In this document: positions 1-64,000 of the stretch, piece after piece
Position numbering within the stretch: the first letter of the stretch is position 1
Layout: each line of letters opens with the position of its first letter
Assembly: GCA_030490835.1 (NCBI GenBank)
Contig: CM059972.1
Location: forward strand, 88,273,137 to 88,337,136
Direction: 5' to 3'
Origin: Annona cherimola
Taxonomy: Eukaryota > Streptophyta > Magnoliopsida > Magnoliales > Annonaceae
Length of the DNA stretch: 64,000 nt
Notes under the pieces: model-generated
The model's database searches: none
What the model saw: only the letters and a program-made list of their open reading frames with translations
Told to the model about the DNA's origin: nothing
Translations under genes and position numbers: made by a program

Positions 1-66
1 CATCGATTCATCATCGAGGGCCATGTAGTCCTCCGGTTCATATACGCTCGTACGCACGGCTACCAT
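1..66 (-). CDS. possible 5' coding exon of a host gene, running off the left edge
   Basis: On the minus strand an ATG at 66-64 opens a frame of 22 codons that stays open to the window edge. It reads as an acidic, tyrosine-containing start (MVAVRTSVYEPEDYMALDDE...), unlike the surrounding repeats. The Pack-MULE target duplication begins 17 bp upstream of this ATG, and MULEs are known to insert preferentially near the 5' ends of genes, which fits. I do not recognise the protein. The frame is short enough to be open by chance, so this is a candidate only. Confidence 0.3.
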   Translation of the reverse strand, partial: MVAVRTSVYEPEDYMALDDESM

Positions 67-91
67 GCCGGAAGTTCTCTTTGCAGGTTGC

Positions 92-256
92 GGGAAAATT
101 GCGCCATAGACCCTCTAACTATGCGTATTGGCATTTTGGACCCCGAAGTTTGCGTATTAGCATTTTAGACTCCCGAAAGTTTCGACCTTTGCATTTTACC
201 CCCCGCGCCCTCACGACGTCAAAAAAACAGTGCCTAGCCGTCCGAAATGACGAGAA
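92..256 (+). repeat. left terminal inverted repeat of the Pack-MULE
   Basis: Begins GGGAAAATTGCGCCATAG and is the reverse complement of 3868-4032 apart from a few substitutions. A 9-bp target duplication (83-91) lies directly outside it. Many plant MULE termini begin with a similar GGGxAAATT word. Confidence 0.88.
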
Positions 257-303
257 TACCCATGACAGAAAAGAAAGGTAGAGGCGACGACATCAGACCC
301 TTC

Positions 304-1143
304 TCAACCTTTTGCAAAACTCTGTTCTATCAAGAAAACAAGGAGACAGATAAACCAATCAGTAACCAAGCGGCCACAGAAGATTACAATCGCCAACAGG
401 CACCACTTCCATACTACCAGACCCCATATCACGCAATTCTGCAATCTGTGTACAGTGGAGCTCGCCACCAGCAATGTGACCACAGAGACCAACGCAACAC
501 ACTCCACCAACTTCCAGAACTTCAGTCTCCTCCGCCATTTCTCCCTCACTGGAATATCCTCAATCTTATATATCTCTTCCTCTTCCTCTTCCGCCGCAAC
601 TGCCCGCGGGGTTGGTGCGGTGCTTTTGATATTCTCCTTGGGAGTGGCAGGGAGAGGGAAGTGAGGCGAACTACGGAAAGGTGAATTCGACCTTTTTAGG
701 GGAACGTGCTCTTCCATCCGTTTCATAGCAGACTGGTACGTTGGCTCAACAAGTCTGGATTTCGGCTTTGAGATTGTTGATCTCGATAGGCTGCGGCGCG
801 TTAAGGTTTCGGTTCCGGGGTATTTTGGAGGCTTTTTGGGACTGGTCGTGAACTTGGGAGTTTCAGGGAAAGGGGTCTCCGGCGTCGTTGCAGTTGAAAC
901 TTTCGATTTGAGATTGTCCAGGTTTGGGAGCCCAGAATCGGACTTCTTGTACTCTTTTAAAGGTGAGAATTGATGAAATCGGCCAGGAGACTCAGATTCT
1001 ACTGAAAAAGAGCAAGACCCTGCATCTTTGGCTGAATCATTGATCTGGTTTCTTTGCTTTAAAGCATCTTCTTCCGAGATGAAGACGACAACGTCTTCCT
1101 TATCATATCTGGCGAAAGCTTTGTCAGTGCCGTGTACATCCAT
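304..1143 (-). pseudogene. captured 5' fragment of an MSL10-like mechanosensitive channel gene
   Basis: A continuous 279-codon frame starts at ATG 1143-1141. Residues about 1-200 are a hydrophilic, Ser/Thr/Pro-rich cytosolic region with the words VVVFISEEDAL and TRRSLSRSTISKPKSRLVEP. Residues about 205-275 hold three closely spaced hydrophobic helices, with WGLVVWKWCLLAIVIFCGRL and LVFLIE. From memory of the family, these words and their order match the N-terminal half of plant MscS-like proteins of the MSL10 group. Those proteins are about 700 or more residues long, with six membrane helices followed by the MscS pore domain. Here the frame ends after FAKG, so the pore-lining helix and MscS beta domain are missing. 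It lies inside Pack-MULE termini and is therefore a captured piece rather than a resident gene. An intact frame means that translation cannot be excluded, but channel function is not expected. Confidence 0.75.
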
Positions 1144-1799
1144 TGAAAAATCCTAGTAAGCAACGAAAACGGCGGAAAAGACGAACGGCTTGAAATCCCG
1201 CTCGTGTTTACAGCTTTCCCCCGACTGCTTCCCTGCCAAAAGATGAGAGCTTTTCGCCTTCTCTCAAAAGCAGTTGAGGAAACGGGTACCGATGTTCCCT
1301 AGGGTGGGAAAAGCAGGAAATAAGCTAGAGATGCTATACTCTTCGGATTTTCTAGCAACGAAGACCGCCTCCGCCAAATATCCAGCCGAAATACAGAGAA
1401 CTTAAAAAAAATTATGAACAAGAAATTAGAAGTACTTTCCGCCTATTCCGGAAGCAATTTTCAATTCCCGCAGTTTATGAGAAGAAAACGACTGTCTAGC
1501 GGTTCCCGACCAAGGACCACGAGATCGTCGAAAGATTTTCTTGCCGTATGCCTGTTCGAAGACCGCAAGGCGGGAACGATTTTTAAAAATAAATAGATAA
1601 CAGAAACAATTCAAGCTTCCCGGTTCTACTTCTCCCCCGGGAAAGACCGCTTTCCGGGCGCTTCTTAGGAAATCGAAAGGATGTTGGAATTCCGCTGATT
1701 TTTCGGCAAGTGATGGTCGGGTGGTCGGACTTCGTAGCAGAAATCTGCGACTCTCTCTCTGCTTTCCGCCGGATTTTGAAACTCAGCTCGTGCTAGCAG
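1144..1799. other. non-coding Pack-MULE interior, upstream of the captured fragment
   Basis: No convincing gene is present. The stretch lies directly 5' of the captured ATG and may be the captured leader or promoter of the MSL10-like gene. Short open frames on both strands around 1414-1614 have no recognisable motifs. The last 8 bp (GCTAGCAG, 1792-1799) are one copy of the hAT target duplication. Confidence 0.5.
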
Positions 1800-1974
1800 C
1801 AGTGTTATCAGAACCGGACCGGACCGGCCGGTCGGACTGGTCCGACTGGGAACCGGTCCAATTTTCGGTTCGGTTTGTACTGGTTCGGTCTGATTATATA
1901 AAACCGTCCGAACCGGTGGTTGAACATGAATTCCGGTTGGACCGGATTCGACCGGTCGGACGGCTAACCCTAAG

Positions 1975-2409
1975 TTAAGGCATGAACTCATAAACTAAAG
2001 GAAAAAAAATGGGCGCAGCTGCAGCAGAGCTCCGTCTGTGTTCGTCGTCCCGCAGCCGCAGCAGAGCTCCGTCTCTGTTCGTCGTCCCGCAGCCACAGCA
2101 GGCACCGCAAGGGCACACAGCTCCTCTCCTCTCGCAATCGCAGGCCGCCGTTGCCCTCGCCGGCCGCCCTCGCCCTCTCCCTCGTCGGCTTTCCCTCGCC
2201 CGCAGCCCTCGCCTGACGCCCTTGGCCGCAGAGCCCGCAGCCCTTCTCGCAGCGCGCCGTCTTGCCATAGCCCGCTGCTCTGTCCTGTCTCCTCTCCCAG
2301 CGCCGACGATCTGCTGTCTCCTCTCTCTACGCGCCGACGACGACTGCTGTCTCCTCTCCCGGCGCCGACGACGACTGTCTCACTCTCCTCTCCCCTCGCC
2401 GACGATTGC
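1975..2409. repeat. GC-rich low-complexity segment inside the hAT element
   Basis: Rich in CTCTCC, GCCGACGA and GCAGCC words. A direct repeat of about 37 bp occurs twice in tandem around 2022-2096. Several frames are open on both strands (Arg/Ser/Pro-rich), which is expected from composition alone. I do not call a protein. The same sequence type resumes at 2847-2890 after the TRIM, showing that the TRIM inserted into it. Confidence 0.6.
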
Positions 2410-2590
2410 TGTGATATCCCACATCGGTTAGGATGAGGGGGGGAGCCTGGGCTATAAGTGGAGGCTGCCAGGTACCTCAGTGAGGCGCCTTTTGGGGAAG
2501 GACGGGATGCGCGTGAACCCAAAAGGGCAAAACCGTGCGGGCCGAGGCCCAAAGCGGACAATACCTTACTGTTAGGCCTGGGGTGTTACA
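2410..2590 (+). repeat. left LTR of the TRIM
   Basis: 181 bp with TG...CA ends, matching 2666-2846 almost throughout. It contains a GGCTATAAGTGG word that could serve as a TATA-like element. Confidence 0.9.
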
Positions 2591-2592
2591 AA

Positions 2593-2604
2593 TGGTATCA
2601 GAGC
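2593..2604 (+). promoter_or_regulatory. TRIM primer binding site (initiator tRNA-Met)
   Basis: TGGTATCAGAGC starts 2 bp after the left LTR. This word is the standard plant primer site complementary to initiator tRNA-Met. Confidence 0.9.
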
Positions 2605-2665
2605 TGACTCCCGACCTCCGGCCGATGGTGTCCAGCGGGGACGCTGGAACTCCAAGGGGGGTGAA

Positions 2666-2846
2666 TGTGATATCCCACATCGGTTAGGATGAGGGGGGGA
2701 GTCTGGGCTATAAGTGGAGGCTGCCTGGTACCTCAGTGAGGCGCGTTTTGGGGAAGGACGGGATGCGCGTGAACCCAGAAGGGCAAAACCGTGCGGGCCG
2801 AGGCCTAAAGCGGACAATACCTTACTGTTAGGCCTGGGGCGTTACA
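2666..2846 (+). repeat. right LTR of the TRIM
   Basis: 181 bp, the second copy of the terminal repeat. It is preceded by a G-rich polypurine stretch at about 2653-2665. Confidence 0.9.
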
Positions 2847-2899
2847 ACTGCGGTCTCCTCTCCTCCCGTGGCCGACTCGCCGGCAACATCAAACTTCTA

Positions 2900-3645
2900 A
2901 ACAGCAAAAAAAAAAAATAGTACTCATTATTTAGCCCTTTTTGATTTAGCCTAATTTTTTTTGGTTGCGTCTCTTATGAATTAGTAATTATCAATGATTC
3001 AATTATGCTATTAAACAATCCTATAATATCAATTATGTCATTAAATAAATCTAGAATCTTACGTAATTATTAAAAAAATCTCTATAGGAATGATGATTAT
3101 TAACTCCCATATCTTCAAAATTTTAAGAAATTTTGGACCTTCAAAAATACTTCATATAATCAATCCATTCTAATTAATCATACGTATCATAATATGCAAC
3201 TCATGTAATTAATATCACTCTCATAATTAATTGTATGATACAAATCTCTTCAAATAATTAATGTAGCAAATAAAAATTATAATATAACTAAAAAAATATT
3301 ATAATTAATTAAATGGTATCTCATGTTGCGTAAATATGCAGCTACTATTGCAATTACTTGTAAGGTTTATGTTAGCATTGATTTTTTGTATTTATAAGCT
3401 TCACCTATAACACTTATAGCATTGATTTATAAAATTCATTACATGTTTTGTTCTTATATTGTGGTCCTTAAAATCCAACATATATATTTAGGATTTATAA
3501 AAACATAAGTTTATCAATATATTTATTTAAAATTTAAAATTTTTTAATATTTATGATGTCATAAATATGTCATGCTGACGTCACCGGTTCAAACCAGACC
3601 AGTTCCTTTACCGGTTCGATCACTAGTTCGATTCTGACAACATTG
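2900..3645. other. AT-rich right part of the hAT element, no gene
   Basis: AT-rich sequence with no convincing coding frame. It ends in CCGGTT-rich sub-terminal sequence (about 3585-3625) and the right terminal inverted repeat. Nothing else is recognised. Confidence 0.6.
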
Positions 3646-3867
3646 GCTAGCAGTCGCCACCAGCGCTGTACTGAGAGAGCATTAAACCGCTAAAAAAAAT
3701 GGAGAATGCAAAAGGGCACGTGACCACGGAAATCATGCCCAGCTACTGCTGCATTTATAGAAAGAGCTTTTCTACCTTCGGTGAGTGAAACCCAACCCAA
3801 CCCACTCCACTCCACTCCACCCCTTCCTTCCCTTTTAAAACATGTATATGAGGTTAGTTTTGTCTTT

Positions 3868-4032
3868 TTCTTGTCATTTCGGACGGCTAGGCACTGCTTT
3901 TTTGACGCTGTGAGGGCGCGGGGGGTAAAATGCAAAGGTTGAAACTTTCGGGGGTCTAAAATGCTAATACGCAAACTTCGGGGTCCAAAATGCCAATACG
4001 CATAGTTAGAGAGTCTATGGCGCAATTTTCCC
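3868..4032 (-). repeat. right terminal inverted repeat of the Pack-MULE
   Basis: Reverse complement of 92-256 with few mismatches. Read inward from 4032 it begins GGGAAAATTGCGCCATAG. A 9-bp target duplication GCAGGTTGC (4033-4041) follows directly. Confidence 0.88.
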
Positions 4033-4163
4033 GCAGGTTGCAGAAGAAACTAGGAACTACGCGTCGGTTGCATCTTGGACCGAATTTCACGGGCCCACGT
4101 TCAAGCGCGTGTCCGTACAATTTTGTTTCCTGTCACGTCGCACGAATTCATGGCTTGGAAATC

Positions 4164-4548
4164 GAGTTCAGATCGGGTGCACCCGCAAGCTTTTAGCCTC
4201 AATGCTCTCGCAAGTATATACTTATTTTTTTAATTTTTTTAAAAAGATATTTTTATGAACTTGTTAATATAAAGTGTATTTAACATATATATCAATTTTT
4301 ACAATTTTTGGAGATTTTTAGATATTTTTTTGGGATTTTTAAAAATTAGAAGCATACTAAAATGCCACTAATTTTTAAAAATTCCAAATAAATATCTAAA
4401 AATCTCAAAAAATATTAAAAATTGATACATATGCCAAATACAATTAGATTAACATTCGTGTAAAAAAAATTTAATTTTTTTAAAAAATAAGTGTATGTAC
4501 TCGGGAGCATTGATGTTTAATGCTCCCGGGGTGCACCTGATCATAACC
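4164..4548. mobile_element. foldback MITE, probably Mutator-like
   Basis: The 385-bp unit is largely an inverted repeat: the left half around 4171-4230 pairs with 4470-4542 (GGTGCACC words and a run matching AATGCTC). The outer ends align at about 16 of 20 positions. A 10-bp direct repeat CTTGGAAATC lies immediately outside (4154-4163 and 4549-4558), consistent with the 9-11 bp duplications of MULE-type elements. It has no coding capacity. Confidence 0.65.
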
Positions 4549-4791
4549 CTTGGAAATCTATCCCATTTCAGCGCTGTATGGTGTAAAAATTGTATATTTT
4601 GGATATATCTAGAAATTGCCCCAAATAGTTTGTCGTCTTCGGAGTCCTCGGCATGGACTTGCACGGTTAGATGAAAAATTAAGAAACTATTATACCCGTT
4701 CAAGTAAGCTCTTACATTTTTAATATCTTTATATGTGATGAAAATTTAATTTTAATTATATTTAATATTATTCATTTAGTTATAATTCTAA

Positions 4792-5565
4792 AGGTGTGTT
4801 TGGAAGGTAATAAAATTTTCAGGGTAAAGGTTTTTGAATTGAGAGAAAATAATATAAATAAATAAGTTAGTTACAGGAGTAATAATGAAAAGAAAATAAA
4901 ATAAAATTCAAATAAGTAAGTTAGTTATATAGATAATTTGGTAGAAATAATTAAAAATAAGGTAGTTATATAAGAAGATGCGAATAAATAATTTTAAAAG
5001 ATGACAAATTCTATATATATCCACGAATTTTACCCATAATTCCACTTATACTCTTAAATTTTTAAAAATTTCTCCCATACTTACGAATTTTCATCATAAT
5101 TCTAATTATACTCATATCGTTAAGGATCCATTAAATGGGTTGTTGGCTTTCTTGTAAAATGACGAATATACCAAAACTCTAATATAATTTAAAGTTGTTT
5201 GGCTTAAAGATAAAGATTCGTTTTCAAATAATATATGACTTTATAGTGTAGAATTATTAAAAATTCATTATAATATAAATTTTTAACTATAAAATCATAA
5301 TTTTGGATGAGCATAATCATCATTTTCTAAAGAGTTAACCGTCTTTTTAACGGATCCCTGACAATATGAGTGTAAGTGAAATTAGGATGAAAATTTATAG
5401 GTACGAGAAGAATTTTTAAAAATTCATAAATATAAGTTGAATTAAGGATAAAATTTGTAAGTATACAAGGAAGTCGTGGAAAAAAAAAGATAATTGTAAA
5501 AAGTGAAAAATTGTATAAAAAAAAATTTTTATTTGAAAATTTTTAGGCGTAAACACGCACATCCT
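4792..5565. mobile_element. Tourist-like MITE (PIF/Harbinger type), interrupted
   Basis: The left end AGGTGTGTTTGG pairs loosely with the right end ...CACATCCT. The 3-bp flanks are TAA on both sides (4789-4791 and 5566-5568), the duplication typical of PIF/Harbinger Tourist elements. Internal words such as AAATAGATAGGTTAGTT-like stretches recur in the units at 5723-6318, 8076-8331 and 14284-14557, so this is one family. A MULE-like MITE at about 5002-5480 interrupts it. Confidence 0.6.
5002..5480. mobile_element. long-inverted-repeat MITE, MULE-like, copy 1
   Basis: The left and right arms (each about 140 bp) are inverted repeats containing CCACTTATAC-like and AGGATCC words around a spacer. 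The same family occurs at 7549-8046, where the boundaries are clear; here the ends are decayed and the coordinates approximate. It is non-coding and nested in a Tourist-like MITE. Confidence 0.6.
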
Positions 5566-5722
5566 TAAGGTACAGATCAAATCGGTTCGAATCGGCTAGT
5601 TTCAAAAAAAAAAAAATCAGTTCAAATAGTAGCGGGCAACAGGGCAAGCAAGGACGCATCTCATGTACCACAGTACCAGATTCGGTGCTGCTACAACAGT
5701 CACCGAAAGGCATGCTTGCTAT

Positions 5723-6318
5723 GGGTGTGTTTGGGAATGGATAAAACTTTTAGGGTGTATTTGGTTGAGGTTAAAACTTTTGATGAAAAGTTTTTGAGGT
5801 AGAAGTTGTCACATTAATAGAAAATTATGTGACATTAATAGAAAATGATGTGATATAATAGGAGTAATGATGAGAAGTAAAAAGAATAAAGTTAAAATAG
5901 ATAGGTTAGTTGTATGGATAGTTGTGTAGAAATGATTGAAAAGTAAGGTAGTTTGTAGAAGAAAATGTGAAAAAATAATTAAAAAATAGAGTAGTTATGG
6001 AGAGTGAAAAGTTTTAGATTGAAAAGTTTTGGTTGACATGTTTATATCCCAAACAAACACACCCTTAATGAAAAGTTGTAGAGATGAGAAGTTGTCAAAT
6101 GGTGTGATATGATAGGGGTAATGATGAGGAATAAATAGGATAAAGTTGAAATAGATAGGTTTGTTGTGTTGGTAGTTGTGTAGAAATGATTGAAAAGTAG
6201 GGTAGTTGTATAGAAAAATGTGAAGAAATAATTAAAAAATAAGGTAGTTGTGCAGAGTGAAAAATTTTAGATTGAAAAGTTTTAAATTGATAACTTTTTG
6301 TTGTTATCAAACACACCC
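5723..6318. mobile_element. Tourist-like MITE, interrupted by a member of its own family
   Basis: Left end GGGTGTGTTTGGGAATGG, right end ...TTATCAAACACACCC. The flanks are TAT and TGT, a possibly mutated 3-bp duplication. The interior includes another, complete element at 5753-6064. It has no coding capacity. Assignment rests on the shared GGGTGTGTTTG terminus. Confidence 0.65.
5753..6064. mobile_element. Tourist-like MITE nested in a sister copy
   Basis: A 312-bp unit with ends GGGTGTATTTGG and ...CCAAACAAACACACCC, flanked by identical TTA duplications (5750-5752 and 6065-6067). It is AT-rich and non-coding, with the same internal words as its host MITE. The TTA duplication and terminal G-rich word point to PIF/Harbinger (Tourist). 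Confidence 0.75.
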
Positions 6319-7548
6319 TGTGTATATTTGCAGACGTGTTGCAAGCTTTTGATACGTTTTTTTATTTTTCGAGGGTAGAAAGCTTCTGACAAGTGACAAC
6401 TGAAGAAGAGGAGAGCGCGTGATTCGTACTTCAATTTCGAGGATCGTTCATGCGCATGACTTAACGGTTAAGGCTTGAAGCTTGGAGCTTAAGCAGTTCT
6501 GCTGCTCAGTGGAAATCGAATCAATGCCGCCAAATGGCTGGAATTGTTTAGAAAGTAAAATATTCCGTAGTTTTTTAAAAATGAAAAGGCACACAAAATT
6601 GACGAGAAGCTAATTAAGGATAGAGTATAAGGAAATGTTCCCATGAAATCGTACTCACCGGAATATCTCTTAGTTTTTGCTTTTTTTTTTATCACGTGAA
6701 AAAATCTTTTTTGTTAGACTTATATATACTTCACCAGGAATGCAAATGAAAGAATTCGATTGCTTAAGTAATATTTAGGCAGCATTGAGAAGTCTGTTTT
6801 TCCTTACTTTTCTATACATTTTTCCATATAATTGTCATAATTTTCTATCATTTTTTACATTTTCCGGTGCGGCTATCTTATCCATTTCAATCATTTGGTA
6901 AATATTCTGCTCTTTTCTTTTTATTTCTATATTTTAATTATTTTCTCATACAATTATTTCATTTCTTTATTATTTTACATTATTCTTACAATTTTTAAAA
7001 TATTTTATTCTTCACTTTTGCACTTTCTTGTCCTTGTTATCAAATCGATCCTTGGCAACCGAGAATTAAGAGTAAAGTGATAAAGCAGTATATGATAAAA
7101 TAATTGAAATATAAGAATGAAAATTTTAAAATATAATAATTAAGTAGTTAAGACATAAATCATTGTTTGAAATATATACGAAAAGGAAATGAGAAAGTAC
7201 GCTTATGCATGTTATCAATGCAAAATGTAAAATTCAAAATCTTTCATGTTGAATTCTATGTGAAAATTAATAATATAAAATATTTGTTATAATTTATCTG
7301 CTAAATTCTTATGAATTGAGCATTGGATGAAGCTAACTTCAAATGTTTGTCAGGTCATAATTCCAACATCTTGGTGCTGGGAAAAATAAAGGAATTTGTT
7401 TCGTAACTCTAATAATAAAAAGATTGCACTATGTCGCACACTAAGTATAGAGTATTATCGAAGATAAGTCCCGACTCAATGCACCCAATTGCATTGAAAC
7501 TTTAGTGTAAATAGGTATAAATTCATTTTTTATTTTTTGAAATTTGTT
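6319..7548. other. AT-rich intergenic DNA, no gene recognised
   Basis: No convincing coding frame or RNA gene. Short open frames are low-complexity and AT-driven. No clear element termini were found. Confidence 0.5.
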
Positions 7549-8046
7549 GGGCAAATTCCATATATACCTATGAATTTTACTCCTAATTCCACTTATACCC
7601 ATGAATTTTCAAAAATTCCTCTCATACCTATAAATTTTCATCCTAATTCCACTTATACCCACGTCGTTAAGGATCCGTTAAATTAGCCGCTAGCCTTCTT
7701 TTAAAATGACAAATATGCCCAAGATCTAATATAATTTAAGTTTATTTTACTTAAAGTTAAAAATTTATATTCTGCTATAAAAATTCATATTCAAATAATA
7801 TATAATTTTATAGTTGTAGAATTATTAAAAATCCATTATAATACAAATTTTTAAGTATAAAACTATAATTAGGGATGGACACGTTTTTCATTTTCTAAAG
7901 AGTTAACAACCCCTTTAACGGATCCCTAACAGTGTGGGTATAAGTGGAATTATGATGAAAAATTGTGCGTATAAGAGAAATTTTTGAAAATTCATGAGTA
8001 TAAGTGGAATTAGGGGTAAAATTCTCGGGTATATAAAAAATTCCCC
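7549..8046. mobile_element. long-inverted-repeat MITE, MULE-like, copy 2
   Basis: A 498-bp unit with arms of roughly 140 bp. The left arm begins GGGCAAATTCCATATATACC; the right arm, read inward, begins GGGGAATTTTTTATATACCC. The arms share CCTAATTCCACTTATACCC and AGGATCCGTTAAA words. The 9-bp flanks are AAATTTGTT (7540-7548) and AAATTTATT (8047-8055), a duplication with one mismatch. This supports a Mutator-like origin. Non-coding; same family as 5002-5480. Confidence 0.75.
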
Positions 8047-8075
8047 AAATTTATTTTATAAGACTACTAATTTAA

Positions 8076-8331
8076 GGATGAGTTTGTTTACATTTAAAAT
8101 TTTTAACTTTTTATTAAAAATTTTCATTCTTTTCAACTACTATATTTTTTAATTATTTTTTGACATATTCATATACAACTATTTTACTTTTATTTCTACA
8201 TAACTAGCCATTCAACTAACGTAGCTATTTTAATTTCATTTTTTACTCATGATTAACCCTATCATATCATATTATTTTCTCCTATTTGAAAAACTTTTCA
8301 TCTAAAAGTTTTATCATTTTTAAACACACCA
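8076..8331. mobile_element. Tourist-like MITE, inverted orientation
   Basis: A 256-bp AT-rich unit flanked by identical TAA triplets (8073-8075 and 8332-8334). The right end, read inward, is TGGTGTGTTTAAA; the left end is GGATGAGTTTG. Internal words match the other Tourist-like copies on the opposite strand. Non-coding. Confidence 0.6.
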
Positions 8332-9116
8332 TAAGTGTATTTAAACTATAAATCAAGTTTTTCAAAATTTGTGCCTAATTGCTTAAAGTTTCGATGCAAC
8401 CAAGTGCACTGAATTAGGACTCATTGAAAACACTCCAAGATGGATCAATAGTTTAATCACAAATCCAAAGGAAAGAAAATTAAGAGATTGCTTTATTAAG
8501 ATAATTTGGTGGCAGCAGATCATATAGATAGTCTAAATTGACCAAAGATTATATGAACAGTTCAGATTACTCTACATGTTACTACTAATTATTACTTTAG
8601 TATCTGCTTAATCCTAACATATTAGACCCACTCAAGAAAATCTGCTTCATATGGTACACAGATTCAACGACTATGATTTTTCCAATTGGAAGATGGTCCA
8701 ATGAATGGATAGACAACGAATCAAGCCATGAAGAGCATTCTGAAACAGTTGTCTATTATTTTGGGTAAATTCGTCTTGTACTCCAATATTTGACGGGTAT
8801 TTCTTTTGTATCCACAACATTTTAATAATTTTTCAGATACCTATAACATTTCAATAATTCCCCAAACACCCACAATATTTCACACTTAATACCTTACATG
8901 CCACCGATGTTACATTTTTGTCTATTAAATCAATGAATTTGGTAGTTGCATTTGGTAGTTGCATGCAGATATTTCTTTAAATGTCAAAATTTCCCAACAG
9001 GTAGAACTCTATGGGCTACTATCTGCCTCGTAATCATCTTCTTAGAAGCCACACATCTTGGCCCTGATGATATCACCACCCTGTGGTAATCCCTCTAGCT
9101 CAACACTCCTTAGCTA

Positions 9117-9512
9117 TTGCTCTTCGCCTTCGCCCTCCTACTCGTCTCTACCACCTCCTTCATGATGAGGCTACCACACATTTACCTCGTTGACCATGGG
9201 TGCTACCGGCCTCTTGAGTCCTACCGCTTCCTCGGCTCCAGGTTCATCCACTATTCATGGCAAATCACCAGCTTTGAGCCCATGAGTGTGGATTCCAGAT
9301 GAAGATCTCAGAGCAATCAAAGTTGGGTTACAACACTAACGTCCCACTGGCCCTACACGATGTGCCCCACAGTCTCGCCATCCAGAAATTGAGGAGGGAG
9401 GCAGAGATGGTCATCTTGACATGATCGATAAGTTGCTGGTGAAGACATGTGTGAAGGCAAGGATATCGACATCCTCTTCATCAACCGCAGCTCCTACCAC
9501 AGAGTCTATGAG
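9117..9512 (+). pseudogene. 3-ketoacyl-CoA synthase fragment, N-terminal part
   Basis: In one frame this reads IYLVDHGCYRPLESYRF; after a frame change it continues FQMKISEQSKLGYNTNVPLA, LRREAEMVI, then DKLLVKTCVKAKDIDILFIN. These words match, in order, the region of plant very-long-chain 3-ketoacyl-CoA synthases running from VYLVDxxCYxP through the FQxKIxExSGLG segment to KPKDIxILxVN, as remembered from the family. Intact enzymes are about 500 residues, lie in the ER membrane, and condense malonyl-CoA with acyl-CoA in wax and lipid synthesis. Here the frame is broken and the catalytic cysteine region that should follow is absent, so this is a dead, probably transposon-captured copy. A solo LTR splits it from the C-terminal part. 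Confidence 0.7.
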
Positions 9513-10743
9513 TGTTGGTCCCATGTAATGGCTACTCAAAGAACTTTAGTAAAGTGATATGAATCAAGCAAAAATACAAAGCACAATAATGAATGAAACC
9601 ACAAAAACAAGAACACATGTAGTGGTCGGATCTCGCTATCCTACTCTACTTTTCTAGTATGACGACTTGGTTCCACTAGTCAACTTTAACATATAAGTTA
9701 CAGTGGTACAATTTGTTTGACTATCTTTTGGATTAGCATTAAGCTCCAAGTAGGCTCACAAAGTAATCAACACTTTGATTTACTTCCTCTTGATTTGATC
9801 ACCATCAACACCAAGGTAATACAAAGAACAAAATTTTAAATAAAAAGTAAATTGATTTAGCATATCTGTAAGAGCAACAACTCTTCAATTGATCAATACT
9901 TTGTAGTTGTGAATGCTCAGCAACAACATCAGCTTCACCTTTGAACCTCCACTAAAAGACATCTCACAATGAAGTACTTTAGAGTCTCTGAAATTTGTAT
10001 TTGGGTATTTTTCTTTAATTTTTCGATGTCTTCTAGCTCTCCCAAGTTCTCCTTTTATAGTTCTTTGATCACTTGAAAACATGGCTTAGAAGATAGCCCA
10101 AGAGGTTTCCATGAAAATTTGACTTTTTGAAAGTTGCGTTTCTACCGTGTCAGAAAGGTTTACCTTTTTTGGGGAAAAAGGTCGACCTTTTGCTGCTCCA
10201 GTTGAGATAGCAAGAAATCTGAACCAAAAGATCGACCTTTCCCCTATTTTTTGCAAAATACAAATTTTGGAAAAAAAAGTCTTGTTTCAATCATGTTAAT
10301 CTACTCAAGATAATCATAAATGAATAAACTAATCTCAATTCAAGATTAAACACATCTCAAAGAGCACATTCTATGATTTTTCCAAATGAAGTTATCAATT
10401 GAGCATATTCCAAAATATTCCAAACATTCCAAAAAGAATATTCTATTTTCAAATTTCATATTTAATCTTATCACATCTCAAAGAGCACATCTCATGATTA
10501 TTCTAAGCATTCCAAAAAGCATATTCCATTTTCAAATTTCAATGTTATTATAATTAAAACTCATCTTATCACAGTTAAAGCATGTTACCACTCTATTCAA
10601 TCTTTTCAAAATCCCGTATAAGATTATAGTTTCACAAAATTATGAAAAAAATACAATTTCACAATATTAAAACCAATGGCACAAAAGTACTTCTTTTGTT
10701 ATCATTAAAACCAATTAAAAATAGATTTTCATAGAAGTTCACA
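9513..10743 (-). mobile_element. solo LTR inserted in the ketoacyl-CoA synthase fragment
   Basis: A 1231-bp unit begins TGTTGGTCCC and ends AAGTTCACA, giving TG...CA termini. It is flanked by a perfect 5-bp direct repeat ATGAG (9508-9512 and 10744-10748). There is no internal retrotransposon sequence, primer site or second LTR, so this is a solo LTR left by recombination. A CTATAAAAGGAG box on the minus strand at about 10049-10060 suggests minus orientation. The superfamily cannot be told from the LTR alone. Confidence 0.82.
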
Positions 10744-11230
10744 ATGAGTAGGAGGAAAATGATAGAAACATCGATATTTTGCTATCCAAGGACCTAATGT
10801 CCATTGTTGGTGCCACTCTGTAGATGAACATCACAACACTGGGCCGTTGGTCCTTCCCATTTCAGAGTAGCTGCTCTTCCTCTTTAGCCTAACAAGGAAA
10901 ATGGTGTTCAACCCCAAGTGGAAGTTGAACATTTTAAACTTCAAATAGACATTCGAGCACGTGGAGGGGCGATGGGTGATAGAGGAGCTAGAGGAGCTAG
11001 TGAAGAACCTGCAATTGTTGATGAAGCAAGTGGAGGCATCGAAGATGATGTTGTATAGTTTTGGAAACACATCGTTGTCATCACCGTGGTACAAGATAGG
11101 GTACATTAAGACCAAGGTGAGGATGAAAAAGGGGTATAGGGTATGGTAGATAACGTTAAAGAATAGTTTCAAGTGCAACAGTGCTATGCGATGGTGCAAT
11201 CGCATGGTAAAGACGCCCACGGGTAGCGCC
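10744..11230 (+). pseudogene. 3-ketoacyl-CoA synthase fragment, C-terminal part
   Basis: Plus-strand frames read KDLMSIVGATL, MNITTLG, then YSFGNTSLSSPWYKIGYIKT and FKCNSA. These match the C-terminal condensing-enzyme region of plant 3-ketoacyl-CoA synthases, where RFGNTSSSSxWYEL and GFKCNS are conserved. In-frame stops (after GATL, before TFEH, and TAG at 11147) and frame changes show it is dead. Between this part and 9117-9512 the middle of the protein, including the active-site cysteine segment, is missing even after removing the solo LTR. The longest minus-strand frame here (10831-11220) is an antisense shadow. Confidence 0.72.
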
Positions 11231-11558
11231 TAGGATGGTATCATAGACAATTACCCTGTTCATGGAAGAAGAAAGAGATGGGTATTAATGGCTGTAACGC
11301 CAACTTTCATGGGTAGGGTAGGAATTTCGGTGACAGCTCTTGCTCCCATTAAGGCTGGAATGAGAATTAAGATGAGGGCAAAATAGTCATTTCGAGATGC
11401 AATTAACAATTTTTTAAGCTTCATTGACGACATGGGTATGTTAGAAATTAAGGGTGAAATGTTATATGTGTTTAGACAATTATTGAAATGTCAGGGATAC
11501 CAAAGAAATTACAGTCAAATGTTGTGGGCATAGGATTATGGTCCAAGTCAGCTAATAA

Positions 11559-12344
11559 GGGGCGGCACACAAGACAGTTTAAAAGGACCCTTTAAATTAC
11601 TAAATGGTGTAGATCGAGCAACATCATGATATGCGACATCAAAAATATTAAAGCAAAATTGATTGAGATCAGCTTATTGAGCAATTTAGATTGGGCAAAG
11701 TCCAAAAGATGTTATTCAAACCCATAGTGCTACTGTAAGCGTCAACGAATGGGCGAAAGACAATGCATACATGATAAAGTGATCTGAATGGCTTGGATCA
11801 AACATGTGGTTTTACATAAAAATCAAAAAGTGTAATTTTTTCTTTGATAGATGAGTCCCAAATAATGCAATAAATGGTTGAGATAGGGCATAATGTCAAG
11901 GACCAATGCAAACCTAAAACTATTACAATGAGTATGCGGTCACCTAATAGTACTTTGCTTACCCCAAGTTGTGTTGATCACGTCATCATTTCAATGCTTA
12001 AGTAGCCGATGTAGGTGTATATAGAATAATATGAGTGGAAGATATAGAATAATATGTTGATCATGTCATCACCAAAAAGCTTTCATTAAATGGGAGAATG
12101 GTTAGTGTACTTTTCAGAAAATAAAATGTTTGCAAAGAATGGCTAGGATTTAAGGATCTCGAGCATCCAGACCAGCAATATGTGCTTTGGAATCCTGCAT
12201 TCTTAGGCAATATGAGCTGTTAGTAAACGGTTCTTTGAATAATGTCAAAAGGAGACATTTTACCAATGGGTGAAAGCAACATATCTTGCTGGAAAGGGGC
12301 TGATCTGTTGGACTAAGCTAGCTGTAATCTCAACACAATGAAAG
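11559..12344. other. intergenic DNA, nothing recognised
   Basis: No coding frame with recognisable motifs, no RNA gene, and no clear element termini. Confidence 0.5.
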
Positions 12345-13324
12345 TGTTAGTGATAGATGAATAAATCACAGCATATAAACACAACCACAATGGAGCCGCC
12401 ACTGATCTTTAAGGGGAGATCAGTCCTCCTTTTCATTGAATAAAAGACACTAATTTTACAGAGTTTGCGATCACGTCTCTTGATCAAACAGTTAAAGCAT
12501 CAATCTGCTTGATCTAAAGCAACTGCATGGACACAAGGAAATGGAAATAAAAAAATCTGTTTACAAAGGTATTGAGCTGGAAGAAGACTAGGAGAGAAGA
12601 GCTAGGAAGCTGGAAATGAAGAAGATGGAATGCAGGGGAGATTTCTGCACTATTTCCTCCTCCTCATGGGATGTCTTCCGTTTCCCCTTGCTGTTGGAAT
12701 GCATCTCTATTTATAGAGGAGTTGGGCTACTGCTAAAATGTGGGAAGATCTCCACATGCTTTGGACAATATCATGCTACTGCTAGTCACTAGAGTTTACT
12801 GGATAAAATGTGTTTTCAAAATGTTTTTCATAGTTGGAGAAGAGCTGTTACAGCTCATGTTTCTGCTGAGCTGGGAATAAGCTGTAAACGCTTCAGGTGG
12901 GCAGCATCTACTTCTGCTGGGATGCGACTGGGCTAAGGTGGTCTAGTGGGCTACTACAGCTTTGCTCCAGTGGGCTACAACCAGACGAGCCAATTTCTAG
13001 TGGCTACTTAGAGGCTTTTGCTCATGTGGGTTGTGTTATGGAGATTGGCTCCTGTGAGCCGAAACTGGACAGACTTGTTTCCTTGGTTGGCTATTGAGAG
13101 CATACTTTGTGGGTTGCTGCGATGAGCCCGTTTGGACTAGAAGGCCTGGTTTCCTTGTCCTACTGGGGTTAGTCCTTTGTGGGCTATTAGTTATGAGCAC
13201 ATTTGGAGTCTTGGTAGATTTCTTCTCTCTTCTTGTAAATGGGCTTGTTTTTTGGCTCATATAGACTTATTTACTTTATTTTGTAATTTCATATTTATTT
13301 GGTCCCAAGGTAGGAGTGTCTACA
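12345..13324 (+). repeat. possible solo LTR, decayed
   Basis: The stretch begins TGTTAGTGATAG and ends GGAGTGTCTACA, both common plant LTR termini. It has a CTATTTATAGAGG TATA-like box at about 12708-12720, followed by G-rich transcribed-looking sequence and an AT-rich end with TTTTGTAATTTC. No matching 5-bp duplication lies at these ends, so the call is tentative. Confidence 0.32.
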
Positions 13325-14283
13325 AGTGGATAGAGGGAATGTAGCACACAGTAGTCCAACCGGACAATGGTAATCGGCTGTTCAGAATGGCTGGATGCAC
13401 TACATGGACACAATCTGACTGAAGGAAAAATGAAAAAACACAAATCGAGTTTGGTCTATAGTGTCTGCTAGCGAGTGCATGATACTGGTCTTTCAAATGT
13501 TTGATTTTACCCCTGTGTGGCTTCCACGAAAATTCTAGTTATCCCGTTCATACTTGTCACTACTTACCATCCGGAATAATGTGATAAATAAAAGGTAGTT
13601 TCGTCCACCATGATAGTCAATCATTTTTTTTGCAATATGTTACAATTATAGTACAATCAAATAATTGAAAAAAGAAAACATATTTTGTACCAAGTTACAT
13701 TGAAAATTTTTAATTTTAATCTTAAATTTTACATCATATACGTTTTGCAATTACGTTAACATATTTTAATGAAAACGTAAACATTTATTTGTTTTAATCA
13801 GTTTTATAAGAAGAAAATAGTATCTTTTTTAGAGTGAGATATATACCTGTTCAAATTTATAAAAAAAATTCATAATTTAAATATAACATATAAAATACAC
13901 TCATATAAATATAATAAGTGGTTTAGATTTTTAAATTTTTTTTTATTTAATTGTAATTACGTTTTAGCTAAATGAGGAGGCAAATGCGAATCTCGCCTCA
14001 CACCAGCCAAAATAATTTTTCTTTATTCACTAATATTGCATTTGCAATCAAATATTTTTTGTTAATGAACTTAATTGTTCTCTAAAATAATTTTTATTGA
14101 CTAAATTAAAAAGGTTATTTTTAAATATACCTATATTATCCGATCGCTATTGAAAATACATATATCGACAAAGTTTTGAAAATAATAAGCTACCACCTTA
14201 TAGTTAATACACATGCATATAATTTTAAATTGCAAAATCAATTGCCATTATTCTAAAATGGAACGATGGAATGTTTCAACTCA
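13325..14283. other. AT-rich intergenic DNA
   Basis: No coding frame, RNA gene or bounded element recognised. Confidence 0.5.
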
Positions 14284-14557
14284 AGGTGTGTTTTGGAAGT
14301 GAAATATTTTTTGAATAAAAAATGGTTGGTGTAAAAATTTTTTAAAATTGGAGAAATAATTTAATATGATAAGTGAAATGATGAGCAATAAAGATAATAA
14401 AGTTAAAATAGATAGGTTAGTTGTATTAATAATTATATAAAATTAATTGAAAAGTAAAGTAGTTGTGCAAGAAGATGTGAATAAATAGTTAAAAATAGAT
14501 TACTTATAAAAAATAAAAAGTTGTAGATTGAAAAGTCTTATAAGTGAATAAATACCT
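14284..14557. mobile_element. decayed Tourist-like MITE
   Basis: Left end AGGTGTGTTTTGG, right end ...AAATACCT. The internal run AAAATAGATAGGTTAGTTGT and the following AGTAGTTGTGCAAGAAGATG match the Tourist-like copies at 4792 and 5723. No clear 3-bp duplication remains. Confidence 0.5.
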
Positions 14558-16053
14558 CTTAGATATCTATCGTCTTGTAGTTACACCTTGAGTCCGGTTG
14601 ACCCATAGTCGGCCTACCGAGCTCGACTTTCGACAATGTTAGAACTTACATTTTTGCAACCCGTGTCCAAATTTTTCATTTTGTATTTATTTCAAAATAT
14701 TTTATATACATAATATTTTTATAATTTGGTGTCTCATGTTATTTATATTTCTATTTGAATATATGTTTAAATATATTGTCTTTATATCTTCGTGCGACCT
14801 TGTCGGTGTAATAATCCTACTGTTCGGCTAGAAAGATGCCTGAGAGTAAGAGCTCAGTCATACCGTCAGGCGAACTAAAATGACGGACTGTGATATCATC
14901 CTGCGATGGTAAGAACAAGATATTTGACAGTTATTATTAACTGTTGAAGTTATAAACCATAAAACATCACATGCAGTTGGTTAGATGCGGAGCTATCTAC
15001 ATTGAATAACAAGACAGTTCTTCCCTAAAAATACCTACTCATACGATGCAAAAGTCTATCCATATATATGTTTTATAAATGTAAAACATTTTCTGCCAAC
15101 TAATATTGCGCTATTCAAACTTTGGTGAACTCTCAGACCCACTCTTTTGTTAATTCCGGTGGCATTACCAGGAAGAAACCAACAACATAATATCTGCATG
15201 AAATGTAGTTGTCACCTCATTAGTGTAGGTGTGTCAAGGACACATGCAATAAGAGCACGCACAATCTCCTCCATTCTTGCTTAGTCTGCATCATTATAAC
15301 AGCCACCATGACTACTTCTTTCTTAACAATCTCCAGCCCATCTACCCCAAATGTCATTATTTATGTTAAGGTAATCAATACGTGACTGCTGACGTTACTT
15401 TGGAACAGAGGTAGGCATTTGAGGTTGATCCACATGCACCGGATGGGACCTTGACTTGACCAAGGAGAAGGATACATGGTATTCGTCTAAGGTCTCTCAA
15501 TGTCATATGATGAGAGGAGATTGTTCAGGCACTTTGACCTTATAATGACATGTTGGTGGATCCATACACTGTAACTCCACTAAAAATAGATTTTCATCTT
15601 CTGCATTTCTAGTGCCCAAAGTTGACATTGAAATGTGACTTGGTCATTCGCGTGCATGACTTGTTGAAGCCTTTCTCCCCCCGCATCCCACATACGAAGA
15701 AAATGTCCTCCCACCACTCTAGCTTGATAACCTTGAATCACTTGTGGTTGGGCTAACCCTGTTATAGGTAAACATGCAGTTCAAAGTATTTGTATTCGAA
15801 TAATACTTTGGCCAAAGCTGTAACTAACATATAATGATGAAGTATAAGCAACATTATAATGTGCATATTGTACACTGCTAGAGTATGAATGAAAATGTTG
15901 TTGTGTTACACATTGGCCAATTTATACTATACATGGTTAGCATTATAGTGCATTGCTGAAAGTAGAAGAAATTACTCCTTTTAATATGGAAAACTCTATG
16001 CTATTACCTCAGCAATGGATGCCCAAATTTCTAGTAGAACATCAAATTTGCCT
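14558..16053. other. AT-rich DNA, possibly part of a decayed PIF/Harbinger element
   Basis: No confident gene. It lies on the 3' side of the minus-strand Myb/SANT-like and transposase remnants and may belong to the same element, but I could not identify terminal inverted repeats or a 3-bp duplication. Confidence 0.4.
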
Positions 16054-16272
16054 TTAATCCCATTTCACCCAACACCAGATATCTTTTCTATTCTCTCGTG
16101 CTTTTACCCATTGTGTTAGAATCTTCTTCCTATTTTCAAGATTTAAGGCATTTACGCTGAACCTAGTTTCGATATTAAACAGTTTTGCGGCTCTTCTCAA
16201 TCCAACCTTCTTGAAATTACCATCACTACTATATCCTTCATCCATCACGTGATGCATAAATTGCAATAACAA
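16054..16272 (-). pseudogene. possible Myb/SANT-like DNA-binding fragment of a PIF/Harbinger element
   Basis: A 72-residue minus-strand frame contains FNIETRF...LENRKK...WVKARE...WCWVKWD. Spacing of the aromatic residues and the basic LENRKK stretch resembles plant Myb/SANT-like domains (FNEKTG...LKNRxxxLKK...W). PIF/Harbinger elements encode such a protein alongside the transposase, and a transposase remnant lies on the same strand at 17120-17850. The similarity is weak and was judged by eye only. Confidence 0.4.
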
Positions 16273-17119
16273 CTTCGTATTTGCAATGCTCCATCACTTG
16301 GGAGAAATGCTTTTCGAATTCAATGAAATCTCTTAACCACCAGTAGATCTCTGTTTCTTAACAAGAGGCAAATCTATCTAATTCGAAGAATGTATTTGCT
16401 ATAGGATCATCCATAGGCTATGCAATAGTTGGAGGTAAAAAAGGTTAGTACATTAAAGCAGACAGTGCAATATTATCAGGGAAATATATAGTAAAATTAT
16501 AATAAGATGGCCAACGCTTTCACTTTTGATAAAAAGAGATGATTGATCAAATGCATTTCAAATTGTAAGGAATTTTCGGCGACAAATATTTGTATCATAG
16601 TAAAGGGCCCAAACACTAGACCTTTGATGACAAGTGCAAGTTAATGTTGTTTGTGACCCAACTAGTATCATGTCAATAGGCCTTTTCTCTTCTCAAATAT
16701 ACAGATAAGCTTCAAATACAACTTAGTATTGATTTGTGAACTTTCTTTAGATTATGAAATTATCTCTAAGTTTATGTTATACATATGAGATTTTTTTGTT
16801 TTCAAAAATACTAGAGAAAAAAACTATATGTAAAAGGAAACTTGAAAGAGATTAACTAATATTTGAATTGGACCTAATCACACATCATTTGATCACATAT
16901 GTTACAACATATTTCCAACCCGTACAATGACACAACTGTTGGCAAAATTACATGGCACTACATATATAAGCACGTCTATTGTTCCTTTAGAGAACAACTG
17001 ATAATTGACACTATGCGTGAACAAAAAAAAGCATGAGAAATGAAGTTGTATTGAAGACTAACTTAACCAATATATGTCTTACATTTAAGTTGAACATGGT
17101 TATACAGGTCTTCAATATA

Positions 17120-17850
17120 TATCTAACGTAAATGCTCCACATCCGCATTACAAGGTCGTCCTTGAAGTATCTCCACATGTGCCGGTCATCCAATTCATCA
17201 AGCTCATTAGCATCTATAACCTCTTCAATATTCTGACGATTTCATGAATTGTTAGTAAAGTTGACGAAATCATCACCACAATCTCCATCGGTGGCTATGA
17301 GATTAGATAATAAACAACATGCTTGAACAATTTTCACCTAAAAGTTGAAGTCAAGGTATAGGGCTCCATGTTTGAGTATCGAGAATCAATTCTTCAATCA
17401 CACAAAATACCTCTCTATAATTGATCGTGCCAATGAAAGTCGAAGGTTAAACAGCTCCTCATAATTTCAACGTGCGGTTGTTTGTTTGAACTCATTTAGA
17501 TCGATATGGAGCTTGGAACCCTTATTTTTGAGCATATCTTGCATCAACCAAGTAGTATTTTCTCACTAAAACTTGAAATGAGTTTGGAGGTGATATGAAA
17601 ACATGCAATACAACCATGTTGCAAGCAAATCCTTCCCACCTAGCGAGTACGTAAGTGATTCTCATATAGAAGTCACATGCAACCATCACATTCTATAAAA
17701 TGTTGCCATAGTAGTCTCAGAATGGAACTTATTGATATACTAGTATCAAAGTTGGAAGGTGTGTCCCACCAATAGCACCAATACAATTGTTGAAACACTA
17801 AATGCCATGGAGGCCTATACCTAAAGCATTAATAGGGGTTCTGTCACATG
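17120..17850 (-). pseudogene. PIF/Harbinger transposase remnant, truncated by the retrotransposon array
   Basis: Read on the minus strand from about 17850 downward, broken frames give CIGAIGGTHLPT, NVMVACDFYMRITYVLARWE and VRKYYLVDARYAQ, then GFQAPYRS. Near 17140-17190 there is DDRHMWRYFKDDLVMRMW. These match, in order, the plant HARBI1-like DDE nuclease: CIGAIDGTHI with the first catalytic Asp, NVxAACDFDxxFTYVLAGWEGSAHD, KYYLVDAGY and GFLAPYRG. Here the first Asp is Gly (GAIGG), the second motif has lost SAHD, and several stops and frameshifts are present. The N-terminal part is missing because the array starts at about 17,870-17,897. It is a dead transposase. Confidence 0.72.
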
Positions 17851-17869
17851 GTGGCACATACATTTCCCA

Positions 17870-17900
17870 TAAGATCAGCAAAAGATCAGCAAAAGATCAA
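17870..17900. other. left junction of the retrotransposon array
   Basis: Transposase-derived DNA ends here and LTR sequence starts mid-LTR (common sequence from about 17897, TCAAGGACCGCC). The junction carries a short tandem duplication of AGATCAGCAAA. The equivalent LTR position in unit 2 (about 34760-34790) has CAGCAAAAGATCAGACAG instead. The missing LTR start and the micro-duplication suggest a break-and-repair junction rather than a normal integration end. Confidence 0.7.
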
Positions 17901-18360
17901 GGACCGCCTCCGCATCCGGCGCACCGGCGCCGCTGGGGCCGAGTCTGACCCCGATGTCACCGTCTCTTACGTTCTGACTGTTTCGGCCCAAGCCGCCGCC
18001 ATCCCGCCGGAATCAGTCTTCTCCGTGGGAAAGAACTGCCGGGTGACCATCTCTTCCCCGTCGCCGTCGAGCAGGGTGGACGATGTGGAGCTGTCGGAGG
18101 AGATGTCAGCAGCGTCCGGGTGGATTGGGAAGAGTAATCCGGTAAAGGCTGCTGCATCGTCTTTCCCGAGCGGCGGTATGGCTGAGTCGCCATCAGTAAG
18201 GGCGAACAATTTTCCCGGGGCGATTAGTCTGACAAAAGTTTCGGTTATGAAAATGCCGCCTGGAGTATCAGAGAAAGGTGGAAAGCCATCAGTTGATGTG
18301 CAGAATAAACGAGCTGGAGTGTCAAAGCCAGCAAAAGAGAAAACTTCAAAAGCTGAAAGA
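17899..18360 (+). pseudogene. captured eIF2B-delta-like fragment, unit 1
   Basis: The frame contains ELSEEMSAASGWIGKSNPV, then GVSEKGGKPSVDVQNKRAG and VSKPAKEKTSKAERRA. This pattern, ending in KEKTSKAERRALQEAQ-like sequence, resembles the low-complexity N-terminal half of the plant translation factor eIF2B delta subunit. A single extra base after AERRA shifts the continuation (LQEAD) into the next frame, so the piece is broken. The same shift is in all three units and so predates amplification. The catalytic Rossmann-like domain of eIF2B-delta is absent. The stretch before it (KDRLRIRRTGAAG) may come from another gene. Identification is from memory of the family and moderately sure. Confidence 0.5.
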
Positions 18361-19066
18361 CGTGCGTCTGCAAGAGGCAGACACAGCAGAGCCACTGAAT
18401 GGGGCGTCTCCGGCGGACAAAGTGGCTTCCCTGGATGGGTCGTCTCCGGTTGACATGAGTTCGGTGGAGGGCACGTCTCCTGTGGTTGTAGTGGATTCGG
18501 TAGCATCTGCGGAGGCAGCTGTCTCAACTCCTGCAGACATTACAGCTGCAGATGCAGCAGTTTCACCAACTCCAGCGGCTTCAGTGGCCTCCGCGGTCTC
18601 AGTTGATGTGGGAGTTCAGGCAGCAACCGCACCAGCGGTGGATGGGACAAACGCGTGGGAGCTAATGAAAGCTAGAGGCCTAAAGAAGCCGCCGGGTTGC
18701 AGTTGGGTTGACCTGAACGGCACGATCCATGCATTCTACGTGGCGGACAGATCGCACCCACAAGCTGAAGCGACGGAGATGGAGGTGGACGAGAGAGGGA
18801 CGAGTGAGGGGGCGATCATGGAATCCGAGTGCCCGCACTGCAGAAGATTGTTCTGTGCCACGTGCAAGGTCCCTTGGCATTCGGGAATCAGCTGCGAGGA
18901 CTTCCAGAAGCTAGGCGGGCATGAGAGGAATGGGGAGGACATCATGCTGATGAATCTCACTAAGAGCAACAAATGGCAGAGGTGCCGGCAATGCAAGTTT
19001 TATGTGGGGAAGACAGAAGGATGCTTGTTCATGAGATGCAGAAACTGGCTGGATTACAGTGGCTAG
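18278..19066 (+). pseudogene. chimeric ORF: Ala/Ser/Val-rich linker, PPR E-motif and RBR ligase fragment, unit 1
   Basis: This open frame of 262 codons joins pieces of unrelated host genes. Residues about 35-125 are an Ala/Ser/Val-rich linker of unknown origin. Residues about 126-170 read WELMKARGLKKPPGCSWVDL...HAFYVADRSHPQAE, the E/E+ motif found at the C-terminus of organellar PPR proteins. Residues about 180-260 read ESECPHCRRLFCATCKVPWH, SCEDFQKL, then KWQRCRQCKFYVGKTEGCLF. This is the in-between-RING zinc domain of plant RBR E3 ubiquitin ligases, and FCFCYNCGG continues out of frame at 19112-19143. No catalytic RING2 cysteine is present. A fusion product is possible on paper; the frame may be fortuitous. 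Confidence 0.72.
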
Positions 19067-19229
19067 CACAAGAAATCTGAAGCGAACTGAAATCCCTGTT
19101 TTCCATAAATGAAGTGCGGATTCTGTTTCTGCTATAACTGTGGTGGGCCAAGCAGGCGAAAAAAAAAAAAAAAAAAACCGGAGCAGCAGCAAAGGATGCA
19201 ACGGCGAACGAGGGAGTGGCTACCATCAA

Positions 19230-19420
19230 GGTTCCGCGGAACTCAATTCCGCGTGATAGAATTTGCCAGTTCCGCGCGGACCGCAGTTCCGCGGCAACGA
19301 AGTTCCGCGTGAAGATGGTTCCGCGGCAACGAAGTTCTGCGGGAAAGTGAGTTCCGCATAGAGGTGGTTCCGCGGGATGAAGTTCCGCGGGAACGGCAGT
19401 AGCCGCGGAACTTACACCAG
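19230..19420 (+). repeat. TTCCGCG-rich array, unit 1
   Basis: About a dozen copies of TTCCGCG or one-base variants occur in 190 bp, many within TTCCGCGG palindromes, ending about 15 bp before the TATA box. The position suggests a promoter-proximal element of the LTR. Variants are mostly CpG to TpG or CpA. Confidence 0.7.
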
Positions 19421-19434
19421 ACCCGGCAGAGGCT

Positions 19435-19442
19435 TATAAATA
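19435..19442 (+). promoter_or_regulatory. LTR TATA box 1, unit 1
   Basis: TATAAATA in GGCTTATAAATAGCC, conserved in all three units and directly downstream of the TTCCGCG array. It is a strong plant TATA match and a candidate LTR promoter. Confidence 0.65.
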
Positions 19443-19599
19443 GCCGCATTTGGTTTCTCATTCGTGACAGCGAAGGAAAACGGCGAAGACGAGAGAAGGA
19501 GTTTTCTCGCGCTCAAGGAGAAGAGAGCGTGAGTTCTCCACAGATATATTTTTTTCTTTTAGTTAAAAAAAAAGAGAGAGAGTTCCTTCTTTATATATT

Positions 19600-19633
<34 letters not shown>

Positions 19634-20510
19634 TATTTCCAAAAAAAAACTACTTTTCCCAACGTGGATACTCCCCGACTGGCGGGTTGAATTGACACAC
19701 GGGTTAAGTATATTTTCCCTCTTTTAAAAAATAAAATAAATATATATATATGTGTATATTATATATATAAATATATATACATATATATACATATATATTA
19801 TTTTCGAAAACTACTTTTCCCAACGTGGATACTCCCCGACTGATGGGTTGAATTGACACACGGGTTAAGTATACTTTCCCTCTTTTAAAAATAAAATAAA
19901 AATATATATATGTATATTATATATATATAAATATATATACATATATATTATTTTCGAAAACTAATTTTCCTAACGTGGATACTCCCCGACTGGCGGGTTG
20001 AATTGACACACGGGTTAAGTATATTTTCCCTCTTTTGAAAATAAAATAAAAATATATATGTGTATATTATATATATCTATATATCTATATATACATATAT
20101 ATTATTTTCAAAAACTACTTTTCCCAACGTGGATACTCCCCGACTGGCGGGTTGAATTGACACACGGGTTAAGTATATTTTCCCTCTTTTAAAAATAAAA
20201 ATAAAAATATATATGTGTATATTATATATATATATATATATATCTATATATACATATATATTATTTTCAAAAACTACTTTTCCCAACGTGGATACTCCCC
20301 GACTGGCGGGTTGAATTGACACACGGGTTAAGTATACTTTTAAAAATAAAATAAATATATATATGTGTATATTATATATATATATCTATATATACATATA
20401 TATATTATTTTCAAAAACTACTTTTCCCAACATGGATACTCCCCGACTGGCGGGTTGAATTGACACACGGGTTAAGTATATTTTCCCTCTTTTAAAAATA
20501 AAAATAAAAA
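19600..20510 (+). repeat. tandem array of about-155-bp monomers, unit 1 (6 copies)
   Basis: Monomers of 144-161 bp are each made of an AT microsatellite-like part (TATATA with TGTGTATAT) and a constant part, CTACTTTTCCCAACGTGGAT followed by ACTCCCCGACTGG and ACACGGGTTAAGTATA. Constant parts recur at about 19664, 19825, 19975, 20129, 20288 and 20432, with a degenerate copy near 20772. Each monomer ends in AAATAAAATAAA, so contains AATAAA-type signals. Confidence 0.9.
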
Positions 20511-20828
20511 TATATGAGTATTTTCTATATATAAAAATATATCAAAATATACATATATATTCAAAGGCGTCCAAAAATTGAGATTTTGATTTCTAAAATT
20601 ATATAAATACCCCGCGGGCCTCCAAAAATGAATATTATGTCCCGCGGGCCTTTAAAAAAATATATATACATGTATTTGCCCCACGGGCCCCAAAAAGTAT
20701 ATATATATTTTTAGACTTTCAAAAATATATATATTATAAAAATAAAAAAAATTTCATATACTTTTGCCTAAGTAGATACTCCCCAAACAGTGGGTTAAGT
20801 TGATACGCAGGGCTAAGTACCTTTCTAT

Positions 20829-20864
<36 letters not shown>

Positions 20865-20929
20865 TCAAAGAAAAAAATTACCTCTTCGCTCAATCCGAGC
20901 TTTAATGTCCAAGCAAGCCCCCCCTAGGC

Positions 20930-21400
20930 TCAAAACTTTTCAAAAAGCCCATGATGGCCCAAAAACTCTCCAAAAAGCCCAAGATGGCTCAAAACTCTCC
21001 AAAAAGCCCAAGATGGCTCAAAACTCTCCAAAAAGCCCAAGATGGCCCAAAACTCTCCAAAAAGCCCAAGATGGCCCAAAAATCTCCAAAAAGCCCAAGG
21101 TGGCCCAAAAATCTCCAAAAAGCCCAAGATGGCTCAAAACTTTCCAAAAAGCCCAAGCTGGCCCAAAAATCTCCAAAAAGCCCAAGATGGCTCAAAACTT
21201 TCCAAAAAGCCCAAGATGGCCCAAAAATCTCCAAAAAGCCCAAGATGGCTTAAAAATCTCCACAAAGCCCAAGATGGATCAAAACTCTCCAAAAAGCCCA
21301 AGATGGCTCAAAACTCTCCAAAAAGCCCAAGCTGGCCCAAAACCCTCCAAAAAGCCCAAAATGGTCCAAACTCTTGTCAACAAGCCCAGTTGGGCCCAAA
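20930..21400 (+). repeat. 29-bp tandem repeat array, unit 1
   Basis: A 29-bp unit (AAAAAGCCCAAGATGGCTCA plus AAACTCTCC) is repeated about 15-16 times with small variants. Because 29 is not a multiple of 3, the same repeat runs through all three plus frames without stops, giving frames rich in KSPRW, KAQDG and KKPKMAQ. These are repeat artefacts unless shown to be translated. Confidence 0.9.
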
Positions 21401-21521
21401 CCTTTTCAATTAGTCAAAAATGACCCAAACATACTTTTAAAAATCCGGTTGAATCCATTTCTTGGTAAAACCACCCAATTGTTCAATCCAGAGGCTGAAT
21501 GCGGGAGACGCTGGTTTCTTG

Positions 21522-21529
21522 TATAAATA
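21522..21529 (+). promoter_or_regulatory. LTR TATA box 2, unit 1
   Basis: TATAAATA in TTGTATAAATACAG, about 630 bp before the LTR end and conserved in every unit. It is an alternative promoter that would give a much shorter leader than TATA box 1. Confidence 0.5.
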
Positions 21530-21681
21530 CAGAAGCTGAAAGCGGGACACGCTGGTCTGCTGTGTAAATCCAGAAGCTAAGAGCGCACTTAGTTTGCTGT
21601 GTAAGGTCACTAGTGTAGCCGACGGGCCCCTCACTAGTTCCCAAAACCGAGTCATCGCTGGTCGACGGGCTAAGCGTAAAC

Positions 21682-21822
21682 TCACATTTAAGACATGGCG
21701 CGTGGCGTCATGTACCCCACATTTAAGTCATGGCGCGTGGCGTCATGTACTTCATATTTAAGATATGGCGCGTGGCGTCATATAGCTCACATTCGAGTCA
21801 CGGCGCGGGGCGAAGTGTACTC
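21682..21822 (+). repeat. 35-bp tandem repeat, about 4 copies, unit 1
   Basis: The unit ACATTTAAGACATGGCGCGT plus GGCGTCATGTACCCC recurs four times, the last copy diverged. Conserved in the other units at 38683-38823 and 56080-56220. Confidence 0.85.
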
Positions 21823-22157
21823 ATTTATCTTTATATTTTTGTTAGACACGATTTTTCGTGCACTTGTAAAGACGTAGAAGGATCTTCTACGCACTTCATT
21901 ATTATTAAGCATTTTTTTATGGACCATTGTATTCAGCTCTTTTAATCAAGGGTTTTCTCGTTAGAGATGTAAAATCAGAATGTGGAACACAATGCAAAAT
22001 ATTTCTGTGATGTACTTTTCGGACTCGGTTAAAGAATTAGATGCTTTAAAATTTTGCTGGGAAATTAATTAAGCATTTATTTCCAAAGCCGCAGGGAACA
22101 TAATTTTATCTTTAACCAAGTTTAAATTATATATATTTCTCGCGAGGCCGGAACAAA

Positions 22158-22175
22158 TGGTGAACCCGACGTGAA
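22158..22175 (+). promoter_or_regulatory. primer binding site of unit 1, tRNA-Trp type
   Basis: TGGTGAACCCGACGTGAA begins 2 bp after the LTR end (ACA at 22153-22155). From memory it is complementary to the 3' 18 nt of plant tRNA-Trp(CCA) including the added CCA. This fixes the LTR/internal boundary and the start of minus-strand DNA synthesis. Confidence 0.8.
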
Positions 22176-22273
22176 ACATTCTCCCTTCATCTTTAAGAGC
22201 TGAAAACTATGGTCTTTATATGCTTATTTAATTTTTCACTGTTAACACTTTGAAATGCTCCTTTGCAGATTTC

Positions 22274-25200
22274 ATGGCGCATTCGATGGCTTTCGGATTC
22301 CTACCCAATGGCGGTTTTGTTATTTCTGAGCCAGATCACATAGATGCGGCTATCCCACATCACTTTATTCGCATACCAGAGAAGCCGGAGCACCGCGTCT
22401 ATCGACACGTCGACTACTCTCCTGCAGTGATAAAGCAAAGAAGAGACCGATCTGCACTACTCAAGGAGCCTCTTATTGCTCAAGGCTCGAAGACCACTCC
22501 TATTCAACCAACAAAGTCTCTGCAGGCGCCAATCCAAATGGGCCCGCCTGCTCGACAGTCGGACTATGCCAAAAAGTCGGCCCGTCGGTTTGCTGCATCA
22601 GCCCAACCAGTAGCACAACAGCCTGCAGGACAACCTGTTTTGCAGTCCCGTTCCATGAAAAGGTTTGCGAGACAATCTACTGCAACCCGGCTAGCGCCAA
22701 CTAGCCGACCAGAAGCCAATGTCCCCCAAAAAGGGGGCAAAACTGTGCCGAATCCTGTTCGATGCACCATCACTCGCCAATTTGGTCGGGCTGCCTCAAG
22801 GGTTGTTGACCTAGCCCCCCGACTTAACCAAAGTGACACCCAAGAGCGGAAGGAGTCAAGAAGACAAACCAAGTTTTCTCAGCTGGAGGCTCCATTGGCC
22901 GATGGAGGGGATGACCAATTCAAGCCACAAGGACCTATTATTGTCCGATCCGGTTTAGGCACCCTGCGATTTGTCATCCCTGACCCGACGCATTCGCCCC
23001 ATCAGTCAACCGATGTTCCATCTAGCTCACAAGCTAGAGTCAAATCTCCAGGTCACTATGATACTGCCAACATAGTGACGGTTCCTCATCACGTATCAAG
23101 GAAACAAAGGAGAAAAGCGCAGCAGAAAAAGCAGTTCGGGAAAGCAACTTCCCGGTTAAACTTGAAGGCTTCATCGCCACTGCCACCAGGACCAAGACAT
23201 AGGCTGTTCTCACACCCCCGACAAAGGGGTGGGCCGCAAAAGAAGCCACTACAGAACTCTCGCAAATTGAGAGTGCCTCAAAAGCCAAGACTCTTTAGCG
23301 GGTGGCAGTATCCCCAGAGGCGCCATACGACGTATCCACGTTCGGTGCTCAGGCTGATCCCTGATTTTATACACAAAAATCAATTCGCCTCATTGATCAG
23401 ACTGAGGGAGGATATGACTTATGCGCCTGTCGTGGCCCCGTCTCGAGAAAAGCACCGGATGCCGCACCCCAAGAGAGAAGCTAAAAGGAGGAGACGTCTC
23501 CTCCAGACGACGGAAGTCAACATGGTGGACCTCACCCAGCCAAGCACTTCCAAAGCGTCGGATATGTTAACCCGGTCAAGGGCAGCCGCAATGCCCATTA
23601 CACCGCCATTCTGTAGCCTCTCTCATCCTGAAGGGATCAGGGCCGCCCTCCCAAGAGGTCAATTTGAAGCCTCTTACATGGTGGGCGAAGAAGAAGAGGT
23701 TCTTACACCCAAGTCTCAGCTCATTCATGACCTCCGGGAGGAGATTAAGAGTATGAAACGGGCTATGGAAACTCAAGGCAACAAGATATCAGGTTCCCAT
23801 CAACCACCATCACCAAGGAACCGTCAATCAGTCCATCAGCCCGAGAAATCAGTCAGGCAGCGGACCGAGGAAGATGAAAATGCAGATTTAGAACAAGGCT
23901 TTCCGCAGTTCAATAATCTGCGTATCAATACCCCTCGAACGCAAGACGCACGGGTAAACACACCCATGGGGTCTCCACCCAGGTATATTGCACAGAAGGA
24001 GATGGTACATCAGCTTGTGGCCGAATGCCTTCGTCGACAGGCACCTCAACTCACTGGGGTCCCTACAACGACAATCAACAGGCCTTATCCCCCAGAGGTT
24101 GAAGCGGAGCTCCTACCTAGAGATTTGAAGCCACCAAAAATTCAATTCGATGGGACTGGGAGCGCGTTAAAGCACCTGGCATCATTCCACTATGCCATGG
24201 GCAATTGGGCGCACCATTCAAATTTTTGTCTTCGAATGTTTCCCAATACTCTTTCCGGTGATGCTTTCCAGTGGTACATATCTCTCCCAATCGGCTCAGT
24301 CCAAACATGGGAAGAGATGAAAGAAATGTTCACCTCCCGATTCGTTGATACCACACGAGAAGTACAACTATCGGAATTATCTACCTTGTCCCAAAAGAAG
24401 GACGAGCCGGTTGAAGACTACATCACTAGATGGCAAAGGGCCGCTAATCGATGTCAAGCACCCCTCTCTCAAGCAATGAAGGTCAATCTTTGCCGAAATG
24501 GCATCAAGACGGAAATCTCGTTGCTGATGAATGAACAACTAAGTACATTTCAGGCCCTAGCTACAGAAGCTTGTCGAAAAGAATATTTGTTGTCTCAGCA
24601 AAAAGCCTGGAAGAAGGAGTCATCCACAACTACTATGTTCAAGAAGAAGAAAACTGGAGAGACCTCTGCAAATACTACAGAGGTTAAGAAGCAGCCAGAT
24701 AAAGCAAAGCCGCCTGTAAAAGAGCAGTCTGCAAAACCCTTCCGAAGAGAGGAAATCCAATATGCCTTTGGAGAAGATGACGTGGAGACGCTATTCCAGC
24801 ACCTCATGTCGACCGGGCTATTCGAGTTGCCTGCCCCAAAAAGGCCAGAAGAAGTTGGACGCACTTCTCACCAGCGATATTGCAGTTACCACCGATATGT
24901 CGGTCACCCCACTAAGAAGTGTTGGGATCTCCAAGCAATATTGCAAGATTACATTGATAAGGGGTTTATAAAACTCAGTCCTCCAGCGCAAGCTTTATCA
25001 AATGTTGTGACAATTGAGATAGCAGAAAAGGGTGATTGGGAAGTGGTTCGAAAACCACCAAGCCTAAGACGGACAAAAAGATGTCTCAAAGATTTATGCA
25101 GAAAAGACAAAAGAATAAGGGATAAGGCCATTCTCCCTTTCTTCTCAAGGCATTTGAGGCAATCCTCACGGGTACAACCATTCATGATTATGGACTTTTT

Positions 25201-27364
25201 GCAGCCCGAATTGCTACTCCCATTCTATCAACGGCTTGCTGGAAGATCACCTCGACCAGAAAAAGAAAGATACATTCTCGAGGAGTTACCAAATACAACT
25301 TCATGTGAGAATGGTCCGTTTTGGGACCTAGATAGCAACAACGGAGAAACCGAAACTTGCTATCATATAAATGCGTCTGCATCCAAGCCTGCAAAGCGGC
25401 GAAGAACAGCCTCGGTGCTTATCCCTAACTACACTAAGTTTGAAGTTGGGATGTCACCGGTAAACCACATCATCACGTATTTGCGAGAATCTCGACTTTT
25501 GCCAGCATCTTGGGAAACCAGAGTGGAATACTTTCGGTACTCACTGGGGGAATCAGTGATGTCTTGGTACCAAGATAATAATATCGAAGAAATTACCGAG
25601 TGGGTCATCTTGATAGATGCGTTCTTGGTCCGCTTCCTGTCAAGACAAAGAGAGCAGTTCCCTAGTAATTACTTGAGGGAAATACAATACAGTCAAGAAT
25701 CTACTGCTCATTATGTAAATTATCTCAGAGACAGTACATGGAGTGACCCCTTGGCCATATGGTTGCCTGAACCTGAAATGGTCACGAAGTACCTTTCGGA
25801 TGCGGTATGCCCTCCGGCTGACAATGGGTACAAGACCTTTGGAGCTAAAACTTTCATAAAGGCAATCCGGTGGGTCGGCAATGAAGGCTTCAAACAAGAG
25901 GCAATCTTTAGCGACGCTGAAGGTTTTGGGAGGACAAATCAACTCCAAGTTCTGCATGTGCTGCAGTTAAACGATGCGCCCATTCTTCGAGTGTTCCCTT
26001 TCTTAACTAGGGAGTTAAGCTATGATTGGCCGCATATTCAGTTATTCCACGAGAATCATAAGTACGCATTGCCGCACTTGTTCGATTATTCATTGGCGGT
26101 CTGTCAAATGGGGCAAACAGAAGAGTTTGCACTCGGGCACTTTGTTTTGAGCTTGGCCCATGATAGTTGTGCCCTTCTCTGGATCTCCTCGCTCCCCGAA
26201 GAAGCATTTGGTTCTTGGGAAGAGTTCGTCGATATGTTTATCCTAAGATTCCACGAATATGAAACAGAGTTCCCTCCAGAGATGATCGAAGTCATGCACC
26301 CCCTATCAGGAGAATCTCAATACGACTACATCTTGAGATGGATAAACTGCAGAATAATCAACCAAAAATTCGACAAAGAAGAAATCATGGTTCATCAGTG
26401 CATCAAGTCAATGAATGGGTATTTTCCTGAAATCCCAAAAATGCAGCCATTTTTCTCAGATGTACTACAGACATTGGCTACAAATATTCAGGACTCTGCC
26501 TCCTGCAATATGGTGCAAGTTGAAGAGGATGTTCTCGCAATTCTTCGATCTGGTCAAATCACACCAGAAAACAAGGGTAAAGCCCCGATACAAGAAAATC
26601 GTACTCAGCCAGAACAGCACATACCAGCCGATCATCGAAAATCCTCAGTAAGCTATGATGTCCTTGGACACTTGAAGCGACTACTTGCTCGACTCAGTAT
26701 TTACGATGCCTTGCAGTTGTCACAAGAAGCCAGGGATGCACTGGTGAGTGCTCTGACAGATGAAAATGTCCGTCTTGCTTACCTGGTCGACGTCGCTGAA
26801 TGTGATGAGGTTATTTCATTCACCGATGAGGATATGTTGCTTGGAGACGTTAATCACAACCGACCCTTATATGTTACGGGCAACCTGGGCGGTGAACTGG
26901 TCAACAGAATCATGATCGATGCCGGGTCTGCAATTAATATCCTGCCCCTTCGAACACTCAGAAGGATCGAAATTTCTCCATCAGCGTTAAAAGACACTAG
27001 TGTGGTGATTCACGGGTTTAATCAAGGGACTCAAAAGGCCATGGGCCTAATTGAGTTGGAACTAAGCATAGAAGATTTCTGCACCGAAATCCCGTGCTTT
27101 GTGATTAATGCCCCGACCTCATATAACTTGCTGTTAGGAAGGCCTTGGCTCTACAGTAATAAGATCATCGCATCAACGGTGCATCAATGCTTCAAGTACT
27201 GCAAGGATGGAGTCGAAAAAAGGATTTTTGCTGACCATAAACCATTCGCAACGGCGGAATCATTTTACTCTGATGCTAAGTATTATGACTTGGCATCTGC
27301 TGTCAACACATCAATAAAAGCAGTTGAAGCGACCACACGCGAAGGTCAGCAGGAGGTATCTTAG
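22274..27364 (+). CDS. gag: gag-protease polyprotein of unit 1 (intact)
   Basis: A 1696-codon frame ends at TAG 27362-27364. The first in-frame ATG is 22274, just after CTTTGCAG, which looks like a splice acceptor. Residues 1 to about 620 are basic, Arg/Pro/Gln-rich and unrecognised. A retrotransposon gag/capsid-like domain lies at about 626-729 (FQWYISLP, SVQTWEEMKEMFTSRF). A Cys-His motif C-x2-H-x4-H-x4-C is at residues 870-883 (CSYHRYVGHPTKKC), typical of Tat gag. Two further capsid-like segments follow at about 1049-1156 (SWYQDN...FLVRFL) and 1246-1383 (LLWISSLPEEAFGSWEEF, FILRF). An aspartic protease with MIDAGSAINIL, catalytic Asp about 1549, and LLLGRPWL closes the frame. This is far longer than common Ty3/gypsy gag proteins. 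It would assemble the virus-like particle and process the polyproteins. Confidence 0.88.
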   Translation: MAHSMAFGFLPNGGFVISEPDHIDAAIPHHFIRIPEKPEHRVYRHVDYSPAVIKQRRDRSALLKEPLIAQGSKTTPIQPTKSLQAPIQMGPPARQSDYAKKSARRFAASAQPVAQQPAGQPVLQSRSMKRFARQSTATRLAPTSRPEANVPQKGGKTVPNPVRCTITRQFGRAASRVVDLAPRLNQSDTQERKESRRQTKFSQLEAPLADGGDDQFKPQGPIIVRSGLGTLRFVIPDPTHSPHQSTDVPSSSQARVKSPGHYDTANIVTVPHHVSRKQRRKAQQKKQFGKATSRLNLKASSPLPPGPRHRLFSHPRQRGGPQKKPLQNSRKLRVPQKPRLFSGWQYPQRRHTTYPRSVLRLIPDFIHKNQFASLIRLREDMTYAPVVAPSREKHRMPHPKREAKRRRRLLQTTEVNMVDLTQPSTSKASDMLTRSRAAAMPITPPFCSLSHPEGIRAALPRGQFEASYMVGEEEEVLTPKSQLIHDLREEIKSMKRAMETQGNKISGSHQPPSPRNRQSVHQPEKSVRQRTEEDENADLEQGFPQFNNLRINTPRTQDARVNTPMGSPPRYIAQKEMVHQLVAECLRRQAPQLTGVPTTTINRPYPPEVEAELLPRDLKPPKIQFDGTGSALKHLASFHYAMGNWAHHSNFCLRMFPNTLSGDAFQWYISLPIGSVQTWEEMKEMFTSRFVDTTREVQLSELSTLSQKKDEPVEDYITRWQRAANRCQAPLSQAMKVNLCRNGIKTEISLLMNEQLSTFQALATEACRKEYLLSQQKAWKKESSTTTMFKKKKTGETSANTTEVKKQPDKAKPPVKEQSAKPFRREEIQYAFGEDDVETLFQHLMSTGLFELPAPKRPEEVGRTSHQRYCSYHRYVGHPTKKCWDLQAILQDYIDKGFIKLSPPAQALSNVVTIEIAEKGDWEVVRKPPSLRRTKRCLKDLCRKDKRIRDKAILPFFSRHLRQSSRVQPFMIMDFLQPELLLPFYQRLAGRSPRPEKERYILEELPNTTSCENGPFWDLDSNNGETETCYHINASASKPAKRRRTASVLIPNYTKFEVGMSPVNHIITYLRESRLLPASWETRVEYFRYSLGESVMSWYQDNNIEEITEWVILIDAFLVRFLSRQREQFPSNYLREIQYSQESTAHYVNYLRDSTWSDPLAIWLPEPEMVTKYLSDAVCPPADNGYKTFGAKTFIKAIRWVGNEGFKQEAIFSDAEGFGRTNQLQVLHVLQLNDAPILRVFPFLTRELSYDWPHIQLFHENHKYALPHLFDYSLAVCQMGQTEEFALGHFVLSLAHDSCALLWISSLPEEAFGSWEEFVDMFILRFHEYETEFPPEMIEVMHPLSGESQYDYILRWINCRIINQKFDKEEIMVHQCIKSMNGYFPEIPKMQPFFSDVLQTLATNIQDSASCNMVQVEEDVLAILRSGQITPENKGKAPIQENRTQPEQHIPADHRKSSVSYDVLGHLKRLLARLSIYDALQLSQEARDALVSALTDENVRLAYLVDVAECDEVISFTDEDMLLGDVNHNRPLYVTGNLGGELVNRIMIDAGSAINILPLRTLRRIEISPSALKDTSVVIHGFNQGTQKAMGLIELELSIEDFCTEIPCFVINAPTSYNLLLGRPWLYSNKIIASTVHQCFKYCKDGVEKRIFADHKPFATAESFYSDAKYYDLASAVNTSIKAVEATTREGQQEVS
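27362..27364 (+). promoter_or_regulatory. conserved in-frame amber codon between gag-protease and pol
   Basis: TAG separates the two large frames, which are in the same frame; 16 open codons join it to the ATG at 27413. It is present in all three units (44363-44365 and 61760-61762). It could be passed by readthrough or removed by a short intron, as reported for Ogre elements of the Tat group. Confidence 0.6.
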
Positions 27365-27412
27365 GCTCCCCCCGCCCCAGTAAGCACAGACATATTCTCA
27401 AAGGGTGAGAAA

Positions 27413-30400
27413 ATGGAAGGTCAAGGTCGTGGTCGAGGGCGCGGTCATGGACAAGGGACGACAGAACCAAGGGCTCAATTTCAAACCAAATTTGAAAATA
27501 TGAGCCTCGATCCAGTACATCCACTACCACGACAACGACAGGGGGCAACCATACCACCTCCTACCAGCTATAGCAACACTGCTGCAGGATCACGGTTCTA
27601 CTTGGACCTCGAAGTCCTGAAAAAGGTTGCTAAACCGCCTCGAGCCAATTCCCCTAGGTTTGAGGTAGATCTGGAAGCTCTTCGGAAATTCCGGAATCAG
27701 GCCAATGAGGAAGCCAAGTCACTTTGCTGTGAGAGTGACGAAATGGCCACTGAGACCGCTCACCAAAATCAAAAACCTAAGGAAACGCTCGATGAGGTTT
27801 TAGCAATGCTCGTGGAGTTTAATGTATCTGCTCCAAGTGTGCAGGAACCTCAAGATGAAAAATTTGCCCAAAAACATTTAATAAAGAAATATGGCAAGGT
27901 TTACGGTAGCCCTAACAAATCCTCTTGTTTGCCAACGGCTAAGCTCAAGAAATGGGATTTCCATCGCTATAGCAGAGAAAGCAAGAAAATTATGGATTTG
28001 ATGGGGTTCTATCCTGATAGACCACATTTATCAGGCCTCGGAAGTGACATCCCTATCCCGTTATCCGAAAGGCCCCCTGGTTTTCAAAAGGGTAACAAAA
28101 GACTCGGCCTTGGGTATAAAGAAGAAGAAGACGGCAACTTCGCCACCACCTACTGCGTCTCCACAAGTGATGACTCCAACAATGATGAAGAGGCATTAAT
28201 GGAACCAGAGGATGCTCCACCTGCGATTGAGGATGGAGGACAGCCTACTATTGACGTACTTGAAGAGTTCAATCTCGGGACTGAGGAGGACCCGAGACCC
28301 ATTTTTATCGCCAAAAACCTGGCCGAAAAAGAAAAGGTGGCATTGAGGCAGCTTTTAAGTGAATTCAAAGATGTTTTTGCTTGGGGGTATTCTGAAATGC
28401 CAGGTCTCAACCCCGCGATTGCAATGCACCATCTGCATATTACGCAGGATAAAAAGCCAGTCAAGCAAGCTCCGAGAAGATTTCGACCAGAGCTCGAAGA
28501 ACAAATCATCAAGGAAGTTGAAAAACTCATTGATGCTGAATTCATTCGGGAAATCAAATTTCCAAAATGGATTTCTAGCATTGTTCCTGTCAAAAAGAAA
28601 AACGGGCAGATCCGCATTTGCGTAGACTTTCGAGATCTAAACGAAGCATGCCCTAAAGATGAATTTCCTCTTCCTTTCACTGATGTGTTAATCGACAGCA
28701 CAGCTCTGTACGACACGTTCTCCTTTATGGATGGATATTCGGGATATAATCAAATCAAGATGGCTCCAGCAGATGAAGCCGCAACAGCATTTCGAACACC
28801 GATGGGTGTCTTTTGCTACAAAGTCATGCCTTTTGGTCTTAAGAATGCTGGCGCAACTTATCAAAGGGCAATGCAAAATATATTTCATGATATGTTACAC
28901 AAACATGTCGAGTGCTATGTCGATGACCTGGTTGTAAGATCTGAAGGCCACAATAAGCATAAAGAAGATTTGAGATCGGTATTCTTACGCCTGAGAAAGT
29001 ATGATCTCAAGATGAATCCTCTCAAATGCGCATTTGGAGTATCGTCTGGAAAATTCCTCGGATTCATAATCCGTCAAAGGGGAATCGAGGTTGATCCACT
29101 CAAAACGGAAGCAATTCAAAATATGCCGCCTCCACGAAACCTCCGAGAATTAAGGAGTCTCCAAGGTCAATTGTCATATATCCGGCGTTTCATCTCCAAC
29201 TTGTCCGGCCGGTGCCATCCCTTTCACAAGTTAATGAGAAAAGACGCGACTTTTCAATGGGACGCGAAATGCCAACAGGCCTTTGAAGCCATCAAAGAAT
29301 TGCTGCAAAATCCTCCTGTTTTGACAACTCCAGTAAAAGGAAAGCCACTCATTCTCTATATTGCTGCCAGCCCACAATCACTGGGGGCATTGCTCGCACA
29401 AGAAAATGCCCAAGGCAAAGAACAAGCCGCCTATTATCTCAGTCGACGATTATTGCAAGCTGAATGCAATTATTCCTCGATCGAGAAGATTTGTCTAGCA
29501 TTGGTTTTTGTGGCACAAAAGCTAAGACATTACTTCCTCGCGCATCAGATCATACTTATATCGAAGGCCGATCCCCTCAAGTTCCTGATCACTAAACCAA
29601 TGCTTTCAGGACGCCTAGCAAAATGGTCACTGCTGCTGTCTGAGTTTGATATCAAATATGTGCCACGAAAGGCAGTGAAAGGACAAGTGTTAGCAGATTT
29701 CCTAGCAGCCCATCCGCTTGAAGAAGAATTTCCCATCTTAGAAAACCTACCTGATGAGAAGGTTTTCTATGCAAATGATGATCCAATGTGGCAAATGTAT
29801 TTCGATGGCGCTTCAAAGCCATCCGGAGCTGGTGTTGGAATTGTCGTAGTCTCCCCTCATAAAGACTTATTCCCGCACTCCTACTTTCTTGGGAGAAGCA
29901 CAACAAATAACGAAGCTGAGTATGAGGCCTTACTCATCGGCATGGAACTTCTTCTGCAATCAGATATTTTATTTGTGCGAATATTTGGGGACTCTGAATT
30001 GGTTATTAAACAGTTAAATAATCAATATGAAGTACACCAGCCTCATTTGCGAAAATATTATGACAAAGCTCAAACTTTGTTGGCAAAGTTCGAAATGGTT
30101 TCGGTTGAGCATGTTCCTCGATCAGAAAATATAGTCGCTGATGCACTATCAAAGTTGGCCAGTATTCTCGCCTTTAATGAGCTCGATGACATGACAATTC
30201 GAGTACAAAGACTAGAAGATGACGAAGAGCTCCAAGTAAATCAAATTGGACGGTGCGTATCCGAGGTAACTACAAACAATGATGATTGGCGCATCCCTAT
30301 CATCAATTACCTCAAATATGGTATTGAACCAGATGATCCAAGTGCAAGGAAGTCACTGAGAAAGGCTGTTTTGCGATATACCGTGTTTCAAGATAGTTTG

Positions 30401-31534
30401 TATCGGATTGCTTTTGATGGGCTTTGGCTTCGCTGTATTAACGGGAATGATATCTGTCAAGTCCTTCAAGAGACGCACTCCAGCGAGTGCGGCGCCCACC
30501 AATCTGGACGTCGTCTTTATCATAGGATCAAAACGTTGGGCTATTATTGGCCCACAATGGTTCAAGACTCCATCAACTTTGCAAAATCCTGTGAAGCCTG
30601 CCAAATGCATGGAGATATTTATCATATTCCTGCTTCAGTAATGTCTCCAGCACCTATTTCGTGGCCTTTCTCTTGGTGGGGTTTTGATATTGTCGGTCCG
30701 ATAAACCCGTCATCATCTAAAGGACACTTATATATTTTAGCCGCTACGGATTATTTCTCCAAATGGGCAGAAGCTAAAGCTTACAAGAGAGTCCGAGCAC
30801 AAGAGGTAGTTGAATTTATCAAGCACAAAATCATCTACCGTTATGGTGTTCCCTATCAAATCACCTCAGATAATGGCACGCCATTCAAAAACGATAAAGT
30901 AAATCAGTTATGCCGAAGGTTTGGAATCAAACAAGTGTTCTCATCGCCCTATTACCCACAAGGGAATGGTCAAGCAGAGGCATTTAACAAAAATATTATT
31001 CGAATCCTCAAAAGGACCACTGTGAAAAATAAGCGTGATTGGCACGAGAGGTTACCCGAAGCATTGTGGGCCTACAGAACCACACATCGAACTGCAACGG
31101 GAGCAAAACCATATTCATTGCTCTTTGGCACGGAAGCGGTTTTACCAGTGGAAATTCAGTTAGCATCTTTAAGGGTTGCCATCTATTCTGGGTTAACCAC
31201 TGAACAACAAGCCAAACTTCGCTTCGACGAGCTCGAGGCACTAGATGAAAAACGAGTTCAAGCACGGCAACGAATCGAACTCTATCAAGCTCGGATGGTC
31301 GAAGCATACAATAAAGTCGTGAGACATCGCTCATTCAAAAGAGGAGATTTGGTGCTAAAGCTACGCACAGAGCTTATGGCCGGGGGCAAACTTACCGGCA
31401 AATTCGAGCCTAAATGGGAAGGGCCTTACATCATTGAGAGGGTCCATGGCAATGGCACATATGAAGTTGTTAGTTGCGGAAATCAAATGAAAGCAACCGT
31501 GAACGGGAACTACTTAAAAAGATACTATCCATGA
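27413..31534 (+). CDS. pol: pol polyprotein of unit 1: RT, RNase H, second RNase H, integrase (intact)
   Basis: A 1373-residue frame. After an acidic/Gly-Arg leader, reverse transcriptase spans about 320-560 with ICVDFRDLNEACPKDEFPLP and the catalytic YVDD at 502-505. A connection/RNase H follows at about 620-760; its first acidic residue appears changed (LYIAASPQ), as commonly seen in the Tat group. A second, archaeal-type RNase H starts at about 795 with FDGAS (Asp about 798) and NNEAEYEAL. Integrase has a His-Cys zinc region (about 1023-1065, ending CEACQMHG) and the triad D1092, D1153, E1189, with 35 residues between the last two. The end is EGPYIIERVHGNGTYEV...LKRYYP. No stop or shift is visible, so this copy could supply enzyme activity. 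Confidence 0.92.
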   Translation: MEGQGRGRGRGHGQGTTEPRAQFQTKFENMSLDPVHPLPRQRQGATIPPPTSYSNTAAGSRFYLDLEVLKKVAKPPRANSPRFEVDLEALRKFRNQANEEAKSLCCESDEMATETAHQNQKPKETLDEVLAMLVEFNVSAPSVQEPQDEKFAQKHLIKKYGKVYGSPNKSSCLPTAKLKKWDFHRYSRESKKIMDLMGFYPDRPHLSGLGSDIPIPLSERPPGFQKGNKRLGLGYKEEEDGNFATTYCVSTSDDSNNDEEALMEPEDAPPAIEDGGQPTIDVLEEFNLGTEEDPRPIFIAKNLAEKEKVALRQLLSEFKDVFAWGYSEMPGLNPAIAMHHLHITQDKKPVKQAPRRFRPELEEQIIKEVEKLIDAEFIREIKFPKWISSIVPVKKKNGQIRICVDFRDLNEACPKDEFPLPFTDVLIDSTALYDTFSFMDGYSGYNQIKMAPADEAATAFRTPMGVFCYKVMPFGLKNAGATYQRAMQNIFHDMLHKHVECYVDDLVVRSEGHNKHKEDLRSVFLRLRKYDLKMNPLKCAFGVSSGKFLGFIIRQRGIEVDPLKTEAIQNMPPPRNLRELRSLQGQLSYIRRFISNLSGRCHPFHKLMRKDATFQWDAKCQQAFEAIKELLQNPPVLTTPVKGKPLILYIAASPQSLGALLAQENAQGKEQAAYYLSRRLLQAECNYSSIEKICLALVFVAQKLRHYFLAHQIILISKADPLKFLITKPMLSGRLAKWSLLLSEFDIKYVPRKAVKGQVLADFLAAHPLEEEFPILENLPDEKVFYANDDPMWQMYFDGASKPSGAGVGIVVVSPHKDLFPHSYFLGRSTTNNEAEYEALLIGMELLLQSDILFVRIFGDSELVIKQLNNQYEVHQPHLRKYYDKAQTLLAKFEMVSVEHVPRSENIVADALSKLASILAFNELDDMTIRVQRLEDDEELQVNQIGRCVSEVTTNNDDWRIPIINYLKYGIEPDDPSARKSLRKAVLRYTVFQDSLYRIAFDGLWLRCINGNDICQVLQETHSSECGAHQSGRRLYHRIKTLGYYWPTMVQDSINFAKSCEACQMHGDIYHIPASVMSPAPISWPFSWWGFDIVGPINPSSSKGHLYILAATDYFSKWAEAKAYKRVRAQEVVEFIKHKIIYRYGVPYQITSDNGTPFKNDKVNQLCRRFGIKQVFSSPYYPQGNGQAEAFNKNIIRILKRTTVKNKRDWHERLPEALWAYRTTHRTATGAKPYSLLFGTEAVLPVEIQLASLRVAIYSGLTTEQQAKLRFDELEALDEKRVQARQRIELYQARMVEAYNKVVRHRSFKRGDLVLKLRTELMAGGKLTGKFEPKWEGPYIIERVHGNGTYEVVSCGNQMKATVNGNYLKRYYP

Positions 31535-31771
31535 AATTACAAAGAAAGTCATATATCAAAAGAATCTTTACAGCCTCCCTCGTAGAAGGAAGGGACTCCT
31601 TCAAAATTCTAATGGAGTTCACTAAATCAGCAGGAGAAACAGGTAACGGCACTATCGATGTCAAATTCTCCCCGCCGTGAGCATCATCATCAGATATTTC
31701 GACAACTAAGGCAGTTGTCAAAAAAAAAAAAAAAAAAAGGGGGGGGGGTGAATTTTCCCTGTTTCTTGCGG
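31535..31771 (+). other. pol 3' flank and homopolymer A/G junction, unit 1
   Basis: Non-coding after the pol stop. At 31720-31748 a run of 19 A is followed by 10 G, just before AGO-like sequence begins. In unit 2 the run is 27 A and 9 G (48721-48756). Confidence 0.7.
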
Positions 31772-31773
31772 AG

Positions 31774-33173
31774 GTGGAAGAGACGGAGGCTGAGGAGAAA
31801 ACTTTGCCGCCTCCCCCACCTGTCATACCCCTAAGTGCGAAAAAAGTCTCAATGAATCGAGTTCCAATGGCAAGGTCGTGGTCGAGGGCGCGGTCATGGA
31901 CAGAGTTCACCAGACTTATATTGGTGACTTTCAGGGAAAGTACTTCGCTTATGATGGTGAGAAGAGCTTGTTTACAGTGGGGGCTCTTCCACAACAAAAT
32001 TTTGAATTCGGTGTTGTCCTTGAAAACGTGTCCTCAAACAAAGTTAGTGGAAATAGTAGTCCTCATGGTAATGACAGCCCCGGGGAGGGAGATCGGAAAG
32101 GGCAAAGGCGTTCGTATCAGACCAAGACTTTCAAAGTTGAGATACGTTTTGCTGCCAAAATTCCAATGAAAGTTATTGCAAATGCTCTGCAAGGACACGA
32201 TTCCTAGAGTTCTCAAGAAGCCTTAAGGGTTCTAGATATAATCCTAAGGCAGCATGCTGCAAAGCAGGGTTGCCTTCGGGTTCGGCAGTCATTTCTTCAC
32301 AATGATCCTAGTAACTTTGTTGACTTTGGAGGTGGAGTTCTGGGTTGTCGTGGTTTTCATTCTAGCTTCCGAACCAGTCAAGGGGGGCTTCTCTCTAAAT
32401 ATTGATGTGATTATAAGGCCTGACTCTGTTGATGGATTTCTGATGGCTAATCAAAATATTAGAAATCATGGTGAAATTGATTGGGGAAAAGCAAAGAGAA
32501 CCCTGAAGAATTTGAAGGTTTTCTGCAAATATGTCATGCATTAATGTTGGAAAGCCAAAACGCCCCACTTACTATCCTGCCGAGCTCTGCTCTCTAGTTT
32601 CATTGCAAAGGTATACCAAATCTCGATCAACTTTGCAAAAATCATCACTGGTTGAAAAACCACGACAGAAACCACAAGAAGGGATGCAAACTTTAAGTAA
32701 TGCATTAAGAAACAGCAACTATGGTGCAGATGAAATGTCGAAGGCATGTGGTGTTTCGATCAATGGTAACTTCACTCAAGAAGAAGGTCGTGTCTTGAAT
32801 GCACCAAAGTTAAAAGTTGGTAATGATGAATTCTTTCCTGGAAATGGTCGGTGGAATTTCAACAATAAGAAACTTGTGGACCCTCAAAAAAAAAAAAAAA
32901 AAAAAAATAGAAATATGGGCCACTGTAAACTTTTCTGCTCGCTGCGATGTTCGGTCTCTTGCTCGTGATATGCACAAATGTGGGGCGATGAAAGGCATTG
33001 TCATTGCAGAACCATTTGATTACTTTGAAGAGAATCCTCAATTCAGGCGTGCTCCACCTACTGTTAGGGTCGACAAGATGTTCGAAATCATTCAGTCAAG
33101 GCTGCCAGGAGCCCCTCAGTTTCTTCTCTGTGTTTTACCTAAGAAAAAGAATTGTGATATATATGGCCCATAA
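31774..33173 (+). pseudogene. captured AGO4-clade Argonaute sequence, unit 1
   Basis: Sense-oriented, intronless pieces follow AGO4/6/9-type Argonautes in order. N-terminus: LPPPPPVIP and RVPMAR. N/linker-1 region: VHQTYIGDFQGKYFAYDGEK, SYQTKTFKVEI, VLDIILRQHAAKQG, GCRGFHSSFRTSQGG. Start of PAZ: IDWGKAKRTLKNLKV. End of PAZ and linker 2: CINVGKPKRPTYYPAEL, QEEGRVLNAPKLK, GRWNFNNKK. Start of MID: WATVNFSARCDV, FRRAPPTVRVDKMFE, PQFLLCVLPKKKN, ending at IYGP. Most of PAZ and all of PIWI are absent. Disabling changes include TAG at 32205-32207, an extra G near 32377-32382, a frame change in 22 A at 32886-32907, and an internal deletion after PMAR. Lack of introns over several hundred codons implies capture from spliced RNA. 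It cannot encode a slicer, but could feed small RNAs against host AGO4. Confidence 0.85.
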
Positions 33174-33301
33174 TAAAAATGTATATATATATATATATAA
33201 GAAAAAAAACCCTCATGAGTCAAGAAAAGCCTGCCAAACAACATGTCAGGAATCACGCCTTTACAAGTAGCCCACAACGGCATAATTCCTGAGGGGGCAT
33301 T
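33174..33301 (+). other. 3' untranslated segment with polypurine tract, unit 1
   Basis: Contains a TATATA run (33181-33199) and ends with CCTGAGGGGGCATT. GAGGGGG at 33291-33297 is the likely polypurine primer for plus-strand synthesis, directly before TGATGGGG. Confidence 0.65.
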
Positions 33302-33708
33302 TGATGGGGTATATTTTGGGTAGTCTATGAAACTATACATATATATAATATATTAAAAAAAAACACGAACCCAGTGGTGCGTGCAAGCCGCAGAGAGAGA
33401 TTCTCTGCCTACGAAGAGAAAAAGTGCAAAAGAAAGAAGCCGGAGCACAGGAGGATTTCGCGCCGGAAAAGCAGTCATCGGCCGCGTGGTAGGAAGATCG
33501 CACGGGGTGAATGGCTGTGGCGAGCCACGGAGGAAATCGCCTGCTGTTTGCTCCTCCTCCATCTTGTTGGAGCTATCGGCCTTCGACGATCTCGCCTCCT
33601 TTAAGCGCGCCGAGGAGGAAGATGGTGCTGTGGTCGGTAAGGTTGGGTTTTGGTACGGGCGCAGAATGGGTTCGAGAAAGATGGGGCTTGAGGAGCGAAC
33701 CCCTCTCA

Positions 33709-33925
33709 TTATCGCCGCCTCGTCAGTAGGTCAAGCACCACGATTCCGAAACTGTATACGTCCGACTCCTTCATTGTCTGCCTCGACAGCGCCACCTCCA
33801 GCGAGACGTAGCAGACAGACCCCACCACCGGTGCCATCGTGGCCGAAGTCGACGCTTCGGGCGCTGCCGACGACTGGACGCTCACTAGCCGGTCGAAGCC
33901 GAAATCCGAAAGGTGGACCTCAAGA
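33709..33925 (-). pseudogene. captured LRR receptor-kinase fragment (antisense), LTR of unit 2
   Basis: On the minus strand the frame reads EVHLSDFGFDRLV, APEASTSAT, GSVCYVSLEVALSRQTMKES and SDVYSFGIVVLDLLTRRR. These are kinase subdomains VII to IX: the DFG magnesium-binding motif, an activation loop whose APE-type motif is changed to SLE, and DVYSFGxxLLELLTG. The wording resembles plant LRR receptor kinases with PQNVLFDADFEAHLSDFGLD. ATP-binding and catalytic-loop subdomains are absent. In this LTR the piece is cut at about 33925; the copy in the next LTR is longer. Confidence 0.72.
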
Positions 33926-34017
33926 TGAAGCAGATGGGAACGACAAAAAGCAGATGAAGCAGATGAAGCAGATGAAGCAGATGAAGCAGATGGGAACGGC
34001 AAAAAGCAGATGAAGCA
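33926..34017 (+). repeat. GATGAAGCA-type microsatellite replacing deleted sequence, unit 2 LTR
   Basis: Runs of GCAGATGAA repeat about five times between two copies of a GATGGGAACG(A/G)CAAAAAGCA word. The corresponding position in the next LTR holds about 400 bp of further host-like sequence (about 50935-51345), so this LTR carries a deletion with repeat expansion. Confidence 0.7.
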
Positions 34018-34310
34018 GTGGAGAGGGTGAGGAACCGGGCTGAAGCGGAACGATGCCTCGGGGCGGCGGAGAAGCTGCTGACGTCCCGCGATCTCATCAA
34101 CAGCAAAAGCTTTGCTGTTCAAGCTCAAAAGGCAGACCCCACCTTGGATGGGACGGAGCAGATCATCGCCATCACGGTTTCCAGCTCCAGATTCGTTCTC
34201 TGCAACTCTTCCTTAAGGATCCGAATCTCGTTGTCGAGAAGACGAGAAGCTCTGGTTATGGCGTCAAGTAAGCTGGTCGTCTTCGAAGGATTGTCGGGAT
34301 GCTGCTGATC
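34018..34310 (+). pseudogene. captured fragment resembling a plant DnaJ-domain protein N-terminus, unit 2 LTR
   Basis: The frame contains [39 protein letters not shown] and EQIIAI. This resembles the helical N-terminal repeat of a family of plant J-domain proteins (EAxRCxxIAEKxLxxRDLxGAKxFAxxAQxxxPxLEG). The J domain with HPD is not present. The similarity is from memory, so moderate at best. Confidence 0.42.
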
Positions 34311-34607
34311 ATAGTTCAGAAGGTCGTGGTGGAGATGGAGAACGGCAGCATTGACGAGCTTTTGGATTCCGTCGCGAGGGAGCAGCCGATCGATCTGAGT
34401 CAGGACCTGTGGAGGACAGCCTGGGAGGTCAGCAACTCCGTGCTGGATGAGATGAAGAAGGTGCGGAACAGGGAAGAGATGAAGAAGTTCCTCCAGGACG
34501 GGTACGGCGTCCGACAGAACATCGCAGAGGACTGCCGGTTCCTCGTCCAGGCCAACGCTTGCGAGCTCGCCTCAATTCTGTCGTCGCCTGAGCAGCCACT
34601 GGCGTGA
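34299..34607 (+). pseudogene. unrecognised host-like coding fragment, unit 2 LTR
   Basis: A 102-codon frame with an amphipathic helical look (EMENGSIDELLDSVAR, SNSVLDEMKK, NREEMKKFLQDGYGVRQNIA) is retained almost unchanged in the next LTR (51641-51949). Composition and codon use look like real coding sequence rather than repeat. I do not recognise the family. It is probably another captured exon. Confidence 0.4.
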
Positions 34608-34659
34608 CACTACCACCATCCGTAGTATTCTCCACGATCGGGATGATGAAAGCCCCGCC

Positions 34660-35250
34660 GTGGAAACCACCTACCCGCCTGGCCGCACCCTCCTCGACAT
34701 CATCAGCTCTGAGAAGTCCAGATATGCCGACACCTACAAGGGCATGATCGACGGATGTCCGCAGCAAAAGATCAGACAGAAGTCCTTCAAGGACCGCCTC
34801 CGCATCCGGCGCACCGGCGCTGCTGGGGCCGAGTCTGACCCCGATGTCACCGTCTCTTACGTTCTGACTGTTTCGGCCCGAGCCGCCGCCATCCCGCCGG
34901 AATCAGTCTTCTCCGTGGGAAAGAACTGCCCGGTGACCATCTCTTCCCCGTCGCCGTCGAGCAGGGTGGACGATGTGGAGCTGTCGGAGGAGATGTCAGC
35001 AGCGTCCGGGTGGATTGGGAAGAGTAATCCGGTAAAGGCTGCTGCATCGTCTTTCCCGAGCGGCAGTATGGCCGAGTCGCCATCAGTAAGGGCGAACAAT
35101 TTTCCCGGGGCGATTAGTCTGACAAAAGTTTCGGTTATGAAAATGCCGCCTGGAGTATCAGAGAAAGGTGGAAAGCCATCAGTTGATGTGCAGAATAAAC
35201 GAGCTGGAGTGTCAAAGCCAGCAAAAGAGAAAACTTCAAAAGCTGAAAGA
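34660..35250 (+). pseudogene. captured eIF2B-delta-like fragment with upstream basic segment, unit 2 LTR
   Basis: Here the frame starts further upstream than in unit 1: YPPGRTLLDIISSEKSRY and KSFKDRLRIRRTGAAG precede the eIF2B-delta-like words SAASGWIGKSNP and KPAKEKTSKAERRA. The GRTLLDII...FKDRLRxRRxGAA segment recalls a linker of some plant RING-type proteins, so this may itself be a fusion of two sources. The same one-base shift after AERRA is present. Confidence 0.48.
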
Positions 35251-35956
35251 CGTGCGTCTGCAAGAGGCAGACACAGCAGAGCCACTGAATGGGGCGTCTC
35301 TGGCGGACAAAGTGGCTTCCCTGGATGGGTCGTCTCCGGTTGACATGAGTTCGGTGGAGGGCACGTCTCCTGTGGTTGTAGTGGATTCGGTAGCATCTGC
35401 GGAGGCAGCTGTCTCAACTCCTGCAGACATTACAGCTGCAGATGCAGCAGTTTCACCAACTCCAGCGGCTTCAGTGGCCTCCGCGGTCTCAGTTGATGTG
35501 GGAGTTCAGGCAGCAACCGCACCAGCGGTGGATGGGACAAACGCGTGGGAGCTAATGAAAGCTAGAGGCCTAAAGAAGCCGCCGGGTTGCAGTTGGGTTG
35601 ACCTGAACGGCACGATCCATGCATTCTACGTGGCGGACAGATCGCACCCACAAGCTGAAGCGACGGAGATGGAGGTGGACGAGAGAGGGACGAGTGAGGG
35701 GGCGATCATGGAATCCGAGTGCCCGCACTGCAGAAGATTGTTCTGTGCCACGTGCAAGGTCCCTTGGCATTCGGGAATCAGCTGCGAGGACTTCCAGAAG
35801 CTAGGCGGGCATGAGAGGAATGGGGAGGACATCATGCTGATGAATCTCACTAAGAGCAACAAATGGCAGAGGTGCCGGCAATGCAAGTTTTATGTGGGGA
35901 AGACAGAAGGATGCTTGTTCATGAGATGCAGAAACTGGCTGGATTACAGTGGCTAG
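35168..35956 (+). pseudogene. chimeric ORF: linker, PPR E-motif and RBR ligase fragment, unit 2
   Basis: Copy of the chimera at 18278-19066, 262 codons and still open, differing at only a few residues (for example ASLAD for ASPAD). It holds the PPR E-motif (KKPPGCSWVDL) and the in-between-RING cysteine pattern (CPHCRRLFCATC, CRQCKFYV). Confidence 0.72.
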
Positions 35957-36117
35957 CACAAGAAATCTGAAGCGAACTGAAATCCCTGTTTTCCATAAAT
36001 GAAGTGCGGATTCCGTTTCTGCTATAACTGTGGTGGGCCAAGCAGGCGAAAAAAAAAAAAAAAAAACCGGAGCAGCAGCAAAGGATGCAACGGCGAACGA
36101 GGGAGTGGCTACCATCA

Positions 36118-36302
36118 AGGTTCCGCGGAACTCAATTCCGCGTGATAGAATTTGCCAGTTCCGCGCGGACCGCAGTTCCGCGGCAACGAAGTTCCGCGTG
36201 AAGATGGTTCTGCGGCAATGAAGTTCTGCGGGAAAGTGAGTTCCGCGTAGAGGTGGTTCTGCGGGATGAAGTTCCGCGGGAACGGCAGTAGCCGCGGAAC
36301 TT
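36118..36302 (+). repeat. TTCCGCG-rich array, unit 2
   Basis: Same array as in unit 1, with more TTCCGCG to TTCTGCG changes (for example at 36207-36213). Confidence 0.7.
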
Positions 36303-36323
36303 ACACCAGACCCGGCAGAGGCT

Positions 36324-36331
36324 TATAAATA
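36324..36331 (+). promoter_or_regulatory. LTR TATA box 1, unit 2
   Basis: TATAAATA in GCTTATAAATAGCC, identical in all units. Confidence 0.65.
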
Positions 36332-36499
36332 GCCGCATTTGGTTTCTCATTCGTGACAGCGAAGGAAAACGGCGAAGACGAGAGAAGGAGTTCTCTCGCG
36401 CTCAAGGAGAAGAGAGCGTGAGTTCTCCACAGATATATTTTTTTCTTTTAGTTAAAAAAAAAGAGAGAGAGTTCCTTCTTTATATATTATATATATATA

Positions 36500-37550
36500 T
36501 AAATATATATATATATATTATTTCTAAAAAAAAACTACTTTTCCCAACGTGGATACTCCCCGACTGGCGGGTTGAATTGACACACGGGTTAAGTATATTT
36601 TCCCTCTTTTAAAAAATAAAATAAATATATATATATATATGTGTATATTATATATAAATATATATACATATATATTATTTTCAAAAACTACTTTTCCCAA
36701 CGTGGATACTCCCCGACTGGCGGGTTGAATTGACACACGGGTTAAGTATATTTTCCCTCTTTTAAAAAATAAAATAAATAAATATATATGTGTATATTAT
36801 ATATATAAATATATATACATATATATACATATATATATTATTTTCAAAAACTACTTTTCCCAACGTGGATACTCCCCGACTGACGGGTTGAATTGACACA
36901 CGGGTTAAGTATACTTTCCCTCTTTTAAAAATAAAATAAAAATATATATATGTATATTATATATATATAAATATATATATATACATATATATTATTTTCG
37001 AAAACTACTTTTCCTAACGTGGATACTCCCCGACTGGCGGGTTGAATTGACACACGGGTTAAGTATATTTTCCCTCTTTTGAAAATAAAATAAAAATATA
37101 TATGTGTATATTATATATATCTATATATCTATATATACATATATATTATTTTCAAAAACTACTTTTCCCAACGTGGATACTCCCCGACTGGCGGGTTGAA
37201 TTGACACACGGGTTAAGTATATTTTCCCTCTTTTAAAAATAAAAATAAAAATATATATGTGTATATTATATATATATATCTATATATACATATATATTAT
37301 TTTCAAAAACTACTTTTCCCAACGTGGATACTCCCCGACTGGCGGGTTGAATTGACACACGGGTTAAGTATACTTTTAAAAATAAAATAAATATATATAT
37401 GTGTATATTATATATATATATATCTATATATACATATATATATTATTTTCAAAAACTACTTTTCCCAACATGGATACTCCCCGACTGGCGGGTTGAATTG
37501 ACACACGGGTTAAGTATATTTTCCCTCTTTTAAAAATAAAAATAAAAATA
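36500..37550 (+). repeat. tandem array of about-155-bp monomers, unit 2 (7 copies)
   Basis: Constant parts recur at about 36549, 36712, 36865, 37019, 37173, 37324 and 37470, one more than in unit 1; a degenerate copy lies near 37810. Confidence 0.9.
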
Positions 37551-37958
37551 TATGAGTATTTTCTATATATAAAAATATATCAAAATATACATATATATTC
37601 AAAGGCGTCCAAAAATTGAGATTTTGATTTCTAAAATTATATAAATACCCGCGGGCCTCCAAAAATGAATATTATGTCCCGCGGGCCTTTAAAAAAATAT
37701 ATATACATGTATTTGCCCCACGGGCCCCAAAAAGTATATATATATTTTTAGACTTTCAAAAATATATATATTATAAAAATAAAAAAAATTTCATATACTT
37801 TTGCCTAAGTAGATACTCCCCAAACAGTGGGTTAAGTTGATACGCAGGGCTAAGTACCTTTCTATTATATATATACATATATATATATATATATCAAAGA
37901 AAAAAATTACCTCTTCGCTCAATCCGAGCTTTAATGTCCAAGCAAGCCCCCCCTAGGC

Positions 37959-38400
37959 TCAAAACTTTTCAAAAAGCCCATGATGGCCCAAAAACTCTCC
38001 AAAAAGCCCAAGATGGCTCAAAAATCTCCACAAAGCCCAAGATGGCTCAAAACTCTCCAAAAAGCCCAAGATGGCTCAAAACTCTCCAAAAGGCCCAAGA
38101 TGGCCCAAAAATCTCCAAAAAGCCCAAGATGGCTCAAAACTTTCCAAAAAGCCCAAGATGGCCCAAAAATCTCCAAAAAGCCCAAGATGGCTCAAAACTT
38201 TTCAAAAAGCCCATGATGGCCCAAAAACCCTGCAAAAAGTCCAAGATGGCTCAAAAATCTCCACAAAGCCCAAGATGGATCAAAACTCTCCAAAAAGCCC
38301 AAGATGGCTCAAAACTCTCCAAAAAGCCCAAGCTGGCCCAAAACCCTCCAAAAAGCCCAAAATGGTCCAAACTCTTGTCAACAAGCCCAGTTGGGCCCAA
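37959..38400 (+). repeat. 29-bp tandem repeat array, unit 2
   Basis: Same 29-bp unit as in unit 1, about one copy shorter; array length changes between units in steps of 28-31 bp. Confidence 0.9.
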
Positions 38401-38522
38401 ACCTTTTCAATTAGTCAAAAATGACCCAAACATACTTTTAAAAATCCGGTTGAATCCATTTCTTGGTAAAACCACCCAATTGTTCAATCCAGAGGCTGAA
38501 TGCGGGAGACGCTGGTTTCTTG

Positions 38523-38530
38523 TATAAATA
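38523..38530 (+). promoter_or_regulatory. LTR TATA box 2, unit 2
   Basis: TATAAATA, conserved relative to 21522-21529. Confidence 0.5.
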
Positions 38531-38682
38531 CAGAAGCTGAAAGCGGGACACGCTGGTCTGCTGTGTAAATCCAGAAGCTAAGAGCGCACTTAGTTTGCTG
38601 TGTAAGGTCACTAGTGTAGCCGACGGGCCCCTCACTAGTTCCCAAAACCGAGTCATCGCTGGTCGACGGGCTAAGCGTAAAC

Positions 38683-38823
38683 TCACATTTAAGACATGGC
38701 GCGTGGCGTCATGTACCCCACATTTAAGTCATGGCGCGTGGCGTCATGTACTTCATATTTAAGATATGGCGCGTGGCGTCATATACCTCACATTCGAGTC
38801 ACGGCGCGGGGCGAAGTGTACTA
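38683..38823 (+). repeat. 35-bp tandem repeat, unit 2
   Basis: Four copies of the GGCGCGTGGCGTCAT-containing unit, as in unit 1. Confidence 0.85.
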
Positions 38824-39158
38824 ATTTATCTTTATATTTTTGTTAGACACGATTTTTCGTGCACTTGTAAAGACGTAGAAGGATCTTCTACGCACTTCAT
38901 TATTATTAAGCATTTTTTTATGGACCATTGTATTCAGCTCTTTTAATCAAGGGTTTTCTCGTTAGAGATGTAAAATCAGAATGTGGAACACAATGCAAAA
39001 TATTTCTGTGATGTACTTTTCGGACTCGGTTAAAGAATTAGATGCTTTAAAATTTTGCTGGGAAATTAATTAAGCATTTATTTCCAAAGCCGCAGGGAAC
39101 ATAATTTTATCTTTAACCAAGTTTAAATTATATATATTTCTCGCGAGGCCGGAACAAA

Positions 39159-39176
39159 TGGTGAACCCGACGTGAA
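39159..39176 (+). promoter_or_regulatory. primer binding site of unit 2, tRNA-Trp type
   Basis: TGGTGAACCCGACGTGAA, identical to unit 1. Confidence 0.8.
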
Positions 39177-39274
39177 ACATTCTCCCTTCATCTTTAAGAG
39201 CTGAAAACTATGGTCTTTATATGCTTATTTAATTTTTCACTGTTAACACTTTGAAATGCTCCTTTGCAGATTTC

Positions 39275-42200
39275 ATGGCGCATTCGATGGCTTTCGGATT
39301 CCTGCCCAATGGCGGTTTTGTTATTTCTGAGCCAGATCACATAGATGCGGCTATCCCACATCACTTTATTCGCATACCAGAGAAGCCGGAGCACCGCGTC
39401 TATCGACACGTCGACTACTCTCCTGCAGCGATAAAGCAAAGAAGAGACCGATCTGCACTACTCAAGGAGCCTCTTATTGCTCAAGGCTCGAAGACCACTC
39501 CTATTCAACCAACAAAGTCTCTGCAGGCGCCAATCCAAATGGGCCCGCCTGCTCGACAGTCGGACTATGCCAAAAAGTCGGCCCGTCGGTTTGCTGCATC
39601 AGCCCAACCAGTAGCACAACAGCCTGCAGGACAACCTGTTTTGCAGTCCCGTTCCATGAAAAGGTTTGCGAGACAATCTACTGCAACCCGGCTAGCGCCA
39701 ACTAGCCGACCAGAAGCCAATGTCCCCTGAAAAGGGGGCAAAACTGTGCCGAATCCTGTTCGATGCACCATCACTCGCCAATTTGGTCGGGCTGCCTCAA
39801 GGGTTGTTGACCTAGCCCCCCGACTTAACCAAAGTGACACCCAAGAGCGGAAGGAGTCAAGAAGACAAACCAAGTTTTCTCAGCTGGAGGCTCCATTGGC
39901 CGATGGAGGGGATGACCAATTCAAGCCACAAGGACCTATTATTGTCCGATCCGGTTTAGGCACCCTGCGATTTGTCATCCCTGACCCGACGCATTCGCCC
40001 CATCAGTCAACCGATGTTCCATCTAGCTCACAAGCTAGAGTCAAATCTCCAGGTCACTATGATACTGCCAACATAGTGACGGTTCCTCATCACGTATCAA
40101 GGAAACAAAGGAGAAAAGCGCAGCAGAAAAAGCAGTTCGGGAAAGCAACTTCCCGGTTAAACTTGAAGGCTTCATCGCCACTGCCACTAGGACCAAGACA
40201 TAGGCTGTTCTCACACCCCCGACAAAGGGGTGGGTCGCAAAAGAAGCCACTACAGAACTCTCGCAAATTGAGAGTGCCTCAAAAGCCAAGACTCTTTAGC
40301 GGGTGGCAGTATCCCCAGAGGCGCCATACGACGTATCCACGTTCGGTGCTCAGGCTGATCCCTGATTTTATACACAAAAATCAATTCGCCTCATTGATCA
40401 GACTGAGGGAGGATATGACTTATGCGCCTGTCGTGGCCCCGTCTCGAGAAAAGCACCAGATGCCGCACCCCAAGAGAGAGGCTAAAAGGAGGAGACGTCT
40501 CCTCCAGACGACGGAAGTCAACATGGTGGACCTCACCCAGCCAAGCACTTCCAAAGCGTCGGATATGTTAACCCGGTCAAGGGCAGCCGCAATGCCCATT
40601 ACACCGCCATTCTGTAGCCTCTCTCATCCTGAAGGGATCAGGGCCGCCCTCCCAAGAGGTCAATTTGAAGCCTCTTACATGGTGGGCGAAGAAGAAGAGG
40701 TTCTTACACCCAAGTCTCAGCTCATTCATGACCTCCGGGAGGAGATTAAGAGTATGAAACGGGCTATGGAAACTCAAGGCAACAAGATATCAGGTTCCCA
40801 TCAACCACCATCACCAAGGAACCGTCAATCAGTCCATCAGCCCGAGAAATCAGTCAGGCAGCGGACCGAGGAAGATGAAAATGCAGATTTAGAACAAGGC
40901 TTTCCGCAGTTCAATAATCTGCGTATCAATACCCCTCGAACGCAAGACGCACGGGTAAACACACCCATGGGGTCTCCACCCAGGTATATTGCACAGAAGG
41001 AGATGGTACATCAGCTTGTGGCCGAATGCCTTCGTCGACAGGCACCTCAACTCACTGGGGTCCCTACAACGACAATCAACAGGCCTTATCCCCCAGAGGT
41101 TGAAGCGGAGCTCCTACCTAGAGATTTGAAGCCACCAAAAATTCAATTCGATGGGACTGGGAGCGCGTTAAAGCACCTGGCATCATTCCACTATGCCATG
41201 GGCAATTGGGCGCACCATTCAAATTTTTGTCTTCGAATGTTTCCCAATACTCTTTCCGGTGATGCTTTCCAGTGGTACATATCTCTCCCAAACGGCTCAG
41301 TCCAAACATGGGAAGAGATGAAAGAAATGTTCACCTCCCGATTCGTTGATACCACACGAGAAGTACAACTATCGGAATTATCTACCTTGTCCCAAAAGAA
41401 GGACGAGCCGGTTGAAGACTACATCACTAGATGGCAAAGGGCCGCTAATCGATGTCAAGCACCCCTCTCTCAAGCAATGAAGGTCAATCTTTGCCGAAAT
41501 GGCATCAAGACGGAAATCTCGTTGCTGATGAATGAACAACTAAGTACATTTCAGGCCCTAGCTACAGAAGCTTGTTGAAAAGAATATTTGTTGTCTCAGC
41601 AAAAAGCCTGGAAGAAGGAGTCATCCACAACTACTATGTTCAAGAAGAAGAAAACTGGAGAGACCTCTGCAAATACTACAGAGGTTAAGAAGCAGCCAGA
41701 TAAAGCAAAGCCGCCTGTAAAAGAGCAGTCTGCAAAACCCTTCCGAAGAGAGGAAATCCAATATGCCTTTGGAGAAGATGACGTGGAGACGCTATTCCAG
41801 CACCTCATGTCGACCGGGCTATTCGAGTTGCCTGCCCCAAAAAGGCCAGAAGAAGTTGGACGCACTTCTCACCAGCGATATTGCAGTTACCACCGATATG
41901 TCGGTCACCCCACTAAGAAGTGTTGGGATCTCCAAGCAATATTGCAAGATTACATTGATAAGGGGGTTATAAAACTCAGTCCTCCAGCGCAAGCTTCATC
42001 AAATGTTGTGACAATTGAGATAGCAGAAAAGGATGATTGGGAAGTGGTTCGAAAACCACCAAGCCTAAGACGGACAAAAAGATGTCTCAAAGATTTATGC
42101 AGAAAAGACAAAAGAATAAGGGATAAGGCCATTCTCCCTTTCTTCTCAAGGCATTTGAGGCAATCCTCACGGGTACAACCATTCATGATTATGGACTTTT

Positions 42201-44365
42201 TGCAGCCCGAATTGCTACTCCCATTCTATCAACGGCTTGCTGGAAGATCACCTCGACCAGAAAAAGAAAGATACATTCTCGAGGAGTTACCAAATACAAC
42301 TTCATGTGAGAATGGTCCGTTTTGGGACCTAGATAGCAACAACGGAGAAACCGAAACTTGCTATCATATAAATGCGTCTGCATCCAAGCCTGCAAAGCGG
42401 CGAAGAACAGCCTCGGTGCTTATCCCTAACTACACTAAGTTTGAAGTTGGGATGTCACCGGTAAACCACATCATCACGTATTTGCGAGAATCTCGACTTT
42501 TGCCAGCATCTTGGGAAACCAGAGTGGAATACTTTCGGTACTCACTGGGGGAATCAGTGATGTCTTGGTACCAAGATAATAATATCGAATAAATTACCGA
42601 GTGGGTCATCTTGATAGATGCGTTCTTGGTCCGCTTCCTGTCAAGACAAAGAGAGCAGTTCCCTAGTAATTACTTGAGGGAAATACAATACAGTCAAGAA
42701 TCTACTGCTCATTATGTAAATTATCTCAGAGACAGTACATGGAGTGACCCCTTGGCCATATGGTTGCCTGAACCTGAAATGCTCACGAAGTACCTTTCGG
42801 ATGCGGTATGCCCTCCGGCTGACAATGGGTACAAGACCTTTGGAGCTAAAACTTTCATAAAGGCAATCCGGTGGGTCGGCAATGAAGGCTTCAAACAAGA
42901 GGCAATCTTTAGCGACGCTGAAGGTTTTGGGAGGACAAATCAACTCCAAGTTCTGCATGTGCTGCAGTTAAACGATGCGCCCATTCTTCGAGTGTTCCCT
43001 TTCTTAACTAGGGAGTTAAGCTATGATTGGCCGCATATTCAGTTATTCCACGAGAATCATAAGTACGCATTGCCGCACTTGTTCGATTATTCATTGGCGG
43101 TCTGTCAAATGGGGCAAACAGAAGAGTTTGCACTCGGGCACTTTGTTTTGAGCTTGGCCCATGACAGTTGTGCCCTTCTCTGGATCTCCTCGCTCCCCGA
43201 AGAAGCATTTGGTTCTTGGGAAGAGTTCGTCGATATGTTTATCCTAAGATTCCACGAATATGAAACAGAGTTCCCTCCAGAGATGATCGAAGTCATGCAC
43301 CCCCTATCAGGAGAATCTCAATACGACTACATCTTGAGATGGATAAACTGCAGAATAATCAACCAAAAATTCGACAAAGAAGAAATCATGGTTCATCAGT
43401 GCATCAAGTCAATGAATGGGTATTTTCCTGAAATCCCAAAAATGCAGCCATTTTTCTCAGATGTACTACGGACATTGGCTACAAATATTCAGGACTCTGC
43501 CTCCTGCAATATGGTGCAAGTTGAAGAGGATGTTCTCGCAATTCTTCGATCTGGTCAAATCACACCAGAAAACAAGGGTAAAGCCCCGATACAAGAAAAT
43601 CGTACTCAGCCAGAACAGCACATACCAGCCGATCATCGAAAATCCTCAGTAAGCTATGATGTCCTTGGACACTTGAAGCGACTCCCTGCTCGACTCAGTA
43701 TTTACGATGCCTTGCAGTTGTCACAAGAAGCCAGGGATGCACTGGTGAGTGCTCTGACAGATGAAAATGTCCGTCTTGCTTACCTGGTCGACGTCGCTGA
43801 ATGTGATGAGGTTATTTCATTCACCGATGAGGATATGTTGCTTGGAGACGTTAATCACAACCGACCCTTATATGTTACGGGCAACCTGGGCGGTGAACTG
43901 GTCAACAGAATCATGATCGATGCCGGGTCTGCAATTAATATCCTGCCCCTTCGAACACTCAGAAGGATCGAAATTTCTCCATCAGCGTTAAAAGACACTA
44001 GTGTGGTGATTCACGAGTTTAATCAAGGGACTCAAAAGGCCATGGGCCTAATTGAGTTGGAACTAAGCATAGAAGATTTCTGCACCGAAATCCCGTGCTT
44101 TGTGATTAATGCCCCGACCTCATATAACTTGCTGTTAGGAAGGCCTTGGCTCCACAGTAATAAGATCATCGCATCAACGGTGCATCAATGCTTCAAGTAC
44201 TGCAAGGATGGAGTCGAAAAAAGGATTTTTGCTGACCATAAACCATTCGCAACGGCGGAATCATTTTACTCTGATGCTAAGTATTATGACTTGGCATCTG
44301 CTGTCAACACATCAATAAAAGCAGTTGAAGCGACCACACGCGAAGGTCAGCAGGAGGTATCTTAG
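39275..44365 (+). pseudogene. gag: gag-protease of unit 2, broken by three stops
   Basis: Same frame as 22274-27364, with stops TGA at 39728-39730, TGA at 41576-41578 and TAA at 42590-42592, before the normal TAG at 44363-44365. The two TGA codons correspond to CGA-type codons elsewhere (unit 3 has CGA at both; unit 1 has CAA and CGA), consistent with C-to-T decay at CpG. The TAA replaces GAA and is shared with unit 3. No frameshift is visible, so domain order (three capsid-like segments, Cys-His motif, protease) is preserved in pieces. Confidence 0.88.
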
Positions 44366-44413
44366 GCTCCCCCCGCCCCAGTAAGCACAGACATATTCTC
44401 AAAGGGTGAGAAA

Positions 44414-47400
44414 ATGGAAGGTCAAGGTCGTGGTCGAGGGCGCGGTCATGGACAAGGGACGACAGAACCAAGGGCTCAATTTCAAACCAAATTTGAAAAT
44501 ATGAGCCTCGATCCAGTACATCCACTACCACGACAACGACAGGGGGCAACCATACCACCTCCTACCAGCTATAGCAACACTGCTGCAGGATCACGGTTCT
44601 ACTTGGACCTCGAAGTCCTGAAAAAGGTTGCTAAACCGCCTCGAGCCAATTCCCCTAGGTTTGAGGTAGATCTGGAAGCTCTTCGGAAATTCCAGAATCA
44701 GGCCAATGAGGAAGCCAAGTCACTTTGCTGTGAGAGTGACGAAATGGCCACTGAGACCGCTCACCAAAATCAAAAACCTAAGGAAACGCTCGATGAGGTT
44801 TTAGCAATGCTCGTGGAGTTTAATGTATCTGCTCCAAGTGTGCAGGAACCTCAAGATGAAAAATTTGCCCAAAAACATTTCATAAAGCAATATGGCAAGG
44901 TTTACGGTAGCCCTAACAAATCCTCTTGTTTGCCAACGGCTAAGCTCAAGAAATGGGATTTCCATCGCTATAGCAGAGAAAGCAAGAAAATTATGGATTT
45001 GATGGGGTTCTATCCTGATGAACCACATTTATCAGGCCTCGGAAGTGACATCCCTATCCCGTTATCCGAAAGGCCCCCTGGTTTTCAAAAGGGTAACAAA
45101 AGACTCGGCCTTGGGTATAAAGAAGAAGAAGACGGCAACTTCGCCACCACCTACTGCGTCTCCACAAGTGATGACTCCAACAATGACGAAGAGGCATTAA
45201 TGGAACCAGAGGATGCTCCACCTGCGATTGAGGATGGAGGATAGCCTACTATTGACGTACTTGAAGAGTTCAATCTCGGGACTGAGGAGGACCCGAGACC
45301 CATTTTTATCGCCAAAAACCTGGCCGAAAAAGAAAAGGTGGCATTGAGGCAGCTTTTAAGTGAATTCAAAGATGTTTTTGCTTGGGGGTATTCTGAAATG
45401 CCAGGTCTCAACCCCGCGATTGCAATGCACCATCTGCATATTACGCAGGATAAAAAGCCAGTCAAGCAAGCTCCGAGAAGATTTCGACCAGAGCTCGAAG
45501 AACAAATCATCAAGGAAGTTGAAAAACTCATTGATGCTGAATTCATTCGGGAAATCAAATTTCCAAAATGGATTTCTAGCATTGTTCCTGTCAAAAAGAA
45601 AAACGGGCAGATCCGCATTTGCGTAGACTTTCGAGATCTAAACGAAGCATGCCCTAAAGATGAATTTCCTCTTCCTTTCACTGATGTGTTAATCGACAGC
45701 ACAGCTCTGTACGACACGTTCTCCTTTATGGATGGATATTCGGGATATAATCAAATCAAGATGGCTCCAGCAGATGAAGCCGCAACAGCATTTCGAACAC
45801 CGATGGGTGTCTTTTGCTACAAAGTCATGCCTTTTGGTCTTAAGAATGCTGGCGCAACTTATCAAAGGGCAATGCAAAATATATTTCATGATATGTTACA
45901 CAAACATGTCGAGTGCTATGTCGATGACCTGGTTGTAAGATCTGAAGGCCACAATAAGCATAAAGAAGATTTGAGATCGGTATTCTTACGCCTGAGAAAG
46001 TATGATCTCAAGATGAATCCTCTCAAATGCGCATTTGGAGTATCGTCTGGAAAATTCCTCGGATTCATAATCCGTCAAAGGGGAATCGAGGTTGATCCAC
46101 TCAAAACGGAAGCAATTCAAAATATGCCGCCTCCACGAAACCTCCGAGAATTAAGGAGTCTCCAAGGTCAATTGTCATATATCCGGCGTTTCATCTCCAA
46201 CTTGTCCGGCCGGTGCCATCCCTTTCACAAGTTAATGAGAAAAGACGCGACTTTTCAATGGGACGCGAAATGCCAACAGGCCTTTGAAGCCATCAAAGAA
46301 TTGCTGCAAAATCCTCCTGTTTTGACAACTCCAGTAAAAGGAAAGCCACTCATTCTCTATATTGCTGCCAGCCCACAATCACTGGGGGCATTGCTCGCAC
46401 AAGAAAATGCCCAAGGCAAAGAACAAGCCGCCTATTATCTCAGTCGACGATTATTGCAAGCTGAATGCAATTATTCCTCGATCGAGAAGATTTGTCTAGC
46501 ATTGGTTTTTGTGGCACAAAAGCTAAGACATTACTTCCTCGCGCATCAGATCATACTTATATCGAAGGCCGATCCCCTCAAGTTCCTGATCACTAAACCA
46601 ATGCTTTCAGGACGCCTAGCAAAATGGTCACTGCTGCTGTCTGAGTTTGATATCAAATATGTGCCACGAAAGGCAGTGAAAGGACAAGTGTTAGCAGATT
46701 TCCTAGCAGCCCATCCGCTTGAAGAAGAATTTCCCATCTTAGAAAACCTACCTGATGAGAAGGTTTTCTATGCAAATGATGATCCAATGTGGCAAATGTA
46801 TTTCGATGGCGCTTCAAAGCCATCCGGAGCTGGTGTTGGAATTGTCGTAGTCTCCCCTCATAAAGACTTATTCCCGCACTCCTACTTTCTTGGGAGAAGC
46901 ACAACAAATAACGAAGCTGAGTATGAGGCCTTACTCATCGGCATGGAACTTCTTCTGCAATCAGATATTTTATTTGTGCGAATATTTGGGGACTCTGAAT
47001 TGGTTATTAAACAGTTAAATAATCAATATGAAGTACACCAGCCTCATTTGCGAAAATATTATGACAAAGCTCAAACTTTGTTGGCAAAGTTCGAAATGGT
47101 TTCGGTTGAGCATGTTCCTCGATCAGAAAATATAGTCGCTGATGCACTATCAAAGTTGGCCAGTATTCTCGCCTTTAATGAGCTCGATGACATGACAATT
47201 CGAGTACAAAGACTAGAAGATGACGAAGAGCTCCAAGTAAATCAAATTGGACGGTGCGTATCCGAGGTAACTACAAACAATGATGATTGGCGCATCCCTA
47301 TCATCAATTACCTCAAATATGGTATTGAACCAGATGATCCAAGTGCAAGGAAGTCACTGAGAAAGGCTGTTTTGCGATATACCGTGTTTCAAGATAGTTT

Positions 47401-48535
47401 GTATCGGATTGCTTTTGATGGGCTTTGGCTTCGCTGTATTAACGGGAATGATATCTGTCAAGTCCTTCAAGAGACGCACTCCAGCGAGTGCGGCGCCCAC
47501 CAATCTGGACGTCGTCTTTATCATAGGATCAAAACGTTGGGCTATTATTGGCCCACAATGGTTCAAGACTCCATCAACTTTGCAAAATCCTGTGAAGCCT
47601 GCCAAATGCATGGAGATATTTATCATATTCCTGCTTCAGTAATGTCTCCAGCACCTATTTCGTGGCCTTTCTCTTGGTGGGGTTTTGATATTGTCGGTCC
47701 GATAAACCCGTCATCATCTAAAGGACACTTATATATTTTAGCCGCTACGGATTATTTCTCCAAATGGGCAGAAGCTAAAGCTTACAAGAGAGTCCGAGCA
47801 CAAGAGGTAGTTGAATTTATCAAGCACAAAATCATCTACCGTTATGGTGTTCCCTATCAAATCACCTCAGATAATGGCACGCCATTCAAAAACGATAAAG
47901 TAAATCAGTTATGCCGAAGGTTTGGAATCAAACAAGTGTTCTCATCGCCCTATTACCCACAAGGGAATGGTCAAGCAGAGGCATTTAACAAAAATATTAT
48001 TCGAATCCTCAAAAGGACCACTGTGAAAAATAAGCGTGATTGGCACGAGAGGTTACCCGAAGCATTGTGGGCCTACAGAACCACACATCGAACTGCAACG
48101 GGAGCAAAACCATATTCATTGCTCTTTGGCACGGAAGCGGTTTTACCAGTGGAAATTCGGTTAGCATCTTTAAGGGTTGCCATCTATTCTGGGTTAACCA
48201 CTGAACAACAAGCCAAACTTCGCTTCGACGAGCTCGAGGCACTAGATGAAAAACGAGTTCAAGCACGGCAACGAATCGAACTCTATCAAGCTCGGATGGT
48301 CGAAGCATACAATAAAGTCGTGAGACATCGCTCATTCAAAAGAGGAGATTTGGTGCTAAAGCTACGCACAGAGCTTATGGCCGGGGGCAAACTTACCGGC
48401 AAATTCGAGCCTAAATGGGAAGGGCCTTACATCATTGAGAGGGTCCATGGCAATGGCACATATGAAGTTGTTAGTTGCGGAAATCAAATGAAAGCAACCG
48501 TGAACGGGAACTACTTAAAAAGATACTATCCATGA
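44414..48535 (+). pseudogene. pol: pol of unit 2, one nonsense codon before RT
   Basis: Identical in layout to 27413-31534. A TAG at 45242-45244 replaces CAG (Gln) after EDGG, upstream of reverse transcriptase, and is shared with unit 3. Downstream, the frame is open from 45245 to the end with YVDD, both RNase H parts and D,D35E integrase, and only about one residue differs from unit 1 in that part (VEIRLAS for VEIQLAS). Confidence 0.9.
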
Positions 48536-48720
48536 AATTACAAAGAAAGTCATATATCAAAAGAATCTTTACAGCCTCCCTCGTAGAAGGAAGGGACTCC
48601 TTCAAAATTCTAATGGAGTTCACTACATCAGCAGGAGAAACAGGTAACGACACTATCGATGTCAAATTCTCCCCGCCGTGAGCATCATCATCAGATATTT
48701 CGACAACTAAGGCAGTTGTC

Positions 48721-48723
48721 AAA

Positions 48724-48755
<32 letters not shown>

Positions 48756-48756
48756 G
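48721..48756 (+). repeat. homopolymer A27-G9 run, unit 2
   Basis: Equivalent of 31720-31748 in unit 1 (19 A, 10 G). It sits at the join between retrotransposon sequence and the AGO-like insert. Confidence 0.8.
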
Positions 48757-48779
48757 AATTTTCCCTGTTTCTTGCGGAG

Positions 48780-50179
48780 GTGGAAGAGACGGAGGCTGAG
48801 GAGAAAACTTTGCCGCCACCCCCACCTGTCATACCCCTAAGTGCGAAAAAAGTCTCAATGAATCGAGTTCCAATGGCAAGGTCGTGGTCGAGGGCGCGGT
48901 CATGGACAGAGTTCACCAGACTTATATTGGTGACTTTCAGGAAAAGTACTTCGCTTATGATGGTGAGAAGAGCTTGTTTACAGTGGGGGCTCTTCCACAA
49001 CAAAATTTTGAATTCGGTGTTGTCCTTGAAAACGTGTCCTCAAACAAAGTTAGTGGAAATAGTAGTCCTCATGGTAATGACAGCCCCGGGGAGGGAGATC
49101 GGAAAGGGCAAAGGCGTTCGTATCAGACCAAGACTTTCAAAGTTGAGATACGTTTTGCTGCCAAAATTCCAATGAAAGTTATTGCAAATGCTCTGCAAGG
49201 ACACGATTCCTAGAGTTCTCAAGAAGCCTTAAGGGTTCTAGATATAATCCTAAGGCAGCATGCTGCAAAGCAGGGTTGCCTTCGGGTTCGGCAGTCATTT
49301 CTTCACAATGATCCTAGTAACTTTGTTGACTTTGGAGGTGGAGTTCTGGGTTGTCGTGGTTTTCATTCTAGCTTCCGAACCAGTCAAGGGGGGCTTCTCT
49401 CTAAATATTGATGTGATTATAAGGCCTGACTCTGTTGATGGATTTCTGATGGCTAATCAAAATATTAGAAATCATGGTGAAATTGATTGGGGAAAAGCAA
49501 AGAGAACCCTGAAGAATTTGAAGGTTTTCTGCAAATATGTCATGCATTAATGTTGGAAAGCCAAAACGCCCCACTTACTATCCTGCCGAGCTCTGCTCTC
49601 TAGTTTCATTGCAAAGGTATACCAAATCTCGATCAACTTTGCAAAAATCATCACTGGTTGAAAAACCACGACAGAAACCACAAGAAGGGATGCAAACTTT
49701 AAGTAATGCATTAAGAAACAGCAACTATGGTGCTGATGAAATGTCGAAGGCATGTGGTGTTTCGATCAATGGTAACTTCACTCAAGAAGAAGGCCGTGTC
49801 TTGAATGCACCAAAGTTAAAAGTTGGTAATGATGAATTCTTTCCTGGAAATGGTCGGTGGAATTTCAACAATAAGAAACTTGTGGACCCTCAAAAAAAAA
49901 AAAAAAAAAAAAATAGAAATATGGGCCACTGTAAACTTTTCTGCTCGCTGCGATGTTCGGTCTCTTGCTCGTGATATGCACAAATGTGGGGCGATGAAAG
50001 GCATTGTCATTGCAGAACCATTTGATTACTTTGAAGAGAATCCTCAATTCAGGCGTGCTCCACCTACTGTTAGGGTCGACAAGATGTTCGAAATCATTCA
50101 GTCAAGGCTGCCAGGAGCCCCTCAGTTTCTTCTCTGTGTTTTACCTAAGAAAAAGAATTGGGATATATATGGCCCATAA
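48780..50179 (+). pseudogene. captured AGO4-clade Argonaute sequence, unit 2
   Basis: Copy of 31774-33173 with the same order of Argonaute words, the same TAG (49211-49213), the same extra G, the same missing PAZ and PIWI, and 22 A at the later run. Only a few bases differ (for example DFQEKYFAYD for DFQGKYFAYD). All major lesions therefore predate the duplication. The sequence was carried passively as part of the element's 3' internal region. Confidence 0.85.
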
Positions 50180-50297
50180 TAAAAATGTATATATATATAT
50201 ATATATAAAAAAAACACCCTCATGAGTCAAGAAATGCCTGCCAAACAACATGTCAGGAATCACGCCTTTACAAGTAGCCCACAACGGCATAATTCCT

Positions 50298-50304
50298 GAG
50301 GGGG
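50298..50304 (+). promoter_or_regulatory. polypurine tract of unit 2
   Basis: GAGGGGG, followed by CATT and the LTR start TGATGGGG at 50309; same arrangement as 33291-33302. Confidence 0.6.
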
Positions 50305-50717
50305 CATTTGATGGGGTATATTTTGGGTAGTCTATGAAACTATACATATATATATAATATATTAAAAAAAAACACGAACCCAGTGGTGCGTGCAAGCCGC
50401 AGAGAGAGATTCTCTGCCTACGAAGAGAAAAAGTGCAAAAGAAAGAAGCCGGAGCACAGGAGGATTTCGCGCCGGAAAAGCATTTATCGGCCGCGTGGTA
50501 GGAAGATCGCACGGGGTGAATGGCTGTGGCGAGCCACGGAGGAAATCGCCTGCTGTTTGCTCCTCCTCCATCTTGTTGGATCTGTCGGCCTTCGACGATC
50601 TTGCCTCCTTTAAGCGCGCCGAGGAGGAAGATGGGGCTGTGGTCGGTAAGGTTGGGTTTTGGTACGGGCGCAGAATGGGTTCGAGAAAGATGGGGCTTGA
50701 GGAGCGAACCCCTCTCA

Positions 50718-51026
50718 TTATCGTCGCCTCGTCAGTAGGTCAAGCACCACGATTCCGAAACTGTATACGTCCGACTCCTTCATTGTCTGCCTCGACAGCG
50801 CCACCTCCAGCGAGACGTAGCAGACAGACCCCACCACCGGTGCCATCGTGGCCGAAGTCGACGCTTCGGGCGCTGCCGACGACTGGACGCTCACTAGCCG
50901 GTCGAAGCCGAAATCCGAAAGGTGGACCTCAAGATCCGCGCTGAAGAGGACCCGTTTTGATTTCATTAGCCCGAGCCGGACAGGGTGAGGCGGCGGGAGC
51001 TGGAAATCGTCATGGGGAATGAGCAC
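50718..51026 (-). pseudogene. captured LRR receptor-kinase fragment (antisense), LTR of unit 3
   Basis: A 102-codon minus frame with KSKRVLFSADLEVHLSDFGF, ASTSAT, then GSVCYVSLEVALSRQTMKES and SDVYSFGIVVLDLLT. It extends further N-terminal than the copy at 33709-33925, into the segment just before the DFG motif, where related LRR receptor kinases have KPQNVLFDADFEAHLSDFGL. Catalytic-loop HRD and the nucleotide-binding lobe are not present. It is antisense to the retrotransposon. Confidence 0.75.
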
Positions 51027-51339
51027 ATCTCCTTTACGACGTCAAAGATCGGGTCTCTTGTGGATGTGCAGAGCAGCAAAGACCCAGAAGAAGCTCGCTG
51101 CGAAGAACGAGAAAGGCTTTGCGGAGTGATGGATTGCCACAAGCTCACCTTAGAGGTCTACACCCACGCAGCCCAGAACGAGCGACTCCCTCTCCGCGCC
51201 ACTGATGCCACCGGAGCCGCAGCGATGCCGCTGCCCCTTGATTCCATGACCAGTCGACCAAGCCGATCCTGGAGAGAGCCGCCGACGCCATGGATTACGT
51301 GTGTGGCAGAGGAAGGCAACTTGGGAGAAGAATGGGAAC

Positions 51340-51650
51340 GACAAAAAGCAGATGAAGCAGTGGAGAGGGTGAGGAACCGGGCTGAAGCGGAACGATGCCT
51401 CGGGGCGGCGGAGAAGCTGCTGACGTCCCGCGATCTCATCAACAGCAAAAGCTTTGCTGTTCAAGCTCAAAAGGCAGACCCCACCTTGGATGGGCCGGAG
51501 CAGATCATCGCCATCACGGTTTCCAGCTCCAGATTCGTTCTCTGCAACTCTTCCTTAAGGATCCGAATCTCGTTGTCGAGAAGACGAGAAGCTCTGGTTA
51601 TGGCGTCAAGTAAGCTGGTCGTCTTCGAAGGACTGTCGGGATGCTGCTGA
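51340..51650 (+). pseudogene. captured fragment resembling a DnaJ-domain protein N-terminus, LTR of unit 3
   Basis: Same words as 34018-34310 ([34 protein letters not shown]). Here the frame is continuous with upstream sequence retained only in this LTR. No J domain. Confidence 0.42.
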
Positions 51651-51949
51651 TCATAGTTCAGAAGGTCGTGGTGGAGATGGAGAACGGCAGCATTGACGAG
51701 CTTTTGGATTCCGTCGCGAGGGAGCAGCCGATCGATCTGAGTCAGGACCTGTGGAGGACAGCCTGGGAGGTCAGCAACTCCGTGCTGGATGAGATGAAGA
51801 AGGCGCGGAACAGGGAAGAGATGAAGAAGTTCCTCCAGGACGGGTACGGCGTCCGACAGAACATCGCAGAGGACTGCCGGTTCCTCGTCCAGGCCAACGC
51901 TTGCGAGCTCGCCTCAATTCTGTCGTCGCCTGAGCAGCCACTGGCGTGA
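51641..51949 (+). pseudogene. unrecognised host-like coding fragment, LTR of unit 3
   Basis: Copy of 34299-34607 with one visible residue change (MKKAR for MKKVR). Family unknown. Confidence 0.4.
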
Positions 51950-52001
51950 CACTACCACCATCCGTAGTATTCTCCACGATCGGGATGATGAAAGCCCCGC
52001 C

Positions 52002-52592
52002 GTGGAAACCACCTACCCGCCTGGCCGCACCCTCCTCGACATCATCAGCTCTGAGAAGTCCAGATATGCCGACACCTACAAGGGCATGATCGACGGCTGT
52101 CCGCAGCAAAAGATCAGACAGAAGTCCTTCAAGGACCGCCTCCGCATCCGGCGCACCGGCGCCGCTGGGGTCGAGTCTGACCCCGATGTCACCGTCTCTT
52201 ACGTTCTGACTGTTTTGGCCCGAGCCGCCGCCATCCCGCCGGAATCAGTCTTCTCCGTGGGAAAGAACTGCCGGGTGACCATCTCTTCCCCGTCGCCGTC
52301 GAGCAGGGTGGACGATGTGGAGCTGTCGGAGGAGATGTCAGCAGCGTCCGGGTGGATTGGGAAGAGTAATCCGGTAAAGGCTGCTGCATCGTCTTTCCCG
52401 AGCGGCGGTATGGCCGAGTCGCCATCAGTAAGGGCGAACAATTTTCCCGGGGCGATTAGTCCGACAAAAGTTTCGGTTATGAAAATGCCGCCTGGAGTAT
52501 CAGAGAAAGGTGGAAAGCCATCAGTTGATGTGCAGAATAAACGAGCTGGAGTGTCAAAGCCAGCAAAAGAGAAAACTTCAAAAGCTGAAAGA
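52002..52592 (+). pseudogene. captured eIF2B-delta-like fragment, LTR of unit 3
   Basis: Copy of 34660-35250 with a few substitutions (GAAGVESD, ISPTKVS). Same upstream GRTLLDIISSEKSRY segment and same shift after AERRA. Confidence 0.48.
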
Positions 52593-53294
52593 CGTGCGTC
52601 TGCAAGAGGCAGACACAGCAGAGCCACTGAATGGGGCGTCTCCGGCGGACAAAGTGGCTTCCCTGGATGGGTCGTCTCCGGTTGACATGAGTTCGGTGGA
52701 GGGCACGTCTCCTGTGGTTGTAGTGGATTCGGTAGCATCTGCGGAGGCAGCTGTCTCAACTCCTGCAGACATTACAGCTGCAGATGCAGCAGTTTCACCA
52801 ACTCCAGCGGCTTCAGTGGCCTCCGCGGTCTCAGTTGATGTGGGAGTTCAGGCAGCAACCGCACCAGCGGTGGATGGGACAAACGCGTGGGAGCTAATGA
52901 AAGCTAGAGGCCTAAAGAAGCCGCCGGCAGTTGGGTTGACCTGAACGGCACGATCCATGCATTCTACGTGGCGGACAGATCGCACCCACAAGCTGAAGCG
53001 ACGGAGATGGAGGTGGACGAGAGAGGGACGAGTGAGGGGGCGATCATGGAATCCGAGTGCCCGCACTGCAGAAGATTGTTCTGTGCCACGTGCAAGGTCC
53101 CTTGGCATTCGGGAATCAGCTGCGAGGACTTCCAGAAGCTAGGCGGGCATGAGAGGAATGGGGAGGACATCATGCTGATGAATCTCACTAAGAGCAACAA
53201 ATGGCAGAGGTGCCGGCAATGCAAGTTTTATGTGGGGAAGACAGAAGGATGCTTGTTCATGAGATGCAGAAACTGGCTGGATTACAGTGGCTAG
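52510..53294 (+). pseudogene. PPR/RBR chimera of unit 3, frameshifted
   Basis: Copy of the 262-codon chimera. A 4-bp deletion at about 52926-52929, in the KKPPGCSW codons, ends the first frame at 52944; the RBR part stays open only from 52968. This is the only unit where the chimera is broken. Confidence 0.75.
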
Positions 53295-53455
53295 CACAAG
53301 AAATCTGAAGCGAACTGAAATCCCTGTTTTCCATAAATGAAGTGCGGATTCCGTTTCTGCTATAACTGTGGTGGGCCAAGCAGGCGAAAAAAAAAAAAAA
53401 AAAACCGGAGCAGCAGCAAAGGATGCAACGGCGAACGAGGGAGTGGCTACCATCA

Positions 53456-53640
53456 AGGTTCCGCGGAACTCAATTCCGCGTGATAGAATTTGCCAGTTCC
53501 GCGCGGACCGCAGTTCCGCGGCAACGAAGTTCCGCGTGAAGATGGTTCTGCGGCAACGAAGTTCTGCGGGAAAGTGAGTTCCGCGTAGAGGTGGTTCCGC
53601 GGGATGAAGTTCCGCGGGAACGGCAGTAGCCGCGGAAGTT
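53456..53640 (+). repeat. TTCCGCG-rich array, unit 3
   Basis: Third copy of the promoter-proximal array, intermediate in CpG loss between units 1 and 2. Confidence 0.7.
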
Positions 53641-53661
53641 ACACCAGACCCGGCAGAGGCT

Positions 53662-53669
53662 TATAAATA
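53662..53669 (+). promoter_or_regulatory. LTR TATA box 1, unit 3
   Basis: TATAAATA, conserved. Confidence 0.65.
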
Positions 53670-53849
53670 GCCGCATTTGGTTTCTCATTCGTGACAGCGA
53701 AGAAAAACGGCGAAGACGAGAGAAGGAGTTCTCTCGCGCTCAAGGAGAAGAGAGAGAGAGTTCTCCACAGATATATTTTTTTCTTTTAGTTAAAAAAAAG
53801 AGAGAGAGTTCCTTCTTTATATATTATATATATATATATAAATAAATAT

Positions 53850-54890
53850 ATATATATTATTTCAAAAAAAAAACTACTTTTCCCAACGTGGATACTCCCC
53901 GACTGGCGAGTTGAATTGACACACGGGTTAAGTATATTTTCCCTCTTTTAAAAAATAAAATAAATATATATATATATGTGTATATTATATATAAATATAT
54001 ATACATATATATTATTTTCAAAAACTACTTTTCCCAACGTGGATACTCCCCGACTGGCGGGTTGAATTGACACACGGGTTAAGTATATTTTCCCTCTTTT
54101 AAAAAATAAAATAAATAAATATATATGTGTATATTATATATATAAATATATATACATATATATACATATATATATTATTTTCAAAAACTACTTTTCCCAA
54201 CGTGGATACTCCCCGACTGACGGGTTGAATTGACACACGGGTTAAGTATACTTTCCCTCTTTTAAAAATAAAATAAAAATATATATATGTATATTATATA
54301 TATATAAATATATATATACATATATATTATTTTCGAAAATTACTTTTCCTAACGTGGATACTCCCCGACTGGCGGGTTGAATTGACACACGGGTTAAGTA
54401 TATTTTCCCTCTTTTGAAAATAAAATAAAAATATATATGTGTATATTATATATATCTATATATCTATATATACATATATATTATTTTCAAAAACTACTTT
54501 TCCCAACGTGGATACTCCCCGACTGGCGGGTTGAATTGACACACGGGTTAAGTATATTTTCCCTCTTTTAAAAATAAAAATAAAAATATATATGTGTATA
54601 TTATATATATATATCTATATATACATATATATTATTTTCAAAAACTACTTTTCCCAACGTGGATACTCCCCGACTGGCGGGTTGAATTGACACACGGGTT
54701 AAGTATACTTTTAAAAATAAAATAAATATATATATGTGTATATTATATATATATATATATCTATATATACATATATATATTATTTTCAAAAACTACTTTT
54801 CCCAACATGGATACTCCCCGACTGGCGGGTTGAATTGACACACGGGTTAAGTATATTTTCCCTCTTTTAAAAATAAAAATAAAAATATAT
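53850..54890 (+). repeat. tandem array of about-155-bp monomers, unit 3 (7 copies)
   Basis: Seven constant parts between about 53888 and 54809, plus a degenerate copy near 55148; same copy number as unit 2. Confidence 0.9.
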
Positions 54891-55297
54891 GAGTATTTTC
54901 TATATATAAAAATATATCAAAATATACATATATATTCAAAGGCGTCCAAAAATTGAGATTTTGATTTCTAAAATTATATAAATACCCCGCGGGCCTCCAA
55001 AAATGAATATTATGTCCCGCGGGCCTTTTAAAAAATATATATACATGTATTTGCCCCACGGGCCCCAAAAAGTATATATATATTTTTAGACTTTCAAAAA
55101 TATATATATTATAAAAATAAAAAAAAAATTCATATACTTTTGCCTAAGTAGATACTCCCCAAACAGTGGGTTAAGTTGATACGCAGGGCTAAGTACCTTT
55201 CTATTATATATATACATATATATATATATATATCAAAGAAAAAAATTACCTCTTCGCTCAATCCGAGCTTTAATGTCCAAGCAAGCCCCCCCTAGGC

Positions 55298-55798
55298 TCA
55301 AAACTTTTCAAAAAGCCCATGATGGCCCAAAAACTCTCCAAAAAGCCCAAGATGGCTAAAAAATCTCCACAAAGCCCAAGATGGCTCAAAACTCTCCAAA
55401 AAGCCTAAGATGGCCCAAAAATCTCCAAAAATCCCAAGGTGGCCCAAAAATCTCTAAAAAGCCCAAGATGGCTCAAAACTTTCCAAAAAGCCCAAGCTGG
55501 CCCAAAAATCTCCAAAAAGCCCAAGATGGCTCAAAACTTTCCAAAAAGCCCAAGATGGCCCAAAAATCTCCAAAAAGCCCAAGATGGCTCAAAACTTTTC
55601 AAAAAGCCCATGATGGCCCAAAAACCCTCCAAAAAGCCCAAGATGGCTCAAAAATCTCCACAAAGCCCAAGATGGATCAAAACTCTCCAAAAAGCCCAAG
55701 ATGGCTCAAAACTCTCCAAAAAGCCCAAGCTGGCCCAAAACCCTCCGAAAAGCCCAAAATGGTCCAAACTCTTGTCAACAAGCCCAGTTGGGCCCAAA
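55298..55798 (+). repeat. 29-bp tandem repeat array, unit 3
   Basis: Longest of the three arrays, about one copy more than unit 1 and two more than unit 2. Confidence 0.9.
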
Positions 55799-55919
55799 CC
55801 TTTTTAATTAGTCAAAAATGACCCAAACATACTTTTAAAAATCCGGTTGAATCCATTTCTTGGTAAAACCACCCAATTGTTCAATCCAGAGGCTGAATGC
55901 GGGAGACGCTGGTTTCTTG

Positions 55920-55927
55920 TATAAATA
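55920..55927 (+). promoter_or_regulatory. LTR TATA box 2, unit 3
   Basis: TATAAATA, conserved. Confidence 0.5.
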
Positions 55928-56079
55928 CAGAAGCTGAAAGCGGGACACGCTGGTCTGCTGTGTAAATCCAGAAGCTAAGAGCGCACTTAGTTTGCTGTGT
56001 AAGGTCACTAGTGTAGCCGACGGGCCCCTCACTAGTTCCCAAAACCGAGTCATCGCTGGTCGACGGGCTAAGCGTAAAC

Positions 56080-56220
56080 TCACATTTAAGACATGGCGCG
56101 TGGCGTCATGTACCCCACATTTAAGTCATGGCGCGTGGCGTCATGTACTTCATATTTAAGATATGGCGCGTGGCGTCATATACCTCACATTCGAGTCACG
56201 GCGCGGGGCGAAGTGTACTC
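56080..56220 (+). repeat. 35-bp tandem repeat, unit 3
   Basis: Four copies as in the other units. Confidence 0.85.
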
Positions 56221-56555
56221 ATTTATCTTTATATTTTTGTTAGACACGATTTTTCGTGCACTTGTAAAGACGTAGAAGGATCTTCTACGCACTTCATTAT
56301 TATTAAGCATTTTTTTATGGACCATTGTATTCAGCTCTTTTAATCAAGGGTTTTCTCGTTAGAGATGTAAAATCAGAATGTGGAACACAATGCAAAATAT
56401 TTCTGTGATGTACTTTTCGGACTCGGTTAAAGAATTAGATGCTTTAAAATTTTGCTGGGAAATTAATTAAGCATTTATTTCCAAAGCCGCAGGGAACATA
56501 ATTTTATCTTTAACCAAGTTTAAATTATATATATTTCTCGCGAGGCCGGAACAAA

Positions 56556-56573
56556 TGGTGAACCCGACGTGAA
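56556..56573 (+). promoter_or_regulatory. primer binding site of unit 3, tRNA-Trp type
   Basis: TGGTGAACCCGACGTGAA, identical in all three units. Confidence 0.8.
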
Positions 56574-56671
56574 ACATTCTCCCTTCATCTTTAAGAGCTG
56601 AAAACTATGGTCTTTATATGCTTATTTAATTTTTCACTGTTAACACTTTGAAATGCTCCTTTGCAGATTTC

Positions 56672-59600
56672 ATGGCGCATTCGATGGCTTTCGGATTCCT
56701 GCCCAATGGCGGTTTTGTTATTTCTGAGCCAGATCACATAGATGCGGCTATCCCACATCACTTTATTCGCATACCAGAGAAGCCGGAGCACCGCGTCTAT
56801 CGACACGTCGACTACTCTCCTGCAGCGATAAAGCAAAGAAGAGACCGATCTGCACTACTCAAGGAGCCTCTTATTGCTCAAGGCTCGAAGACCACTCCTA
56901 TTCAACCAACAAAGTCTCTGCAGGCGCCAATCCAAATGGGCCCGCCTGCTCGACAGTCGGACTATGCCAAAAAGTCGGCCCGTCGGTTTGCTGCATCAGC
57001 CCAACCAGTAGCACAACAGCCTGCAGGACAACCTGTTTTGCAGTCCCGTTCCATGAAAAGGTTTGCGAGACAATCTACTGCAACTCGGCTAGCGCCAACT
57101 AGCCTACCAGAAGCCAATGTCCCCCGAAAAGGGGGCAAAACTGTGTCGAATCCTGTTCGATGCACCATCACTCGCCAATTTGGTCGGGCTGCCTCAAGGG
57201 TTGTTGACCTAGCCCCCCGACTTAACCAAAGTGACACCCAAGAGCGGAAGGAGTCAAGAAGACAAACCAAGTTTTCTCAGCTGGAGGCTCCATTGGCCGA
57301 TGGAGGGGATGACCAATTCAAGCCACAAGGACCTATTATTGTCCGATCCGGTTTAGGCACCCTGCGATTTGTCATCCCTGACCCGACGCATTCGCCCCAT
57401 CAGTCAACCGATGTTCCATCTAGCTCACAAGCTAGAGTCAAATCTCCAGGTCACTATGATACTGCCAACATAGTGACGGTTCCTCATCACGTATCAAGGA
57501 AACAAAGGAGAAAAGCACAGCAGAAAAAGCAGTTCGGGAAAGCAACTTCCCGGTTAAACTTGAAGGCTTCATCGCCACTGCCACCAGGACCAAGACATAG
57601 GCTGTTCTCACACCCCCGACAAAGGGGTGGGCCGCAAAAGAAGCCACTACAGAACTCTCGCAAATTGAGAGTGCCTCAAAAGCCAAGACTCTTTAGCGGG
57701 TGGCAGTATCCCCAGAGGCGCCATACGACGTATCCACGTTCGGTGCTCAGGCTGATCCCTGATTTTATACACAAAAATCAATTCGCCTCATTGATCAGAC
57801 TGAGGGAGGATATGACTTATGCGCCTGTCGTGGCCTCGTCTCGAGAAAAGCACCGGATGCCGCACCCCAAGAGAGAAGCTAAAAGGAGGAGACGTCTCCT
57901 CCAGACGACGGAAGTCAACATGGTGGACCTCACCCAGCCAAGCACTTCCAAAGCGTCGGATATGTTAACCCGGTCAAGGGCAGCCGCAATGCCCATTACA
58001 CCGCCATTCTGTAGCCTCTCTCATCCTGAAGGGATCAGGGCAGCCCTCCCAAGAGGTCAATTTGAAGCCTCTTACATGGTGGGCGAAGAAGAAGAGGTTC
58101 TTACACCCAAGTCTCAGCTCATTCATGACCTCCGGGAGGAGATTAAGAGTATGAAACGGGCTATGGAAACTCAAGGCAACAAGATATCAGGTTCCCATCA
58201 ACCACCATCACCAAGGAACCGTCAATCAGTCCATCACCCCGAGAAATCAGTCAGGCAGCGGACCGAGGAAGATGAAAATGCAGATTTAGAACAAGGCTTT
58301 CCGCAGTTCAATAATCTGCGTATCAATACCCCTCGAACGCAAGACGCACGGGTAAACACACCCATGGGGTCTCCACCCAGGTATATTGCACAGAAGGAGA
58401 TGGTACATCAGCTTGTGGCCGAATGCCTTCGTCGACAGGCACCTCAACTCACTGGGGTCCCTACAACGACAATCAACAGGCCTTATCCCCCAGAGGTTGA
58501 AGCGGAGCTCCTACCTAGAGATTTGAAGCCACCAAAAATTCAATTCGATGGGACTGGGAGCGCGTTAAAGCACCTGGCATCATTCCACTATGCCATGGGC
58601 AATTGGGCGCACCATTCAAATTTTTGTCTTCGAATGTTTCCCAATACTCTTTCCGGTGATGCTTTCCAGTGGTACATATCTCTCCCAAACGGCTCAGTCC
58701 AAACATGGGAAGAGATGAAAGAAATGTTCACCTCCCGATTCGTTGATACCACACGAGAAGTACAACTATCGGAATTATCTACCTTGTCCCAAAAGAAGGA
58801 CGAGCCGGTTGAAGACTACATCACTAGATGGCAAAGGGCCGCTAATCGATGTCAAGCACCCCTCTCTCAAGCAATGAAGGTCAATCTTTTCCGAAATGGC
58901 ATCAAGACGGAAATCTCGTTGCTGATGAATGAACAACTAAGTACATTTCAGGCCCTAGCTACAGAAGCTTGTCGAAAAGAATATTTGTTGTCTCAGCAAA
59001 AAGCCTGGAAGAAGGAGTCATCCACAACTACTATGTTCAAGAAGAAGAAAACTGGAGAGACCTCTGCAAATACTACAGAGGTTAAGAAGCAGCCAGATAA
59101 AGCAAAGCCGCCTGTAAAAGAGCAGTCTGCAAAACCCTTCCGAAGAGAGGAAATCCAATATGCCTTTGGAGAAGATGACGTGGAGACGCTATTCCAGCAC
59201 CTCATGTCGACCGGGCTATTCGAGTTGCCTGCCCCAAAAAGGCCAGAAGAAGTTGGACGCACTTCTCACCAGCGATATTGCAGTTACCACCGATATGTCG
59301 GTCACCCCGCTAAGAAGTGTTGGGATCTCCAAGCAATATTGCAAGATTACATTGATAAGGGGGTTATAAAACTCAGTCCTCCAGCGCAAGCTTCATCAAA
59401 TGTTGTGACAATTGAGATAGCAGAAAAGGGTGATTGGGAAGTGGTTCGAAAACCACCAAGCCTAAGACGGACAAAAAGATGTCTCAAAGATTTATGCAGA
59501 AAAGACAAAAGAATAAGGGATAAGGCCATTCTCCCTTTCTTCTCAAGGCATTTGAGGCAATCCTCACGGGTACAACCATTCATGATTATGGACTTTTTGC

Positions 59601-61762
59601 AGCCCGAATTGCTACTCCCATTCTATCAACGGCTTGCTGGAAGATCACCTCCACCAGAAAAAGAAAGATACATTCTCGAGGAGTTACCAAATACAACTTC
59701 ATGTGAGAATGGTCCGTTTTGGGACCTAGATAGCAACAACGGAGAAACCGAAACTTGCTATCATATAAATGCGTCTGCATCCAAGCCTGCAAAGCGGCGA
59801 AGAACAGCCTCGGTGCTTATCCCTAACTACACTAAGTTTGAAGTTGGGATGTCACCGGTAAACCACATCATCACGTATTTGCGAGAATCTCGACTTTTGC
59901 CAGCATCTTGGGAAACCAGAGTGGAATACTTTCGGTACTCACTGGGGGAATCAGTGATGTCTTGGTACCAAGATAATAATATCGAATAAATTACCGAGTG
60001 GGTCATCTTGATAGATGCGTTCTTGGTCCGCTTCCTGTCAAGACAAAGAGAGCAGTTCCCTAGTAATTACTTGAGGGAAATACAATACAGTCAAGAATCT
60101 ACTGCTCATTATGTAAATTATCTCAGAGACAGTACATGGAGTGACCCCTTGGCCATATGGTTGCCTGAACCTGAAATGGTCACGAAGTACCTTTCGGATG
60201 CGGTATGCCCTCCGGCTGACAATGGGTACAAGACCTTTGGAGCTAAAACTTTCATAAAGGCAATCCGGTGGGTCGGCAATGAAGGCTTCAAACAAGAGGC
60301 AATCTTTAGCGACGCTGAAGGTTTTGGGAGGACAAATCAACTCCAAGTTCTGCATGTGCTGCAGTTAAACGATGCGCCCATTCTTCGAGTGTTCCCTTTC
60401 TTAACTAGGGAGTTAAGCTATGATTGGCCGCATATTCAGTTATTCCACGAGAATCATAAGTACGCATTGCCGCACTTGTTCGATTATTCATTGGCGGTCT
60501 GTCAAATGGGGCAAACAGAAGAGTTTGCACTCGGGCACTTTGTTTTGAGCTTGGCCCATGACAGTTGTGCCCTTCTCTGGATCTCCTCGCTCCCCGAAGA
60601 AGCATTTGGTTCTTGGGAAGAGTTCGTCGATATGTTTATCCTAAGATTCCACGAATATGAAACAGAGTTCCCTCCAGAGATGATCGAAGTCATGCACCCC
60701 CTATCAGGAGAATCTCAATACGACTACATCTTGAGATGGATAAACTGCAGAATAATCAACCAAAAATTCGACAAAGAAGAAATCATGGTTCATCAGTGCA
60801 TCAAGTCAATGAATGGGTATTTTCCTGAAATCCCAAAAATGCAGCCATTTTTCTCAGATGTACTACGGACATTGGCTACAAATATTCAGGACTCTGCCTC
60901 CTGCAATATGGTGCAAGTTGAAGAGGATGTTCTCGCAATTCTTCGATCTGGTCAAATCACACCAGAAAACAAGGGTAAAGCCCCGATACAAGAAAATCGT
61001 ACTCAGCCAGAACAGCACATACCAGCCGATCATCGAAAATCCTCAGTAAGCTATGATGTCCTTGGACACTTGAAGCGACTCCCTGCTCGACTCAGTATTT
61101 ACGATGCCTTGCAGTTGTCACAAGAAGCCAGGGATGCACTGGTGAGTGCTCTGACAGATGAAAATGTCCGTCTTGCTTACCTGGTCGACGTCGCTGAATG
61201 TGATGAGGTTATTTCATTCACCGATGAGGATATGTTGCTTGGAGACGTTAATCACAACCGACCCTTATATGTTACGGGCAACCTGGGCGGTGAACTGGTC
61301 AACAGAATCATGATCGATGCCGGGTCTGCAATTAATATCCTGCCCCTTCGAACACTCAGAAGGATCGAAATTTCTCCATCAGCGTTAAAAGACACTAGTG
61401 TGGTGATTCACGAGTTTAATCAAGGGACTCAAAAGGCCATGGGCCTAATTGAGTTGGAACTAAGCATAGAAGATTTCTGCACCGAAATCCCGTGCTTTGT
61501 GATTAATGCCCCGACCTCATATAACTTGCTGTTAGGAAGGCCTTGGCTCCACAGTAATAAGATCATCGCATCAACGGTGCATCAATGCTTCAAGTACTGC
61601 AAGGATGGAGTCGAAAAAAGGATTTTTGCTGACCATAAACCATTCGCAACGGCGGAATCATTTTACTCTGATGCTAAGTATTATGACTTGGCATCTGCTG
61701 TCAACACATCAATAAAAGCAGTTGAAGCGACCACACGCGAAGGTCAGCAGGAGGTATCTTAG
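56672..61762 (+). pseudogene. gag: gag-protease of unit 3, one stop
   Basis: Same frame and domains as unit 1, interrupted only by TAA at 59987-59989 inside the second capsid-like segment, the same GAA-to-TAA change as unit 2. The normal TAG is at 61760-61762. It lacks the two TGA codons private to unit 2. Confidence 0.88.
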
Positions 61763-61810
61763 GCTCCCCCCGCCCCAGTAAGCACAGACATATTCTCAAA
61801 GGGTGAGAAA

Positions 61811-64000
61811 ATGGAAGGTCAAGGTCGTGGTCGAGGGCGCGGTCATGGACAAGGGACGACAGAACCAAGGGCTCAATTTCAAACCAAATTTGAAAATATG
61901 AGCCTCGATCCAGTACATCCACTACCACGACAACGACAGGGGGCAACCATACCACCTCCTACCAGCTATAGCAACACTGCTGCAGGATCACGGTTCTACT
62001 TGGACCTCGAAGTCCTGAAAAAGGTTGCTAAACCGCCTCGAGCCAATTCCCCTAGGTTTGAGGTAGATCTGGAAGCTCTTCGGAAATTCCAGAATCAGGC
62101 CAATGAGGAAGCCAAGTCACTTTGCTGTGAGAGTGACGAAATGGCCACTGAGACCGCTCACCAAAATCAAAAACCTAAGGAAACGCTCGATGAGGTTTTA
62201 GCAATGCTCGTGGAGTTTAATGTATCTGCTCCAAGTGTGCAGGAACCTCAAGATGAAAAATTTGCCCAAAAACATTTCATAAAGCAATATGGCAAGGTTT
62301 ACGGTAGCCCTAACAAATCCTCTTGTTTGCCAACGGCTAAGCTCAAGAAATGGGATTTCCATCGCTATAGCAGAGAAAGCAAGAAAATTATGGATTTGAT
62401 GGGGTTCTATCCTGATGAACCACATTTATCAGGCCTCGGAAGTGACATCCCTATCCCGTTATCCGAAAGGCCCCCTGGTTTTCAAAAGGGTAACAAAAGA
62501 CTCGGCCTTGGGTATAAAGAAGAAGAAGACGGCAACTTCGCCACCACCTACTGCGTCTCCACAAGTGATGACTCCAACAATGACGAAGAGGCATTAATGG
62601 AACCAGAGGATGCTCCACCTGCGATTGAGGATGGAGGATAGCCTACTATTGACGTACTTGAAGAGTTCAATCTCGGGACTGAGGAGGACCCGAGACCCAT
62701 TTTTATCGCCAAAAACCTGGCCGAAAAAGAAAAGGTGGCATTGAGGCAGCTTTTAAGTGAATTCAAAGATGTTTTTGCTTGGGGGTATTCTGAAATGCCA
62801 GGTCTCAACCCCGCGATTGCAATGCACCATCTGCATATTACGCAGGATAAAAAGCCAGTCAAGCAAGCTCCGAGAAGATTTCGACCAGAGCTCGAAGAAC
62901 AAATCATCAAGGAAGTTGAAAAACTCATTGATGCTGAATTCATTCGGGAAATCAAATTTCCAAAATGGATTTCTAGCATTGTTCCTGTCAAAAAGAAAAA
63001 CGGGCAGATCCGCATTTGCGTAGACTTTCGAGATCTAAACGAAGCATGCCCTAAAGATGAATTTCCTCTTCCTTTCACTGATGTGTTAATCGACAGCACA
63101 GCTCTGTACGACACGTTCTCCTTTATGGATGGATATTCGGGATATAATCAAATCAAGATGGCTCCAGCAGATGAAGCCGCAACAGCATTTCGAACACCGA
63201 TGGGTGTCTTTTGCTACAAAGTCATGCCTTTTGGTCTTAAGAATGCTGGCGCAACTTATCAAAGGGCAATGCAAAATATATTTCATGATATGTTACACAA
63301 ACATGTCGAGTGCTATGTCGATGACCTGGTTGTAAGATCTGAAGGCCACAATAAGCATAAAGAAGATTTGAGATCGGTATTCTTACGCCTGAGAAAGTAT
63401 GATCTCAAGATGAATCCTCTCAAATGCGCATTTGGAGTATCGTCTGGAAAATTCCTCGGATTCATAATCCGTCAAAGGGGAATCGAGGTTGATCCACTCA
63501 AAACGGAAGCAATTCAAAATATGCCGCCTCCACGAAACCTCCGAGAATTAAGGAGTCTCCAAGGTCAATTGTCATATATCCGGCGTTTCATCTCCAACTT
63601 GTCCGGCCGGTGCCATCCCTTTCACAAGTTAATGAGAAAAGACGCGACTTTTCAATGGGACGCGAAATGCCAACAGGCCTTTGAAGCCATCAAAGAATTG
63701 CTGCAAAATCCTCCTGTTTTGACAACTCCAGTAAAAGGAAAGCCACTCATTCTCTATATTGCTGCCAGCCCACAATCACTAGGGGCATTGCTCGCACAAG
63801 AAAATGCCCAAGGCAAAGAACAAGCCGCCTATTATCTCAGTCGACGATTATTGCAAGCTGAATGCAATTATTCCTCGATCGAGAAGATTTGTCTAGCATT
63901 GGTTTTTGTGGCACAAAAGCTAAGACATTACTTCCTCGCGCATCAGATCATACTTATATCGAAGGCCGATCCCCTCAAGTTCCTGATCACTAAACCAATG
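61811..64000 (+). pseudogene. pol: pol of unit 3, partial at the right edge, one nonsense codon
   Basis: Starts like 27413 and carries TAG at 62639-62641, the same CAG-to-TAG change as unit 2. The frame then runs through RT (YVDD at about 63313-63324) into the first RNase H, where the window ends. The translated leader appears identical to unit 2. Confidence 0.88.

Follow-up and report, generated by a model that had tools for sequence, protein, structure and literature searches.

The locus examined here is a long LTR retrotransposon that carries part of an AGO4-type Argonaute gene, and it raises the question of how such a sequence came to be inside the element and what, if anything, it does there. 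AGO4-type proteins are effectors of RNA-directed DNA methylation, the pathway that silences elements of this kind. We analyzed a window of 64,000 nucleotides (G000:C2:88273137-88337136) and extended the searches to the whole 791.8-Mb assembly (1370 contigs).

Self-comparison of the window resolved a tandem array of the retrotransposon in which neighbouring units share LTRs. Four copies of the AGO4 cargo were spaced 17.0–17.4 kb apart, two inside the window and two in further units beyond it. The parts of the element, in window coordinates, are:

17876..22155, + strand: first LTR of the array, 5'-truncated at 17876 (from self-comparison; 3' end set by the 3' flank of the array in L055)
22156..33301, + strand: internal region of unit 1
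22232..27364, + strand: ORF1, 1710 aa, with a gag domain (PF03732, E 1.1e-21)
27365..31534, + strand: ORF2 (pol), 1389 aa, with RT, RNase H, RVT_3 (second RNase H-like) and integrase domains (PF00078, PF17919, PF17917, PF13456, PF17921, PF00665)
31535..31719, + strand: spacer from the pol stop to the A-run, alignable in 17 rows and mostly deleted in one
31720..31748, + strand: A-run then G-run, directly 5' of the AGO4 5'UTR
33290..33301, + strand: probable polypurine tract, preceding the LTR; the other copies compared look alike here
33302..39156, + strand: second LTR of the array (~5.9 kb), which contains additional fragments resembling host genes
19594-20643, 36479-37681, 53818-55018; 20846-21522, 37904-38523, 55243-55800: LTR tandem repeats (~154 and ~29 bp)

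The gag and pol domains and the repeated LTRs mark this as an LTR element. Within ORF2, RVT_3 lay at 813-931 and rve at 1101-1198, so that a second RNase H-like domain stands between RNase H and integrase, an arrangement that marks the Tat lineage. With RT, RNase H, RVT_3, and integrase in the Tat order, this is a Tat-type Ty3/Gypsy element, apparently of Annona cherimola. ORF1 and the pol ORF were in the same frame with a single stop codon between them (27362-27364), and the ~154 bp and ~29 bp tandem repeats differed among the LTRs. A part of the second LTR that recurs in the other LTRs (33302-36350) contained an IBR piece (E 5.4e-08, + strand) in 35141-35953, and a PPR E-motif (+ strand) in the same interval scored under its curated cut-off. 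A protein-kinase piece was found on the - strand of this LTR at 33709-34212. Judging by these fragments, the family may have captured several genes. The array also has an AGO gene as its neighbour, located 5.5 kb ahead of the window (G000:C2:88266753-88267622, - strand); this gene has a long PIWI exon, is presumably AGO2/3-like, and has similar genes at C5:25626507 and C5:25599564.

The preliminary description of this DNA had reported an intronless AGO4-type sequence at 31774-33173, with Argonaute segments in their proper order, in sense orientation after pol, and repeated in unit 2 of a multi-copy element. All of this was borne out. Successive Pfam matches on the + strand were to ArgoN (E 1.7e-15), the PAZ end (2.5e-07), and ArgoL2 (2.9e-09), and alignment to the closest host gene, on C3, placed exons 2 to 13 between pol and the LTR without introns. 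The segment is real, but its extent shifted to ~31753-33171, and a broken frame and the status of a deletion derivative have to be added to that first account. The cargo features are:

31753..31773, + strand: AGO4 5'UTR piece (host exon 1), fused directly to exon 2, the 2.2-kb intron of the host gene being absent; the match begins at mRNA base 12
31774..33165, + strand: AGO4 exons 2 to 13, spliced, with deletions at the exon 2/3 border and in the PAZ region and with frame breaks; blocks 89.7-100% identical to the host gene
32205..32207, + strand: in-frame TAG at host codon 190, which is GAG in both host genes
32516..32523 (about 32519), + strand: PAZ deletion point, joining host 4558 to 4814
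33166..33171, + strand: first ~six bases of host exon 14, followed by an A/T-rich stretch
48780..50179, + strand: second AGO4 cargo copy, in unit 2 (G000:C2:88321916-88323315)

The window cargo had no PIWI domain, and the combination of an intact frame with PAZ, MID, and PIWI was absent from the AGO4 cargo, whose frame was broken in several ways. The PAZ region missing from the window was retained in some other copies (e.g., L063, L067, L069, L071, and L073). The copy in the window arose by deletion from a longer captured sequence.

The host gene most similar to the cargo is on the reverse strand of C3 at 68.557-68.570 Mb. Most of its exon blocks were 92-100% identical to the cargo over all copies compared; identity fell as low as 82% where blocks were short or contained indels. 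Its gene model has GT-AG introns and an open frame of 898 aa; a gap in the 3'UTR alignment at host 10246-10343 was rejected as an intron for want of GT-AG borders. The predicted protein was 69% identical to Arabidopsis AGO4 and only 43% and 40% identical to two other host PIWI domains, while its best PDB match was 7sva, 'Protein argonaute 10'. The cargo thus appears closest to AGO4-type genes. The C3 gene has the introns expected of a gene of the donor type, which does not imply that it is the very donor. A tandem paralogue at C3:68.59 Mb was discarded as the donor, since its identity to the cargo was lower (72-94%).

That the donor was not the C3:68.56 Mb gene itself but a lost paralogue, an allele, or the AGO4 of a related species is a serious contender, if somewhat short of an even chance. 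The 21 changes common to nearly all copies fell 3/5/13 by codon position (11 host-side changes fell 2/3/6), and the third-position bias of the shared changes, which resembles that of a constrained gene, suggests constrained divergence of the donor prior to its capture. Against such a separate donor, the C3 gene was clearly closer than its tandem paralogue, and a pattern from exon 14 matched only these two host AGO4 genes genome-wide. Intron-bearing AGO loci outside the comparison of gene sequences include those at C6:9.44 Mb and C6:62.91 Mb. Cargo-to-host divergence was 3.1-6.8% (28 rows).

The copies also preserve details of the molecule that was captured. Cargo exon 2 joins exon 3 through an internal GT donor that skips 77 nt and breaks the frame. 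This junction was present in all 22 spanning rows of an alignment of 28 (five window-type rows had a larger deletion there and one started later) and in 15/15 spanning rows of a second alignment, while none of 42 cargo rows had more than 20 letters in the skipped stretch. Genome-wide, the shifted junction occurred at 181 places and the normal junction at 0, with reversed controls at 0. Codon 190 was a stop in 39 of the 42 cargo rows (TAG 37, TAA 2, gap 3), among which the four units of the window array are not independent, and a tree separated the two host genes from all 42 rows with a split support of 1.000. The cargo copies also lacked the introns of the C3 gene, including the one in its 5'UTR. 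By the shared junction, the captured message was a frame-breaking splice isoform lacking these 77 nt, and we infer a single capture.

Apart from other AGO loci, a search for PIWI domains turned up AGO4 PIWI pieces without introns at eight places, and a spliced exon 20/21 pattern identified the same eight (control 0). These copies extended to the end of the gene and into the 3'UTR. Five of the eight had an A-run of at least 9 after the 3'UTR, at a site where the host gene has none, and the other three had 3-5 A followed by TA repeats with no clear A-run. Six began in the 5'UTR and two at mRNA base 97; mRNA 1241-1932 was absent from six, and the remaining two lacked slightly more. With PIWI and 3'UTR in eight copies and an A-run in five of these, capture of an entire, polyadenylated mRNA is probable. 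The exon-14 pattern revealed no full-length cargo copy anywhere in the genome. Two deletion forms instead divide the message, one running from the 5'UTR to early MID, as in the window, where it stops at the A-rich start of exon 14, and the other holding PAZ, PIWI, and 3'UTR. The two were not clean clades, as L020, L068, and L069 of the window form grouped with L030 and L032 of the PIWI form (support 0.88-0.92).

A cargo 24-mer bearing the TAG stop matched 180 places with at most 2 mismatches (reversed control 0), a count that presumably includes the two host AGO4 genes, one mismatch away; the 100 matches listed were all exact. Since two cargo-specific patterns gave 180 and 181 places and their reversed controls 0, these matches are not due to chance. 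A 34-mer from the end of pol matched 208 places. Among the 100 of these listed, 80 were exact pol ends on C1-C5, and a cargo mark lay no more than 2.6 kb from 53/80. Reading 16 of the remaining 27 showed cargo in 15 and none in one, L058. At 20/20 loci the order was pol end, AGO4, and then sequence up to the LTR start, so the cargo propagated with the element. The three conditions that could have overturned the first description, a closest match outside the AGO4 type, host introns in the cargo, and its absence from other element copies, were each contradicted by what we found. L037 was set aside as an AGO4-less relative, as only its pre-LTR piece matched, and three places taken as possible AGO4-less copies all carried AGO4 (3/3). 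The family forms tandem arrays, with two to four units spaced 16-18 kb apart, at G000:C2:88.30-88.36M, C1:35.54-35.57M, C4:41.12-41.15M, C2:102.75-102.77M, C4:79.98-79.99M, and C2:120.87-120.89M. In the AGO4-bearing copies L009-L011, L013, and L015-L020, the match to the window ended within ~16 bases of the LTR start, which suggests LTR subfamilies or swaps.

Pol and cargo differed in how they varied among copies. At sites with at least 10 rows, variable positions fell 22/23/88 by codon position in pol (up to 20 rows, some with little coverage) and 136/116/122 in the cargo (24 rows). Variation in pol is thus concentrated at third positions and that in the cargo is even, so pol is under constraint while the cargo, among copies, is without sign of protein-level selection.

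We consider it quite probable that these observations go back to a single capture event, for which template switching in an A-tract is the likely route, and that the cargo was then amplified as a passenger and decayed. A Tat-type Ty3/Gypsy element would have taken up spliced AGO4 mRNA from a gene similar to today's C3 AGO4. The oligo-T end of the nascent cDNA, templated by the A-tract 3' of pol, would have paired with the poly(A) tail of an AGO4 message packaged together with the element RNA, and reverse transcription would have run to the 5' end of that message and then back onto the element RNA. Later copies would descend from this event, with the two deletion forms arising among them, and the cargo would have multiplied to ~180 places as a non-coding passenger while pol stayed selected. 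In filled copies the A-run was followed by a G-run (at least 7 in 8/17 rows) and the AGO4 5'UTR, and the 3' side was A-rich or TA-rich before the element sequence resumed. This anatomy fits template switching, as it is what would result from transfer of an oligo-T cDNA end to a poly(A) tail, and the G-run could represent untemplated bases added at the cap. In L058, pol and the spacer were followed by an A-run of 23 bases and a GA-rich run, after which came the element sequence found 3' of the cargo in other copies; L058 may be a deletion between A-tracts rather than an empty relative.

Four observations sit less easily with a single capture by template switching. The third-position bias of the shared changes is unexpected if all of them followed a capture that was dead on arrival, only a single AGO4-less relative (L058, perhaps itself a deletion product) was among the copies read, the deletion forms were mixed on the tree, and 3/8 PIWI copies had no clear A-run. 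An unlikely but workable alternative is that LINE machinery inserted a processed AGO4 pseudogene into one copy of the element, at its A-rich tract, and that this copy was later amplified. A spliced mRNA with 5'UTR, 3'UTR, and, in 5/8 copies, an A-run, all at an A-rich site, is what such an insertion would leave, but no target-site duplication was noticed on non-systematic inspection, where an all-A duplication would be indistinguishable from the tail.

The passenger status of the cargo could be questioned at the level of RNA. The window copy shared 388 21-mers and 335 24-mers with the host AGO4 mRNA, and 44 sampled sequences (including the cargo-less L058) matched 1809/2921 of its 21-mers and 1702/2918 (58%) of its 24-mers, with a reversed control of 0. 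Because of these shared words, trans-acting siRNAs are possible, no more. AGO4-matching siRNAs from the copies might lower expression of host AGO4 or methylate it and so weaken silencing of the element, or the match might shield the element, since its silencing would strike AGO4 as well, and these long stretches identical to host AGO4 would allow it; the open 898-aa frame retained in the host gene model and the loss of different cargo pieces from different copies make it rather improbable. We regard as marginally more doubtful still the proposal that siRNAs from the ~180 copies with AGO4 cargo target the host AGO4 gene in trans. RNA-directed DNA methylation would then be weakened whenever the element is silenced, or silencing would be held back for the sake of AGO4. 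If this were true, an amplified element would be turning the silencing machinery's own sequence against it.

A protein product of the cargo that serves as an AGO4 decoy or helper is highly improbable, since the bias of the shared changes (3/5/13) is outweighed by the frame-breaking junction in every spanning row (22/22 and 15/15), the common stop at codon 190 (39/42), the even variation among copies, a window form without PIWI, and an intact ORF in none of the sampled copies. Of the roles offered in the preliminary description, passive cargo therefore fits best, and a decoy acting as a protein is disfavoured.

The family preserves an unusually complete record of gene capture, with an mRNA and its UTRs, a diagnostic splice junction, a shared stop, decay in ~180 places, and the most similar host gene available for comparison. 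As AGO4-type genes encode effectors of the silencing pathway, feedback of captured fragments on that machinery can be tested here in a natural setting. Tat-lineage Ty3/Gypsy elements have the same RVT_3 between RNase H and integrase, to which this family adds its AGO4 cargo as well as long LTRs that contain further pieces resembling host genes. The captures by maize Helitrons, Pack-MULEs, and Sireviruses described as siRNA reservoirs, as far as the portions consulted describe them, likewise hold donor-near sequence sharing words of small-RNA size; here the donor type is AGO4 and an siRNA role is a candidate.

Capture of host genes by LTR elements is known, and in the titles and abstract openings of papers found by searching the open-licence literature no LTR element with a captured Argonaute was described, which is no proof of novelty, the more so as the full text of some of them (for example PMC8616336, PMC10370002, and PMC11986588) mentions AGO4 or argonaute; the accessible portions of PMC13317346 contained 0 words beginning with AGO and those of PMC7264820 0 occurrences of Argonaute. 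The genes captured by LTR elements in rice and sorghum are, in the portion available, usually in sense with gag-pol (PMC7264820). They share with our cargo this placement inside the LTR element, but many are reported as expressed or selected, whereas the AGO4 cargo shows no sign of protein-level selection. Maize Bs1 is likewise an LTR element with host-gene segments, which come from three genes and form a chimeric transcribed gene according to the accessible part of its description (PMC13317346). In contrast to Bs1, the element described here holds one mRNA with both UTRs from a silencing-gene type of donor, shows no coding constraint on it, and carries it at ~180 places.
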